Shown one piece after another: positions 1 to 48,146 of a stretch of 48,146 nt of DNA. Every line of letters starts with the position of its first letter. The stretch's first letter is position 1. Origin of the DNA: a virus; the IMG/VR virus record IMGVR_UViG_3300023180_000100, positions 1 through 48,146 of that record; one strand, written 5' to 3'. The notes under the pieces are model-generated. The model was given only the letters and a program-made list of their open reading frames with translations. It did not search any database and had not been told where the DNA came from. Both the position numbers and the translations under genes were made by a program.

Positions 1-870
1 TCCAGGACCCGTATTACCTTTAGAGCCCGTATAACCTCTAGGACCAGTACCGCCACCTGGTCCAGCTGGACCTCCAGGACCTGTATCACCTTTAGAGCCC
101 GTATAACCTCTAGGACCCGCTGGACCTCCAGGACCCGCTGGACCTCCAGGACCCGTATTACCCTGAGAACCTGTATATCCTCTAGGACCTCCAGGACCCG
201 TATTACCTTTAGAGCCCGTATAACCTCTAGGGCCTTGAGGACCAGTACCGCCACCTGGTCCTGTTGCACCTCTAGATCCTGTATAACCTCTAGGGCCTTG
301 AGGACCTCCAGGACCACCAGGACCTTGAATACCTTGAGAACCTGTATATCCTCTAGGACCTTGTGCACCTCCTGGGCCTCCAGCTCCCGTATCACCTTTA
401 GAACCAGTATAACCTCTTACCCCTTGAGATCCAGTATAGCCAGCAAATTGCCCTGCGTCGATCCATGCAGAACCATCCCAAACATATAGATTACCATTAG
501 CTGTAACAATGTAAGCATCACCTGCTGTGTTGCCAGAACTTGGTAGATTACCTGTTGTAGCAACAGACCCTTGAATTGCAATCGATGTACCGTCTGAGCC
601 TCTTGATCCTGTATAACCAATAACACCTTGAGAACCTGTGTAGCCTCTTACACCTTGTATACCTTGAGATCCTGTATATCCCCGAAGACCTTGTATACCT
701 TGAGAACCAGTATAGCCGATAGGTCCCTGAATACCTTGATCGCCCTTAGATCCTGTATAACCAATATCTCCCTGAGATCCAGTATAACCAATAACACCCT
801 GAGACCCAGTATAACCTGTATCACCTAAAGGACCCTGAGGACCCTGAATACCCTGAGATCCTGTATAACC
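1..870 (-). repeat. Collagen-like Gly-x-x coding repeat tract
   Basis: DNA encoding many copies of a 7-residue motif of the form GYTGS(Q/K/R)G, separated by G-P-x-G triplets. At nucleotide level, near-identical 20-40 bp units recur (plus-strand cores such as cctgtataacctctagg). The globular segment at about 420-600 interrupts the tract. Shorter tracts of the same kind occur at about 1240-1400 and 1780-1920. Such tracts are prone to slippage and recombination. Confidence 0.85.
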
Positions 871-2022
871 TTTAGCTCCATTTGTGGTAAACCAAGCAGT
901 TGCAATTACTGCACCCGAACCAGTAGAAGATGTTTCGCATCGTATAGAAATTTCATCATCTGCGTTTATTGATACGTTTAAATTTGATATTCTTACATCA
1001 TTATTACCAAAGCCAACTTGGGCCTGTGCAATAGCAGCACCACCTCTTCTTACAGAAATGTTCATAGGAGTTGTTACAGCATTTTGGGTTGTAACTGTGA
1101 TAGCTTCAAGAACCATATCTTCTGGTATTTTTACACCATAGATATTACCAGTAGCACCGTTACCAAATGAGAATTGATCTCCAGAAGCAGGAGTTGCTGA
1201 CTTTTCACCGACAAGCCCGAATATACCTCCTCCAGAACCACTAATACCTGGCACACCTTGGTTACCTTGTGATCCAGTATATCCAATATCTCCTTTATCA
1301 CCAACTGATCCAGAATAACCTAACGATCCAGAATATCCTCTGAGACCTTGTGAACCTGTAAACCCTTGATCACCTTGTGAGCCCACAAAGCCTGAATTAC
1401 CTCTATGGGTATAAGATAAAATAGTGTCTTCATTTGCTGAGAATACAGCTGTACCTCCAAGGTATGTAACATCAAACAACATTACACTATTAGAGAAAGT
1501 ACTATTTCCAGTAACTCTATAAAGTAAAAAGTCAGATGAGTTAGCATCTGCAGATCTTATCATTAGATAACCACGATCAGTAGTACCCCCATAATCGTCA
1601 AAGGTATTTAAATAGTTAATATTATCATGACCATCTGAACTTGTTCTGTGAATACCAATCTGAGAGGCAGATGTAAGTGTAGCATTGTTCCAACGAATAG
1701 AACCACTAGCGGCTTGGTTAACAGTTGTTGAACTTGGATCAGCTTCGTATTTTAAGCCCTGAGCAGCTGCAGATCCACCATAACCTCTAGAACCTGTAAA
1801 ACCAATAGATCCTGTAAAACCTACCGAACCAACAAATCCTAGGTTACCTTGAGATCCAGTATAACCCGACCCCTTAGATCCCGTAAAACCTTGAGATCCA
1901 GTATAGCCAATAAATGTAGATGCAACCCAAGATGTAGTATCACTATCATAAAAATATGATATGCTATTAGTACTATATGTATCACCATGTGATGGGTTGA
2001 TTGGAAAATTTAACGCTGCCAT
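1..2022 (-). CDS. Collagen-like tail fibre protein (3' end beyond window)
   Basis: The frame is open from an ATG at 2022 to the left edge (674 codons, no stop), so the C-terminus is missing. A GGGAG ribosome site precedes the ATG, which lies just past the upstream gene's stop. The N-terminus ([14 protein letters not shown]) matches the N-terminus of the 323-residue protein at 7624-8595, suggesting a shared attachment module. Short collagen-like Gly-x-x blocks (GYTGSQG, GFTGSQG) follow, then a globular stretch around residues 85-205, more collagen-like repeats, a beta-rich globular domain near residues 260-380, and a long collagen-like tract interrupted once near residues 475-535 by a segment containing VWDGSAW. 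Collagen-like tracts in phages form trimeric fibre shafts. The role as a fibre in host contact is inferred from composition and from position at the end of a fibre operon. Confidence 0.85.
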
Positions 2023-2025
2023 TTA

Positions 2026-5000
2026 TTAACTCCCTGCGGACTTCGCTAAGAACCCTCTTTCGGGGTCGAATTCAACAAACACACCATGTACTTCTTTATC
2101 CCATGTTGCTTCCGAATATCCTGTTACTAAGAATGTAGATCCATTGTTATCTATGCTATATGAGAAATCAGAAGATCCGGATCCTACTTGATATTTAGAC
2201 CAACCATTAAAGTTGCCAGAACCGTCACTATCAAAATCAAAGATACCTAATCCGATATCCTTTAGACCAAAGGTGTTGGCATCATCAGCAAAGGCTCCGG
2301 CGCTATTGCAGACAACTCCGATTCTTCCGTCTGGTAATCTTGAACTTGGCTTACCATTTTGTTCAATTTCTTCTGAGGTTTCTGATCCAGTATTATATCC
2401 TTGACTCCAAGTATCAGTTGCATAGTTAAACGTAATAACCCCAATATCTTCAGAACCAAATGTTGCTGAACCATTTACACTACCAAAAGTTGTATATACA
2501 ATAGCTAGTGTATTCTCTATGGTGTCGTCAATATCATGTACGTTCATTGCTTTATCATTAAACCCTGAACCGTTTACATAATATTCTCCGCTCCATGTAG
2601 TAGGATTGAATATACCTAAGAAAATATCATATCCACCAATAGTTGTGCCTGGCCCCGCGAGATCACCAGTTGATCTACCTACAACTGCAATATTTCCTGC
2701 CTTTGGTGAAATACCGGGTGACACCTGAATATAGAATGGGTGATTATTGCTAGTTGTACTTACACTAAAATTAACTGTATCACCGGTATCCATTGTAATG
2801 GTTGGATTAAGAGCACTGCTATGAGTAGTAGCTCTATCAGTTCCAGAAATTGCCCAATACAACGCTCCTCCGGTAAATGTTGATGTAACATTAAGGTTAT
2901 AGGTTCCTGTGCCACTTGATTGATCAGTAACAGTGATAATACCATTCATATTAGCATGATTGCCACATTGATAGTAATATGTTCCCGCAGTATCGGGAGT
3001 CCAGCTAACAACACCGTTTACAGACCCATTATTTGTAACAGGTGGATCTTCAACTAAGTTTGAAGGAGTAGAACCCCTTAATTCTGTAATTGCATATATT
3101 TCTTCATCGTCCGCAGATCCGTTCTGCCAGAATCGAAATTCCTTTGTTGCGATATTAAATTGACCTAACCAATAATCATAAACACCGGAAAGACCAGTAT
3201 TAGTCTTTGCCATATTACCAGATATTTGGCCGCCTGTATAATAATATTCATTATCAGAAGATTTAATAACATCGTAAGCAAATATATTACCATCGTCCGC
3301 GGTCGCATCTCCAACCGTCGACATCTGGTATATTTCAAAGAGTTCATTTGCAGCGTGGATATTATATCCTTTATTTCTTTCTTCTTGATATCTTGGTGTG
3401 TTTAAAAATTCTTGTAAACCAGACAACTCTACAATGCCAAGAAATCCAGTAAACAAACCATTTGCACCATATGAACCATTATATTCCGTGCTATAATAAG
3501 TTTTATCCAATACACTTGTTGAAATATTGTTTGTATCAATGTTTACAGTAAACATTGTTGGGTCCAATATTTCAGTGGTATTGTTTTGTAAAACTGTATC
3601 ATTTATTGCAGTAATGGGATTAGAATCATAATAATAAGCATTTGAAGTTGAATATGATGTATGATATACACCTGTTCCAAATCCAGTTTTCCATTGTCTA
3701 AACATTACAGCATCTCTGCCATAGGAGTGCGAAGTTGAACTTCCACCAAATACAAAGTTTTTACCGAGACGATCCCAAACCATATCTTTATTAATAAAGT
3801 CCTCGCCCATATGCCCAAGAGTATTTGCAAAATACAATGAGCCATCTGAATCATTTATACCCGCAACAAGTGTATCATTTCTCCAAAGCATACCAAAACT
3901 ATTAGATGCGTCACTATCAAGATTAAGACCAGTGGCTAACATAATAACACGGTTGTTGCCCATATTGTTATTATGATCAGGCTCATTTAAGTACCATTCT
4001 CTTTGATTGGAATCTTCTGATAGAAGAGTATTAATTTCTTCAACATAAGCTTCATTTCTTAAACTTTGATATTGTTTTTCCCATACAATATCCGACACCC
4101 ATCCATTTGCAGAATCTCTTAAATCATATCTACCAGCAATCGCAAAAGATCTGTGGCCATATGAAGTATAGTTTACAGGAGTTTGTGCTGAGTCTGCTAA
4201 TGATATATCTTCTCTTTTACCAGCAACAACAATCCGCCATTGAGCATTATCAGAATCATATCTGGTTAATCTGATATCATTATAACCAGCTTCAATTGAA
4301 CGGATCTGAGCATCTGCAACAGATGTACTTGCCCAAGAATGATGTCTTACATAATCAACTAAAGTACTAGAATTAACATTACCAATACCCCAACTAGGTG
4401 CTCTATAATTACCAGTTTTATCAGATCCTGCAAATAAAAACTCACCTGTATTTGGTCTACCTGGTCTTATTCTATTAATATGAAAATCGGCGTTTGAAAA
4501 CTGCATAAGTTTAGAAGTCGCAATATCGCCATTAGCAGCATTAATAACTGATAAAATACCAGCTCCCCTAGAGGAGTCATCATTAGTTTCATTTGTTAAA
4601 AATGTTACAATGTTATCAATTCCATTATTATTTATTACTGCATGGCTTGTAATTTCACTGTAGTTATTGCTTACTCCAAACCGCTTTGACCAGATTACAT
4701 TATCTGCTGAATCAAGTCTTGCAAGATAACCATTTTTATACAACGTGCCATTCTTTGTCCATCCTGATACAATATAATCTTTATGATTTGCGAGTGGGGT
4801 TACAGTATGTATTTCATCAGAGTCAAACCCCAATGAAAAATATTTTGCACCAGTATAGTTATAATTCTCATCATAAGTAGCCAAAAACGGTGATTTAATT
4901 CTTACATCATTGCCTACAAGTTTAAATCCATTATCATTAGTTTTAAACAAACTTGTAAATGACATATCAGCCGAATCAGCGGTTTCTTTAAGGTTTCTGC

Positions 5001-7248
5001 CCCATCCATGAACCAATTGTGAACCTTTACTAGTCAATTCGCCCTTTGCGTATCCAGATAATATTAAGGAGTTATTTTGCACATCTTCGATAACACCTGT
5101 AATATAATCATCACCTTCAGCTGTGTATGTATAGCTAATTGAGTTGTTTTCGTTATCAATAATAGTTAATAATAGATCACCGCCAAGGCCAGTATTTTGC
5201 ACATTATCTTCAACACGCCCCACTAGACATTTGCGACCATCAGAAAGATAGATACCTTGATAATAATATTCCTCTGCGCCTGTATTAATTTCTTTTTTAT
5301 TAAAGAATATCGGGGAAGCAACATCGTATTGTAGAATAGAAGTGCCTTGTGTAATACCCTCAGGTTCGGAAGTTGTCTTTTTTACAAATTCTGCATTTGA
5401 GTGAGTATATTGAATATGCCCAGATGTATTAGGCCCTTTAGTAATAAAACTTCCTGTAGCTACATCATAATCTAAATGATCATAACCTGCAAACGACCCA
5501 CCAGCAAGATCAAAACTATAAAGACCCTTTCCAGAATATGTACCAGTACCTTGAGTACCACTTAATAGTGTGTAGAACTTAGTGTTGGTAGCATTGTATT
5601 TAAAGCCATGAATTCTTAAATCATTAGCAACAGTATTAGTGACAATTTGTCCTTCATCATATAGTGATCCAGTAGAATCAATCAAAGTTTCGGCGCTGTA
5701 GAGATCGGCACCACCTCTTAAAGATCCAGTACCAGCTACATATAACTTTGTACCAACACTTGTTATTAAGACATCAGGACGTTCCGGTGTACTTCTAAAA
5801 TTCCATGGCATATTGATACGTGTTAAAGTACCAGGTGAAATAGTATTAGCATCCGTTACGCGCCAAATCTGAGTATCATAAGTATCATCTATATCTTCAA
5901 CAATAATAGTACCATACATACCACTATGTACAACACAGACATAATAATATGTACCTGCTGTTTGTGGTGTAAAGGTAATATACTGTGTACCATGCCCTGA
6001 AGCACCCGCAGCCTGACCAGTCGTGTTCGTTTGATTGTTTGTCTTAATATAAAGTGGATGTGTAGATGCATCACCAGAATTTGCAAATGCCCATCTTGCG
6101 GTATCTCCAACTTTTAATCTTACAGTCGGATGGTTAGCCACACCATCAAGTGTACCTGGGGCTTGTCTGTCCGTACCATTTAATTGATAAAGGTTACCAC
6201 CATTTGCAGTAACAACTAGATCGCCAAAGTCAATAACTTCTGCCTTCATAATTGTCGGCCAGTATACATAAGAACCAAATGTATGACCTGCTGATACCCT
6301 CATTGGATATTGACTCATAATACCTTCAGCTTGAGCATTACCACCAGGATATGGCACAAATGTAGGAGTTGCTAGATCAAATGATCCATAATTAACCTGA
6401 GGAGTAAACGAACCTGAAGATGATGTATAGGTTCTTGAATACACATTCCATTCACCATCTGTTGATGAGGAATCCATATAAAAAGCATGGAATCTATTTG
6501 ATGATCCTTTTAAAATACCACCGGCAAGATAGTTAATACCAGCGGTTGATGGCAAAGTAACATCATTGTGTGAGTTATGTGCACCACCTACTGATGGCGT
6601 GTGGATACGTGCAAGTGGAACATTATAAGAAGAACCGCCTGATGTAGCTCGGATAGTAATTAGATAACCATACTGTTTATCAGCAGGTCTAATATATCCA
6701 TCAGCATCCCAAACTAATCTGCCGTCATCAAACTGAGCGTAGTTGGAAGGAAGGTGTTTGTGGTATTGATAAAATTCCCAATCTGCTCCTGCAGATGTAT
6801 GATAAGCCCTATCCCAATAAAAAGCATCATCTTCTAACAAACCACCATTTTGGGTACCATCATCACCCCATGTACCAATATGTCCAAAGAAAAACGCGTC
6901 TTGTTCATTAATATTGGTAATATCATTAACGCCTGTTCCGATATTTTGAATACAGCCTCCATGATATCTTAATGATGATCCATTATGTGTTTCATCAATA
7001 AATGCAATGGTACCATCTAATGCCATTTTTTCAGGTTCACCTGATAGTGCAGAAGCTGTTGCAATATCTAGTGCAGAATCCCATTGGTAGGGTGATATAG
7101 CATTACCTGTAAGTGTAGCATTATTAGTAAGATCAGATGGATGATAGGTATACCAATATCCATCATTAGATATATGATGCATAACTGGTAAACCCAAAAA
7201 ATCTGAGTCTACTAAAGTATAATGCTGTGTTAGATTGGCAATAGTCAT
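2026..7248 (-). CDS. Giant propeller/cupredoxin virion protein (1740 aa)
   Basis: Start ATG at 7248 with an AGGAA ribosome site. The protein is built mostly of repeated beta-units resembling propeller blades; units of the type G-x-DI-x-LGIF followed by GSG-x-x-D and VVG/VTG-x-S are clearest in residues 1380-1740. Two cupredoxin-like modules are embedded. The first (about 341-452) has H397 then C438-x2-H441-x2-M444. The second (about 1397-1517) has C1428-x2-H1431-x2-M1434 placed before H1503, so its halves are in reversed order. No signal peptide or membrane segment is seen. It sits between a small fibre module and the collagen-like fibre. I infer a peripheral tail adhesin or fibre. I do not recognise it as a named family, and enzymatic activity cannot be excluded. 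Confidence 0.8.
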   Translation of the reverse strand: MTIANLTQHYTLVDSDFLGLPVMHHISNDGYWYTYHPSDLTNNATLTGNAISPYQWDSALDIATASALSGEPEKMALDGTIAFIDETHNGSSLRYHGGCIQNIGTGVNDITNINEQDAFFFGHIGTWGDDGTQNGGLLEDDAFYWDRAYHTSAGADWEFYQYHKHLPSNYAQFDDGRLVWDADGYIRPADKQYGYLITIRATSGGSSYNVPLARIHTPSVGGAHNSHNDVTLPSTAGINYLAGGILKGSSNRFHAFYMDSSSTDGEWNVYSRTYTSSSGSFTPQVNYGSFDLATPTFVPYPGGNAQAEGIMSQYPMRVSAGHTFGSYVYWPTIMKAEVIDFGDLVVTANGGNLYQLNGTDRQAPGTLDGVANHPTVRLKVGDTARWAFANSGDASTHPLYIKTNNQTNTTGQAAGASGHGTQYITFTPQTAGTYYYVCVVHSGMYGTIIVEDIDDTYDTQIWRVTDANTISPGTLTRINMPWNFRSTPERPDVLITSVGTKLYVAGTGSLRGGADLYSAETLIDSTGSLYDEGQIVTNTVANDLRIHGFKYNATNTKFYTLLSGTQGTGTYSGKGLYSFDLAGGSFAGYDHLDYDVATGSFITKGPNTSGHIQYTHSNAEFVKKTTSEPEGITQGTSILQYDVASPIFFNKKEINTGAEEYYYQGIYLSDGRKCLVGRVEDNVQNTGLGGDLLLTIIDNENNSISYTYTAEGDDYITGVIEDVQNNSLILSGYAKGELTSKGSQLVHGWGRNLKETADSADMSFTSLFKTNDNGFKLVGNDVRIKSPFLATYDENYNYTGAKYFSLGFDSDEIHTVTPLANHKDYIVSGWTKNGTLYKNGYLARLDSADNVIWSKRFGVSNNYSEITSHAVINNNGIDNIVTFLTNETNDDSSRGAGILSVINAANGDIATSKLMQFSNADFHINRIRPGRPNTGEFLFAGSDKTGNYRAPSWGIGNVNSSTLVDYVRHHSWASTSVADAQIRSIEAGYNDIRLTRYDSDNAQWRIVVAGKREDISLADSAQTPVNYTSYGHRSFAIAGRYDLRDSANGWVSDIVWEKQYQSLRNEAYVEEINTLLSEDSNQREWYLNEPDHNNNMGNNRVIMLATGLNLDSDASNSFGMLWRNDTLVAGINDSDGSLYFANTLGHMGEDFINKDMVWDRLGKNFVFGGSSTSHSYGRDAVMFRQWKTGFGTGVYHTSYSTSNAYYYDSNPITAINDTVLQNNTTEILDPTMFTVNIDTNNISTSVLDKTYYSTEYNGSYGANGLFTGFLGIVELSGLQEFLNTPRYQEERNKGYNIHAANELFEIYQMSTVGDATADDGNIFAYDVIKSSDNEYYYTGGQISGNMAKTNTGLSGVYDYWLGQFNIATKEFRFWQNGSADDEEIYAITELRGSTPSNLVEDPPVTNNGSVNGVVSWTPDTAGTYYYQCGNHANMNGIITVTDQSSGTGTYNLNVTSTFTGGALYWAISGTDRATTHSSALNPTITMDTGDTVNFSVSTTSNNHPFYIQVSPGISPKAGNIAVVGRSTGDLAGPGTTIGGYDIFLGIFNPTTWSGEYYVNGSGFNDKAMNVHDIDDTIENTLAIVYTTFGSVNGSATFGSEDIGVITFNYATDTWSQGYNTGSETSEEIEQNGKPSSRLPDGRIGVVCNSAGAFADDANTFGLKDIGLGIFDFDSDGSGNFNGWSKYQVGSGSSDFSYSIDNNGSTFLVTGYSEATWDKEVHGVFVEFDPERGFLAKSAGS
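2697..3060 (-). other. Circularly permuted cupredoxin-like module inside the 1740-aa protein
   Basis: Encodes residues 1397-1517. The C-terminal half of a cupredoxin (VTNNGSVNG, then GTYYYQCGNHANMNG) comes first. A short TDQSSGTGT linker follows, then the N-terminal half (ISGTDRATTHSSALNP ... NNHPFYIQV). In the 402-residue neighbour the same two halves occur in normal order. The flanks read as one propeller blade once the segment is removed: EEIYAITEL on one side and GNIAVVGRS on the other. Confidence 0.7.
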
Positions 7249-7251
7249 ATA

Positions 7252-7620
7252 TTAAGTTCCTGAAACTGGAATTCCTGGTCTAAAGACGATATCTGTTGAG
7301 TTAGTAGCAAAACCAATATACAAGGCTCTTGTACTTGCACTTGGTGTGGGCGGTGATGATATAATACCACCAGTTGCATCCAAAAAGTATGGCGCGCCGG
7401 GTGTGAGTCCTGTAAATCCAGAAACAACACCTGCTGCATAATATTCATCACCCATTTTACACAATACGGCCATAAGTTGTGTTACAGTATCTGTATTTAA
7501 TGCATTAACTGTTGTGTTAGATCCGGTCATTCTTACTATCTTACCATTATCACCGCCTGATAGGTTTGGTACTGTAACGGCATCAGCAGATAGTGTACTA
7601 GTTGATTTAACAAACGCCAT
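7252..7620 (-). CDS. Small tail-fibre module protein (122 aa)
   Basis: Starts at ATG 7620 behind an AGGAG site and ends four bases before the next gene's ATG. The C-terminal half contains a GLTPGAPYFLDATGG-type segment followed by a Pro-rich turn and a strand with YIGFATNSTDIVF. That pattern recurs in many phage tail-fibre or structural proteins with beta-rich folds. There is no signal peptide or coiled coil. The position inside a fibre operon suggests a small virion component or fibre connector. This is inferred from context and composition, and no specific function is recognised. Confidence 0.7.
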   Translation of the reverse strand: MAFVKSTSTLSADAVTVPNLSGGDNGKIVRMTGSNTTVNALNTDTVTQLMAVLCKMGDEYYAAGVVSGFTGLTPGAPYFLDATGGIISSPPTPSASTRALYIGFATNSTDIVFRPGIPVSGT

Positions 7621-7623
7621 TTA

Positions 7624-8595
7624 CTATACTCCTTCTCTGACGATTTCTAAATATGTATCGGTAGTAAAACTACCTGTGTTATCACTATTAGATACCATTA
7701 ATTCTAAAAAATCATCCTCAAGCAAATAAAGAGTTTCATCCAATTGTACAAAATCATTTGGACTAATAGATATTGTAAATAAATCAGTTTCACTGGGGAG
7801 ATTTCTATTTTTCTTTAAGGTAACTGTATAAGAGTTTCCAGAACCTGCTGTTCCAGATTGTGCAAAAACCTTACAACTATAATATCCTGTTGTTCTTGCC
7901 GTAATTCTTTCTTGCACCGCCGAATACCAATAAAGGTCACCAAGAACGTTAGCATTGGCATTAAAATCAGTCGTACCCCAAGATATTGGAGTTAATGTCG
8001 AGGTTGTATTAAACGGTTGAGTAATTATAGTTTTAACACCACTAAACGCATTGTGATTACTTATACCAGTGCCCGGAGAATAACCCAATCTATACATAGT
8101 AAATGTACTTGCAGCAAGCAATGTACCTACGCCAACATTTTCTTTTACATAAAGATTAATATAATCACCGGCAACCAGACTAAGTGTTTCATCAATTGTT
8201 ACAGATTGATTAGGACCAAACTGAATCATATACAATTCAACATTGTTTTTTCTTAGTTCTACCGTATAGGATGCACCAGAACCTTCTGTACCTGCAAATA
8301 TATTTGATATAATTCTATAATATCCGGTTGATGGTGCTGTTGCGGTAGTATCACTGTTTATAAAATAATTATCAACCTCATATTGGGAAACTTCAAATTC
8401 TATTGGAAGATAGGAGTTAGTAACAGAAAAATCAGTATTAATAATATTTCTTTTTACTCCACTAAAGTTTTTTCTGGTTGTTGATGTTATTACATTCCAA
8501 ACAGTATTATCACTATCCCACTGCCATTTGGCTTGGTTAGGATCAGTATAGAGGTCTAAGTGAGTTGGATTAGATGGAAATGTTAAAGCTGCCAT
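7624..8595 (-). CDS. Tandem jelly-roll (C1q/TNF-like) tail fibre protein (323 aa)
   Basis: Starts at ATG 8595 with AGGG upstream. The N-terminal 35 residues (MAALTFPSNPTHLDLY ... WQWDSDNTVW) match the start of the collagen-like fibre at 1-2022. Two similar beta-rich domains follow, about residues 43-165 and 180-322. Each begins with FSGVK and contains a TGYY strand, a GSG(A/N)SYTV(E/T)L(R/K)KN strand and a (T/L)DETL(S/Y)L strand, so the protein holds an internal duplication. This pattern fits a C1q/TNF-like jelly roll, a fold common at trimeric phage fibre tips. I infer a receptor-binding or fibre-tip protein; the fold assignment comes from pattern only. Confidence 0.75.
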   Translation of the reverse strand: MAALTFPSNPTHLDLYTDPNQAKWQWDSDNTVWNVITSTTRKNFSGVKRNIINTDFSVTNSYLPIEFEVSQYEVDNYFINSDTTATAPSTGYYRIISNIFAGTEGSGASYTVELRKNNVELYMIQFGPNQSVTIDETLSLVAGDYINLYVKENVGVGTLLAASTFTMYRLGYSPGTGISNHNAFSGVKTIITQPFNTTSTLTPISWGTTDFNANANVLGDLYWYSAVQERITARTTGYYSCKVFAQSGTAGSGNSYTVTLKKNRNLPSETDLFTISISPNDFVQLDETLYLLEDDFLELMVSNSDNTGSFTTDTYLEIVREGV

Positions 8596-8600
8596 ATCAA

Positions 8601-9809
8601 TTACCCTGTAAAGTCTATACTTAAATTAAATTCATCTACCGATCCAGTTACACCAGTTATCTCAACCCAGATCCAGCTACCTGCAGGTACTGATGCATTT
8701 GCAATCGTTGGTGTTGATCCTGTGGTAGTGCTTGTTGTAGTTTCTCCACAGATTTGTGTGCCAGTGCCACTGCGACTACTGTTAAAATAAAGATTATAAG
8801 TCACGTTTGTACCATTCACAATAGCGGCTCGTGCGGCTGTTACTGTAATCGCTGTATGAACATACATAAGAGTTCTATTATTATTTGCGGTGGGTGAAGA
8901 AATAGAGATAAATCTTGGTGCTAAAGCACCCTGTGATCCTGTATAACCTCTTGATCCAGAATATCCAGTATCGCCATCGGTTACAGTAGGATCTGCTTGT
9001 AATACCCATTGAGATTGAGAAGTGGCAGGATTTGTGTAATAAATGTATGATTTACCTGTCTGTGAATTGTACCAGATCTGACCGTCTGTTGGATTAGCAG
9101 GAGCTGTTTCCCCTTGAAAAATTGCACCGGCAGAACCTGTATAACCAATGGAACCAGGCGCTGCATCAACCCATTGTGCTCCTGCAGCTTCTGCTGCCAC
9201 GACAGTAATAGTGCCGACCATCATAGGGTGTGATGAACAAATGTAATAAAAAGTACCAACTGTATTAAATTGATGTGAAATTACGACTCCGCCATAAGCA
9301 CCTTGGTTTGTTACACCTGATATATTATACTGGGCATCATAAGAGTCTGTAATACTAAGTTGTGTAACCCAATACATGGGATGCGTGGCACCTGAGTTCT
9401 GGGTGATTTGTAATGTGTCACCCTGAATAAGATATATGTTGGGATCTAAAGCACTACTATGTGTTGTGATTCTATCGGAACCTGATATTTCATAGTCATG
9501 GTTAGTAGAAGCTGTAGAAGTAAGAGATATTGTTTGTGGTGTTGTTTGAGCATCTTCATCAATATAATAAATTTTTAATTTACCATTTGTGGCATCCCAC
9601 CAAAGTGATCCATCTTGTAAAGACTGAGTCGGCGCATCACTATCAGTAATAGCACCACCACCAGAAATACTATTAATTACATTTGCTGAATTTTTATAAT
9701 AGAGAATACCATCACTATAGTTAAGAGCTAGCTCACCATAGTCTAGGTCTCCTGCTTGAGGCTGCTTGCCTACAACAGCCGATCTCTTTAGCTTAATATT
9801 TGCTGCCAT
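8601..9809 (-). CDS. Tail fibre protein with cupredoxin-like domain (402 aa)
   Basis: Starts at ATG 9809 with an AGGA site and is the first gene after a perfect late-promoter box at 9860-9867. The N-terminus (MAANIKLKRSAVVGKQP, then GDLDYGELALNYSDG) is a module often seen at the start of fibre-type proteins of marine T4-like phages. A cupredoxin-like domain spans about residues 102-204, with H143 in ATHPMYW and C191-x2-H194-x2-M197 in YYICSSHPMM, the spacing of an amicyanin-type copper site. A segment with GQIWYNSQTGK, a short collagen-like stretch ([13 protein letters not shown]) and a C-terminal beta domain follow. I infer a modular tail fibre; copper binding is a prediction. Confidence 0.8.
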   Translation of the reverse strand: MAANIKLKRSAVVGKQPQAGDLDYGELALNYSDGILYYKNSANVINSISGGGAITDSDAPTQSLQDGSLWWDATNGKLKIYYIDEDAQTTPQTISLTSTASTNHDYEISGSDRITTHSSALDPNIYLIQGDTLQITQNSGATHPMYWVTQLSITDSYDAQYNISGVTNQGAYGGVVISHQFNTVGTFYYICSSHPMMVGTITVVAAEAAGAQWVDAAPGSIGYTGSAGAIFQGETAPANPTDGQIWYNSQTGKSYIYYTNPATSQSQWVLQADPTVTDGDTGYSGSRGYTGSQGALAPRFISISSPTANNNRTLMYVHTAITVTAARAAIVNGTNVTYNLYFNSSRSGTGTQICGETTTSTTTGSTPTIANASVPAGSWIWVEITGVTGSVDEFNLSIDFTG

Positions 9810-9859
9810 ATCTAATTCCTAAAAAGGTAAGTTAATTGGATAAAAATCCCACTTGTCAT

Positions 9860-9867
9860 TATTTATA
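9860..9867 (-). promoter_or_regulatory. T4-type late promoter box
   Basis: Perfect TATAAATA on the minus strand in the 61-bp gap between the 1763-residue fibre gene and the 402-residue gene, 51 bp upstream of the latter's ATG. T4 late transcription uses this -10 element with sigma-like gp55 and needs no -35 box. It would drive the 402/323/122/1740/collagen unit. Confidence 0.7.
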
Positions 9868-9870
9868 TAG

Positions 9871-12800
9871 TTAATATGTACCACCATCAAGGGTACCGTA
9901 AATAAGTCCCTCTATTTTTACACCATCTGCCGTAGACCAAATTCTACCTCCACCGGTTGTATTTGTATTAGCTGCATTGCCCATATAGGGATGGTTTAAA
10001 CATTGATATGCAATTGTTCTAGGTCCATAATCATGAACTCTGATTTGAGACCAAGTATTGCCAACATTAATATCCCCGGCTGTTCCACTATAGATTACTT
10101 TTGCTGCAGAGTCGGTAATAGAACCATTTCTTTCATTATCAAAATAGAATCTTATGTCATGTGTAGACATTGAAGAATCGTTTTGATGGAATCTATATGT
10201 AGTACCAGGTTGAAGATCTAAATGAGGAGCTTGAATTTCTCTTGCTGTATATAAATCATCTGAATCAAAGGCAATGTAATAACCTTTCGCAGAGCCTGAA
10301 CCATAATAACGATGTGCTGATGTCTTAAAGCCAGATCTTACATAAATGTTAATAATATCATCACCATAGCTATCAACTAGGCCTACTAATGCTGGAATGT
10401 TTGTATTAGCATTATCAGAATCTCTGCCACCATAGGTTCTTAGAATGGTGTTGTTATCAACTATAAATGAACCATTACTATCATCATTTATTGTAACTCT
10501 ACCTGAAGCAGTAATATCCGCAACTGATGGATTTGTATTAAGTGATATTAGACCTGATGCAGAATCATATACAATGTTAGATCCTGCTACCATTACATCT
10601 CTTGCACGTTGTGATGTAAAGTCAGAATCAAGTATGAGTGTTGCAAAACTGCCACCATCGGCTGTATTAATAATAAATTCACCTGTAGCAGAATCGAATG
10701 ATGTGGATGATACTCCTGCAACACTAACTGATCCCGCAGAATCTAATTGACCCTGGGCATTAACCGTAAAGACTGGCACTTGAGATGCAGAACCATATGT
10801 ACCTGCAGTGACTGTGGTATTGGTAATAGAAATATCACCTGATGCTACCGTAATTCCAGTACCACCAACCAATCTTGCGTCAATATCACTATCAACCCTA
10901 GTTGCTGTATAATAAAGATTTAAGGAACCTTCACCTAAACTATCTGTAGTTTGTTGTGATAGGTCGTATTTCAGTTGAGTATTATCAGAATCAACTACTT
11001 GTAGTAAACCATTCGTACTGTGTTTCTTAAGAGTAATTTTTGGGCCAGTACCACCTAGATCAATTTCTAGACCTCTCATAGGCACTCTGTCGAATGCAGG
11101 ATTATGGAATCTTACTCCGCCATCATTTGAGTCAACAGATATAAGAGTGCCACCAAGATTAATTGTGTTTCCAGATAGATATAAATCTTTCCAACGGTAG
11201 TTTGAATCCCCTAGATCGTATGTCTCATTGATTGCAGGAACTAAATGACCATCAATTGTTTGAATGGCTATTCCAAAATCCGAATCAAAATTATCTGCTG
11301 TGTAAACTTGTTCTACGTCAAAACTAAATTCACCGGTTTGATTATTATATGTTAAATCTCCACTGGCAGTAAAGTAACCTCTTATGTCTTGTTTATAGTA
11401 ACTTTCTAGTTCTGCAGAGTCAATTTTTATTTCACCTGCATTATAATTAATACCAGTCCCGCCTGTAAAATGAGCTTGTGTCTCAGCCGCGGAAGGGCCT
11501 GTATATGTAATAATACCAGTTGTAGGAGCATAACTTAAAGATCCATCTCCTCCAGTATCCGTAACAGAAATAGCATGTTTAGCGTCACTGTCTGCTCTTG
11601 TATCAGTATAATAAAGATTTGTTGAACCTTCATTAAGAGCATCAGTAGTATGGTTTTGGAGAGTGGATACCTGACCCGTAACATTACCGGTTAGATTACC
11701 ATAACCCATACTAAATTGAACAGGAGCCAGTGCAAATGTTGGATCGCTTGTGTTAATATTGCCTTCAGGTTCCGGTTGATACCCCGTAAAGAATTTCCAA
11801 CGTTGATCAGATACATCTCTAAACAAACCAGAATGTGCATATGAATCAGCTGGGTTATTATAGTTACCAGCAATACCAATTTGTACGTTAATTGGAGAAG
11901 CTGTACCTTTCCATCTATCACCTTGGGTGTGACCTGTAGACGCACCAAATGTAATTACCTGATTGTCTTGTCCAGCCAGCATAGCAGCTAAACCATCGGT
12001 AGACAAATTCCATTCAGTCAATCCAGTGCCAGCTGAATCAAAATATTCTATAGAACTAAAGTCTGAATCTTTGGCCCACTCAATTACATCTTGAGCACCT
12101 GCAGTTTTAATTCTAACCCAATAAGTAGTAGTTGCTTCACCGGTAAAGTGTCCCGATATTGTCGCATCATCAAGACCCGTACCACCTGAGCCTAAACCCT
12201 GGAAGTTAGTACCAGCTTCGCCAATAGTATCACCACCCCCAAGATAAATGAATGTGTCAGAAACATTTAGTGCTGCTGAAGATGAAGTGGTTTGTGTACC
12301 AAGAACCTGTAGGTTACCCGCAATAGTAACATTACCATCAATACGGGTAGCACCAGTTACACGGAACCTTTCAAAGGTATGATCATACAATGTAACATAT
12401 AAAGAACCACCAGCACCAGCAGAATCTGCAGTTAGACAAGTACCAACATCCATAGGATAATTTGGATATTCAGGAGCAGTTGAAGTAAGAGCACCTGGTG
12501 TATTAAATCCTAAATGTACTCTTTCACCTTCTGTAAGATTAGATGTGTCTATTCCATTAAGCACACCACGAACAACCACATACCCATGTGAGCCATCAGC
12601 AATAGTCTCACCGGCAAGACCTATAACATCTTTTTTATTTACATCAGAAGCATCTGCTAATGCTATGTGAGGATGACGTCCATGTATTGGATGCCCCGGA
12701 ATATGAACTCCGGTAATATAAACAGGCTTACCTTTTTCAATTGTTGTACCAGAATTGTTTCTGGCTCTAATCCATTCTCTTTCACCTAAAAGGATATCTA

Positions 12801-15162
12801 GGCTGTCGCTTGCACCTTGTAGGTAAAGAGTCTTAGCATCTTGATTATACCACAATCTACCTTCTTGATATGATGGTGCTGATAGGTAATCAGTGGGTTC
12901 AAATTCAATAAAACCATTTTCTTTAATTAAGAGATTATCATTAACAATTGCTGAAGTAGATTTAAGATTAGTAATTACACCACTATCAGCATTAAATTGA
13001 GAAATATATGCGGAATCAATTGATACTTGACCAAATGTGGCCGTATCAATATCACCGGTAATAACATTTAAATTTGTTATACGTGCTGAATCAATTAAAG
13101 CATCTACTGCATTAAGATTAGTAATAGTACCTGAATCAATTGTAGCATTAGCAGATGTTAATGCATCTATATCACCAGTTGCTACATTAAGTTGTCCCGC
13201 ATATACTGAATCAAGAATTGCATTGGCAGATGTAAGAGTATCAATATCACCAGTTACAACGTTAAGTTGAATTGCATAAGCCGAGTCTGTAGTAAACTGA
13301 TCAATATCACCAGTTACAACATTTAGTGTTTGAGCTGAAATTGAATCTACTGCTAATTGTTGTATCTCGGCAGTATTGGCTTCCATATTAACAATGTTGA
13401 AGTTATTGATAAATGAAGAGTCAATATGTAATTGAGAAACATTTAGACTATCTACCGTCAATTGTGAAATATAGGCTGAATCAAATCTAGCATGCTTGGC
13501 TACAAGATCTACTGTTTGACCATTGGCATTTTTAACAGCAAGGGCACCATCACTATCTGATAATACAAGTGAGCCGAGATATATTGACTGACCAGAAAGA
13601 TATAGATCTTTCCATCTACGATTAAGTGAACCAAGATCATAAGTTGAATCAAGGTCTGGTAATATATTGCCTAATACATTTACACCACTATCGGTAGTTT
13701 GGAATTTAACCAAATTGTCATAGAATAGTCTTACGCCTTCACCAAGACGTTCGGCATCAAATAAAGTATTACCATCACCGGTCTTAAAGTATTGTTGATC
13801 AGACCATACTTCCACTTTGCCCGATGCATTATTTTTTACAAAGAAATTACTGCCATCATGATAAAGATCAACGTCTATACCATCTGTTGATCCTAAAGTA
13901 ATCTTTACATCATTTTGAAATCTAATGTCTTGGCCGAATGAATCAATTACCTGATCATAAGTTCCACCATCTGCAGTATTAATTCTAAATGTATTTAAAT
14001 TTGATAACCAGCTAGTTGAGTCAACACCAGCAACAGTTGTAGTCGTAATGTCATATAGACGACCATATCTATCAACAGTAAATGTTGGAATCTCGGTTGC
14101 TGAACCAAATGTACCAGAATCAACACCTGTAACGTTTAAATCAAAATAGTTAGAATCAGGATACCAATGTATGTTTACACTATTTTCAATTGCTTGATCT
14201 AGATCTGAGTCAAAGTCTTCACTAGTGTAAACCTGTTGGATGTCAACTGAAATGACTCCAGTATTAGCATCATATTGTAGGTCACCCGAAGTACTAATCA
14301 TACCTCTAATTGTAGATGTAGAGGTTGCGTCTCCTAATGCAGAATCAAATCTTGCTCTTGTATAATAAAGGTTATCACTTTCTTTTAAATCACTTGTAGA
14401 GAACGGACTAAGTGTTACGGCTGTAGTAAATGTTTGACCGTCAGCCGTTGATATGGTAATTTCACCACTATTGTCAGAAGAATCATATTCTAGATTTGTA
14501 ACACCAGCAACAGCAACTGTATTGATGGCGGTCACTTGCCCTTGATCATTTACGGTTAAAACTGGAACTTGTGCTCCTGAACCATATTCTCCAGGAGTTA
14601 CACCAGTTGAATCAACGTCTAATACAAGTCTGTATTCTGATCCAATTTTAGTGGCAGAGGTACTAATAGAATTACCACCAATAATTCTAAATGTCTCTGC
14701 ATCATAAAGAGAAATAGAATCAGTAAAATTATCATCAGTTACAAAGATAGCATGTTTAACTTTATCAACTTCACCATCTACATAGTGTTTTGTGGTAAGG
14801 TCTGAATCATTAAATGCGCCAAGAATGTCTTGTCTGAAAATATTAGCATTGCCTATACCAGTAAGAGTAATATTGCCAGTAACATCAACATTACCTTCAA
14901 TATTAAGATGATCATTAGCAAGAGATATAGTATCACTATCAATAGTAATCTCATCAATTTTTAATACGTTTAACTCTTGTCTATTAATAAAAGTCTGTGT
15001 ATCAGAATCAAATTGTAAAAGATCATTATCTGATAAATTAGTAAGATTAACACCTGTAATATTAAATATGGAAAATGCACCAGACGTTACCCTACGTATA
15101 GGTGTACCTACTATTACTTTTCTTACATAAGTACTTTTAGGCTGAGATGTTTGAATTGGCAT
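9871..15162 (-). CDS. Long tail fibre protein (1763 aa) with pentad repeats and cupredoxin-like end
   Basis: Starts at ATG 15162 with CGGAGA upstream. The N-terminus resembles an attachment region (TSQPKSTYVRKVIVGTP). Beta-rich segments follow, recurring as TPGEYGSGAQVPVLTVN-type units and DLGS-x-x-RRWKDLYLSG units (two copies, the second near residues 1310-1330). Residues about 560-750 are a run of five-residue steps (DSAYI/QLNV/ADI type) suggesting a beta-helix shaft. A central region (about 780-930) contains REWIRARN and GHPIHGRHPHIALADA. The C-terminus (about 1650-1735) has H1668 and C1721-x2-H1724-x2-M1727 in YQCLNHPYM, a divergent cupredoxin-like motif. I infer a major long or proximal tail fibre from size, repeats and position; which T4 fibre it replaces is not clear. 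Confidence 0.8.
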   Translation of the reverse strand: MPIQTSQPKSTYVRKVIVGTPIRRVTSGAFSIFNITGVNLTNLSDNDLLQFDSDTQTFINRQELNVLKIDEITIDSDTISLANDHLNIEGNVDVTGNITLTGIGNANIFRQDILGAFNDSDLTTKHYVDGEVDKVKHAIFVTDDNFTDSISLYDAETFRIIGGNSISTSATKIGSEYRLVLDVDSTGVTPGEYGSGAQVPVLTVNDQGQVTAINTVAVAGVTNLEYDSSDNSGEITISTADGQTFTTAVTLSPFSTSDLKESDNLYYTRARFDSALGDATSTSTIRGMISTSGDLQYDANTGVISVDIQQVYTSEDFDSDLDQAIENSVNIHWYPDSNYFDLNVTGVDSGTFGSATEIPTFTVDRYGRLYDITTTTVAGVDSTSWLSNLNTFRINTADGGTYDQVIDSFGQDIRFQNDVKITLGSTDGIDVDLYHDGSNFFVKNNASGKVEVWSDQQYFKTGDGNTLFDAERLGEGVRLFYDNLVKFQTTDSGVNVLGNILPDLDSTYDLGSLNRRWKDLYLSGQSIYLGSLVLSDSDGALAVKNANGQTVDLVAKHARFDSAYISQLTVDSLNVSQLHIDSSFINNFNIVNMEANTAEIQQLAVDSISAQTLNVVTGDIDQFTTDSAYAIQLNVVTGDIDTLTSANAILDSVYAGQLNVATGDIDALTSANATIDSGTITNLNAVDALIDSARITNLNVITGDIDTATFGQVSIDSAYISQFNADSGVITNLKSTSAIVNDNLLIKENGFIEFEPTDYLSAPSYQEGRLWYNQDAKTLYLQGASDSLDILLGEREWIRARNNSGTTIEKGKPVYITGVHIPGHPIHGRHPHIALADASDVNKKDVIGLAGETIADGSHGYVVVRGVLNGIDTSNLTEGERVHLGFNTPGALTSTAPEYPNYPMDVGTCLTADSAGAGGSLYVTLYDHTFERFRVTGATRIDGNVTIAGNLQVLGTQTTSSSAALNVSDTFIYLGGGDTIGEAGTNFQGLGSGGTGLDDATISGHFTGEATTTYWVRIKTAGAQDVIEWAKDSDFSSIEYFDSAGTGLTEWNLSTDGLAAMLAGQDNQVITFGASTGHTQGDRWKGTASPINVQIGIAGNYNNPADSYAHSGLFRDVSDQRWKFFTGYQPEPEGNINTSDPTFALAPVQFSMGYGNLTGNVTGQVSTLQNHTTDALNEGSTNLYYTDTRADSDAKHAISVTDTGGDGSLSYAPTTGIITYTGPSAAETQAHFTGGTGINYNAGEIKIDSAELESYYKQDIRGYFTASGDLTYNNQTGEFSFDVEQVYTADNFDSDFGIAIQTIDGHLVPAINETYDLGDSNYRWKDLYLSGNTINLGGTLISVDSNDGGVRFHNPAFDRVPMRGLEIDLGGTGPKITLKKHSTNGLLQVVDSDNTQLKYDLSQQTTDSLGEGSLNLYYTATRVDSDIDARLVGGTGITVASGDISITNTTVTAGTYGSASQVPVFTVNAQGQLDSAGSVSVAGVSSTSFDSATGEFIINTADGGSFATLILDSDFTSQRARDVMVAGSNIVYDSASGLISLNTNPSVADITASGRVTINDDSNGSFIVDNNTILRTYGGRDSDNANTNIPALVGLVDSYGDDIINIYVRSGFKTSAHRYYGSGSAKGYYIAFDSDDLYTAREIQAPHLDLQPGTTYRFHQNDSSMSTHDIRFYFDNERNGSITDSAAKVIYSGTAGDINVGNTWSQIRVHDYGPRTIAYQCLNHPYMGNAANTNTTGGGRIWSTADGVKIEGLIYGTLDGGTY

Positions 15163-15181
15163 TTAAGTCTCCGAAATTGCT

Positions 15182-15541
15182 TTATTCAGATCGTGGTTCT
15201 GTAACATTGGGTGTAACCTGAATTCTTCCCTCCATAACGCGTTCAATAATCTCGTTGTTATCACTGTCATAAAAAGATATGTTAATGTCATAAACATATC
15301 TGCCTGTATCCAACAGGGCGGTCTGAGCATTTGTAAGGGAGAGAGTAGCAATTCCGTCAGTAGATGGTGATGCAACTATTGTAGTAAATTCAATAGAAGT
15401 AGTTGCTGCATATGATTTTTTCATAGTACCTGTAATCGAATGATTAGCCAGGTTTTTAGTATTGCCATTTGCATCTTCAAGATGTAGTTCGATAGAGATA
15501 TCGCTACCTTTATCGATAGTAAATTCTTCGTATTGGGCCAT
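15182..15541 (-). CDS. Small BppU-N-like baseplate/fibre protein (119 aa)
   Basis: I chose the ATG at 15541 because GGAGAG precedes it at normal spacing. The frame extends upstream to 15574, but that start would leave only about 15 bases after the late promoter at 15596-15603 and adds an unlike MVCPTKKLESF leader. The protein begins MAQYEEFTIDKGSDISIELHL, then has NLANHSITGTMKKSY, SLTNAQTALLDTGRYVYDI and ERVMEGRIQVTP. This is the strand pattern of the N-terminal domain of BppU-type upper baseplate proteins (an Ig-like sandwich). It lies 20 bp upstream of the 1763-residue fibre gene, so a connector between baseplate and fibre is plausible but inferred. Confidence 0.72.
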   Translation of the reverse strand: MAQYEEFTIDKGSDISIELHLEDANGNTKNLANHSITGTMKKSYAATTSIEFTTIVASPSTDGIATLSLTNAQTALLDTGRYVYDINISFYDSDNNEIIERVMEGRIQVTPNVTEPRSE

Positions 15542-15595
15542 AAAACTCTCCAGTTTCTTTGTCGGACACACCACGTGCCCCTGCTCCGTTGTTCT

Positions 15596-15603
15596 TATTT
15601 ATA
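15596..15603 (-). promoter_or_regulatory. T4-type late promoter box
   Basis: Perfect TATAAATA on the minus strand in the gap between the 860-residue adhesin gene (stop at 15628) and the small gene starting at 15541. The distance to that ATG is 55 bp. It would drive the small protein and the 1763-residue fibre. Confidence 0.7.
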
Positions 15604-15627
15604 AGAAAAAGAAACTTAAAGAGTTAA

Positions 15628-18210
15628 TTAATAAGATATATCTGTTGTGTCTGTGTGAACGCCATACATAGTACCACTGTCAATTAAGAAAGAGGTACCT
15701 TCAATACTAGCACCGCCTGATGATGTATAACTGCCTGAAGCCCAGCTATTACTTGCTGCGCCAGCTTGTCCGTATCCACCGCCGCCGCCATTCCAGTATC
15801 CTAAACTACCACATCCATTTCCGCCAGTACCAGTAGCACTTCCTATACCACCACCATGACCATAAGTACCAGAATTACAAACACTAGTAGTATTAGATAT
15901 ATTTGAGACGTCACGGCCACCCCATCCACCACTTCCCCAAATGTTTTGAGTAGCGTCTAATATACTAGTACCACCGCTTGCATATCTATAACCACCTGCA
16001 CCGCCACCTTCTCCACCTAGAGCTCTAGGAGAAGATGGATTAGTTGGGTTGCCTTGTTTTACTGCCCATCCATCAAACCCTCTCGCATATGGAAGGCCAC
16101 TTAGACTTACACCTGAGGTATCAATGCCTCGTAGTGATTCACCCGCAATACTTTGAGTGTAATTATCTCCTGAAACGGTCATAGGAACAACACCATCTGC
16201 ATTGGAATCCAATGCATCCATCATTATACTATATACACCGCCGTGGCCGCCTCCAGCACCACCACCACCAGCTTTACCACTACCTCCGCCACCACCGCCT
16301 GCAATAACGGCGCCGGGCCTGTTGATAATAGTTGTGCCTGAAACCCACGGTTGGATTTTAATCGCGGGACTACCATCCCTACCATTAGAATCTCCCAACC
16401 ATTCCGAACCTCCATTACCACCACGGCCCATTATAATACCAGCATTTGTTATAGTAATATTATCAGTATCTATTAGTAATCCCGGTTGAGTACTATCATC
16501 AGAATAAACAAATGAATTACTATCAATAAAAATAGAACCTCCCGGTTCAACAAGCTCTGAAGCTCTAACACCTGGAAGCATACCCCTTAATGTAAAACTG
16601 CCGGATCTATTTGTATAAGATGCAGAATCATCAAGTCTGTTTTCATTATATTTGCCCATATCTGTATCCATACCTAAATTAAAAGCAAATTTTTCGTGTG
16701 AATTTATTTTATAGGTATCATATAAATACACAGCTCCATGGTACGGTGATGGTGATACACCCGGAACATTCTTTATACGTGATGGGTCTGATACTGCTAT
16801 TTTACCTTCGCCGATAGCAACACATTGACCATATCCACCACCATTAGGTGCATATGTCCAGGGATAAAGAGTTGTTTCTAAAACAAGAGATCCATTGGCG
16901 TCACTGTCAGTTTGGTAAATAGTGGGAAGTCTAAGTACTTCAACATATCCAGCTCCATTATTAGTAGAAACAGTGTCAGGAAATAAGGTTTGTGGAGCTC
17001 CAGCAACAATACGTCCATCACCAATGGCAACCGACATTCCTAGATGATCTCCTGCCGCAGCCCCTTTTCTATAACCTATATAATTGCCATTAAGATCATA
17101 TACATATACAGCACCTTTTTGGTTGAATGCATTTGGGTCACCAACCACAATCATATTATGACCAATGTCTACACACATTCCAAATGTATTGCCAAAAACC
17201 TGAGATGTAGTATAAACATTGTTATTAGCCACACCACCACCATTAGCTTGCGCTTCAGTTTTATTTGCTGAAGTACCACCAATAATTTTAGTAATTTTCA
17301 CCCCATTAAGATCAAAAATATAAATGGCTCCAGTTTGATATCCATTGCCGGCTGCAGTGCGATATCCAGGTGCACCTGCTACAATACGGCCACAACCAAT
17401 TGCAACGTCGTGGCCCATCATAGCATAACAACCTTCAGTAGAACTTGTGGGTGTATATCCATCATCATAATTATAAATATGCGCCAACATATATACATCT
17501 TGTGCCCTGCCAAGGTTAGCAGATCTACCACCTCCACCATATTCAAAGATCATTATAGAACCTCTACCGTGAGCTTTGCCACCAAATGATGGATTTGGAT
17601 CGTGAGCACCAGGTGCGCCCATTACAATTCTATTTTCATTAATAGCAACTGACCATCCAAAATGATCATAGAACTCCCATCCTACTTGGACCTGACCTAG
17701 TTTTTCCCCATTAAGATTATAAAGGTCACAACGACCTCGTTCTGACACATCATCCTGATTACCACCAACGATTAAACCCTGCCCAATAGCCCACGACCCT
17801 CTCTTAGCATTGGTAAAACTACTTGACGCGTCATATGGCAACAGTGTTCTTCTAAACTGACCATTAAGGCCAAAAATATCAAGCCTTCCATCTATATTAC
17901 CTGCAGCACCCGTATACGGAGAATTTGCTATTAAAAGGCCATTACCTATTTGAATACTCTTGGATCTCTTATACTGATTATAATCAGGGTTTTCTTGCGC
18001 CTTGTAGTTAAACACCGTATATGTACCACCCTGAGTCCTATCAACTGGATCTTGTAACCAGAGAGGGGCGCTTATACTAGAATAATTATCTTGGGTTCCG
18101 TCCTGTGGCCATGACTGTCCATAATCAGCATATGTGGCTAATAAAGACTGTTGAGAATCATGTTCAACATTAAAATGTGTTCCCATTGTTCTTGTTGAAG
18201 AAAAAAACAT
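15628..18210 (-). CDS. FG-GAP propeller protein with glycine-rich adhesin-like tip (860 aa)
   Basis: Starts at an ATG overlapping the upstream stop (TAATG), with GAGGCG before it. Residues about 1-500 are FG-GAP/integrin-alpha-like blades, seen as recurring A(I/C)G-x-G(R/K)IV(A/V)GAPG units followed by YDLNG or FDLNG strands. Residues about 540-600 form a beta-solenoid-like segment ending ITNAGIIMGRGGNGG. Residues about 650-850 are extremely glycine-rich (GGGGGGSGKAGGGGAGGG and later GGGGGYGQAG). Glycine-rich loops in packed polyglycine helices form the receptor-binding tip of some T-even adhesins (gp38 of T2/S16 type). I infer a receptor-binding protein. It is the last of three tandem propeller paralogues and the only one with the glycine-rich tip. 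Confidence 0.8.
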   Translation of the reverse strand: MFFSSTRTMGTHFNVEHDSQQSLLATYADYGQSWPQDGTQDNYSSISAPLWLQDPVDRTQGGTYTVFNYKAQENPDYNQYKRSKSIQIGNGLLIANSPYTGAAGNIDGRLDIFGLNGQFRRTLLPYDASSSFTNAKRGSWAIGQGLIVGGNQDDVSERGRCDLYNLNGEKLGQVQVGWEFYDHFGWSVAINENRIVMGAPGAHDPNPSFGGKAHGRGSIMIFEYGGGGRSANLGRAQDVYMLAHIYNYDDGYTPTSSTEGCYAMMGHDVAIGCGRIVAGAPGYRTAAGNGYQTGAIYIFDLNGVKITKIIGGTSANKTEAQANGGGVANNNVYTTSQVFGNTFGMCVDIGHNMIVVGDPNAFNQKGAVYVYDLNGNYIGYRKGAAAGDHLGMSVAIGDGRIVAGAPQTLFPDTVSTNNGAGYVEVLRLPTIYQTDSDANGSLVLETTLYPWTYAPNGGGYGQCVAIGEGKIAVSDPSRIKNVPGVSPSPYHGAVYLYDTYKINSHEKFAFNLGMDTDMGKYNENRLDDSASYTNRSGSFTLRGMLPGVRASELVEPGGSIFIDSNSFVYSDDSTQPGLLIDTDNITITNAGIIMGRGGNGGSEWLGDSNGRDGSPAIKIQPWVSGTTIINRPGAVIAGGGGGGSGKAGGGGAGGGHGGVYSIMMDALDSNADGVVPMTVSGDNYTQSIAGESLRGIDTSGVSLSGLPYARGFDGWAVKQGNPTNPSSPRALGGEGGGAGGYRYASGGTSILDATQNIWGSGGWGGRDVSNISNTTSVCNSGTYGHGGGIGSATGTGGNGCGSLGYWNGGGGGYGQAGAASNSWASGSYTSSGGASIEGTSFLIDSGTMYGVHTDTTDISY

Positions 18211-19808
18211 TATACGCCTCTAATACTTTGATCATAGACACTACTGCGTCTTTTTGGTGTTTCGTATATATAGAATGCTCCACTGTCAACGTTTTGATAA
18301 ATTAGGTCATCACCCCAATTTTCATCACCATGATCCAAAACAACAATTGTTTCATCAACTGATGACATATATTTGCCCCAGCCACTTGGTCTGCCGAAAA
18401 GATATCCCCAACCGGCACCACCTCTAATTGAATCTAATAAATTACCTTCAAGATCAAATATTCTCAAATGACCTCCTAAGGATCCTCCAGAACCTGCTAT
18501 AGTAATTTGATTGTTTGCTATAGACATGGTTAGAGGATTCATATTAGCCATACCCTCTACTTTAAATTGAAATTGTCCCTCTAAGCCGTAAATATATGCA
18601 GCACCTTGATTGTTATTATACCATGGAGCCAATACACCCACAAGCCCACAACCTATGGCTACATGATGTCCAAAGCCATCATTGTTACTTAAATTGCGAT
18701 CAGGGTTGGCCAATTTTCTTAAAGGATTTAAAGATGTACTGTACAAAAATGCTGAACCAGGTCCATGCCCATCATAATAAAAATTATTTGTTCCATCACC
18801 GGGTGCTCCTATAACAACCCTCCCAAATCCTGCTGCCAAAGATTCTCCAAATTGTGGGTTTGAATACCACTGAGCAGAATCTCCTAAAGAATCAACCATA
18901 CCAAAAAATCCAACTGGGTATTGACCATCTGCATAAGCGTTAGTAAGATTAAGAGCAGATGGTAGATGTGTCTGCCATTTATTATTAGCCGATCCAATTG
19001 ATCCTGAATTATAATTGTATTGACCACTAGTATGAGCATATACTCTACCAGGCCTTTCATTAGAACCATAACTAGCTGTACCGGTAGTTGAATAGTTACT
19101 ATCCATATAATGATCTGATGATATACATAAAGAAAATCCAGGGTATGTTCCCCCAGTAATTGCCAATTGTTTTGATTGCTTAGACCATCCAGTTTCACGT
19201 GAATTGTCTAAACCGTTCATACTTTTATGTCTATCAACGTGGCCAATATATCTACCATCGGCTGCTCTGTAAAAAACAATATGACCCTGATTTTCTGAAG
19301 CAGCCTGATTTGCACCAGCGGCAAAGTTAAGAGTTATTAAATTTCCATTATTATCACTGTCATGGGCTCCACCAACTCTTATTGCCAATATACCATTACC
19401 AACCGCAACGGCTTCTCCAAAACGCAGACCGTCTCTCATACCTGGTGTAAATTCTTCACCCCCAAACTCAGGATCTGTGCCATCCGGAAGGGTTGTGGCA
19501 TTAACAGGATCAATTTTATAAAGTTCTTCACCCTTTTTATTATATACAATAACGCGGCCCATACCTTCGAAGGGCGAGCCATAGGTCCAACTTTGTTGAC
19601 TTTGTACTATAATACCACATCCAGCCACCATTTGCTGGTTGTTACCACCTCCAACTGTTACATTTATCTTTTTTTGTGTATAATCAGTTGTTAGGTGTGA
19701 ATAATTTTCTTTGGGATTAGATACAATAATATCCCTATCATCTAATACTAATTTTTTGGCAGCTGGTGGATTATTATTAGTAGGATCGTTATCTATATAA
19801 AAAGCCAT
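18210..19808 (-). CDS. FG-GAP beta-propeller virion protein (532 aa)
   Basis: ATG at 19808 with GGAGATAAG upstream and a stop-start overlap with the previous gene. The body consists of repeated blades of the type GFGRVVIGAPGDG, AIGCGLVGVLAP and AAGFGRVVIG, each followed by a Y/F-x-LEG-type strand. This is the FG-GAP/integrin-alpha-like propeller pattern. It resembles the 529-residue gene upstream and the N-terminal part of the 860-residue gene downstream, so the three are probably tandem paralogues. No signal peptide or membrane segment is seen. A role as a peripheral tail protein or adhesin is inferred from its place among fibre genes. Confidence 0.78.
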   Translation of the reverse strand: MAFYIDNDPTNNNPPAAKKLVLDDRDIIVSNPKENYSHLTTDYTQKKINVTVGGGNNQQMVAGCGIIVQSQQSWTYGSPFEGMGRVIVYNKKGEELYKIDPVNATTLPDGTDPEFGGEEFTPGMRDGLRFGEAVAVGNGILAIRVGGAHDSDNNGNLITLNFAAGANQAASENQGHIVFYRAADGRYIGHVDRHKSMNGLDNSRETGWSKQSKQLAITGGTYPGFSLCISSDHYMDSNYSTTGTASYGSNERPGRVYAHTSGQYNYNSGSIGSANNKWQTHLPSALNLTNAYADGQYPVGFFGMVDSLGDSAQWYSNPQFGESLAAGFGRVVIGAPGDGTNNFYYDGHGPGSAFLYSTSLNPLRKLANPDRNLSNNDGFGHHVAIGCGLVGVLAPWYNNNQGAAYIYGLEGQFQFKVEGMANMNPLTMSIANNQITIAGSGGSLGGHLRIFDLEGNLLDSIRGGAGWGYLFGRPSGWGKYMSSVDETIVVLDHGDENWGDDLIYQNVDSGAFYIYETPKRRSSVYDQSIRGV

Positions 19809-21397
19809 TACTTATCTCCATCTTCCATTGCCTGTACATCATATGGGGTAAAGATTCCGCGGCCATAATTTAATTCATAAGCTGTACAATACCCTCGGCC
19901 TGAAGAGGGCCCCTGTCCTCCAATATAAAGTTGACCTGGTCCTAAACATACTCCGGAACCAAAACGTTCGTTTGTAGCATCACCGGTTATTGAAGCCAAA
20001 TAATTCCCATCAAGATCATATAAGTAAACTTTACCACGGTTAATAAAATCAGAGTATGCACCAATTACAATATAACCAAAACCAACATCTATTTGATCTC
20101 CAAAAGATTCATAACCACCCAAATATACCCCAGAAGTTTCTGTTAAAATGTCTTTTATATGATTACCATCAAGATCAAATACATGAGTACTCTGTGAATA
20201 ACCGCTTGCTACTATTCTTCCACCACCAATTTTCACGTTACGGCCAAATTGGCCCTTTGCACCAGAAGTATTAGGAGTTGGATTTGCAACTCTTCTTAGT
20301 AAATTACCTCTATAGTCAAATATATAAATTGCACCTTGATTTTCGTAATTTGTTACCACATTACCATCACCATCAAGTATGTCTTCACGTGGTGCTCCTA
20401 CCACAATCCTCCCACATCCAATATCGTGAGACTCACCCCATTGAGTATAATTTGATGCATTATCATGATACCATTTAGCAATAGGTATATCCTTCATTTT
20501 GATAACCTTGCCTGAGCCATTAAATGGACTATATACACTTTGCATATCATCATAAAACCAAACCTTATTATCTTCACCTATGGCAGTATTAGGTTTATAC
20601 AAAGAGCGGTTGAACCCAACAACCATTTTTCCACTAGCAGCTGATACAGAAGCGCCCATATAATTAAACTGATAGCCAGAAGCATTAGTATCGTACATGC
20701 CGCCCTTTTGACCACCACCACCTGCTGGACTTGGACCATCTCCATAATAATAATTTCCATAAAAAGACGGTAAATGATATCTTACCCCATTACCACTATA
20801 TTGCTCTGAGTCAGTTTGTACACGAACACCACCCGCGTTTGTAACATTATTACCGGTGTCATCATAACCAGGTGCACCTGATATTATACATCCTGCTGTA
20901 TATGCTATAGATTTGTTTGCCTGGGCACCTGCACCCCCAGACCATATATCTATTTTTTCCCAAGGGGTTCCATCATCCCATCCATTATTTTTATCTCTTT
21001 CACCATTATAATAAAATACTCCAAAAAACCTATCATTAGATTTAAGGGTCACATCATTTAAATAGCCATATCTTGTTTTGTTGTTTTGATGAACTCTGCC
21101 TGGGTTAAGTCCGAACAACATGCCAGCGCTTGTTTCCTGCCCAGCGTTGCTATGTCTTGGGCATGCAAAAAATACTTTACCGCCACCATAAACCATACGT
21201 GGCTGGCCGGTATAAGGGGTCAAGGCAGTATTTAAAAATAAATCAGAACCGTCTGCTGCATCTTCATCAACAGCTATTTTTCTAAAAATATTCCTGTATG
21301 ACGGATATGCAAATGTTGCTTTTGGTGAATCATAAAGATATGGTATTCCGTCTATCGTAGAATGAGGGCGGTCACTAGTTCCAGCTTTAAAGGCCAT
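19808..21397 (-). CDS. FG-GAP beta-propeller virion protein (529 aa)
   Basis: ATG at 21397 behind a strong AGGAGAA site. The blades read DIGCGRIVVGAPRED, KIGGGRIVASG and DVGFGYIVIGAYSD, each followed by YDLDGN or FDYRGN strands, giving an FG-GAP-type propeller. The N-terminal 60 residues (RPHSTIDGIPYLYDSPKA) differ from the two downstream paralogues and may specify a different attachment. It lies directly after the S74-chaperone fibre gene with a 1-bp gap, which suggests co-expression with that fibre. The adhesin or decoration role is inferred. Confidence 0.78.
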   Translation of the reverse strand: MAFKAGTSDRPHSTIDGIPYLYDSPKATFAYPSYRNIFRKIAVDEDAADGSDLFLNTALTPYTGQPRMVYGGGKVFFACPRHSNAGQETSAGMLFGLNPGRVHQNNKTRYGYLNDVTLKSNDRFFGVFYYNGERDKNNGWDDGTPWEKIDIWSGGAGAQANKSIAYTAGCIISGAPGYDDTGNNVTNAGGVRVQTDSEQYSGNGVRYHLPSFYGNYYYGDGPSPAGGGGQKGGMYDTNASGYQFNYMGASVSAASGKMVVGFNRSLYKPNTAIGEDNKVWFYDDMQSVYSPFNGSGKVIKMKDIPIAKWYHDNASNYTQWGESHDIGCGRIVVGAPREDILDGDGNVVTNYENQGAIYIFDYRGNLLRRVANPTPNTSGAKGQFGRNVKIGGGRIVASGYSQSTHVFDLDGNHIKDILTETSGVYLGGYESFGDQIDVGFGYIVIGAYSDFINRGKVYLYDLDGNYLASITGDATNERFGSGVCLGPGQLYIGGQGPSSGRGYCTAYELNYGRGIFTPYDVQAMEDGDK

Positions 21398-21398
21398 A

Positions 21399-24300
21399 TT
21401 ATTCTCCTAGTTTATGTTTTAACATATCTACTTCAGATTTCAGATCTTTAATAGCCTCTATTAATACACCAACCATCTTTCCATAATCAACCGATTTCAT
21501 ACCCTCTTCGTCTGTCTTGACAACTTCTGGTAGAACTTCTTCTACCTCTTGTGCTACTACACCAACTTTTCTTTCTTCTTCACCAATCTTATTATACCAA
21601 ACACCACGTAGTTGCGATACAAGATCAACGCCGCCGTTTATAGTTTCAATGTTTTCTTTGGTGCGGATGTCTGAGATAGATGTGACGTCACCTTGAACTG
21701 TTAGATCATCACCAGACCATGTTGAGTTAAGAGTACCGCTATATGTGCCTGTATAAAGTTTAATAGTTGATGTAGTAGCAAAATCTAAAAAGCCTTGTTG
21801 GGCAGTTGTCTGGAAATACACTTTACCATTATCTGGTTCAAGCAGCACGGCTTGATTGGCTTGGATGCTGGTATAATTTCCACTGTTTATCGTTAATGTA
21901 TTTGTTGCGTACATAGTTTGTTCAGCAGTGCCTATACTATAAGTAATACCCTGCGTAGTTTGATAGGCAGAACCCCTTGACATAATAATGCTGCCGTTAT
22001 CTGCTTCAAGCCAGACACCATTTTCACCATCAATAATAACATAGCCATCGGTTCCAACCGCCGGATTTGAGCTTTCAGATTCAATAACAATATTACCACC
22101 GTGCCCGCCCGCTTTATCATTAATGGACTGTCCAGTTTTAATTTCTATTTCTTCATTTGCATAAATGTTTAGTCCATCTGTGGCTTGAATTTCTTGAGCA
22201 TTATTAACACCATCAAATCCATAGAATCTCAAATACTGAAGATCAGAATCACCAGTAATAACAAATGAGTTGCCATCTGCATATATGGATGCATATGAAG
22301 TTAATTTTAAATTATTATCACCACCAAAGAGATAACTAGATTTAAGTTCAAGTCCACCAACGCCTTCTAATGTAAAATAATCAGGAGAAACAAAAGAACC
22401 AGTAGCATCATTATTTAATGTCCAGATCCAAGTATCAGCGCCACTACCATTTGTAAAGTTAATGTTATTACCATCTGCATCTAGTGTAATATCCCCTGCA
22501 GCGTCAAGGACAACATTATTATCTGCACTTAGTGTTGCGTCATTATAAGTAGCACCACTTCCAAGAACTAGTTTAGCAGTTTCGTTTGTAGCACCATTTG
22601 TTGATGTTGTTGTATACGCCGCAAGGTTCAATGCACCACGTTGTACTTTACTACTTGATGTATGTTCAATATCGGTTGTGATATCAGCCATTACAACATC
22701 AACTGCAGTATCATCACCACCACTAGCAGTATTTTGTTGCTTATATGTAAAGTTAACCTTATGCATACCAAGTAATTCAGCAGTTAAGCCACCGCCACCA
22801 ACGCTTGAACTATAACCATATTGTCTTAATTCTAGTGTTGGAGATCCATTATCATTCCAGTCATAAGAACTGTTACCGATAATCATCTTTGAAACACCGG
22901 AAGAGTTGTTTACCGAGTTTAGACCATCATACCAGAAAGTACCAGTTGATGGATCACTGTTAAGAAGTGGTATTCTATATCTACCCTCAAGGTCACTTGA
23001 GTCAATATCAATGGATATGGTTTCATTAAATGACTGGTCTAATGTAAAATTACCACCGGTTTTTAAACCATGTCTTGCTGAAATAGTAATAGTAGAGTTG
23101 TTTGGGGTAACTGCGGCTGGCCACGTAATTGTTTTTGTATTGACGGCAGTAACATGGCCCGTTGCATTAGTAGTAATGCTGTCAATAACCTCCTGTTCGC
23201 CCGAGTATGATGCGGTGGCCTCAGAGGTTGTATCGGTTCTAGTGGCATTATCGTGTGTAATAGAACCAAAGGTTGAATTAAATGAAATGGGGGCGGTTGC
23301 ATCTAACCAACTAGAAGTAGCAATTCTTGAAAGAGTATCTGTTTTTGTGGCTGCAGAGTCATCATGTACAGCCCAGTAATTTTCACTTTCATCCCACACC
23401 AGCTTTGCATTATTTCGATTGCCACGCTCAATTTCTATACCGCCGTCTTGTGTTGGAGCAATACTACTTCCCAAATTACTGTTGAGAACTATAATGTTGT
23501 CAGCAAGGTTAATTGTCTCTGTATTGACGGTAGTAGTTGTACCTGATACTGTTAAATTACCTTTTAGTATAGTATTTCCACCAACCCATAGGTTACCAGA
23601 TATATTTGCAGAGTCTGCGGCAAATTGACTGATATCAGCTGAGTCTGCTGTAATACCTTTTGATACAGCAATTCTATTTACACTCAATTGATCTGTAATA
23701 GTAACATCATCTGGCAAACCAATTGTTGCAGATGAACCTTCACCTGGTGTATGAGATACTGTAATCTCATTGGTAGTTCCAGAAATACCAGACATGTAGT
23801 TGCCGGTAGTCTCTGTACCTAGAGTAATACCATTATTTTTAACAGATACTGCACCATTACTTACACTAAAGTTATCAGAACTAAATGAGGCCACACCCTT
23901 AACCGAGGTTGTGGCATTTACGCCAGCAATTGTTACGGTAGCCCCCTCACCTGTACCAGATGCACTAATACCAGTTGAGGCAGTTACTCCAACTGACTGT
24001 ACATAGTTACCAGTAGTTTTAGTACCTAGGGCAATACCATTATCCTTAACATTTACTGTACCAGATGAAAATTCTAGTGTAGAACCGTCAATGTTACTTG
24101 CTGTAAGAATTTGAGAAGTATTAGATGAGTCATAATTAGCAACCCAATAGTTGCCATTTTCATTCCATTCAATTACCGCAGAATCGTAGGACCGTCTGCG
24201 AACTGCTATACCTGCATTTTGAGTAGGTTGACCCTGATCTGGTGTATTTTCAGAAAGTAGAACTACATATGCATCACTAGTTCTAACATTACCTTCTACA

Positions 24301-25640
24301 ACTTGGGTTGCTGCAACAAGACTATTAACTGAAAGTGTATTAACATGCAAGTTGCTTGCAGCAGCAGAATCAATAATACCTATAAACCCACTGGTGCTTA
24401 GAGTTCCAAAGTCTGCAGAATCAACATGTAATTGACTAATATGAGCTGAGTCAATATCAGCATTAGCGGAATTAAGTTGACCAATATAAGCAGAATCAAG
24501 TGTAGCATTATCGACATCCATTGTTGCTACATTAAGCTGTGTAACATAAGCGGAATCTATAATACCATCACGTAGACGTAGCTGTCTTATGTCAGCTGAA
24601 TCTACATCCAATTGACTAATATGAGCCGAATCTATATCCGCTTGAAGAACATTAAGTTGATGCATAAATGCAGAATCAACATCTACATCTTTAAAATTTA
24701 ATTGTGAGAAGTACGCAGAATCACCAGCAATTTGACTTACATTTATTTGACTAAAATAAGCTGAGTCAACATTTACTTGAGATGCGCTTAACTGTACTAC
24801 ATACGCTGAATCAACATCTAGTTTATTTACATTAATCTGATCAGCATATGCTGAATCAATGTCAGCCTGAGAAACATTAAGTTGACCGATATAGGCAGAA
24901 TCCAATACAACATTATCGGCATCCATTGTTGCTACATTAAGTTGTGTAACATAGGCCGAATCAATAATACCATCACGTAGACGCAATTGTCTTATGTCTG
25001 CGGAATCTACATCTAATTGATTTATAGCCGCGGAATCAATAGATGCATTTTCTACCCAAAGAGTTCCCCATTTATCTGTTTGACCACCCAGATCATGTTT
25101 ATTATTGGGAATAATTGCTGAACCTACTTGTGCTTGAAAAACAACAGCATCAGTATTAGTATCACCAATTGTAACAAGGCTTGCATTACCAGCCTTTAGA
25201 GAAGAAACACCATCTACTATAAGATTGCCTTTTACTGATAGATCTCCGTCGATATACGCGCTGTCTGCGTGCAGGAAATGAACATCTAGTACATCTACAT
25301 AGGCGGAATCTATATCAACTTGAGAAGCATTTAATTGGCCTACATAGGCAGAATCTGCTTCGAGATTTGATGTCCAAATCCGAGTATCAACATTAAGTTG
25401 ACCATCAAAATGACTTACAAAATTACTATCAGAAAAATGTGCACCCGGAGTCCACAAACCGGTGTTTTGTATAGAATCAAGTTTTGCGTCTAGTTCATTA
25501 ATTGATTGTACAACGTCAACTGCATCGGTAGTCAAAGAGGTGATATCACCAACTGAATCAACTAATTGATTAAATCTTTTTCTGTGCGTATTAATTGTAT
25601 CACTTAATTGCACGAAAGGTATTTTTGTATTATTAGCCAT
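21399..25640 (-). CDS. Long tail fibre with C-terminal S74 intramolecular chaperone (1413 aa)
   Basis: ATG at 25640, overlapping the end of the preceding 72-codon gene by eight bases. Residues about 90-430 are a long run of 15-residue units (DSAYIGQLNVSQADI type) made of five-residue steps with A/L and I/V at fixed places, suggesting a beta-helical shaft. Beta-rich segments follow, with KNNGITLGTETTGNY-type repeats. The C-terminus (about 1315-1413) is a clear Peptidase_S74 intramolecular chaperone: SDIRTKENIE, then GVVAQEVEEVLPEVV, then a coiled-coil end. In this family the chaperone trimerises the fibre and cuts itself off before the Ser of a Ser-Lys pair, here S1323 and K1328, which would release about 91 residues. 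I infer a trimeric host-contact fibre. Confidence 0.88.
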   Translation of the reverse strand: MANNTKIPFVQLSDTINTHRKRFNQLVDSVGDITSLTTDAVDVVQSINELDAKLDSIQNTGLWTPGAHFSDSNFVSHFDGQLNVDTRIWTSNLEADSAYVGQLNASQVDIDSAYVDVLDVHFLHADSAYIDGDLSVKGNLIVDGVSSLKAGNASLVTIGDTNTDAVVFQAQVGSAIIPNNKHDLGGQTDKWGTLWVENASIDSAAINQLDVDSADIRQLRLRDGIIDSAYVTQLNVATMDADNVVLDSAYIGQLNVSQADIDSAYADQINVNKLDVDSAYVVQLSASQVNVDSAYFSQINVSQIAGDSAYFSQLNFKDVDVDSAFMHQLNVLQADIDSAHISQLDVDSADIRQLRLRDGIIDSAYVTQLNVATMDVDNATLDSAYIGQLNSANADIDSAHISQLHVDSADFGTLSTSGFIGIIDSAAASNLHVNTLSVNSLVAATQVVEGNVRTSDAYVVLLSENTPDQGQPTQNAGIAVRRRSYDSAVIEWNENGNYWVANYDSSNTSQILTASNIDGSTLEFSSGTVNVKDNGIALGTKTTGNYVQSVGVTASTGISASGTGEGATVTIAGVNATTSVKGVASFSSDNFSVSNGAVSVKNNGITLGTETTGNYMSGISGTTNEITVSHTPGEGSSATIGLPDDVTITDQLSVNRIAVSKGITADSADISQFAADSANISGNLWVGGNTILKGNLTVSGTTTTVNTETINLADNIIVLNSNLGSSIAPTQDGGIEIERGNRNNAKLVWDESENYWAVHDDSAATKTDTLSRIATSSWLDATAPISFNSTFGSITHDNATRTDTTSEATASYSGEQEVIDSITTNATGHVTAVNTKTITWPAAVTPNNSTITISARHGLKTGGNFTLDQSFNETISIDIDSSDLEGRYRIPLLNSDPSTGTFWYDGLNSVNNSSGVSKMIIGNSSYDWNDNGSPTLELRQYGYSSSVGGGGLTAELLGMHKVNFTYKQQNTASGGDDTAVDVVMADITTDIEHTSSSKVQRGALNLAAYTTTSTNGATNETAKLVLGSGATYNDATLSADNNVVLDAAGDITLDADGNNINFTNGSGADTWIWTLNNDATGSFVSPDYFTLEGVGGLELKSSYLFGGDNNLKLTSYASIYADGNSFVITGDSDLQYLRFYGFDGVNNAQEIQATDGLNIYANEEIEIKTGQSINDKAGGHGGNIVIESESSNPAVGTDGYVIIDGENGVWLEADNGSIIMSRGSAYQTTQGITYSIGTAEQTMYATNTLTINSGNYTSIQANQAVLLEPDNGKVYFQTTAQQGFLDFATTSTIKLYTGTYSGTLNSTWSGDDLTVQGDVTSISDIRTKENIETINGGVDLVSQLRGVWYNKIGEEERKVGVVAQEVEEVLPEVVKTDEEGMKSVDYGKMVGVLIEAIKDLKSEVDMLKHKLGE
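24472..24615 (-). repeat. 144-bp direct repeat, copy 2 in coding order
   Basis: Near-identical to 24877-25020 in the same orientation and frame. Encodes QLN, a variable spacer, then VDSADIRQLRLRDGII and DSAYVTQLNVATMD-type units of the fibre shaft. The copies differ by scattered, mostly synonymous substitutions, so this is an older duplication within the repeat domain. Confidence 0.8.
24877..25020 (-). repeat. 144-bp direct repeat, copy 1 in coding order
   Basis: Partner of 24472-24615, with start points 405 bp apart. Both copies begin with plus-strand ttaagttgacc and end with ctacatc(c/t)aattga. The equal length and preserved frame indicate a segmental duplication in the shaft of the S74 fibre, which would lengthen or shorten the fibre if the copies recombined. 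Confidence 0.8.
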
Positions 25641-25851
25641 TTGTACCGTTCTCTAATAGTTTTTGCAACATCAATTTTATATCACGAACATCATTTTTTA
25701 TTTCATCTATTTCTTCACGCTGTTCAGCTTCTTTTTGTTTCATCAACTGACGTCTATTGTGTTTCTCTTTATTTATATTAACTATAAGCCCAGTTTTTCC
25801 GTCTCGAGCTAGATCTGGTTGATTATCAATAGGTATCAAATTTCTTTTCAT
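25633..25851 (-). CDS. Small coiled-coil protein (72 aa)
   Basis: Starts at an ATG overlapping the previous stop (TAATG) and overlaps the next fibre gene by eight bases, so translation is probably coupled on both sides. The N-terminal half is short and basic (MKRNLIPIDNQPDLARDGKTG). Residues about 33-68 are a highly charged heptad-like helix (EQREEIDEIKNDVRDIKLMLQKLLEN) with hydrophobics at a/d spacing, so a coiled-coil oligomer is likely. The function is not recognised. Lying just before a long trimeric fibre, it may be a small fibre assembly or attachment factor; that is inference. Confidence 0.75.
   Translation of the reverse strand: MKRNLIPIDNQPDLARDGKTGLIVNINKEKHNRRQLMKQKEAEQREEIDEIKNDVRDIKLMLQKLLENGTNG
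25770..25777 (-). promoter_or_regulatory. Possible internal late promoter box
   Basis: Perfect TATAAATA on the minus strand inside the 72-codon gene, about 130 bp upstream of the S74 fibre ATG. It could give extra expression of the fibre/propeller block. It lies in coding sequence, and an AT-rich window of this size should hold a few such matches by chance, so confidence is lower than for the boxes in gaps. Confidence 0.35.
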
Positions 25852-27530
25852 TAAGAAGTTGCCACAATTCTAAGGTTTCTAAAGATAGGAGGTTGTGCTT
25901 GGTTTTTAGTGTTAAAAGTAATTTTAATCTGATACTCTTTAAATGAAGTCAAGTTAAATGATGCAAATGCATATTCACTATACTCATCATAACTTCTATT
26001 GGTAGAAATTTCTGAATAAGATTTACCCTTTACATTTTTTACATCCTTACTAAATTCAACCCAATTCTTTTCATGAATATGGTCTTCGCCACCCTGAGAT
26101 GTTCTATACCAAACTGAGAAATCAGATCCTACTGGTCTGCTTGCATCAACATATACAACTAATGAATCTGATGCATATTCTAAGAAATATGGTATAGTAA
26201 TATGTTTAGAAGCAGTGGTACCACCATCAGGTTCTGTCTCAGATGTCCATGGTATAGTAGTAATTAAATTTCTACCATCAGTTGATGCGGAGTCCTGATA
26301 ATCTACAAAGAAGCTTGTGGCGTCAAGTGTACATGTAGCTGCATTAAAGTATGGTGCAACGTTTGGATCTTGAGTTTCCATATAGACATCAAATAATGTA
26401 GATTCATTTAAACCTCTACCGCCAGCGGAATCTCCTGTAGTTGGTTGCTCCTGAGCATTAGATGCAATAACGTATGGATTTTTCAAATGTGATAAAATAT
26501 TAGGTTCTACCAAAAGCCCCTGACGTTTTACATATGGAGTTTCAGAACCTGCAAAGCTGGAAGTAGTTGTTAAACTTGCTTCGGTGTTTAGTGCAGTTCC
26601 TCGAGGTGTTGTATATTGTATGTTAAATAACATTTGAGCAATTTCATATTGCTCTGTAGCACTTAAACCCGTGCCACCAGCTCTTATGGTTTCAGTTGGG
26701 TTTGAACCTGCATCCATTTCAAATGAATACCCATATGGATCTACAGCATTAATTACTCGAGGACCTAAGATAGCAGCACCACTTACACCATTAATAGTAT
26801 CAGCACTGTCAAAACTATTTACACCGTCTGAAAATAATTCTACTTTATCGCCAACTCTAAATCCGTGTCCAGGATGGTTTACCTTTAGAGTAGCATCACC
26901 TTGTGTGAAATATAAAGGATCATATGTATATCTTGCTTTATTATCAATATTTGTAAGTTCTGTTAGTTTCTTTTCTGGGGGAATATTGGTATTAATTCTT
27001 GCTCTAAATTGTTTACCAGTTTCAAATTGAGCTTTATATATCTTAAATGCAATGTTTTTATTATTATCAGCTTCCCATGAAATATCATTTGATGATCCAT
27101 AGAAGCCACCACCACCAGCAGATGTAATATATTTCTTAGTATTAGTGCCTGTGATAAACTCTCCGCCTTCTGCAATCCACATTTCATATGCACCGATTGG
27201 AGCTGAAGTGTAAAGACAGAAACTCATATACATTTGTTGTGGTATTAAAACAGGATTATTAAATTCAAATACTACTTCAGTATTTTTATTAAAAGTTCTA
27301 CTTGCATTAGTAAAAGCAGAAGCTGGCATAGTGACTCTAGAACCTGGAACAAATTCAAGAGAAGAAGGAATCCCACCTTCTGTTACTGGTCTAAGTTCAA
27401 GAGTAATAGGTAATGATGCATGTGCCTTTGCAAAGAAAATACCAATCTTGGTAATAACTGTAGGTTCTGGCACCTTAAATACTTGAGCCGCAGGATTTCT
27501 TTTTTCTGTAATATTTAAAAGACTAGTCAT
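25851..27530 (-). CDS. Virion structural protein, baseplate/fibre periphery (559 aa)
   Basis: ATG at 27530 directly after the previous stop, with GGGGT upstream. It is beta-rich with no signal peptide or transmembrane segment. The N-terminal part (about 1-170) reads like a jelly-roll (FKVPEPTVITKIGIFF, then PITLELRPV). A module around residues 215-270 has NHPGHGFRVGDKVELFSDG followed by INGVSGAAILG and INAVDPYGYSFEM, a pattern that recurs in structural proteins of marine T4-like phages. The C-terminus ends in a strand-rich domain (EYQIKITFNTKN). I infer a virion component adjacent to the DUF4815 protein. No named T4 counterpart is recognised. Confidence 0.72.
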   Translation of the reverse strand: MTSLLNITEKRNPAAQVFKVPEPTVITKIGIFFAKAHASLPITLELRPVTEGGIPSSLEFVPGSRVTMPASAFTNASRTFNKNTEVVFEFNNPVLIPQQMYMSFCLYTSAPIGAYEMWIAEGGEFITGTNTKKYITSAGGGGFYGSSNDISWEADNNKNIAFKIYKAQFETGKQFRARINTNIPPEKKLTELTNIDNKARYTYDPLYFTQGDATLKVNHPGHGFRVGDKVELFSDGVNSFDSADTINGVSGAAILGPRVINAVDPYGYSFEMDAGSNPTETIRAGGTGLSATEQYEIAQMLFNIQYTTPRGTALNTEASLTTTSSFAGSETPYVKRQGLLVEPNILSHLKNPYVIASNAQEQPTTGDSAGGRGLNESTLFDVYMETQDPNVAPYFNAATCTLDATSFFVDYQDSASTDGRNLITTIPWTSETEPDGGTTASKHITIPYFLEYASDSLVVYVDASRPVGSDFSVWYRTSQGGEDHIHEKNWVEFSKDVKNVKGKSYSEISTNRSYDEYSEYAFASFNLTSFKEYQIKITFNTKNQAQPPIFRNLRIVATS

Positions 27531-28262
27531 TTAATTACCCCAACCATAACTGCCATTACTGGATACTTGTACAGCGTTGTCGTCGTTTACAAGCTTTTCT
27601 TCTAATGCCTTGGCTTGTGTGTCAGTATAAGCATTATGCCATTTATTACCAACTCTTACTGACAATAATGGCGCTGTATAATTATCATCTTTATTGCTAC
27701 CTGATGGAGTTGGTGAATGTGTGTAAGCCACCCAAATAGGAGTTGTAGTTACATTTGTCTTGACCCAGTAATTTTGTATCTGACCAAATGCACTAAATTT
27801 AGATACTCCATATGAAGTTGAATTTTCTTTGACAGCTGTTGCAACATCAGTTACTACAAATTCTGTACCATCATATTTTGTGGGCCAATTAAGTGTACTA
27901 TTAGATTGTAAATAAAACAACCCGTAAATTTTTCCGGTATTATCGGTTTTGATACCATCACCATTTGAGCTCGTGGGACCGCCCTGAGCAGAAGGATATG
28001 CTGTATCATTAATATATGAATCACCAGGTTCCTTTAACTTAGAATTTCTTCCTGCATTAGTAAATGTGGTTTTGGCAACACCTGTCTTTACATAAGTAGT
28101 AACATTTTTACCACCAAAGAAAAAATAATGCGGTATGTTTGGTCTTAGCCCCTCGAATTCAAAATAGATAAACTGAGGTCTCTGAATTGAGATCTGATCA
28201 AAGCCTATATTTTCATCAGAATAGGTAGTAACCGTTTTATTTTTATAGTATCCATGACTCAT
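27531..28262 (-). CDS. Uncharacterised virion protein (243 aa)
   Basis: ATG at 28262 with AAGGAAA upstream; the stop abuts the next gene's start. The sequence is aromatic-rich near the N-terminus (RPQFIYFEFEGLRPNIPHYFFFGGKNVT), followed by Gly/Ser/Thr-rich strands (KEPGDSYINDTAYPSAQGGPTSSNGDG) and IYGLFYLQSNSTLNWPT. The FEFEGLRPN-x-x-HYFFF pattern looks like a small beta-sandwich as found in baseplate or fibre proteins. There is no catalytic motif. Its placement between the DUF4815 gene and the 559-residue gene argues for a virion part. The specific role is unknown. Confidence 0.65.
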   Translation of the reverse strand: MSHGYYKNKTVTTYSDENIGFDQISIQRPQFIYFEFEGLRPNIPHYFFFGGKNVTTYVKTGVAKTTFTNAGRNSKLKEPGDSYINDTAYPSAQGGPTSSNGDGIKTDNTGKIYGLFYLQSNSTLNWPTKYDGTEFVVTDVATAVKENSTSYGVSKFSAFGQIQNYWVKTNVTTTPIWVAYTHSPTPSGSNKDDNYTAPLLSVRVGNKWHNAYTDTQAKALEEKLVNDDNAVQVSSNGSYGWGN

Positions 28263-28282
28263 TTTTTATTTCCTTAATGGTG

Positions 28283-31200
28283 TTACCGGTGATAGGACGG
28301 TAGCTGCTCTCCGTTAAACATTGGCGGCGGTCCTGAAGGTTGCGTAAACCCAACCGAGTTACTTATGGTTACTGTTACTCCATCTGGATCAATAAATGAT
28401 TCCTCTTGCTCGGAGATATAATTTTCATCTACTTTCCTTCTTTCAGTCCAGATATCGGCCTGTGGTGTTAACTCTCCAACACCAATTGTTCTACCAGTTT
28501 CAAATTGATTTACTGCAATATAACTGGTAGCAGAATCCATACTCCAGTCAGCAACGGTTTCTGTATATACTGGCCAGATTGTATCTCCTTTTCTTATTAC
28601 ATCAGAAGATGCATCTGAATCATAAGTGGTGCCGATTTGTCTCTTAAATTGCAAAGGAGCCAAAATACCATAACCAGTATAAACAGCTGATCTATTATCA
28701 TCATCATCCCATGAGGTCTGTGCAAGGTTGTTAAATCCATCACCCGATAGACCCTCAGTCTGTCTGACATCAGTTGGATTGTCGGGGTCATACACTGTTA
28801 GTTGAGAAAGTTTCCATTCGGTCTGACTTAGGGTCGATATAGCCTCAATATTAGTCAGTCTACGTTCCATACTTCTTATGTCGGACATTTTAAAGCCACG
28901 ATTGTCATAAGTATATGTGTTAAGATCTTTATGGTCAATGGTATATGGAGCCAATGTAACCTTATGCAATATCATATGGGTTGGATCAATATCTCTAGGT
29001 TCTAAGAGTCTAAAGCTTGATGTGCCTTGATGAGAATGCAACCTACCGTCAGGTGCCATTGTTATCATATCAACTCTTGGTTTCCAATATTCCGCAGTGC
29101 CTATAGTTAATGTATCTGTGTTGCGCGGTATGCGTTCAATTCTGGCTTGACCGGTATCAAAGTTACCAGATACTGGATCTTGAATAGGTCTCATATCAAT
29201 AACATCGGTAAGTCTTTGTTTAATGCCAGTAGATGTAGTATAAACAGGCACTTTATCATATGTAAGACTTGGATAGGAAGCCTTACCACCAAAATACCCA
29301 GATCCAGAAGGTGCTGCACCATGATCAAAATATTGATATACAACTGTAATGGTACCTGCAGGTGCTGAAACTCCTGCCTTTAATTTACCGCCACCTGCAC
29401 AATAGAAGTTGTCTCTTTGACCATTGTCTTTTAGGAATTTATACATTATATCTTCACCAGATGTATCATCTGTAATACTAATGAATTTATAAATGTCAAC
29501 CTTGTTAAGTTTAAATTCATTGTCTGAATTTAAAGAAAGACCAGCCTCAGTTGTGTTGGCAGAAATTGTTTTGACTTTTTGTGTTAGTGTTGTATTTTCA
29601 TATGCCAATACTGTAATAGCTGAGTTAAATGGCAACCCACTTATAGAAGCAGATAGACCATCTCCAGCAATGGTAATAGCTGCTTCAGAGAAAATTTCTC
29701 CACTGCTGTCTACTGTAATCAGCCATTGCTCAGCATCAGTAAGAGTATTACTACCGGTAGAGTTAATATTTGTTGCAACACCAGCACCACTTGTAGTATC
29801 GGTTTTTATTACACCAATAGTAGTAGTTAGATTAGAAATAGTCTGTACTCTATCCCTTGTTAAAGGGAACAACAGATTATCATCGGCTCTGTCATAGATG
29901 TCAGTAGATCCCAAAACAGATACTAGGTTAGCATGGTTATCAGAATCTGTACCTAATGATATTACATCTTTAATACCCTTTTGAGCATCGGTAATTCTTA
30001 CATCAAAAACATGAATTCTATATTGATTGTTATATTCATCGATTTGTCTAATTCTTGCTGTACCAATGTTTACACCAGCAGCTGAATCAAAAGAACTAAG
30101 TTGATATTGATTTGATCCGGTCTTGTCAATGGTGTATAAATTAACAACAGAATAATCATCTATTTTACCAAGAAGTCCCCAGGCACTATCTGCAAGGAAA
30201 TAACTACCATAGCGTGCCGAAACAAATTCATTGGTTTCTGTGTGAATGTCGTTTACAAGAGATCTTGGTTTTTCAACACGTTGTGTGTTAAAAAACTTAC
30301 GTGTAATCTTTTGACCTTCAATAAATGCAGTACCGCCTGTAACTGAATATACCAAATAATTATCATCGGTAGAATCATTTTCTACAGTAAGGCTTAATTC
30401 TCCACTTGTATTTCTTTCAATAAAATTACCACTTATTGATTTTGTACGTTGATTTATTAGATCGCCAACATAATTTAGATTATTGTCTTTTGTTTTTACA
30501 AGAGTAAACAATCCTTTGGTTACATGATATAGTTCAAAGAATGTAGAACCTGCAGGTGCTTGTGATTTAAGACCTAATGTAAGAGTAATTTTATATCTGT
30601 CGGCACCAGGTGATGTGAGGTTTGGTGTGGTACCTGAATTATCATATAGAGCTACATTGTCGCCAGAAGTAATTATTTCTTCATTTACTCTAAAACCAAC
30701 AATACCTGATCCTGTAGGAGAATACTTATCAATAACTAAAGTTTGGGCTTCAACCATAATCATATGGCCAGCAGCAAATGATTCAAAACGAGGAGTATCA
30801 ATAAGAGTACAAGTGCCCACAACATCGGTACCAACTTTTATAGTTACCGATCCCTCATCTGTTGTAATAGTGGCACCTGCTTGGAATCTTAAAGAATTAA
30901 GTTCAGGAGTTGTAGATGACGTATCAACGTTTGGTTCACCCTTACCCATTTTTACAATAAGTGTATCAGGGTCTGTAACTACCACACCATTACGAGTTAC
31001 GGTTTCTGATGGTATAACAGCCTTTACAGTTGCATATAATGTGCCATCTGTAATTTCTGTACCAACTAAGGCTGATGGCGTTGCAATGTTTGAAAGGTTG
31101 TCTAATTTAATAAATGTAAAGGCGCCTTCATTGGGACCAGATGCAAGGCTTACGTTAGTATTAAGAATTGCACCTTCATTAAAAAGATATGTTGCAATAC

Positions 31201-31357
31201 GTGCAATCTCAGATTGAATAATGGTCTGCATCTGAGTAAGTTCACGAGCCTGCAAAGCACGACCGTTATTAAACAATATACGATGAAAGTGATCACTGTC
31301 TCGATAGTCATCATTATACTGACTTAAAAATGTAGTTTGTGTATATTGAGTAGCCAT
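28283..31357 (-). CDS. DUF4815-type virion structural protein (1024 aa)
   Basis: ATG at 31357 with AAAGGT upstream. The N-terminus carries the recognisable DUF4815 signature: FHRILFNNGRALQARELTQ, then QSEIARIATYLFNEGAIL. This family is common in marine T4-like phages, where members are annotated as tail or fibre structural proteins. Later segments include the FIEGQKITRKFFNTQRVEKPR strand, a Ser/Thr-rich middle, TYTYDNRGFKMSDIRSMERR (a likely helix near residues 815-850) and a C-terminal tail with MFNGEQLPSYHR. It follows gp8, so it probably attaches near the wedge and may form part of the fibre-carrying collar of the baseplate. The exact position in the virion is inferred. Confidence 0.82.
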   Translation of the reverse strand: MATQYTQTTFLSQYNDDYRDSDHFHRILFNNGRALQARELTQMQTIIQSEIARIATYLFNEGAILNTNVSLASGPNEGAFTFIKLDNLSNIATPSALVGTEITDGTLYATVKAVIPSETVTRNGVVVTDPDTLIVKMGKGEPNVDTSSTTPELNSLRFQAGATITTDEGSVTIKVGTDVVGTCTLIDTPRFESFAAGHMIMVEAQTLVIDKYSPTGSGIVGFRVNEEIITSGDNVALYDNSGTTPNLTSPGADRYKITLTLGLKSQAPAGSTFFELYHVTKGLFTLVKTKDNNLNYVGDLINQRTKSISGNFIERNTSGELSLTVENDSTDDNYLVYSVTGGTAFIEGQKITRKFFNTQRVEKPRSLVNDIHTETNEFVSARYGSYFLADSAWGLLGKIDDYSVVNLYTIDKTGSNQYQLSSFDSAAGVNIGTARIRQIDEYNNQYRIHVFDVRITDAQKGIKDVISLGTDSDNHANLVSVLGSTDIYDRADDNLLFPLTRDRVQTISNLTTTIGVIKTDTTSGAGVATNINSTGSNTLTDAEQWLITVDSSGEIFSEAAITIAGDGLSASISGLPFNSAITVLAYENTTLTQKVKTISANTTEAGLSLNSDNEFKLNKVDIYKFISITDDTSGEDIMYKFLKDNGQRDNFYCAGGGKLKAGVSAPAGTITVVYQYFDHGAAPSGSGYFGGKASYPSLTYDKVPVYTTSTGIKQRLTDVIDMRPIQDPVSGNFDTGQARIERIPRNTDTLTIGTAEYWKPRVDMITMAPDGRLHSHQGTSSFRLLEPRDIDPTHMILHKVTLAPYTIDHKDLNTYTYDNRGFKMSDIRSMERRLTNIEAISTLSQTEWKLSQLTVYDPDNPTDVRQTEGLSGDGFNNLAQTSWDDDDNRSAVYTGYGILAPLQFKRQIGTTYDSDASSDVIRKGDTIWPVYTETVADWSMDSATSYIAVNQFETGRTIGVGELTPQADIWTERRKVDENYISEQEESFIDPDGVTVTISNSVGFTQPSGPPPMFNGEQLPSYHR

Positions 31358-31366
31358 GTTATACCT

Positions 31367-32887
31367 TTAAAGTTGTATTACAAGTTTGATGTCTTCAGTA
31401 CCAAGTCTGTTACGTGTAGTTGCAGGTTGGTTGTTAATGAAAAGTACTTCACCAGAGTAATTATCTATATCAGGATTAAATGATGTATATCCATTTGCGC
31501 CTGCACCTGCTGGTAGGGTATCAGTGTTATAGATACCAAAAATAGATGTCGTACTTAGGTCATTGTTACCATCAATAGTAATAGTTTCACCAGAATCAAA
31601 TGGTGTAAATCCTGTATATTCGTCTTGATGGTACCATAATGTATCTGAATCATCATACCATGTTAAATAAGCTTTGGCACCGGCATTTGTGCCAGTGGTT
31701 TGATTAATAAGTGTATTATCACTAAATGTTAATGCATATCCAGTAGATGGATCTCCAACGGCTCCTGCTGGCTTTGGACTAATTCTTAATTTTTTAAGAC
31801 CAAGGCCTTCAGCATTTGTAAATAAATTATTTGAACCATATTGTCTTGGATTTTTAATAAGACCAATTTGTTTGTAATTTTGGTCAATTACGAACTTGCT
31901 ATTTTGAGTGCCAGTGGGTTTAACGTTAAACATAATAGCTCTAGTTTTAAGATCAACTGTGGGATCGGCTCCCATACCAGAGTCTTGAGCGAATACAGGA
32001 TAAATTGTAGGTGCAGCACCAGAAACCAAGTAAGTATTATCTACCTCAACATTGGCATATTTGTAATTACTACCCATATAGGTTGACAAACTACCATAAC
32101 CAGTTGCTCCTGCATTAGCTGAGTCTCCTACCTCAACCGCCACAATAGTTGCGTTTCCTGAAGTTGCTGACATAATAGGTCTTGCAGTTGCACCAGAACC
32201 ATTTCCAACTACAGTCAAAGATGGTGCTTGTGAATATTGTGCTGCAGCACCAGCTTGATTAGCAACGACTCTATACCCAATAATTTGCCCTGCAATGGCT
32301 GCATCCTGTACAGCTTTTTGTGGAGCTTCAGGTGCAGTAGCAGCTGCAGAATCAACATACTTTACGGGCATCCACGTATCAGTAAGATAGTTGTTAGCAT
32401 CAGTTGTTGTAATAGTATAAAGATATTTCCATACATATCCATCAGACTCAATAGGCAATGTGGTATCAGTATGATCAGGTTTTACCGTTGATTCAACATG
32501 TGTACCAACCGCGTTTTTACCATGCCTAATACAAACATATACATTGTTATCATTTGTACGTACATAAAATCTTGGGTCCTGTTGAAGATTATCAGCATAT
32601 TGAAAATACTTAGTATTAGTACTCCAGGTTTCAATAGGTACTACAAATGATACAGCTTCGGCTAATTTTACAGATTGAAGAGACATTCTAAAACTACGTT
32701 CATCCCAATCAGATGGATCAGGATCATATACTGAGTTTGTACCCCCAATTTCTATATTATATGGTTGAGATTTACTTAAACCAATGTAATAGTAATTATT
32801 TGAATCACCAATGTTTTCAACATTGTATTGATCAAGCAAATCCTGTATAAAAAGTTTTTTTAATTTTTTAGTAATAATTGCTACCAT
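31367..32887 (-). CDS. gp8: Baseplate wedge protein gp8
   Basis: ATG at 32887. The N-terminal 190 residues match gp8 in layout: a helix with FIQDLLDQY, then NNYYYIGLSKSQPY, DERSFRMSLQSVKLAEAVSFVVP, DNNVYVCIRHG and SDGYVWKYLYTITT. In T4, gp8 is a dimeric wedge component bound to gp7 and gp10. At 506 residues it is longer than T4 gp8 (334). The excess lies in the middle (about 205-300), where APSLTVVGNGSGATARP begins a GATA-type beta-module like the one inserted in gp53 of this phage. The C-terminal part resumes with KPTGTQNSKFVID and ends SGEVLFINNQPATTRN. Confidence 0.85.
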   Translation of the reverse strand: MVAIITKKLKKLFIQDLLDQYNVENIGDSNNYYYIGLSKSQPYNIEIGGTNSVYDPDPSDWDERSFRMSLQSVKLAEAVSFVVPIETWSTNTKYFQYADNLQQDPRFYVRTNDNNVYVCIRHGKNAVGTHVESTVKPDHTDTTLPIESDGYVWKYLYTITTTDANNYLTDTWMPVKYVDSAAATAPEAPQKAVQDAAIAGQIIGYRVVANQAGAAAQYSQAPSLTVVGNGSGATARPIMSATSGNATIVAVEVGDSANAGATGYGSLSTYMGSNYKYANVEVDNTYLVSGAAPTIYPVFAQDSGMGADPTVDLKTRAIMFNVKPTGTQNSKFVIDQNYKQIGLIKNPRQYGSNNLFTNAEGLGLKKLRISPKPAGAVGDPSTGYALTFSDNTLINQTTGTNAGAKAYLTWYDDSDTLWYHQDEYTGFTPFDSGETITIDGNNDLSTTSIFGIYNTDTLPAGAGANGYTSFNPDIDNYSGEVLFINNQPATTRNRLGTEDIKLVIQL

Positions 32888-32897
32888 GGTTTATCTC

Positions 32898-33875
32898 TTA
32901 TGTAAATGTTAAGTATGTAGATGTTGGATCGTTAAGAACTATCCATTCAGTTCCATCCCACACTAATGAAGCTGATCCATACCTTGCTACAGCAAATGTA
33001 TTATGTGGTCCTAAGTTACTACCTGTCTTAGTAATTGTTGCCGTGCCTGTGTTTTTATTGACAAAGGTTTTCTTTTGACCTACTGTAGTACCATTTGGCA
33101 TGGTTGCGGCAATTGATGCACTGTGATTAAAAATAGTAAGGGGGGATTTCATATATGCCGCTAGTGTAGGAGCAGCAGAATCAATAGAATTATTACCCAA
33201 TACTAAAGATGAATTAAGATTAATTTGTCCAGTGCCCTTAGCATTAATATCTAGGCCTACGTTAGTATCACTACCAACAGCAGCAATTTTTGGTTTATTA
33301 CTTGTTGCTGCATTAGAAACCTGAATTGAATTAGCCGAACCTACTGTTACAAATCTAATAATGTCAGATCCTGCAGAATCTCTTAGAGACTGTTGAATAT
33401 TGGGTCTATAAATTGTCGGACTAGTAAGTGTTTTATTGGTTATGGTTTGTGTATCGGTCGTACCAACCACAGCACCAGAAGGAATTGCTTTGGCAGAAGC
33501 TGCACCATCAACAACTCCAGAACCATTAGTAATTACAAAACTAGAAGCTGGCAAACCGGATATATCATTATCATCCGCACTAATGGTTTTATTAGTAATT
33601 GTCTGTGTTGCCGTATCAACTAATAATGTACCACCAGTATTTGGCAGGTCAATAGATACAAGTGATGTGCCTTCAACAAAACCAAGTCTTGTATTGTATG
33701 ATAATCCCAAGAAGGTAACACCACTATCGGTTAATCTTGTTGATCCACCAACGTCACCACCAACGGTCGAATACAACTCAGCAAAGTTTTCATTTATTTT
33801 GGTACCAGCAACACGTAATGTATCACCTGTGCCATCATTAGCAACTGTACCTGTGTTAATAATTTGTCTAGCCAT
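32898..33875 (-). CDS. Small tail fibre protein (325 aa)
   Basis: ATG at 33875, 28 bp after a perfect late promoter box; the Shine-Dalgarno is weak (TAGGC). The N-terminus (INTGTVANDGTGDTLRVAGTKINENFAELYS) is a module frequent at the start of marine T4-like fibre proteins. The middle carries two copies of a TQTITNKT(I/L) motif with GLPASSFV and GAASAKAIP between them. The C-terminus resembles a fibre tip (TNKPKIAAVGSDTNVGLDINAKGTGQINLNS, then SASLVWDGTEWIVLND). I infer a trimeric short fibre or baseplate-attached fibre. It sits where T4 has gp9-gp12, but I see no direct similarity to those proteins. Confidence 0.75.
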   Translation of the reverse strand: MARQIINTGTVANDGTGDTLRVAGTKINENFAELYSTVGGDVGGSTRLTDSGVTFLGLSYNTRLGFVEGTSLVSIDLPNTGGTLLVDTATQTITNKTISADDNDISGLPASSFVITNGSGVVDGAASAKAIPSGAVVGTTDTQTITNKTLTSPTIYRPNIQQSLRDSAGSDIIRFVTVGSANSIQVSNAATSNKPKIAAVGSDTNVGLDINAKGTGQINLNSSLVLGNNSIDSAAPTLAAYMKSPLTIFNHSASIAATMPNGTTVGQKKTFVNKNTGTATITKTGSNLGPHNTFAVARYGSASLVWDGTEWIVLNDPTSTYLTFT

Positions 33876-33902
33876 TTATCTGCCTACCAATTTTCTTTGT
33901 AT

Positions 33903-33910
33903 TATTTATA
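33903..33910 (-). promoter_or_regulatory. T4-type late promoter box
   Basis: Perfect TATAAATA on the minus strand in the 35-bp gap between the 191-residue gene (stop at 33911) and the 325-residue fibre gene (ATG 33875). It would start the transcript for the fibre/gp8/DUF4815 block. Confidence 0.7.
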
Positions 33911-34486
33911 CTACCACCACTGAGTAATTCCGTGATATCCTATGGAATCTGTACCAACTAATGCTCTACCTATAGAATCAAAATCATTTATACTATCATA
34001 TTTTGTATACCATTTATTTTGATCAAACCTAGAAGTCAAAACACTTGGTTGTGATAAAGTATTGTAGGGTAAAATATGTTTTCTTATCCAATTATCTTGT
34101 TCAAATGTATTAGAGTTATTACCAGCTTTAAAATTTAAAATAGCCTGCACATCATTTGTACTTACTGTTGCTGTATTTGTAATATCAGCTTTTTGGTATA
34201 TACCCACCAATTCCTGTAAAAAGGTCCAGCGTTCAGGCAATGATGTAGCACCATTTACTAATGATGTTATCTGGGCTGCAACACTGTCATAAAAACCGTT
34301 TCCATAATCATCCTCATCCATAAACACAGCATCACTAAATTCCGCATCGGAATTTGTATCACTATCATCAAAGGTTACACCACTAGGATCAAAGAGTTCT
34401 TCAAGATCAAAACCTTCAAAAGCTTCCAAGCCATAATTTTCAAGATCATCAATTTTTTGATATACAACTTGTCTTCGGAATCCCAT
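33911..34486 (-). CDS. Acidic uncharacterised baseplate-region protein (191 aa)
   Basis: ATG at 34486 in a TAATG overlap with the preceding gene, with GAGGAAG upstream. Residues about 14-60 are strongly acidic (NYGLEAFEGFDLEELFDPSG, then DDSDTNSDAEFSD). A helical middle (SLPERWTFLQELVGIYQKA) and a C-terminus with aromatic residues (NKWYTKYDSIND, HGITQWW) follow. There is no known catalytic motif, signal peptide or membrane span. Tight coupling to the gpI-like wedge gene suggests a wedge-associated part or assembly partner. I do not recognise the family. Confidence 0.65.
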   Translation of the reverse strand: MGFRRQVVYQKIDDLENYGLEAFEGFDLEELFDPSGVTFDDSDTNSDAEFSDAVFMDEDDYGNGFYDSVAAQITSLVNGATSLPERWTFLQELVGIYQKADITNTATVSTNDVQAILNFKAGNNSNTFEQDNWIRKHILPYNTLSQPSVLTSRFDQNKWYTKYDSINDFDSIGRALVGTDSIGYHGITQWW

Positions 34487-35334
34487 TATTCTTCCTCGAT
34501 TGTTGTTACACTTACATAGGCATCAGGCTGGGTAGTAGCAATTGATGTAGATGCTGTAAATGTAGTAAGTTCTTCGCCTGGACCAAATTCCATAGTATAA
34601 CTTATACCCTCTTCTTCAGAGAATGGTGTAAATAGGCCAACATTGGTATCACCATCATAATCCCAGTTTTCATTTACAACTTCAATGAGAACCTCTGATC
34701 CAATATAAAAACCTGCTGGATGAGCAAAGAGTTTATAAACATCTACCCACTGATCAATAGGAATATTAACCCTAATCAAAATTGAAAGTACTTGATATAA
34801 TTTATCATCAGTAATATATTTAAAGGATTCGGGTCCGAGTGTTGAAGCAGGTTGCTTAATCTGTTCGCCGTTAGTATTTGTGGCATTTAATTCATAATCA
34901 ATTTCAGGTCCAACTTTGAAAATACTTTCTTTAGGATAAATGATTACCGGGTCTACACCAAAGAATCCCCTAAAAAATTGTTCAATGGAATACTTAGTAC
35001 CTTTAGAACGATATAAAAGATTACTAAATTTTATGGCTTCTCTTTTATTGAGGAAACCACCAAAGTAGGCATTACCTAATAATAATTCATCTTCTAAAAA
35101 TTCAAGCAAAGATTCTGAAACAATAGTTACATCTCTTTTTTCATTTAGTCTGTGTATCTTATCTTCAAAGCCATCCTGCTTATCTAACCACTCATAGTAT
35201 AGTTCCAATAAACGAATTAGCTTAGGATAATCATCTTGAAAGTAAGCAGGCAGAAGTTTTTTTACTTCAGACCTGTGAAGATTTAAATTATTTCTTTTAT
35301 TGTCTAAAAGTGTCTTATCGCCCGAATGACTCAT
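34486..35334 (-). CDS. gpI/gp7-like baseplate wedge protein (282 aa)
   Basis: ATG at 35334 with GGAGAA upstream, one base from the gp6 stop. The N-terminal helical region reads LLPAYFQDDYPKLIRLLELYYEWLDKQDGF, followed by ELLLGNAYFGGFLNKREAIKF and RSKGTKYSIEQFFRGFFGVDP. This resembles P2 gpI-type tail proteins, whose T4 counterpart is the N-terminal part of gp7. The gene order gp25-gp6-gpI-like matches the W-J-I order of P2-type tails and the conserved inner baseplate. The C-terminal third is beta-rich with an acidic end (VTTIEEE). It is far shorter than T4 gp7 (about 1032 residues), so only the core wedge part is present here. The role is inferred from order and helical pattern. Confidence 0.7.
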   Translation of the reverse strand: MSHSGDKTLLDNKRNNLNLHRSEVKKLLPAYFQDDYPKLIRLLELYYEWLDKQDGFEDKIHRLNEKRDVTIVSESLLEFLEDELLLGNAYFGGFLNKREAIKFSNLLYRSKGTKYSIEQFFRGFFGVDPVIIYPKESIFKVGPEIDYELNATNTNGEQIKQPASTLGPESFKYITDDKLYQVLSILIRVNIPIDQWVDVYKLFAHPAGFYIGSEVLIEVVNENWDYDGDTNVGLFTPFSEEEGISYTMEFGPGEELTTFTASTSIATTQPDAYVSVTTIEEE

Positions 35335-37335
35335 TTAGTTCTCCGCTGTTACCAATACAGCATTCACCGAAGATCTATTTGGATCATAAACCAAAAGATC
35401 GTTTCTAATTGGCGTAATGGCACTTTGGTTTGCAGGCACTGCTGACAAAGCTATTTGAGTATCTGTACCTGAAATAGTAGATGGAATAAAGTAATCAATA
35501 GTAACTTTGTTATCCTGCCAGGTACCAACACCCTCTAATACGGTGAGCCCTGAACCGGCATTAATAATATTGATTGTTCTACTATTAAGAGCATTTCTCA
35601 ATTGGCAGTTAATACCATTGTAAACAAAAGTATTACTTGTTATAATATATTGATCATTATCGGGTTCTGATAATGGCACTGGATATATAATTTGTTGTAC
35701 ATTTGATATAGCGGTAGTTGACAGTGTAGTGCGAATCGATGTATAGTTCTGTGATGAGAAATCCAAAAGGAAATTGGCCGCGCCATTATAGTTTCTTGAA
35801 TTTACTAGTTTGACAACATAATCAAGTTCGGCACCTGTAAGATTGCCAGTATCAGTAATATTATTAATTACAGTTACTAGATTAGGATTAGTTGGGGTAA
35901 ATCTTCTCTGCATTCTAATATCAGCACGAGATGATAGCACAGCAGTGTTTACATCATCAATCAAAGATAACATATTTGATCTTCTAAATGAACTATTAAA
36001 AACACCCGTAGTATTAGTAAAATAATTGCTGACTACTGTGTTTACTTCATCTTTTACAGTATTAGATGTTTTATCGGTTTTAGTTGGGTTGAATTGGAAA
36101 TATGTGTCAACCTCAATATAAGTAGTAACAGGATCTGCAAATCTTAGATTAAATGACGCTACAGCAAGTTGTTCGGCAAGACTTACTATACCTTGTTTAA
36201 CTGATTGTATTGTACTATCTGAAATACCATCCTCAAATAGTATAGAAGTGAACACGGCACCAAATTCAGGCTGAGCTGCATCTTCACCACCCCAAGAAAT
36301 AATATCCTTAATGAGTGAGGAATAGTTTTTAAGAATCAAAGACGAATAGTCAGCAGCTGTCACCATACGGTTTTGAGATGCATATGAGAATGGAGCATTT
36401 TTTCTAATTGATTCTATAGATTCTTTTGGCTTGCCACCAACACTTCTTTGAAGGGTCGTAGTAATCAAATCAACTGTAATTGAATTATCACCACCTGTTG
36501 TATATTGTTGCGCAGCAGTAAATCTATTAGCACCATTCGCTTCAGCTCCTGAAGTGGAAAGATAAATCACTTCTATCTTAGCACCTGATGTGGGAGCAAT
36601 ACCAAACGTATTACCATCACCAAAAGACAATTCAAAATAACCATTAGGTGATTCTCTTAAGATGTAAACTTTGGTACTTGCGTTAATAGTTGTTGCATTA
36701 AGAATATTTGTATAGTCTGTAAATTCACTTGAAGTAGCATCTGGATAAACCCTTACGGTAACACTATCGGCAAATAAACCTGTATCTGGAATTACGTATA
36801 CGGGATTATCCTGATATTCACCTACAAGAAATGTTTTAGTTTTAAGTGTGCCCTCATAAATTGTAATTTCATTAAGACCAAGATCAGTCTTAAATTCATA
36901 AAAACCATTTCCATCATCAGTAGCAACATATGGCTCAATTGTAAGAAATGTATATGTTTCATTATCAACTGTTGCATTAAACTGAGTATAGGCCGGAAGA
37001 GTTACTGGTGATTCACGTGGTGTAGTAGAAGTTGTATAATATACTCTAACACGGCCCTGAGAAGCTGTTGCAGAGTCGGGTATGTAACCAATGCCTTCTG
37101 CCAAAGAGATAGCGGAACTTCTTAATTGAGCAGTTGATAAGTATGATTCATTAAGAGCAAAGTTTGCCAAGAGGCCATTCATATGTGTATTATGTGCCAA
37201 CACATCTAGAATGTTTGAAAGACCGGATGCTTCGAAATCATAGTCCGCAAACTCTTCACTATTTTGCAAATAGGTTTTTAGATTATTCTTTAAAGAATTA
37301 AAATCTAATGATGATGATTTTATTGTTGTTGCCAT
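35335..37335 (-). CDS. gp6: Baseplate wedge protein gp6
   Basis: ATG at 37335 with AAGGTTGAG upstream, one base after the gp25 stop. Its 666 residues are close to T4 gp6 (660). The start (FNSLKNNLKTYLQNSEEFADYDFEASGLSNILDVLAHNTHMNGL) is the conserved gp6/gpJ N-terminal helical region. GKPKESIESIRKNAPFSYASQNRMVTAADY is the typical gpJ-like core at about residues 297-327. In T4, dimers of gp6 join neighbouring wedges into the inner baseplate ring together with gp25 and gp53. The C-terminal 150 residues form strand-rich domains. Order and length both support the call. Confidence 0.92.
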   Translation of the reverse strand: MATTIKSSSLDFNSLKNNLKTYLQNSEEFADYDFEASGLSNILDVLAHNTHMNGLLANFALNESYLSTAQLRSSAISLAEGIGYIPDSATASQGRVRVYYTTSTTPRESPVTLPAYTQFNATVDNETYTFLTIEPYVATDDGNGFYEFKTDLGLNEITIYEGTLKTKTFLVGEYQDNPVYVIPDTGLFADSVTVRVYPDATSSEFTDYTNILNATTINASTKVYILRESPNGYFELSFGDGNTFGIAPTSGAKIEVIYLSTSGAEANGANRFTAAQQYTTGGDNSITVDLITTTLQRSVGGKPKESIESIRKNAPFSYASQNRMVTAADYSSLILKNYSSLIKDIISWGGEDAAQPEFGAVFTSILFEDGISDSTIQSVKQGIVSLAEQLAVASFNLRFADPVTTYIEVDTYFQFNPTKTDKTSNTVKDEVNTVVSNYFTNTTGVFNSSFRRSNMLSLIDDVNTAVLSSRADIRMQRRFTPTNPNLVTVINNITDTGNLTGAELDYVVKLVNSRNYNGAANFLLDFSSQNYTSIRTTLSTTAISNVQQIIYPVPLSEPDNDQYIITSNTFVYNGINCQLRNALNSRTINIINAGSGLTVLEGVGTWQDNKVTIDYFIPSTISGTDTQIALSAVPANQSAITPIRNDLLVYDPNRSSVNAVLVTAEN

Positions 37336-37336
37336 A

Positions 37337-37780
37337 CTATCTCAACCTTGATAAAGCAGTTGTTGTTGAAATTACTTCTCTACTATTCATTACTCTAAAA
37401 GTAACTGTCACATATATTGAGTTATAATCAGTACCATCTTGTATAGAAACGTCCAATACATTTGCACGTGGTTCATATACATTTATGGTTTTAATGATAT
37501 CTTTTTTCAAAATAATATTAGTTGAACTACCAGCCAATTCAAAAAGTAGATTTATTAGGTTGCCACCAAAGTCGGGGTTAAATGGTTTTTCAAATTTGTT
37601 AGTAAGAAGAAGATTTCTAATGGCCTGCTTTACTGCGGCCGCTTCTTTTTTCTTTCTAAGTTCACCATTATCCTTAATGGCAAAGGTAAGATCAATATCA
37701 GAAAATGGCACACTTCTGGCGGCCCGTATTGTACCGACATTTAAATTACCATCTTCTGCTGATTTTACTCTTGTTACCAT
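37337..37780 (-). CDS. gp25: Baseplate wedge protein gp25
   Basis: ATG at 37780 with AGGTTGAG upstream. The sequence contains DIDLTFAIKDNGELRKKKEAAAVKQAIRNLL, then FNPDFGGNLINLLFE and the EPR motif (E103-P104-R105), all hallmarks of the gp25 family, whose members resemble lysozyme in sequence but act as the structural clamp of the inner baseplate. At 147 residues it is slightly longer than T4 gp25 (132). In T4, gp25 touches gp6 and gp53 and seeds sheath assembly. The gene lies first in a unit with its own late promoter and directly before gp6. Confidence 0.92.
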   Translation of the reverse strand: MVTRVKSAEDGNLNVGTIRAARSVPFSDIDLTFAIKDNGELRKKKEAAAVKQAIRNLLLTNKFEKPFNPDFGGNLINLLFELAGSSTNIILKKDIIKTINVYEPRANVLDVSIQDGTDYNSIYVTVTFRVMNSREVISTTTALSRLR

Positions 37781-37797
37781 GTCTCAACCTTTAGTCT

Positions 37798-37805
37798 TAT
37801 TTATA
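37798..37805 (-). promoter_or_regulatory. T4-type late promoter box
   Basis: Perfect TATAAATA on the minus strand, overlapping the stop codon of the spike gene and 18 bp upstream of the gp25 ATG. The predicted leader is about 11 bases and still holds the AGGTTGAG site. It would drive gp25, gp6, the gpI-like protein and the 191-residue protein. Confidence 0.65.
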
Positions 37806-40344
37806 AGCTTAAATATGGATTTTCTCGTTTGCGATTCTTATTTATGTGAGGTACCCAATCATTTTCGACACTCTCACCCGCCCAAGACTCTGTTGCTTTC
37901 CACCACCTTGCTGGGCCCATATCAATGTGTATAAAGTTATATTCACCAGTCTCTGGATAAAACCCAAAGCCCTGGAAACCTACCGTAAGTGCATTGTTAA
38001 TAAATAATTTCTTTTGATCATTAGACCAACCAGCAACACTTATATCAAAGGCTTTACCTTTTAAATGCTGAGAGGTTTTTTTTCTACTACCTTTAGTTTT
38101 GGGAAGTATACCTTGTGGTGTTGTATAGATTTGAAAGTTGCATAAAGACATAAGATCACTAAATTCGTTTTCAAGAATTTTAAGCAATACTTCTTCAGCA
38201 TTATCAGATAGGTTTCTCAATACCCATTGGTCTTTAATATATTTACGATCAATAGTTGAATTCTTTATTGATACTTTATAATCAAATGTTTTATTATTTT
38301 TTATTTCTTCAGTATATGGTATGGGTGTAATTTCTTTCTTATTTGCTTGTAGTTCTATAAACTCGTTTTGCGATACTATCTCACCATTAAATTTGGTATT
38401 AATTTTTTGTTTAAAATCTCCCTGATAGTCCTGATTTAATTCAGGTAGATAGATAGCCATTCTAGCATTATATTCATCATCCACAATATTAATATTATCA
38501 TATTCAAGAGAAATGATATCAAATGGTATTCTGTCTTTAAGAAATACAGCAAGATCATACATTTGGGTTGGATTAGATTTACCTGTGGTTTTATCAACAA
38601 TATCATATATTACCAATCGACCCTTAATTTTTAAATCAGTGTCAGATCCGGTATCAAATATTTCGAATTCACCAGGTCTGTAAATACTTTCAACTGGTTT
38701 TACAATAAGATTTTTCAATAACGTTTTTTCATTATTAACTATTTCAAGTATGTTTGCATGTATTGTTAAATACTTTGCAATTTGTCGTTTGACTTCTTGG
38801 TCTCTGATAAAATCAATGTTTGTTGGATCTTTGGTACCCAAGAAAGTTGCCATTGTAATATTTTTTGACAACTTGGTACGAGACGTTATATCTCCGAGAT
38901 TTAAATAATTAAATTCTGGATCTGGTATAATATTTTTAGTAGGAATTTTTGTAGATGTTGATACTGTATTAGTCTGCCCACTAGGACCAAATGAAGTAGT
39001 ACCAACAACAGGCGATGTCTCTCTTTGTGTTGATCTACCATAACCAGCTGGTGTTTTTTCTTCAAAATAACTATTGTTGATTAATTGATTTTTAAGAATA
39101 AATTCAAGGAAGGCTTTGTTCTCAGCATTCTTTTTATTTCTAAGTCTTGATCTAATTAAGTCAGGTGTCACCTCATCAATATTATAGAGAATGCCACCAG
39201 TATCTACTTTAGGGTCAATTTTGTTTTTAATGTAATTATTATTGTCTACCTTGACCTTACGAATACCGCCATTAAGTTTTGTAAGATATTCGGCTACCGA
39301 AGATGCATCTGGTACAGCATAGTTTGCTGCATTTACATCCTCAATGTTTGCGGGCACAGCTGTATTTGTATTTGTCCAATTTTCTGCTGCTCCTGCCAGA
39401 CCAGTTGGTGCAGCTCCTGCTGTAGCAGCAAATACTGATGTGTCTGCCGAAATTGCTTCATCAGCTCTACCTGTTAGATCTCCATGAAATGTTGGAGCCT
39501 TGACTCCTTGATCAAATACAGCTCCATTGCCGACAAAGTCAACAGCAGTACCGCCAATAATACCCGTGCCACCCTGCACAGTCATATTATTAGCAGATAG
39601 GTTCATATCGTCTGCAGACTGAGCCAAGATGCCCTCTGTTGTCATGTATAGATTTCCACCTACAAAGGTTTTCATATCATTCTCAACAAGATGAGTAGAT
39701 ACACCCTTTACCATATGATCATGATTGGCCAACATCAATTCTGTTACCTGTTGAGTATAGACCTCAAATGATGGGCCGTTTACAATATTCTCTTGACCAA
39801 GACTTTTTGATTTGCTAAAGCCACTAATGTTTTCAGTTTTGTTTCCTCTGGTCTTTACATTAAAATTCATACAATTTATGTTAAAATCACCTGTTACATT
39901 TAGTTCAAGGTTACCACCATAATTAATTGTACCGTCTCCAGTAATTGTAATAAATTGATCACCACCCGTAACTTGAATACTATTTTTAATTGTTGAAATA
40001 GAGATAGAACCATCCTTACCTATTTCTACACCTGCACCTGTAGTGTGTTTTATAATGATACGTTCAGCACCTGGTGTATCATCCATTTCAAAGCTGTGGC
40101 CTGAAAAGCTTTTTTGTACTTGATTAAGGGGATATTCAGATTGAATCAAATCTGTATTATCAATAGGTATTCCATCAATTGCGCCATTATAATAAAGTTC
40201 TGTCCTTTTATTACCTAAGGCTTCTTTAGAATAATTAAAAGCACCAACATAATCAATGGTGGGGTAAGTACCTGTAATATCTTCATGCTGATTATTTTTT
40301 TGATTCTGCGCTGCAGTTTTGGCTAGATTGCTTTTACTTAACAT
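37801..40344 (-). CDS. Tail spike/needle with C-terminal M15 peptidase domain (847 aa)
   Basis: ATG at 40344 in a TAATG overlap. Residues about 80-290 form a beta-helix-like region resembling the gp5 C-terminal needle and VgrG: SGHSFEMDDTPGAERI, then GAGVEIGKDGSI, then repeated short strands (GGNLELNVTGDFNINC). An Ala-rich linker and a long alpha/beta middle follow. The last 120 residues are an M15-type peptidase (D-Ala-D-Ala carboxypeptidase/endopeptidase fold) with SQHLKGKAFDIS and FIHIDMG. The likely zinc ligands are H760, D767 and H806, with D808 following. The domain would cut peptide cross-links of the cell wall at the tail tip. It follows the gp5 lysozyme gene and the amidase-like gene, so gp5 functions are split here. 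Confidence 0.85.
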   Translation of the reverse strand: MLSKSNLAKTAAQNQKNNQHEDITGTYPTIDYVGAFNYSKEALGNKRTELYYNGAIDGIPIDNTDLIQSEYPLNQVQKSFSGHSFEMDDTPGAERIIIKHTTGAGVEIGKDGSISISTIKNSIQVTGGDQFITITGDGTINYGGNLELNVTGDFNINCMNFNVKTRGNKTENISGFSKSKSLGQENIVNGPSFEVYTQQVTELMLANHDHMVKGVSTHLVENDMKTFVGGNLYMTTEGILAQSADDMNLSANNMTVQGGTGIIGGTAVDFVGNGAVFDQGVKAPTFHGDLTGRADEAISADTSVFAATAGAAPTGLAGAAENWTNTNTAVPANIEDVNAANYAVPDASSVAEYLTKLNGGIRKVKVDNNNYIKNKIDPKVDTGGILYNIDEVTPDLIRSRLRNKKNAENKAFLEFILKNQLINNSYFEEKTPAGYGRSTQRETSPVVGTTSFGPSGQTNTVSTSTKIPTKNIIPDPEFNYLNLGDITSRTKLSKNITMATFLGTKDPTNIDFIRDQEVKRQIAKYLTIHANILEIVNNEKTLLKNLIVKPVESIYRPGEFEIFDTGSDTDLKIKGRLVIYDIVDKTTGKSNPTQMYDLAVFLKDRIPFDIISLEYDNINIVDDEYNARMAIYLPELNQDYQGDFKQKINTKFNGEIVSQNEFIELQANKKEITPIPYTEEIKNNKTFDYKVSIKNSTIDRKYIKDQWVLRNLSDNAEEVLLKILENEFSDLMSLCNFQIYTTPQGILPKTKGSRKKTSQHLKGKAFDISVAGWSNDQKKLFINNALTVGFQGFGFYPETGEYNFIHIDMGPARWWKATESWAGESVENDWVPHINKNRKRENPYLSL

Positions 40345-41990
40345 TATACACCGCCCCTTCTTAGTTCATCAAGTGTCAAGGAATCTCTTTCAAATGGGTT
40401 AAAAATATTTTTCTTATTAAATTTTGATTGAATGTAATTAGGTACATTGAGATATGGAAATGCTTCTTTGTTTATTTCATGATAACCAAAAACCTGTGTG
40501 CCCGGATAGTAATAATAAATGTTTCTAAGTATCTTTTCTAGAGTCGCATATTGGGCTTGATTAATACCCTTATCTCTTACGGCATGTTTATTAAAATCAT
40601 AGTCTTCATAATATGGCGTAGTAGTACCTCCATCAATCATTATAATAATAGATCTCTTGTCATGATTTTTAGTACCACCAACATTAATAGATTCAATATT
40701 TACGGGTCTCACTCTTTCTATTATACCTGTTTTTAAAATATAATAGTGCCATGGAAACCCATTACTTTTAATATAGTCTCGGGCTTCATGATAATGAATG
40801 CTGTACATATCATTTGCTACATCAGATGGTGTACCAGTACAATCAATTATTACTTCAGTGAAAGCTCTCTTGATAGTAGATATTTCTGTAATTAATTCTT
40901 CTTCTGAAGATACTATATAGTCTAAGTAATAATCATATCCATTATTTACTGGATATCCATTTCTCCAGTCAACTTCTATTTTAGAAAGATCTCTTGATAC
41001 TGGAGTTACCGAAACAGCAGCCTCTGATTTTTTATGTTGAAATGTTGACATTCTATTATCAATTTTTCTGACCCCTGTTACTAAATCATCTAGAGGTCTA
41101 TCACTATATTTTTGTAAAATATTGACCGCTGCCAAAATATTTCCGTTTTGTATATTTGTAAAAATTGCTGCTTTATCTTTATCTTTTATTTTTATAGGAA
41201 TACCATTCTTAGTTGCAAATTCATTAAGAATATTTGTGGCGGGGGCAAAGGATTTTTCAATAGCATTTTCAACCATTGAATTAAATCCAATGTTAAAAAT
41301 AGATAGAGCTTCATTTTTAAATTTTATTACATCACTAGATACACTATTTAGAAGCCCGGCAAGACCTGGTTTTACTCCACTAGTGCCAGCGACAGTTGCA
41401 ATTACATTGTTAAGGTTTTTTTCAAGAATTTCATTAATCTCATCTAGGTCTTCTAAAAATTCATCAAAGTTACTACCAGCAGCCTTTAGATCTACAATGG
41501 GCTTTGATACATCAACAACGGCTTCTTTAATAATAGAATTTATTTCATTTGCCTTAATGTCAGGTACAATAGATTTTAGCGATGATGATATTGCTTCTAT
41601 TGACCCCAACGATATAACTTCATTTAAATTTGTTTCAACTGCAAGGGTAGCATTAGTAAGATTTTTACTTGTTTCTTTAAGCACTGTAGATGCAACAGGT
41701 TCTAGTGTTGCCTTCAGGCCTTTCATATTTGAAGTAAGCTTTGTGATTGGTAGTTGGCCTATAGATTGAGTCGGTATACTACCCTCTACGTTTTTAATCA
41801 TATCACTAGAGGCATTTAAAGATATTATACCACCTATTTCCTCATTTACTTTAAGACCTGCCTTAGATGTATTTTCAAGTATTTGTTGGGCCTGGGCATC
41901 ATTTAATTTTTCTTTTACAGAGTGGTCTAATTTTTTAGCAGTTGATGTTACGGTAGCCGCAATAAAGTTAAGATCATTTGACAGTGACAT
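40344..41990 (-). CDS. Tail-tip protein with degenerate amidase (PGRP/T7-lysozyme-like) domain (548 aa)
   Basis: ATG at 41990 with GGAG upstream; the stop overlaps the spike start. Residues about 1-330 are mostly helical with frequent Ser/Asn/Ile and may form coiled coils. Residues about 340-548 align along their whole length with amidase_2/T7 lysozyme: VIIDCTGTPSD (T7 FVHCSATKPSQ), WHYYILKTG (T7 YHFIIKRDG), INVGGTKNHDKRSIIIMIDGG (T7 VGSHAKGYNHNSIGVCLVGG) and GYHEINKEAFPYLNV (T7 HHEVAPKACPSFDL). The three zinc ligands of T7 lysozyme (H17, H122, C130) correspond to D383, Y503 and F511, and catalytic K128 to E509. I therefore infer a peptidoglycan-binding pseudo-enzyme rather than an active amidase. 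The T7 alignment is from memory. Confidence 0.8.
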   Translation of the reverse strand: MSLSNDLNFIAATVTSTAKKLDHSVKEKLNDAQAQQILENTSKAGLKVNEEIGGIISLNASSDMIKNVEGSIPTQSIGQLPITKLTSNMKGLKATLEPVASTVLKETSKNLTNATLAVETNLNEVISLGSIEAISSSLKSIVPDIKANEINSIIKEAVVDVSKPIVDLKAAGSNFDEFLEDLDEINEILEKNLNNVIATVAGTSGVKPGLAGLLNSVSSDVIKFKNEALSIFNIGFNSMVENAIEKSFAPATNILNEFATKNGIPIKIKDKDKAAIFTNIQNGNILAAVNILQKYSDRPLDDLVTGVRKIDNRMSTFQHKKSEAAVSVTPVSRDLSKIEVDWRNGYPVNNGYDYYLDYIVSSEEELITEISTIKRAFTEVIIDCTGTPSDVANDMYSIHYHEARDYIKSNGFPWHYYILKTGIIERVRPVNIESINVGGTKNHDKRSIIIMIDGGTTTPYYEDYDFNKHAVRDKGINQAQYATLEKILRNIYYYYPGTQVFGYHEINKEAFPYLNVPNYIQSKFNKKNIFNPFERDSLTLDELRRGGV

Positions 41991-41992
41991 AA

Positions 41993-42964
41993 TTATACTC
42001 CATTAATAGATGCTTCATACCAAGATAGGGCATCTGTTGCATATTTAGACCGTGTAATATACTCACTATCCTTATTAGCAGGGTTTTCATATCTATCAAG
42101 AAAAACCCACGTTGCGTTATTATCACCTTTAGGACCGTTTATTCTATTACTGTTTATGAGCCTACGATGCACATAAGAATATTCTGACGCATCAGTATCT
42201 TTACCACCTAATGAACCGTTTAAAGTATTAACCAAATAACCCAACTGCCCAAAGAAATCACTTTCGGGTAAATTTCTAAGGTTGGCATAATTTTTTAATT
42301 TATTCCATCTAAATCCTGCATTAGCACTATTATTCCATTGTGCCAAGCCATAAGAATTACCGTTGTCACCCAAAGCAGTAGGATCAAAATACACATTGTC
42401 CTTTGCATTAAAACTTTCTTTTGTGAGGTTGCCTACTATACCGGCAGCTTGTAATGGTGTATATCCATTTTGGGTAAGATAACTCATAATAATTACAGAT
42501 TTTTTTACCATGGCTGATGAACCGTAACCACCAGCAGCCCTTTCAACTGTATTGTAATTCTTTATAAGATTATTGGGTTGTATAAACCCATCATGCTTAA
42601 TAGTACTACTTGCGTCTACACTGCTGCTTGTGGAACCTCTATTGACAGTGGTTCTCAATCTTTGTTGGGTTGCTGATTCTCTTTCTGTGGTAAACATTGA
42701 TCCTAATACAATAGGAGACTGTGAATTTTCACCATCTAAGAAAAACCCATAAACCCTAGCCGGTGGATGTATCTGAGGTATTTTACCAATACCTGATGTC
42801 CCGGCTTCTGTGGTGGGTATTAAAATGTCTGCCCAAGGTAAATTGGCATTATCAATATCGGGTCCATGAATACCAAATATTCTTACCTTAATCTTCCCAG
42901 GAAAATCTTTATTGATTTCAATTGCGGTACCTATAAACCAACGGGTCTTATCTCCATAATACAT
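41993..42964 (-). CDS. gp5: Baseplate hub protein gp5: OB-fold plus lysozyme
   Basis: ATG at 42964 in a TAATG overlap with the hub gene. Residues about 1-95 are the gp5/VgrG-type OB-fold (WFIGTAIEINKDFPGKIKVRIFGIHG, then LPWADILIP). A Ser/Thr-rich linker spans about 96-148. Residues about 150-323 are a phage tail lysozyme domain of the Phage_lysozyme2 type (GYTPLQAAGIVGNLTKESFN with a likely catalytic Glu near 183, then SYGLAQWN). T4 gp5 instead has a T4-lysozyme-type domain and its needle in one chain. Here the needle is in the separate gene at 37801-40344. The protein should sit under the gp27-like hub and cut glycan strands during entry. Confidence 0.9.
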   Translation of the reverse strand: MYYGDKTRWFIGTAIEINKDFPGKIKVRIFGIHGPDIDNANLPWADILIPTTEAGTSGIGKIPQIHPPARVYGFFLDGENSQSPIVLGSMFTTERESATQQRLRTTVNRGSTSSSVDASSTIKHDGFIQPNNLIKNYNTVERAAGGYGSSAMVKKSVIIMSYLTQNGYTPLQAAGIVGNLTKESFNAKDNVYFDPTALGDNGNSYGLAQWNNSANAGFRWNKLKNYANLRNLPESDFFGQLGYLVNTLNGSLGGKDTDASEYSYVHRRLINSNRINGPKGDNNATWVFLDRYENPANKDSEYITRSKYATDALSWYEASINGV

Positions 42965-44418
42965 TATACTCTCCCGACCAAAGATTGATTCTCAACTACA
43001 CGAACACCTACTTTAGATACTCTGTTGGCTAGTCTTGATACCTGAACACTTACTCTTGTTTTTTTATTATGGGGTGTGAATAGATGTCTTTTAGTAATTA
43101 TTAAATGAGGTCCAGATCTTTTATCATCTGTTAAAGAATAATTATGTTGATTAGTACTTAAACCAGTATCTTGATTTACAGCAATGTTAACTTGGCCGCC
43201 TACACTTCTTGACGTATCAGTGGCCAGCCATATCATACCAGCCATTTCAATATCATAAACATTTTTTGTGAGATAATGCATAGTAGCATCTCTTACTACA
43301 TCATTAAGAAATGAACGAGACTCATTTATACCTTTTTCTTTATTAGGCGCAAAGTTACTTGACTTGAGAGTAGTATACACCTGAGAATTATAATCACCTA
43401 AAGTCGGTGCTGATACATTTGTTTCATTCTGGTTTGAAGGATCAGGATCAAATACATCATCATCTACCAAAAAGCCCAATGCATTTTTATCAAATATATT
43501 TTCCAACCAAGGCACAATAAAATTTCTAAGATTCATACTTTGATTATAATACGTACCATCATTAGTATCAACGTTTTCATATCTAAACCCTAGACCGCCA
43601 TTTTGAGCAAGTTTAAGTGTATCTTCTGCTGTAGAGTATGTTATTGAATATTTACTTATATTATACATCTGCTCTATAAAGTTACCAGAAGTATAGGACA
43701 TGGTCGGATTAAACGTAGCTGCTCTATCTTTATTAAATGGTTCCTTTTCAAGTAGTGTTTCTAGATCGGTAAAAATAAGTTTATCACTGTGTATACTTGA
43801 ATAGAGTAGATATGGCATTCCATGAGAAGTTGTAATTTTACCAAGAATAGCCTTTACTGCATCAAGAGGTTTAAGGAATGGTACATTATACCTCATATCA
43901 CCCTGTACTGACTTTCTAAATGGATTACCGTCATTAAATTCAAAATCAATTTCTTTTTTAAGATTGTCTTTTAATATAGTTTGTATAATATCCTCGCCAC
44001 TACCAAAATAAGATTTACTGATCTTCTGAACATAATTAAAATATCCATGGTCTTCTATAAGAGAAATATGATATACGGATGTACCTTCATTGTGTTTATT
44101 AAATTTGTTTATTCCATTAATGACAAAGTTTTTGGTAGTCGTAAACACATTTGATTCGGATTCAGTAAGAGGTGTAGAAATATTAAATTGAATTCTTTCA
44201 GTGCCAATGATGCCAGGCATTTCAAAAAGATTAAGATCGTCCACATATATCATCTCAGCCGTAAGATATGCCTTACCTAGATGTTCATATATACTAAATT
44301 CACTTATACCCTCTTTAATGTCAATTTTATTATCAACATTAGGATTATCAACCGACATGCGATTTGTATAAAAGTATACTGAACCTAAATCAAAAGATTC
44401 TGGCGTCAAATAGGCCAT
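42964..44418 (-). CDS. gp27: Baseplate hub protein, gp27-like (484 aa)
   Basis: ATG at 44418 with AAGGG upstream. The N-terminal region reads GISEFSIYEHLGKAYLTAEMIYVDDLNLFEMPGIIGTERIQF, the start of a gp27/gpD-type tube-like domain. Later segments are NGINKFN, YHISLIEDHGYFNYVQKISKSYFG and DMRYNVPFLKPLDAVKAI, matching the order of domains in hub proteins that form the trimeric adaptor between tail tube and spike. It is about 90 residues longer than T4 gp27 (391). It lies directly before gp5, its expected partner, and after gp53. The assignment rests on pattern and context. Confidence 0.8.
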   Translation of the reverse strand: MAYLTPESFDLGSVYFYTNRMSVDNPNVDNKIDIKEGISEFSIYEHLGKAYLTAEMIYVDDLNLFEMPGIIGTERIQFNISTPLTESESNVFTTTKNFVINGINKFNKHNEGTSVYHISLIEDHGYFNYVQKISKSYFGSGEDIIQTILKDNLKKEIDFEFNDGNPFRKSVQGDMRYNVPFLKPLDAVKAILGKITTSHGMPYLLYSSIHSDKLIFTDLETLLEKEPFNKDRAATFNPTMSYTSGNFIEQMYNISKYSITYSTAEDTLKLAQNGGLGFRYENVDTNDGTYYNQSMNLRNFIVPWLENIFDKNALGFLVDDDVFDPDPSNQNETNVSAPTLGDYNSQVYTTLKSSNFAPNKEKGINESRSFLNDVVRDATMHYLTKNVYDIEMAGMIWLATDTSRSVGGQVNIAVNQDTGLSTNQHNYSLTDDKRSGPHLIITKRHLFTPHNKKTRVSVQVSRLANRVSKVGVRVVENQSLVGRV

Positions 44419-44419
44419 G

Positions 44420-45463
44420 TTAAACCCTTAAAAGTTTATTAAATTGTAAATGCAGCTGTCGTGCAATTCGTGGAAGAAAAACATTTATTTGTCTTAATTC
44501 ATCATTTTCTTTACGTAGTTGTTGGCGGTATGTTACTCCACCAGCACCTGTTGTATCTCCAACAAATTGGGATATATTAACTCCACCAGTATTTAGTACA
44601 TCCAGATCAATCCATTCCCCATCTGCATTTTCATAATGATGAATACCAAGAGTTTGATCCTTTACTCCTACAACTCTAAAGTTGGGAATAGAACTTGGTA
44701 CCTGGTTCCAATTGTCAATATTGTCTTCACCTGGATCTGAATATAATCTGTCACCTGCGTTAATTGTAGTAGATGAAATAAGAGCATCAGCAGTTGCTGT
44801 ATTAGCACCAACCTGAGGAGATGATAAAGTAATTGTAGGTATAGATGTATAATCAGTGCCTCTGTTAGTAATGGTAACAGCTGTTACTGATCCATTGGCA
44901 ATTGTTGCGATTGCTGTTGCGCCTTCACCATTACCACCTGTTATGGTTACTGTGGGAGGGGATGTATATCCAGAACCTGGATTAGTAATATTAATGTCTC
45001 TGATCTCAGTTGCTGGCTCTACAATTAATTGTCCAAGCATGAGATTTTTCTCTATGATCTTACCTTTAAAGCTTGGATATTCTACGGTGTTGTAATCACT
45101 AGATGCAACCCAATCACCTTTATACATTCCTACTGCTATGTTGTTATCAGTCTGAATTGCTTTGTGTGGGTAGAATTCGTTTGCCTTTTCAATCAATTCA
45201 GATTCATCTAGCGGCCAGCCACTTACTCTTAACTTATCATTTAAAAGATAAAATAGATAATAATATTCAGTTGTGCCATAAAGTTTGTAAGAAAGTATGT
45301 CCGGTCTTTCGCCGTCCTGAATAAAGTATTCTGAGTAATAACTTAAATCATCTTTAAATTCATCAACAAGATCTATATAGGTGGTGATATTATCAAATAA
45401 AACATTTGATGTCTCTTCACCAAAATTATAGGTTGTAATTGGAAAATTAGCAAACATTGGCAT
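44420..45463 (-). CDS. gp53: Baseplate wedge protein gp53 with inserted beta-module
   Basis: ATG at 45463; the Shine-Dalgarno is weak (TAGAAAG). The N-terminal 100 residues are typical gp53: FANFPITTYNFG, then YIDLVDEFKDDLSYYSEYFIQDGERPDILSYKLYGTTEYYYLFYLLND. In T4 (196 residues) gp53 wraps gp6 and gp25 in the inner ring. Here residues about 155-235 hold an extra module with two NPGSGYTSPPTVTI/NRGTDYTSIPTITL half-repeats around a GNGEGATAIATIANG segment. The end (RVVGVKDQTLGIHHYENADG ... RQINVFLP) is again gp53-like. The insertion accounts for roughly half of the extra length. Confidence 0.88.
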   Translation of the reverse strand: MPMFANFPITTYNFGEETSNVLFDNITTYIDLVDEFKDDLSYYSEYFIQDGERPDILSYKLYGTTEYYYLFYLLNDKLRVSGWPLDESELIEKANEFYPHKAIQTDNNIAVGMYKGDWVASSDYNTVEYPSFKGKIIEKNLMLGQLIVEPATEIRDINITNPGSGYTSPPTVTITGGNGEGATAIATIANGSVTAVTITNRGTDYTSIPTITLSSPQVGANTATADALISSTTINAGDRLYSDPGEDNIDNWNQVPSSIPNFRVVGVKDQTLGIHHYENADGEWIDLDVLNTGGVNISQFVGDTTGAGGVTYRQQLRKENDELRQINVFLPRIARQLHLQFNKLLRV

Positions 45464-45476
45464 AGTTTAAAACTTT

Positions 45477-46562
45477 CTAAAAGGTAGATTCTAATGGAGC
45501 GGGCTTTTTAATATCAGTAGCATTCATGGCACGTTCTTCAACAAAGGTTAAAGAGATATCTACTTCCTGAGGAGATCCATCTGTATGAAATGCCATAGTG
45601 TTTGGGTTATAAACAGCTTCAAATGATTCTAAGAAACATGGCAGAATTTCTGTTCCTATCTTAGTCCAGGTTTCTCCATATACATCTTCACCAAGATAAT
45701 ACATTTCAATTTCCCACTTGCATGGGTATTCTAAACCAGCAGACATACCCTCAAAGTTTAAAATTTCATTTCCAGCTGATGTAGCACCAATGCCTTCATC
45801 TTCACCATCAAATATTTTAGAATCATCAGTTAGAGATGGATACATATTTTTTCGAAAGAAATAAATTATGTCCTTTATCCTTTGAGACTCTTCAGCGGTG
45901 CGGGGTATCAACTTAAATGTAAATCTAAATGATCTTAGAGCAATGCCATTTAAAATATTTCTTTTATTTGGATTTACGGCAATGCCTGTTGCTGATGCAA
46001 CCGCACCTGAAACCTCTGGCATACTAGCTTTTTGGGCTGCTCTTTGTACAGCAAGTGAAGTGGCTGTATTACCAAGATTGCCATTAAACAAAGCTCCAAG
46101 TGTCTGCCCAACCATTTTAGACCCGGCATCCATCATAGTGCCTACACCAACGTAAGCACCCATAGCAGCTGCTCTGGCTCCCATAAAGGCTGCTCCACCA
46201 AGCATACCTAATTCAGGCTGAGTATAATCAATTTTATCTGCAATTTGTATAGATTGTGGTAAAAATAATTCAACGGAGCCTTTAATTGTTTTGTTGTTTC
46301 TTAACTTTTGGGAGTAACTTATACCTTTATGTTTTTGCACATCAATAGATTGTTGTGCTTTCTTAGCTAGATCTTTATTTGGGATAAAGCTTTCATTTGG
46401 AATATTCGCTTGCACCTGGCTGCCAAATACTGAAACACCAGCATCCCACAATCCTGCATAGCTTTCTTGGGTAGCTCTAAACTGAACTTTGGCCTTATAG
46501 TCACTATTATTTTCTATTGGAAAGTTATATGACAAATTGCCTTCTGTGATTTTGATACGCAA
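45477..46562 (-). CDS. gp48: Baseplate tail-tube cap protein gp48
   Basis: The start codon is TTG at 46562, read with an AGGA site nine bases upstream. A TAA lies three codons before it, and no ATG occurs until far inside the protein, so TTG is the only reasonable start. Its 361 residues are close to T4 gp48 (364). Characteristic segments are YKAKVQFRATQES, NPNKRNILNGIALRSFRFTFKLIPRTAEESQRIKDIIYFFRKNMYP, YPCKWEIEMYYLGED and PQEVDISLTFVEERAM. A central Ala/Gly-rich stretch (GGAAFMGARAAAMGAYVGVG) is hydrophobic, as in other gp48 proteins. gp48 caps the hub and starts tail tube growth together with gp54. This is the first gene of the leftward unit. Confidence 0.92.
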   Translation of the reverse strand: MRIKITEGNLSYNFPIENNSDYKAKVQFRATQESYAGLWDAGVSVFGSQVQANIPNESFIPNKDLAKKAQQSIDVQKHKGISYSQKLRNNKTIKGSVELFLPQSIQIADKIDYTQPELGMLGGAAFMGARAAAMGAYVGVGTMMDAGSKMVGQTLGALFNGNLGNTATSLAVQRAAQKASMPEVSGAVASATGIAVNPNKRNILNGIALRSFRFTFKLIPRTAEESQRIKDIIYFFRKNMYPSLTDDSKIFDGEDEGIGATSAGNEILNFEGMSAGLEYPCKWEIEMYYLGEDVYGETWTKIGTEILPCFLESFEAVYNPNTMAFHTDGSPQEVDISLTFVEERAMNATDIKKPAPLESTF

Positions 46563-46574
46563 CGGTTTTTATCC

Positions 46575-46583
46575 TAATAAATA
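46575..46583 (+). promoter_or_regulatory. Possible degenerate late promoter for gp4
   Basis: The plus-strand sequence taataaata in the divergent gap matches TATAAATA at seven of eight positions and ends 33 bases before the gp4 ATG. It faces the opposite way to the perfect box at 46600-46607. The transcript start could equally come from another element. Confidence 0.3.
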
Positions 46584-46599
46584 TTAAAAAACTTTAAAG

Positions 46600-46607
46600 T
46601 ATTTATA
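46600..46607 (-). promoter_or_regulatory. T4-type late promoter box for gp48 unit
   Basis: Perfect TATAAATA on the minus strand in the 53-bp divergent gap, 38 bp upstream of the gp48 TTG start. The predicted leader is about 30 bases and contains AGGA. It should drive gp48, gp53, gp27, gp5, the amidase-like gene and the spike gene. Confidence 0.75.
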
Positions 46608-46615
46608 AGGTAATT

Positions 46616-47107
46616 ATGGCATATTCTGGAAGATATAAGGTAAAGAACAGAACCAAGTATAAAGGTGATCCAGATAATGTAATATTTAGATCTTTATGGG
46701 AGAGAAATGCTTTTAAGTGGTGTGATGAAAATTCGTCAATACGTTCTTGGTCATCAGAAGAGGTTGTTATACCCTACTTCTATGAAGTCGACAAAAAGTA
46801 TCATCGTTACTTCATGGATCTCAAAATTACCTACAGTGATGGCAAGACTTTTTTAGTTGAGATCAAACCAGAGAAAGAAACATCCCCACCAGAGTTCAAG
46901 GGTCGCAAGACAAAAAAGTATATCTCTGAAGGAATGACATACATAAAGAATATGAATAAATGGGCTGCAGCTCAAAACTATGCAGCTGATAGAGGTTGGG
47001 GATTTCAGGTTTGGACAGAGAAAGAATTATCTTCAATGGGTATTCTGCCCAAACCAAAAAGAACTCTTAAACCTTTAAAACCCCTAAAAGTGAAAAAACG
47101 TAGATAA
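46616..47107 (+). CDS. gp4: Head completion protein gp4 (nuclease-fold)
   Basis: ATG at 46616 behind AAGGTAA. Its 163 residues compare with about 150 for T4 gp4. The sequence holds SLWERNAFKWCDENSSIRSWSSEEVVIPY, then HRYFMDLKI and FLVEIKPEKETSPP. E29, D68 and the E82-I-K84 triad have the layout of a TnsA/restriction-like endonuclease site, as noted for the gp4 family. In T4, gp4 (also called gp50/65) completes DNA-filled heads before tail joining. The C-terminus is very basic (KPKRTLKPLKPLKVKKRR), fitting DNA contact. It is the first plus-strand gene after the divergent gap. Confidence 0.9.
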   Translation: MAYSGRYKVKNRTKYKGDPDNVIFRSLWERNAFKWCDENSSIRSWSSEEVVIPYFYEVDKKYHRYFMDLKITYSDGKTFLVEIKPEKETSPPEFKGRKTKKYISEGMTYIKNMNKWAAAQNYAADRGWGFQVWTEKELSSMGILPKPKRTLKPLKPLKVKKRR

Positions 47108-47115
47108 ATAATGGT

Positions 47116-47700
47116 ATGTCAAATTTATTTTACAAATTAGAAATGGAAGCTTTCCGCAACGGGATTACACCACGAACTCAGGAGTCTCGTGAATGGTTTC
47201 GTCGTAAGGCTTCGGCTATGAGAAGTGTAAATAGAAACGCTCTTATGAAAGAAGAACCAATACAATTGTCGAATAGACAAATCGTTGGTTCAATGTATAT
47301 GTTTTTCTATGACCCAAAATTAAAATCAACTCTGCCCTACTATGATAGCTTTCCTTTAGTGATTGTTATTGGTCCCGCAGAAAAGGGATTCTTGGGTCTC
47401 AATCTTCATTATCTACCACCAATACTAAGAGCCAAGTTCTTGGATAGTCTGTTAGATATTACGAATAACAAAAGATATGATGAGACAACTAAATTTAATG
47501 TTTCATATAATCTACTAAAGAGAGCCGGTAAATATAAACACTTTAAACCATGTGTAAAGCATTATTTAAATGAACATGTCAGAAGTAGATTTGCCAGAGT
47601 AGAAGCTCCTGAGTGGGAGATTGCTACATTTCTTCCTACCGCTGATTTCCAAAAGGCTGGTAAGAACAAAGTATATTCTGATTCAAGAAGGAAAATCTAA
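47116..47700 (+). CDS. Unrecognised phage assembly protein (194 aa)
   Basis: ATG at 47116, eight bases after the gp4 stop, with no clear Shine-Dalgarno; the stop overlaps the next ATG (TAATG). The sequence is basic at both ends. A helical start (GITPRTQESREWFRRKASAMRSV) is followed by a beta-rich centre (YYDSFPLVIVIGPAEKGFLGLNLHYLPPILRAKFLD) and a C-terminal helix set (KPCVKHYLNEHVRSRFARVE). The GFLGLNLHYLPP segment recurs in hypothetical proteins of many large phages. Some such proteins may be labelled DNA end protector, but I cannot confirm similarity to T4 gp2. Its place between gp4 and a tube protein supports a role in virion assembly. Confidence 0.7.
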   Translation: MSNLFYKLEMEAFRNGITPRTQESREWFRRKASAMRSVNRNALMKEEPIQLSNRQIVGSMYMFFYDPKLKSTLPYYDSFPLVIVIGPAEKGFLGLNLHYLPPILRAKFLDSLLDITNNKRYDETTKFNVSYNLLKRAGKYKHFKPCVKHYLNEHVRSRFARVEAPEWEIATFLPTADFQKAGKNKVYSDSRRKI

Positions 47701-48146
47701 TGGCTGGTACAGTTGATCAGTTTAAAAGTTTAGTAAGTGCTAAAGGTGGCCTTGCCCGTAATAACCTATGGCGCGTAAAGCTTCCAAGCCTTCCTGGGGC
47801 TAGATCTGAGGAAATGAATATACTTTGTAGGGATGTTCAATTACCTGGTAGGCAGATTACTACCAATACTTTTAATTATGGTTTAATACAAGAGCGTGTT
47901 GCCAATGGATTTTTAATTCAAGATGTGTCTATGACATTCCATGTTCTTAATGATTATGGTGTAAGGGAATATTTTGAAACATGGCAAAACCTTGCAACAA
48001 ACACAAATACATATGAAGTAGGTTACAAAAAAGACTATTCTAGAGATGTTGAAATAGAACAGTTTAAAAAAGTCAAGAGCCTACCTCAAAGATATAGACA
48101 GGAATTCTCAAGTGGTATAGGAAATGTTCTTCCTAAAATTTCTGAC
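47700..48146 (+). CDS. gp54: Tail tube/baseplate tube-initiator protein, gp54/gp19-like (3' end beyond window)
   Basis: Starts at ATG 47700, overlapping the previous TAA, with AAGGAA upstream, and is open to the right edge (149 codons seen). The sequence shows the tube-protein pattern: GGLARNNLWRVKLPSLPG, then NILCRDVQLPGRQITT, then IQDVSMTFHVLNDYGVREYFETWQNL. This is shared by gp19 tube subunits and by gp54, which joins the baseplate cap gp48 to the tube. I favour gp54 because the gp48 gene is close by and because the SMTFHV-type strand differs from the usual gp19 version. The total length is needed to decide, and a second tube subunit is the alternative. Confidence 0.65.
   Translation, partial: MAGTVDQFKSLVSAKGGLARNNLWRVKLPSLPGARSEEMNILCRDVQLPGRQITTNTFNYGLIQERVANGFLIQDVSMTFHVLNDYGVREYFETWQNLATNTNTYEVGYKKDYSRDVEIEQFKKVKSLPQRYRQEFSSGIGNVLPKISD

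Follow-up and report, generated by a model that had tools for sequence, protein, structure and literature searches.

The window analysed here, a stretch of 48,146 bases from a virus record with T4-like phage tail genes, encodes on its minus strand a 1740-residue tail-module protein (2026..7248, a single open reading frame) in which, with a probability that we put at roughly 0.86, a complete cupredoxin-type domain has been circularly permuted and spliced into the turn of a propeller blade, as a loop-inserted module of the tail. In the arrangement we propose, the strands carrying Cys, His and Met, which we take to be strands 6-7-8 in plastocyanin numbering, would come first, a short linker would join the old ends, and strands 1-4 with the first His would follow. 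The new ends would lie together in the loop past the first-His strand and would enter one propeller blade at its tight c-d turn. Because the new ends would thus sit side by side in that turn, the blade and the cupredoxin could each fold as a unit.

The permuted domain comprises residues 1391-1515 (2704..3078, minus strand), as delimited by alignments, orthologues, AlphaFold2 and a profile; the original prediction had placed it at 2697-3060, correctly as to its presence and less so as to its limits. Its C-terminal-type half is in first place (residues 1391-1443, GVVSWTP...GTYYYQCGNHANMNGIITV; 2920..3078), followed by an SSGTGT linker between the old ends (residues 1444-1449; 2902..2919) and by the N-terminal-type half (residues 1450-1515, GTDR...HPFYIQ; 2704..2901), all three on the minus strand and set by alignment. 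Two normal-order cupredoxins in the window served as references: residues 341-457 of the same protein (5878..6228, minus strand; alignment, and Pfam Copper-bind at 414-451 with E 1.4e-4), a copy absent from the original prediction, and residues 95-212 of a 402-residue protein (domain at 9174..9527 in a gene at 8601-9809, minus strand; alignment, and Pfam Copper-bind at 127-203 with E 9.7e-4, slightly short of the curated cut-off). The halves of the permuted domain were reordered by script and aligned to both copies, with 1000 shuffles for comparison. With native order restored, a single alignment spans them end to end, both with the copy in the 402-residue protein (score 166, versus 98 as written) and with the 341-457 copy (148 versus 88), the reordered scores of 148 and 166 lying 17.9 and 22.0 standard deviations over the shuffles; as written, just one half aligns at any time with the normal copies. 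None of the 1000 shuffles reached any of these four scores, and either half on its own beats all 1000 against both normal copies, so that chance resemblance of the halves to cupredoxins is ruled out. Both segments are homologous to a normal relative, stand in swapped order and jointly cover that relative, and joining the old ends restores a full-length domain in the alignment of residues 1391-1515. Since the native half order is absent, with the C-terminal half ahead of the N-terminal half, we class the domain as a permuted variant and not as an ordinary cupredoxin. Three earlier claims are borne out here: that the CxxHxxM half precedes the HPFYIQ half in the 1740-residue protein, now backed by alignments and shuffles, that the 402-residue protein has the normal half order, and that the new ends fall in the loop following the first-His strand.

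The swapped order is also kept among orthologues. A search with the C-terminal region returned 21 loci. Four match the window exactly in that region; the proteins of the remaining 17 are 52-74% identical to that of the window over their whole length and 41-75% identical in the domain, and all 17 (10 distinct domain sequences) keep the halves swapped. In the domain alignment, which has 18 rows including the window and 11 distinct domain sequences, the ligand positions Cys1428 (2965..2967), His1431 (2956..2958), Met1434 (2947..2949) and His1503 (2740..2742), all on the minus strand, carry the same letter in 18 of 18 rows; the full ligand set is kept, as had been expected. These four are among 24 invariant positions out of 125 and, given that proportion, a blind draw would find all of them invariant with a chance of about 0.001, a figure that ignores how frequently Cys and His are conserved. 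The SSGTGT stretch had rightly been placed between the old ends; it is not conserved, and orthologues differ there. As far as sequence comparison reaches, the swapped order, the completeness and the conservation of residues 1391-1515 are thereby established. In a domain tree the window's family of permuted copies (11 distinct sequences) clusters together (support 0.80), and the next nodes, at 0.45 and 0.41, do not resolve the donor. A search of cellular genomes gave two loci, both with normal order.

Homology at the sequence level is strong to normal-order phage copies, one of which (341-457) passes Pfam Copper-bind, and the positions of the four type 1 copper ligands (His, Cys, His, Met) fall in the correct sequence blocks; the permuted domain probably binds copper. 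With a profile of the domain as query, chains of amicyanin, auracyanin, rusticyanin and plastocyanin come up, with E from 0.0054 upward. The amicyanin match at E 0.0054, a sequence match, comes in swapped order, with profile 87-118 on chain 31-61 and profile 23-49 on chain 79-105, and both amicyanin rows shown have their pieces swapped in this way. In the best amicyanin row the Cys-His-Met piece contributes 14.5 bits and the first-His piece 3.9 bits, the latter not significant alone, and we regard the apparent homology to a solved amicyanin as weak. Pfam gave nothing at the permuted copy at E <= 1. Foldseek, run with the domain model against solved structures, gave no matches at E <= 0.001, and VIA placed 3 of 393 chains at Z >= 2, the best of them (2.5) an aspartic peptidase and none a cupredoxin. 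Foldseek follows chain order and VIA re-aligns Foldseek's list only; because both depend on chain order in this way, a permuted fold would be expected to escape them, and their null result speaks neither for nor against a cupredoxin fold.

AlphaFold2 predicts the 125-residue domain alone as one confident domain with 9 strands (pLDDT 89.4, pTM 0.84); the original prediction had named as its refutation two half-domains that do not pack together, and the model gives a single domain. For residues 1250-1740 the mean pLDDT is 72.7 (five models at 72.7, 71.5, 71.3, 59.9 and 51.7), and within this model, whose propeller we consider to be of moderate quality, 10-residue blocks of the permuted domain lie at pLDDT 73-93. 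The C-terminal beta-propeller covers, as far as modelled, residues 1268-1740 (2029..3447, minus strand; AlphaFold2 and a match to CylK), and sets of four strands recur in it, the strands being taken from AlphaFold2/DSSP and the blades assigned by hand. By the same assignment, strands a, b and c of the interrupted blade precede the insert (residues 1357-1389; 3082..3180, minus strand) and strand d follows it (residues 1520-1526; 2671..2691, minus strand), and the c-d turn of this blade is 130 residues long, compared with 5, 7, 5 and 4 residues in the four remaining complete blades. The propeller model matches the CylK propeller 7fh7 with Z 25.1 at 3.0 Å over 297 residues, and further propeller entries match it at Z 17-19.5. 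CylK (PDB 7fh6, 7fh7) has the same propeller fold as the C-terminal region of the window protein at 17% identity over the aligned part; it is an alkylating enzyme, and the likeness here is of fold alone. Predicted strand register and CylK match together bear out, at the level of a model, the earlier view that the flanks of the insert are one continuous blade. The models thus support a compact fold for the permuted domain and its seat in the c-d turn of one propeller blade. A different use of the two halves would be a domain swap, in which they complete each other between the chains of a homo-oligomeric fibre, and tail fibre proteins are indeed often trimers. We consider this improbable: the 125 residues are predicted, as a single chain, to form one high-confidence domain, and in every aligned orthologue (11 distinct sequences) a short linker separates the two neighbouring halves.

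Among the BFVD viral models the domain model has a sole match at E <= 0.001, the "putative proximal tail fiber" of Synechococcus phage S-CAM1 (E 4.4e-5, TMq 0.61). This protein, of the S8 type, likewise hosts an inserted permuted cupredoxin, which runs in the order Cys-His-Met strands, linker, first-His half and strand 6 and scores 247 reordered versus 215 as written. The S-CAM1 copy differs from that of the window in being cut at the strand 6-7 turn and in its host protein, which has a Pfam S8 match at 467-650, past the insert. The S-CAM1 region, used as query, retrieved 58 loci, and the S-CAM1-type family (L162, which is S-CAM1, and L173-L230) has two insertion sites. Site 1 is filled in 24, empty in 11 and truncated or broken in 3 of 38 distinct ORF rows, S-CAM1 included, and site 2 is filled in 10 and empty in 26 of 36 distinct ORF rows. 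Five empty/filled pairs at site 2 differ in length by 113-118 amino acids, and their 300-base flanks are 87-97% identical in four of the five pairs and 80 and 73% identical in the fifth; this comparison does not tell gain from loss. Ten proteins carry two copies; for six of these, copies 1 and 2 were compared and share 58-70% identity in one and the same permuted frame. This suggests that the cupredoxin was transferred as an already permuted unit. Empty as opposed to filled sites suggest, moreover, that the module can spread once permuted. In another S8-type protein, from Marine virus AG-345-F15 (L169), a normal-order cupredoxin is seen by eye to be inserted, so that insertion does not require permutation.

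The S-CAM1-type family also bears on which domain is the guest. The inverse reading, that the propeller is inserted in a cupredoxin loop and that the protein as a whole was then permuted, yields the same chain topology. It would also sit well with the fact that no orthologue of the 1740-residue protein without the insert was found among 23 loci retrieved with the post-insert propeller as query, two of which (L131 and L132) start past the insertion site; a homologue of this kind had been named as a check in the original prediction. Only the S-CAM1-type family yielded empty sites, and there the cupredoxin-free relatives make the cupredoxin the extra part. With the remaining propeller blades of the window protein looking regular as well, we give the inverse reading little credence and retain the cupredoxin as guest. 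A domain placed in a tight turn needs close ends, and both cut points, that of the window and that of S-CAM1, supply them; the native ends of cupredoxins are also close together. On the plastocyanin topology, the copper site presumably occupies the pole opposite to the native ends and both cut points, so it should face outward, away from the host domain.

Nested cupredoxins occur in a third family of eight distinct ORFs (L047, L048, L049, L056, L057, L151, L294 and L309, of which L294 only was scored), in which a Cys-type half is followed by a whole normal cupredoxin and then by a first-His half. The outer domain of L294 runs through strands 6-7-8, a linker, strands 1-2, the inner cupredoxin and strands 3-4. 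Putting these pieces in native order raises its score from 126 to 229 in alignment with the inner copy and from 95 to 153 with a further normal copy, that of L064; to L064 the strand 1-2 piece by itself is weakly similar, 21 of 1000 shuffles scoring as high. The cut of the third family is in the loop following the first-His strand, the same as in the window. For L047 and L151 we set aside a reading as trimmed tandem arrays, a permuted outer domain whose strand 2-3 loop houses a normal one giving the better fit; phage records contain nothing close to one stretch of L151. By eye, L281 likewise has a cupredoxin inside another at residues about 950-1185, directly ahead of the outer first His and flanked by GGGGGS linkers, and the linker spacing in L283, L291, L292 and L300 resembles that of L281, as judged by linker positions.

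Permutations commonly arise by duplication and later trimming, and some relatives have two cupredoxins per chain (L045), so that the window's domain might be imagined as a decaying remnant of a tandem array, trimmed at both ends and devoid of an intact fold. We think this very unlikely, given ligands that are invariant at 41-75% domain identity, a confident predicted fold, and old ends that, when joined, give a full-length domain; a tandem array is possible as the origin of the permuted domain, rather than as its present state. An assembly chimera, which one might suspect in a metagenomic virus record, is refuted by the same gene in four other assemblies (L001-L004, 0-1 amino acid differences) and by the 17 further orthologous loci.

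Across 310 loci and the window, two profiles detected a cupredoxin half in at least 177 of 1083 distinct ORFs of at least 120 amino acids; the loci stem from directed searches and form no census, and many of the ORFs are closely related. Normal copies number at least 152 in at least 143 ORFs, and adjacent permuted copies at least 52 in at least 42 ORFs, these 42 being split into at least 17 of the window's family and at least 25 of the S-CAM1 type, with the eight ORFs of the third family counted outside them. All 52 adjacent permuted copies found have the C-x2-H-x2-M and first-His motifs. Isolate proteins read apart from that of S-CAM1 show the normal order throughout. The window's domain would belong to a larger set of cupredoxin modules inserted in loops of tail or adsorption proteins of marine T4-like phages, and it probably serves the virion surface or host contact, as a decorating or adhesive tail module. 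A bolder reading draws on the two cut points, the three host protein families, a site that is filled or empty among close relatives, and nesting: cupredoxins, some of them already permuted, would be plug-in modules that move between tail-protein loops and may present copper sites outward. We advance it tentatively, as an idea with somewhat more against it than for it; if true, copper may be part of phage adsorption or of virion stability.

Cupredoxins of the plastocyanin/amicyanin type (Pfam PF00127, Copper-bind) have the same four ligand positions, His and Cys-x2-His-x2-Met; the window domain differs from them in that its halves are permuted, that Pfam misses it and that it sits inside another phage domain. 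The closest sequence relatives found are the normal-order phage cupredoxins of P-HM1, P-SSM2, S-H9-1, ACG-2014e, ACG-2014h and S-CAM4, in which the copies read have the first-His half ahead of the Cys half; in the alignment, reordering brings permuted copies of the window's family to as much as 56% identity with normal phage copies. A circularly permuted azurin, man-made, has reportedly been engineered, and would show that the type 1 copper fold tolerates permutation. Natural circular permutation has been described for imelysin-like proteins from swapped BLAST segments and crystal structures (PMC3143127), in an all-helical fold and, in the accessible part of that article, with no insertion in another domain described. 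Phage-borne plastocyanin genes, as discussed in the accessible part of PMC2984593, are a separate matter from tail cupredoxins. We found no report of a natural permuted cupredoxin or of a phage-tail cupredoxin in the accessible parts of the open-licence literature, a body of work with few subscription papers and no bioRxiv preprints in it. Hoc and similar phage surface proteins carry Ig-like domains (PMC10385173, whose accessible text leaves cupredoxins unmentioned). By analogy, we propose that the role of the permuted cupredoxin may be similar in kind to that of such surface Ig-like domains. To our knowledge, Ig-like domains of the Hoc type have no metal ligand set. Conserved natural permutants, together with empty sites among near relatives in one family, make the origin and spread of permuted domains testable. 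They do the same for the formation of a type 1 copper site on a rewired chain, and they raise the question why copper-type domains are found on marine phage tails.

Judging from its neighbouring genes, the 1740-residue protein would belong to the tail. The window encodes a homologue of the baseplate wedge protein gp6, for which the best among the matches listed (2356 records) is Phage C48C1, with 37% identity over 98%, and among those listed next are phages of Prochlorococcus, Pelagibacter, Methylophilales, Sinorhizobium and others; also among its products are a fibre protein with an S74 chaperone and a tail-lysozyme protein whose OB domain is of the Gp5 type. One of the PHROG matches of the 1740-residue protein is a tail family, and the best stretch of these matches falls in the normal-order cupredoxin. 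Two genes on the same strand, for 122 and 323 amino acids, lie between the 1740-residue gene and that of the 402-residue protein. Farther along, a 1763-residue protein (9871-15162, minus strand) ends in a divergent cupredoxin-like stretch, STHDIRF ... YQCLNHPYMG, recognised by eye only, and Pfam gave no match there at E <= 0.01. The fibre protein with the S74 chaperone domain at its end is encoded at 21399-25640 (minus strand). Three consecutive genes at 37801-42964 (minus strand) carry different types of peptidoglycan-cleaving domain, a tail lysozyme, an amidase-like domain that is under Pfam's cut-off and an M15 peptidase. At 1-2022 (minus strand) there is a collagen-like GYTGSQG repeat protein, and the plus-strand frames open opposite this repeat gene look like antisense artefacts.
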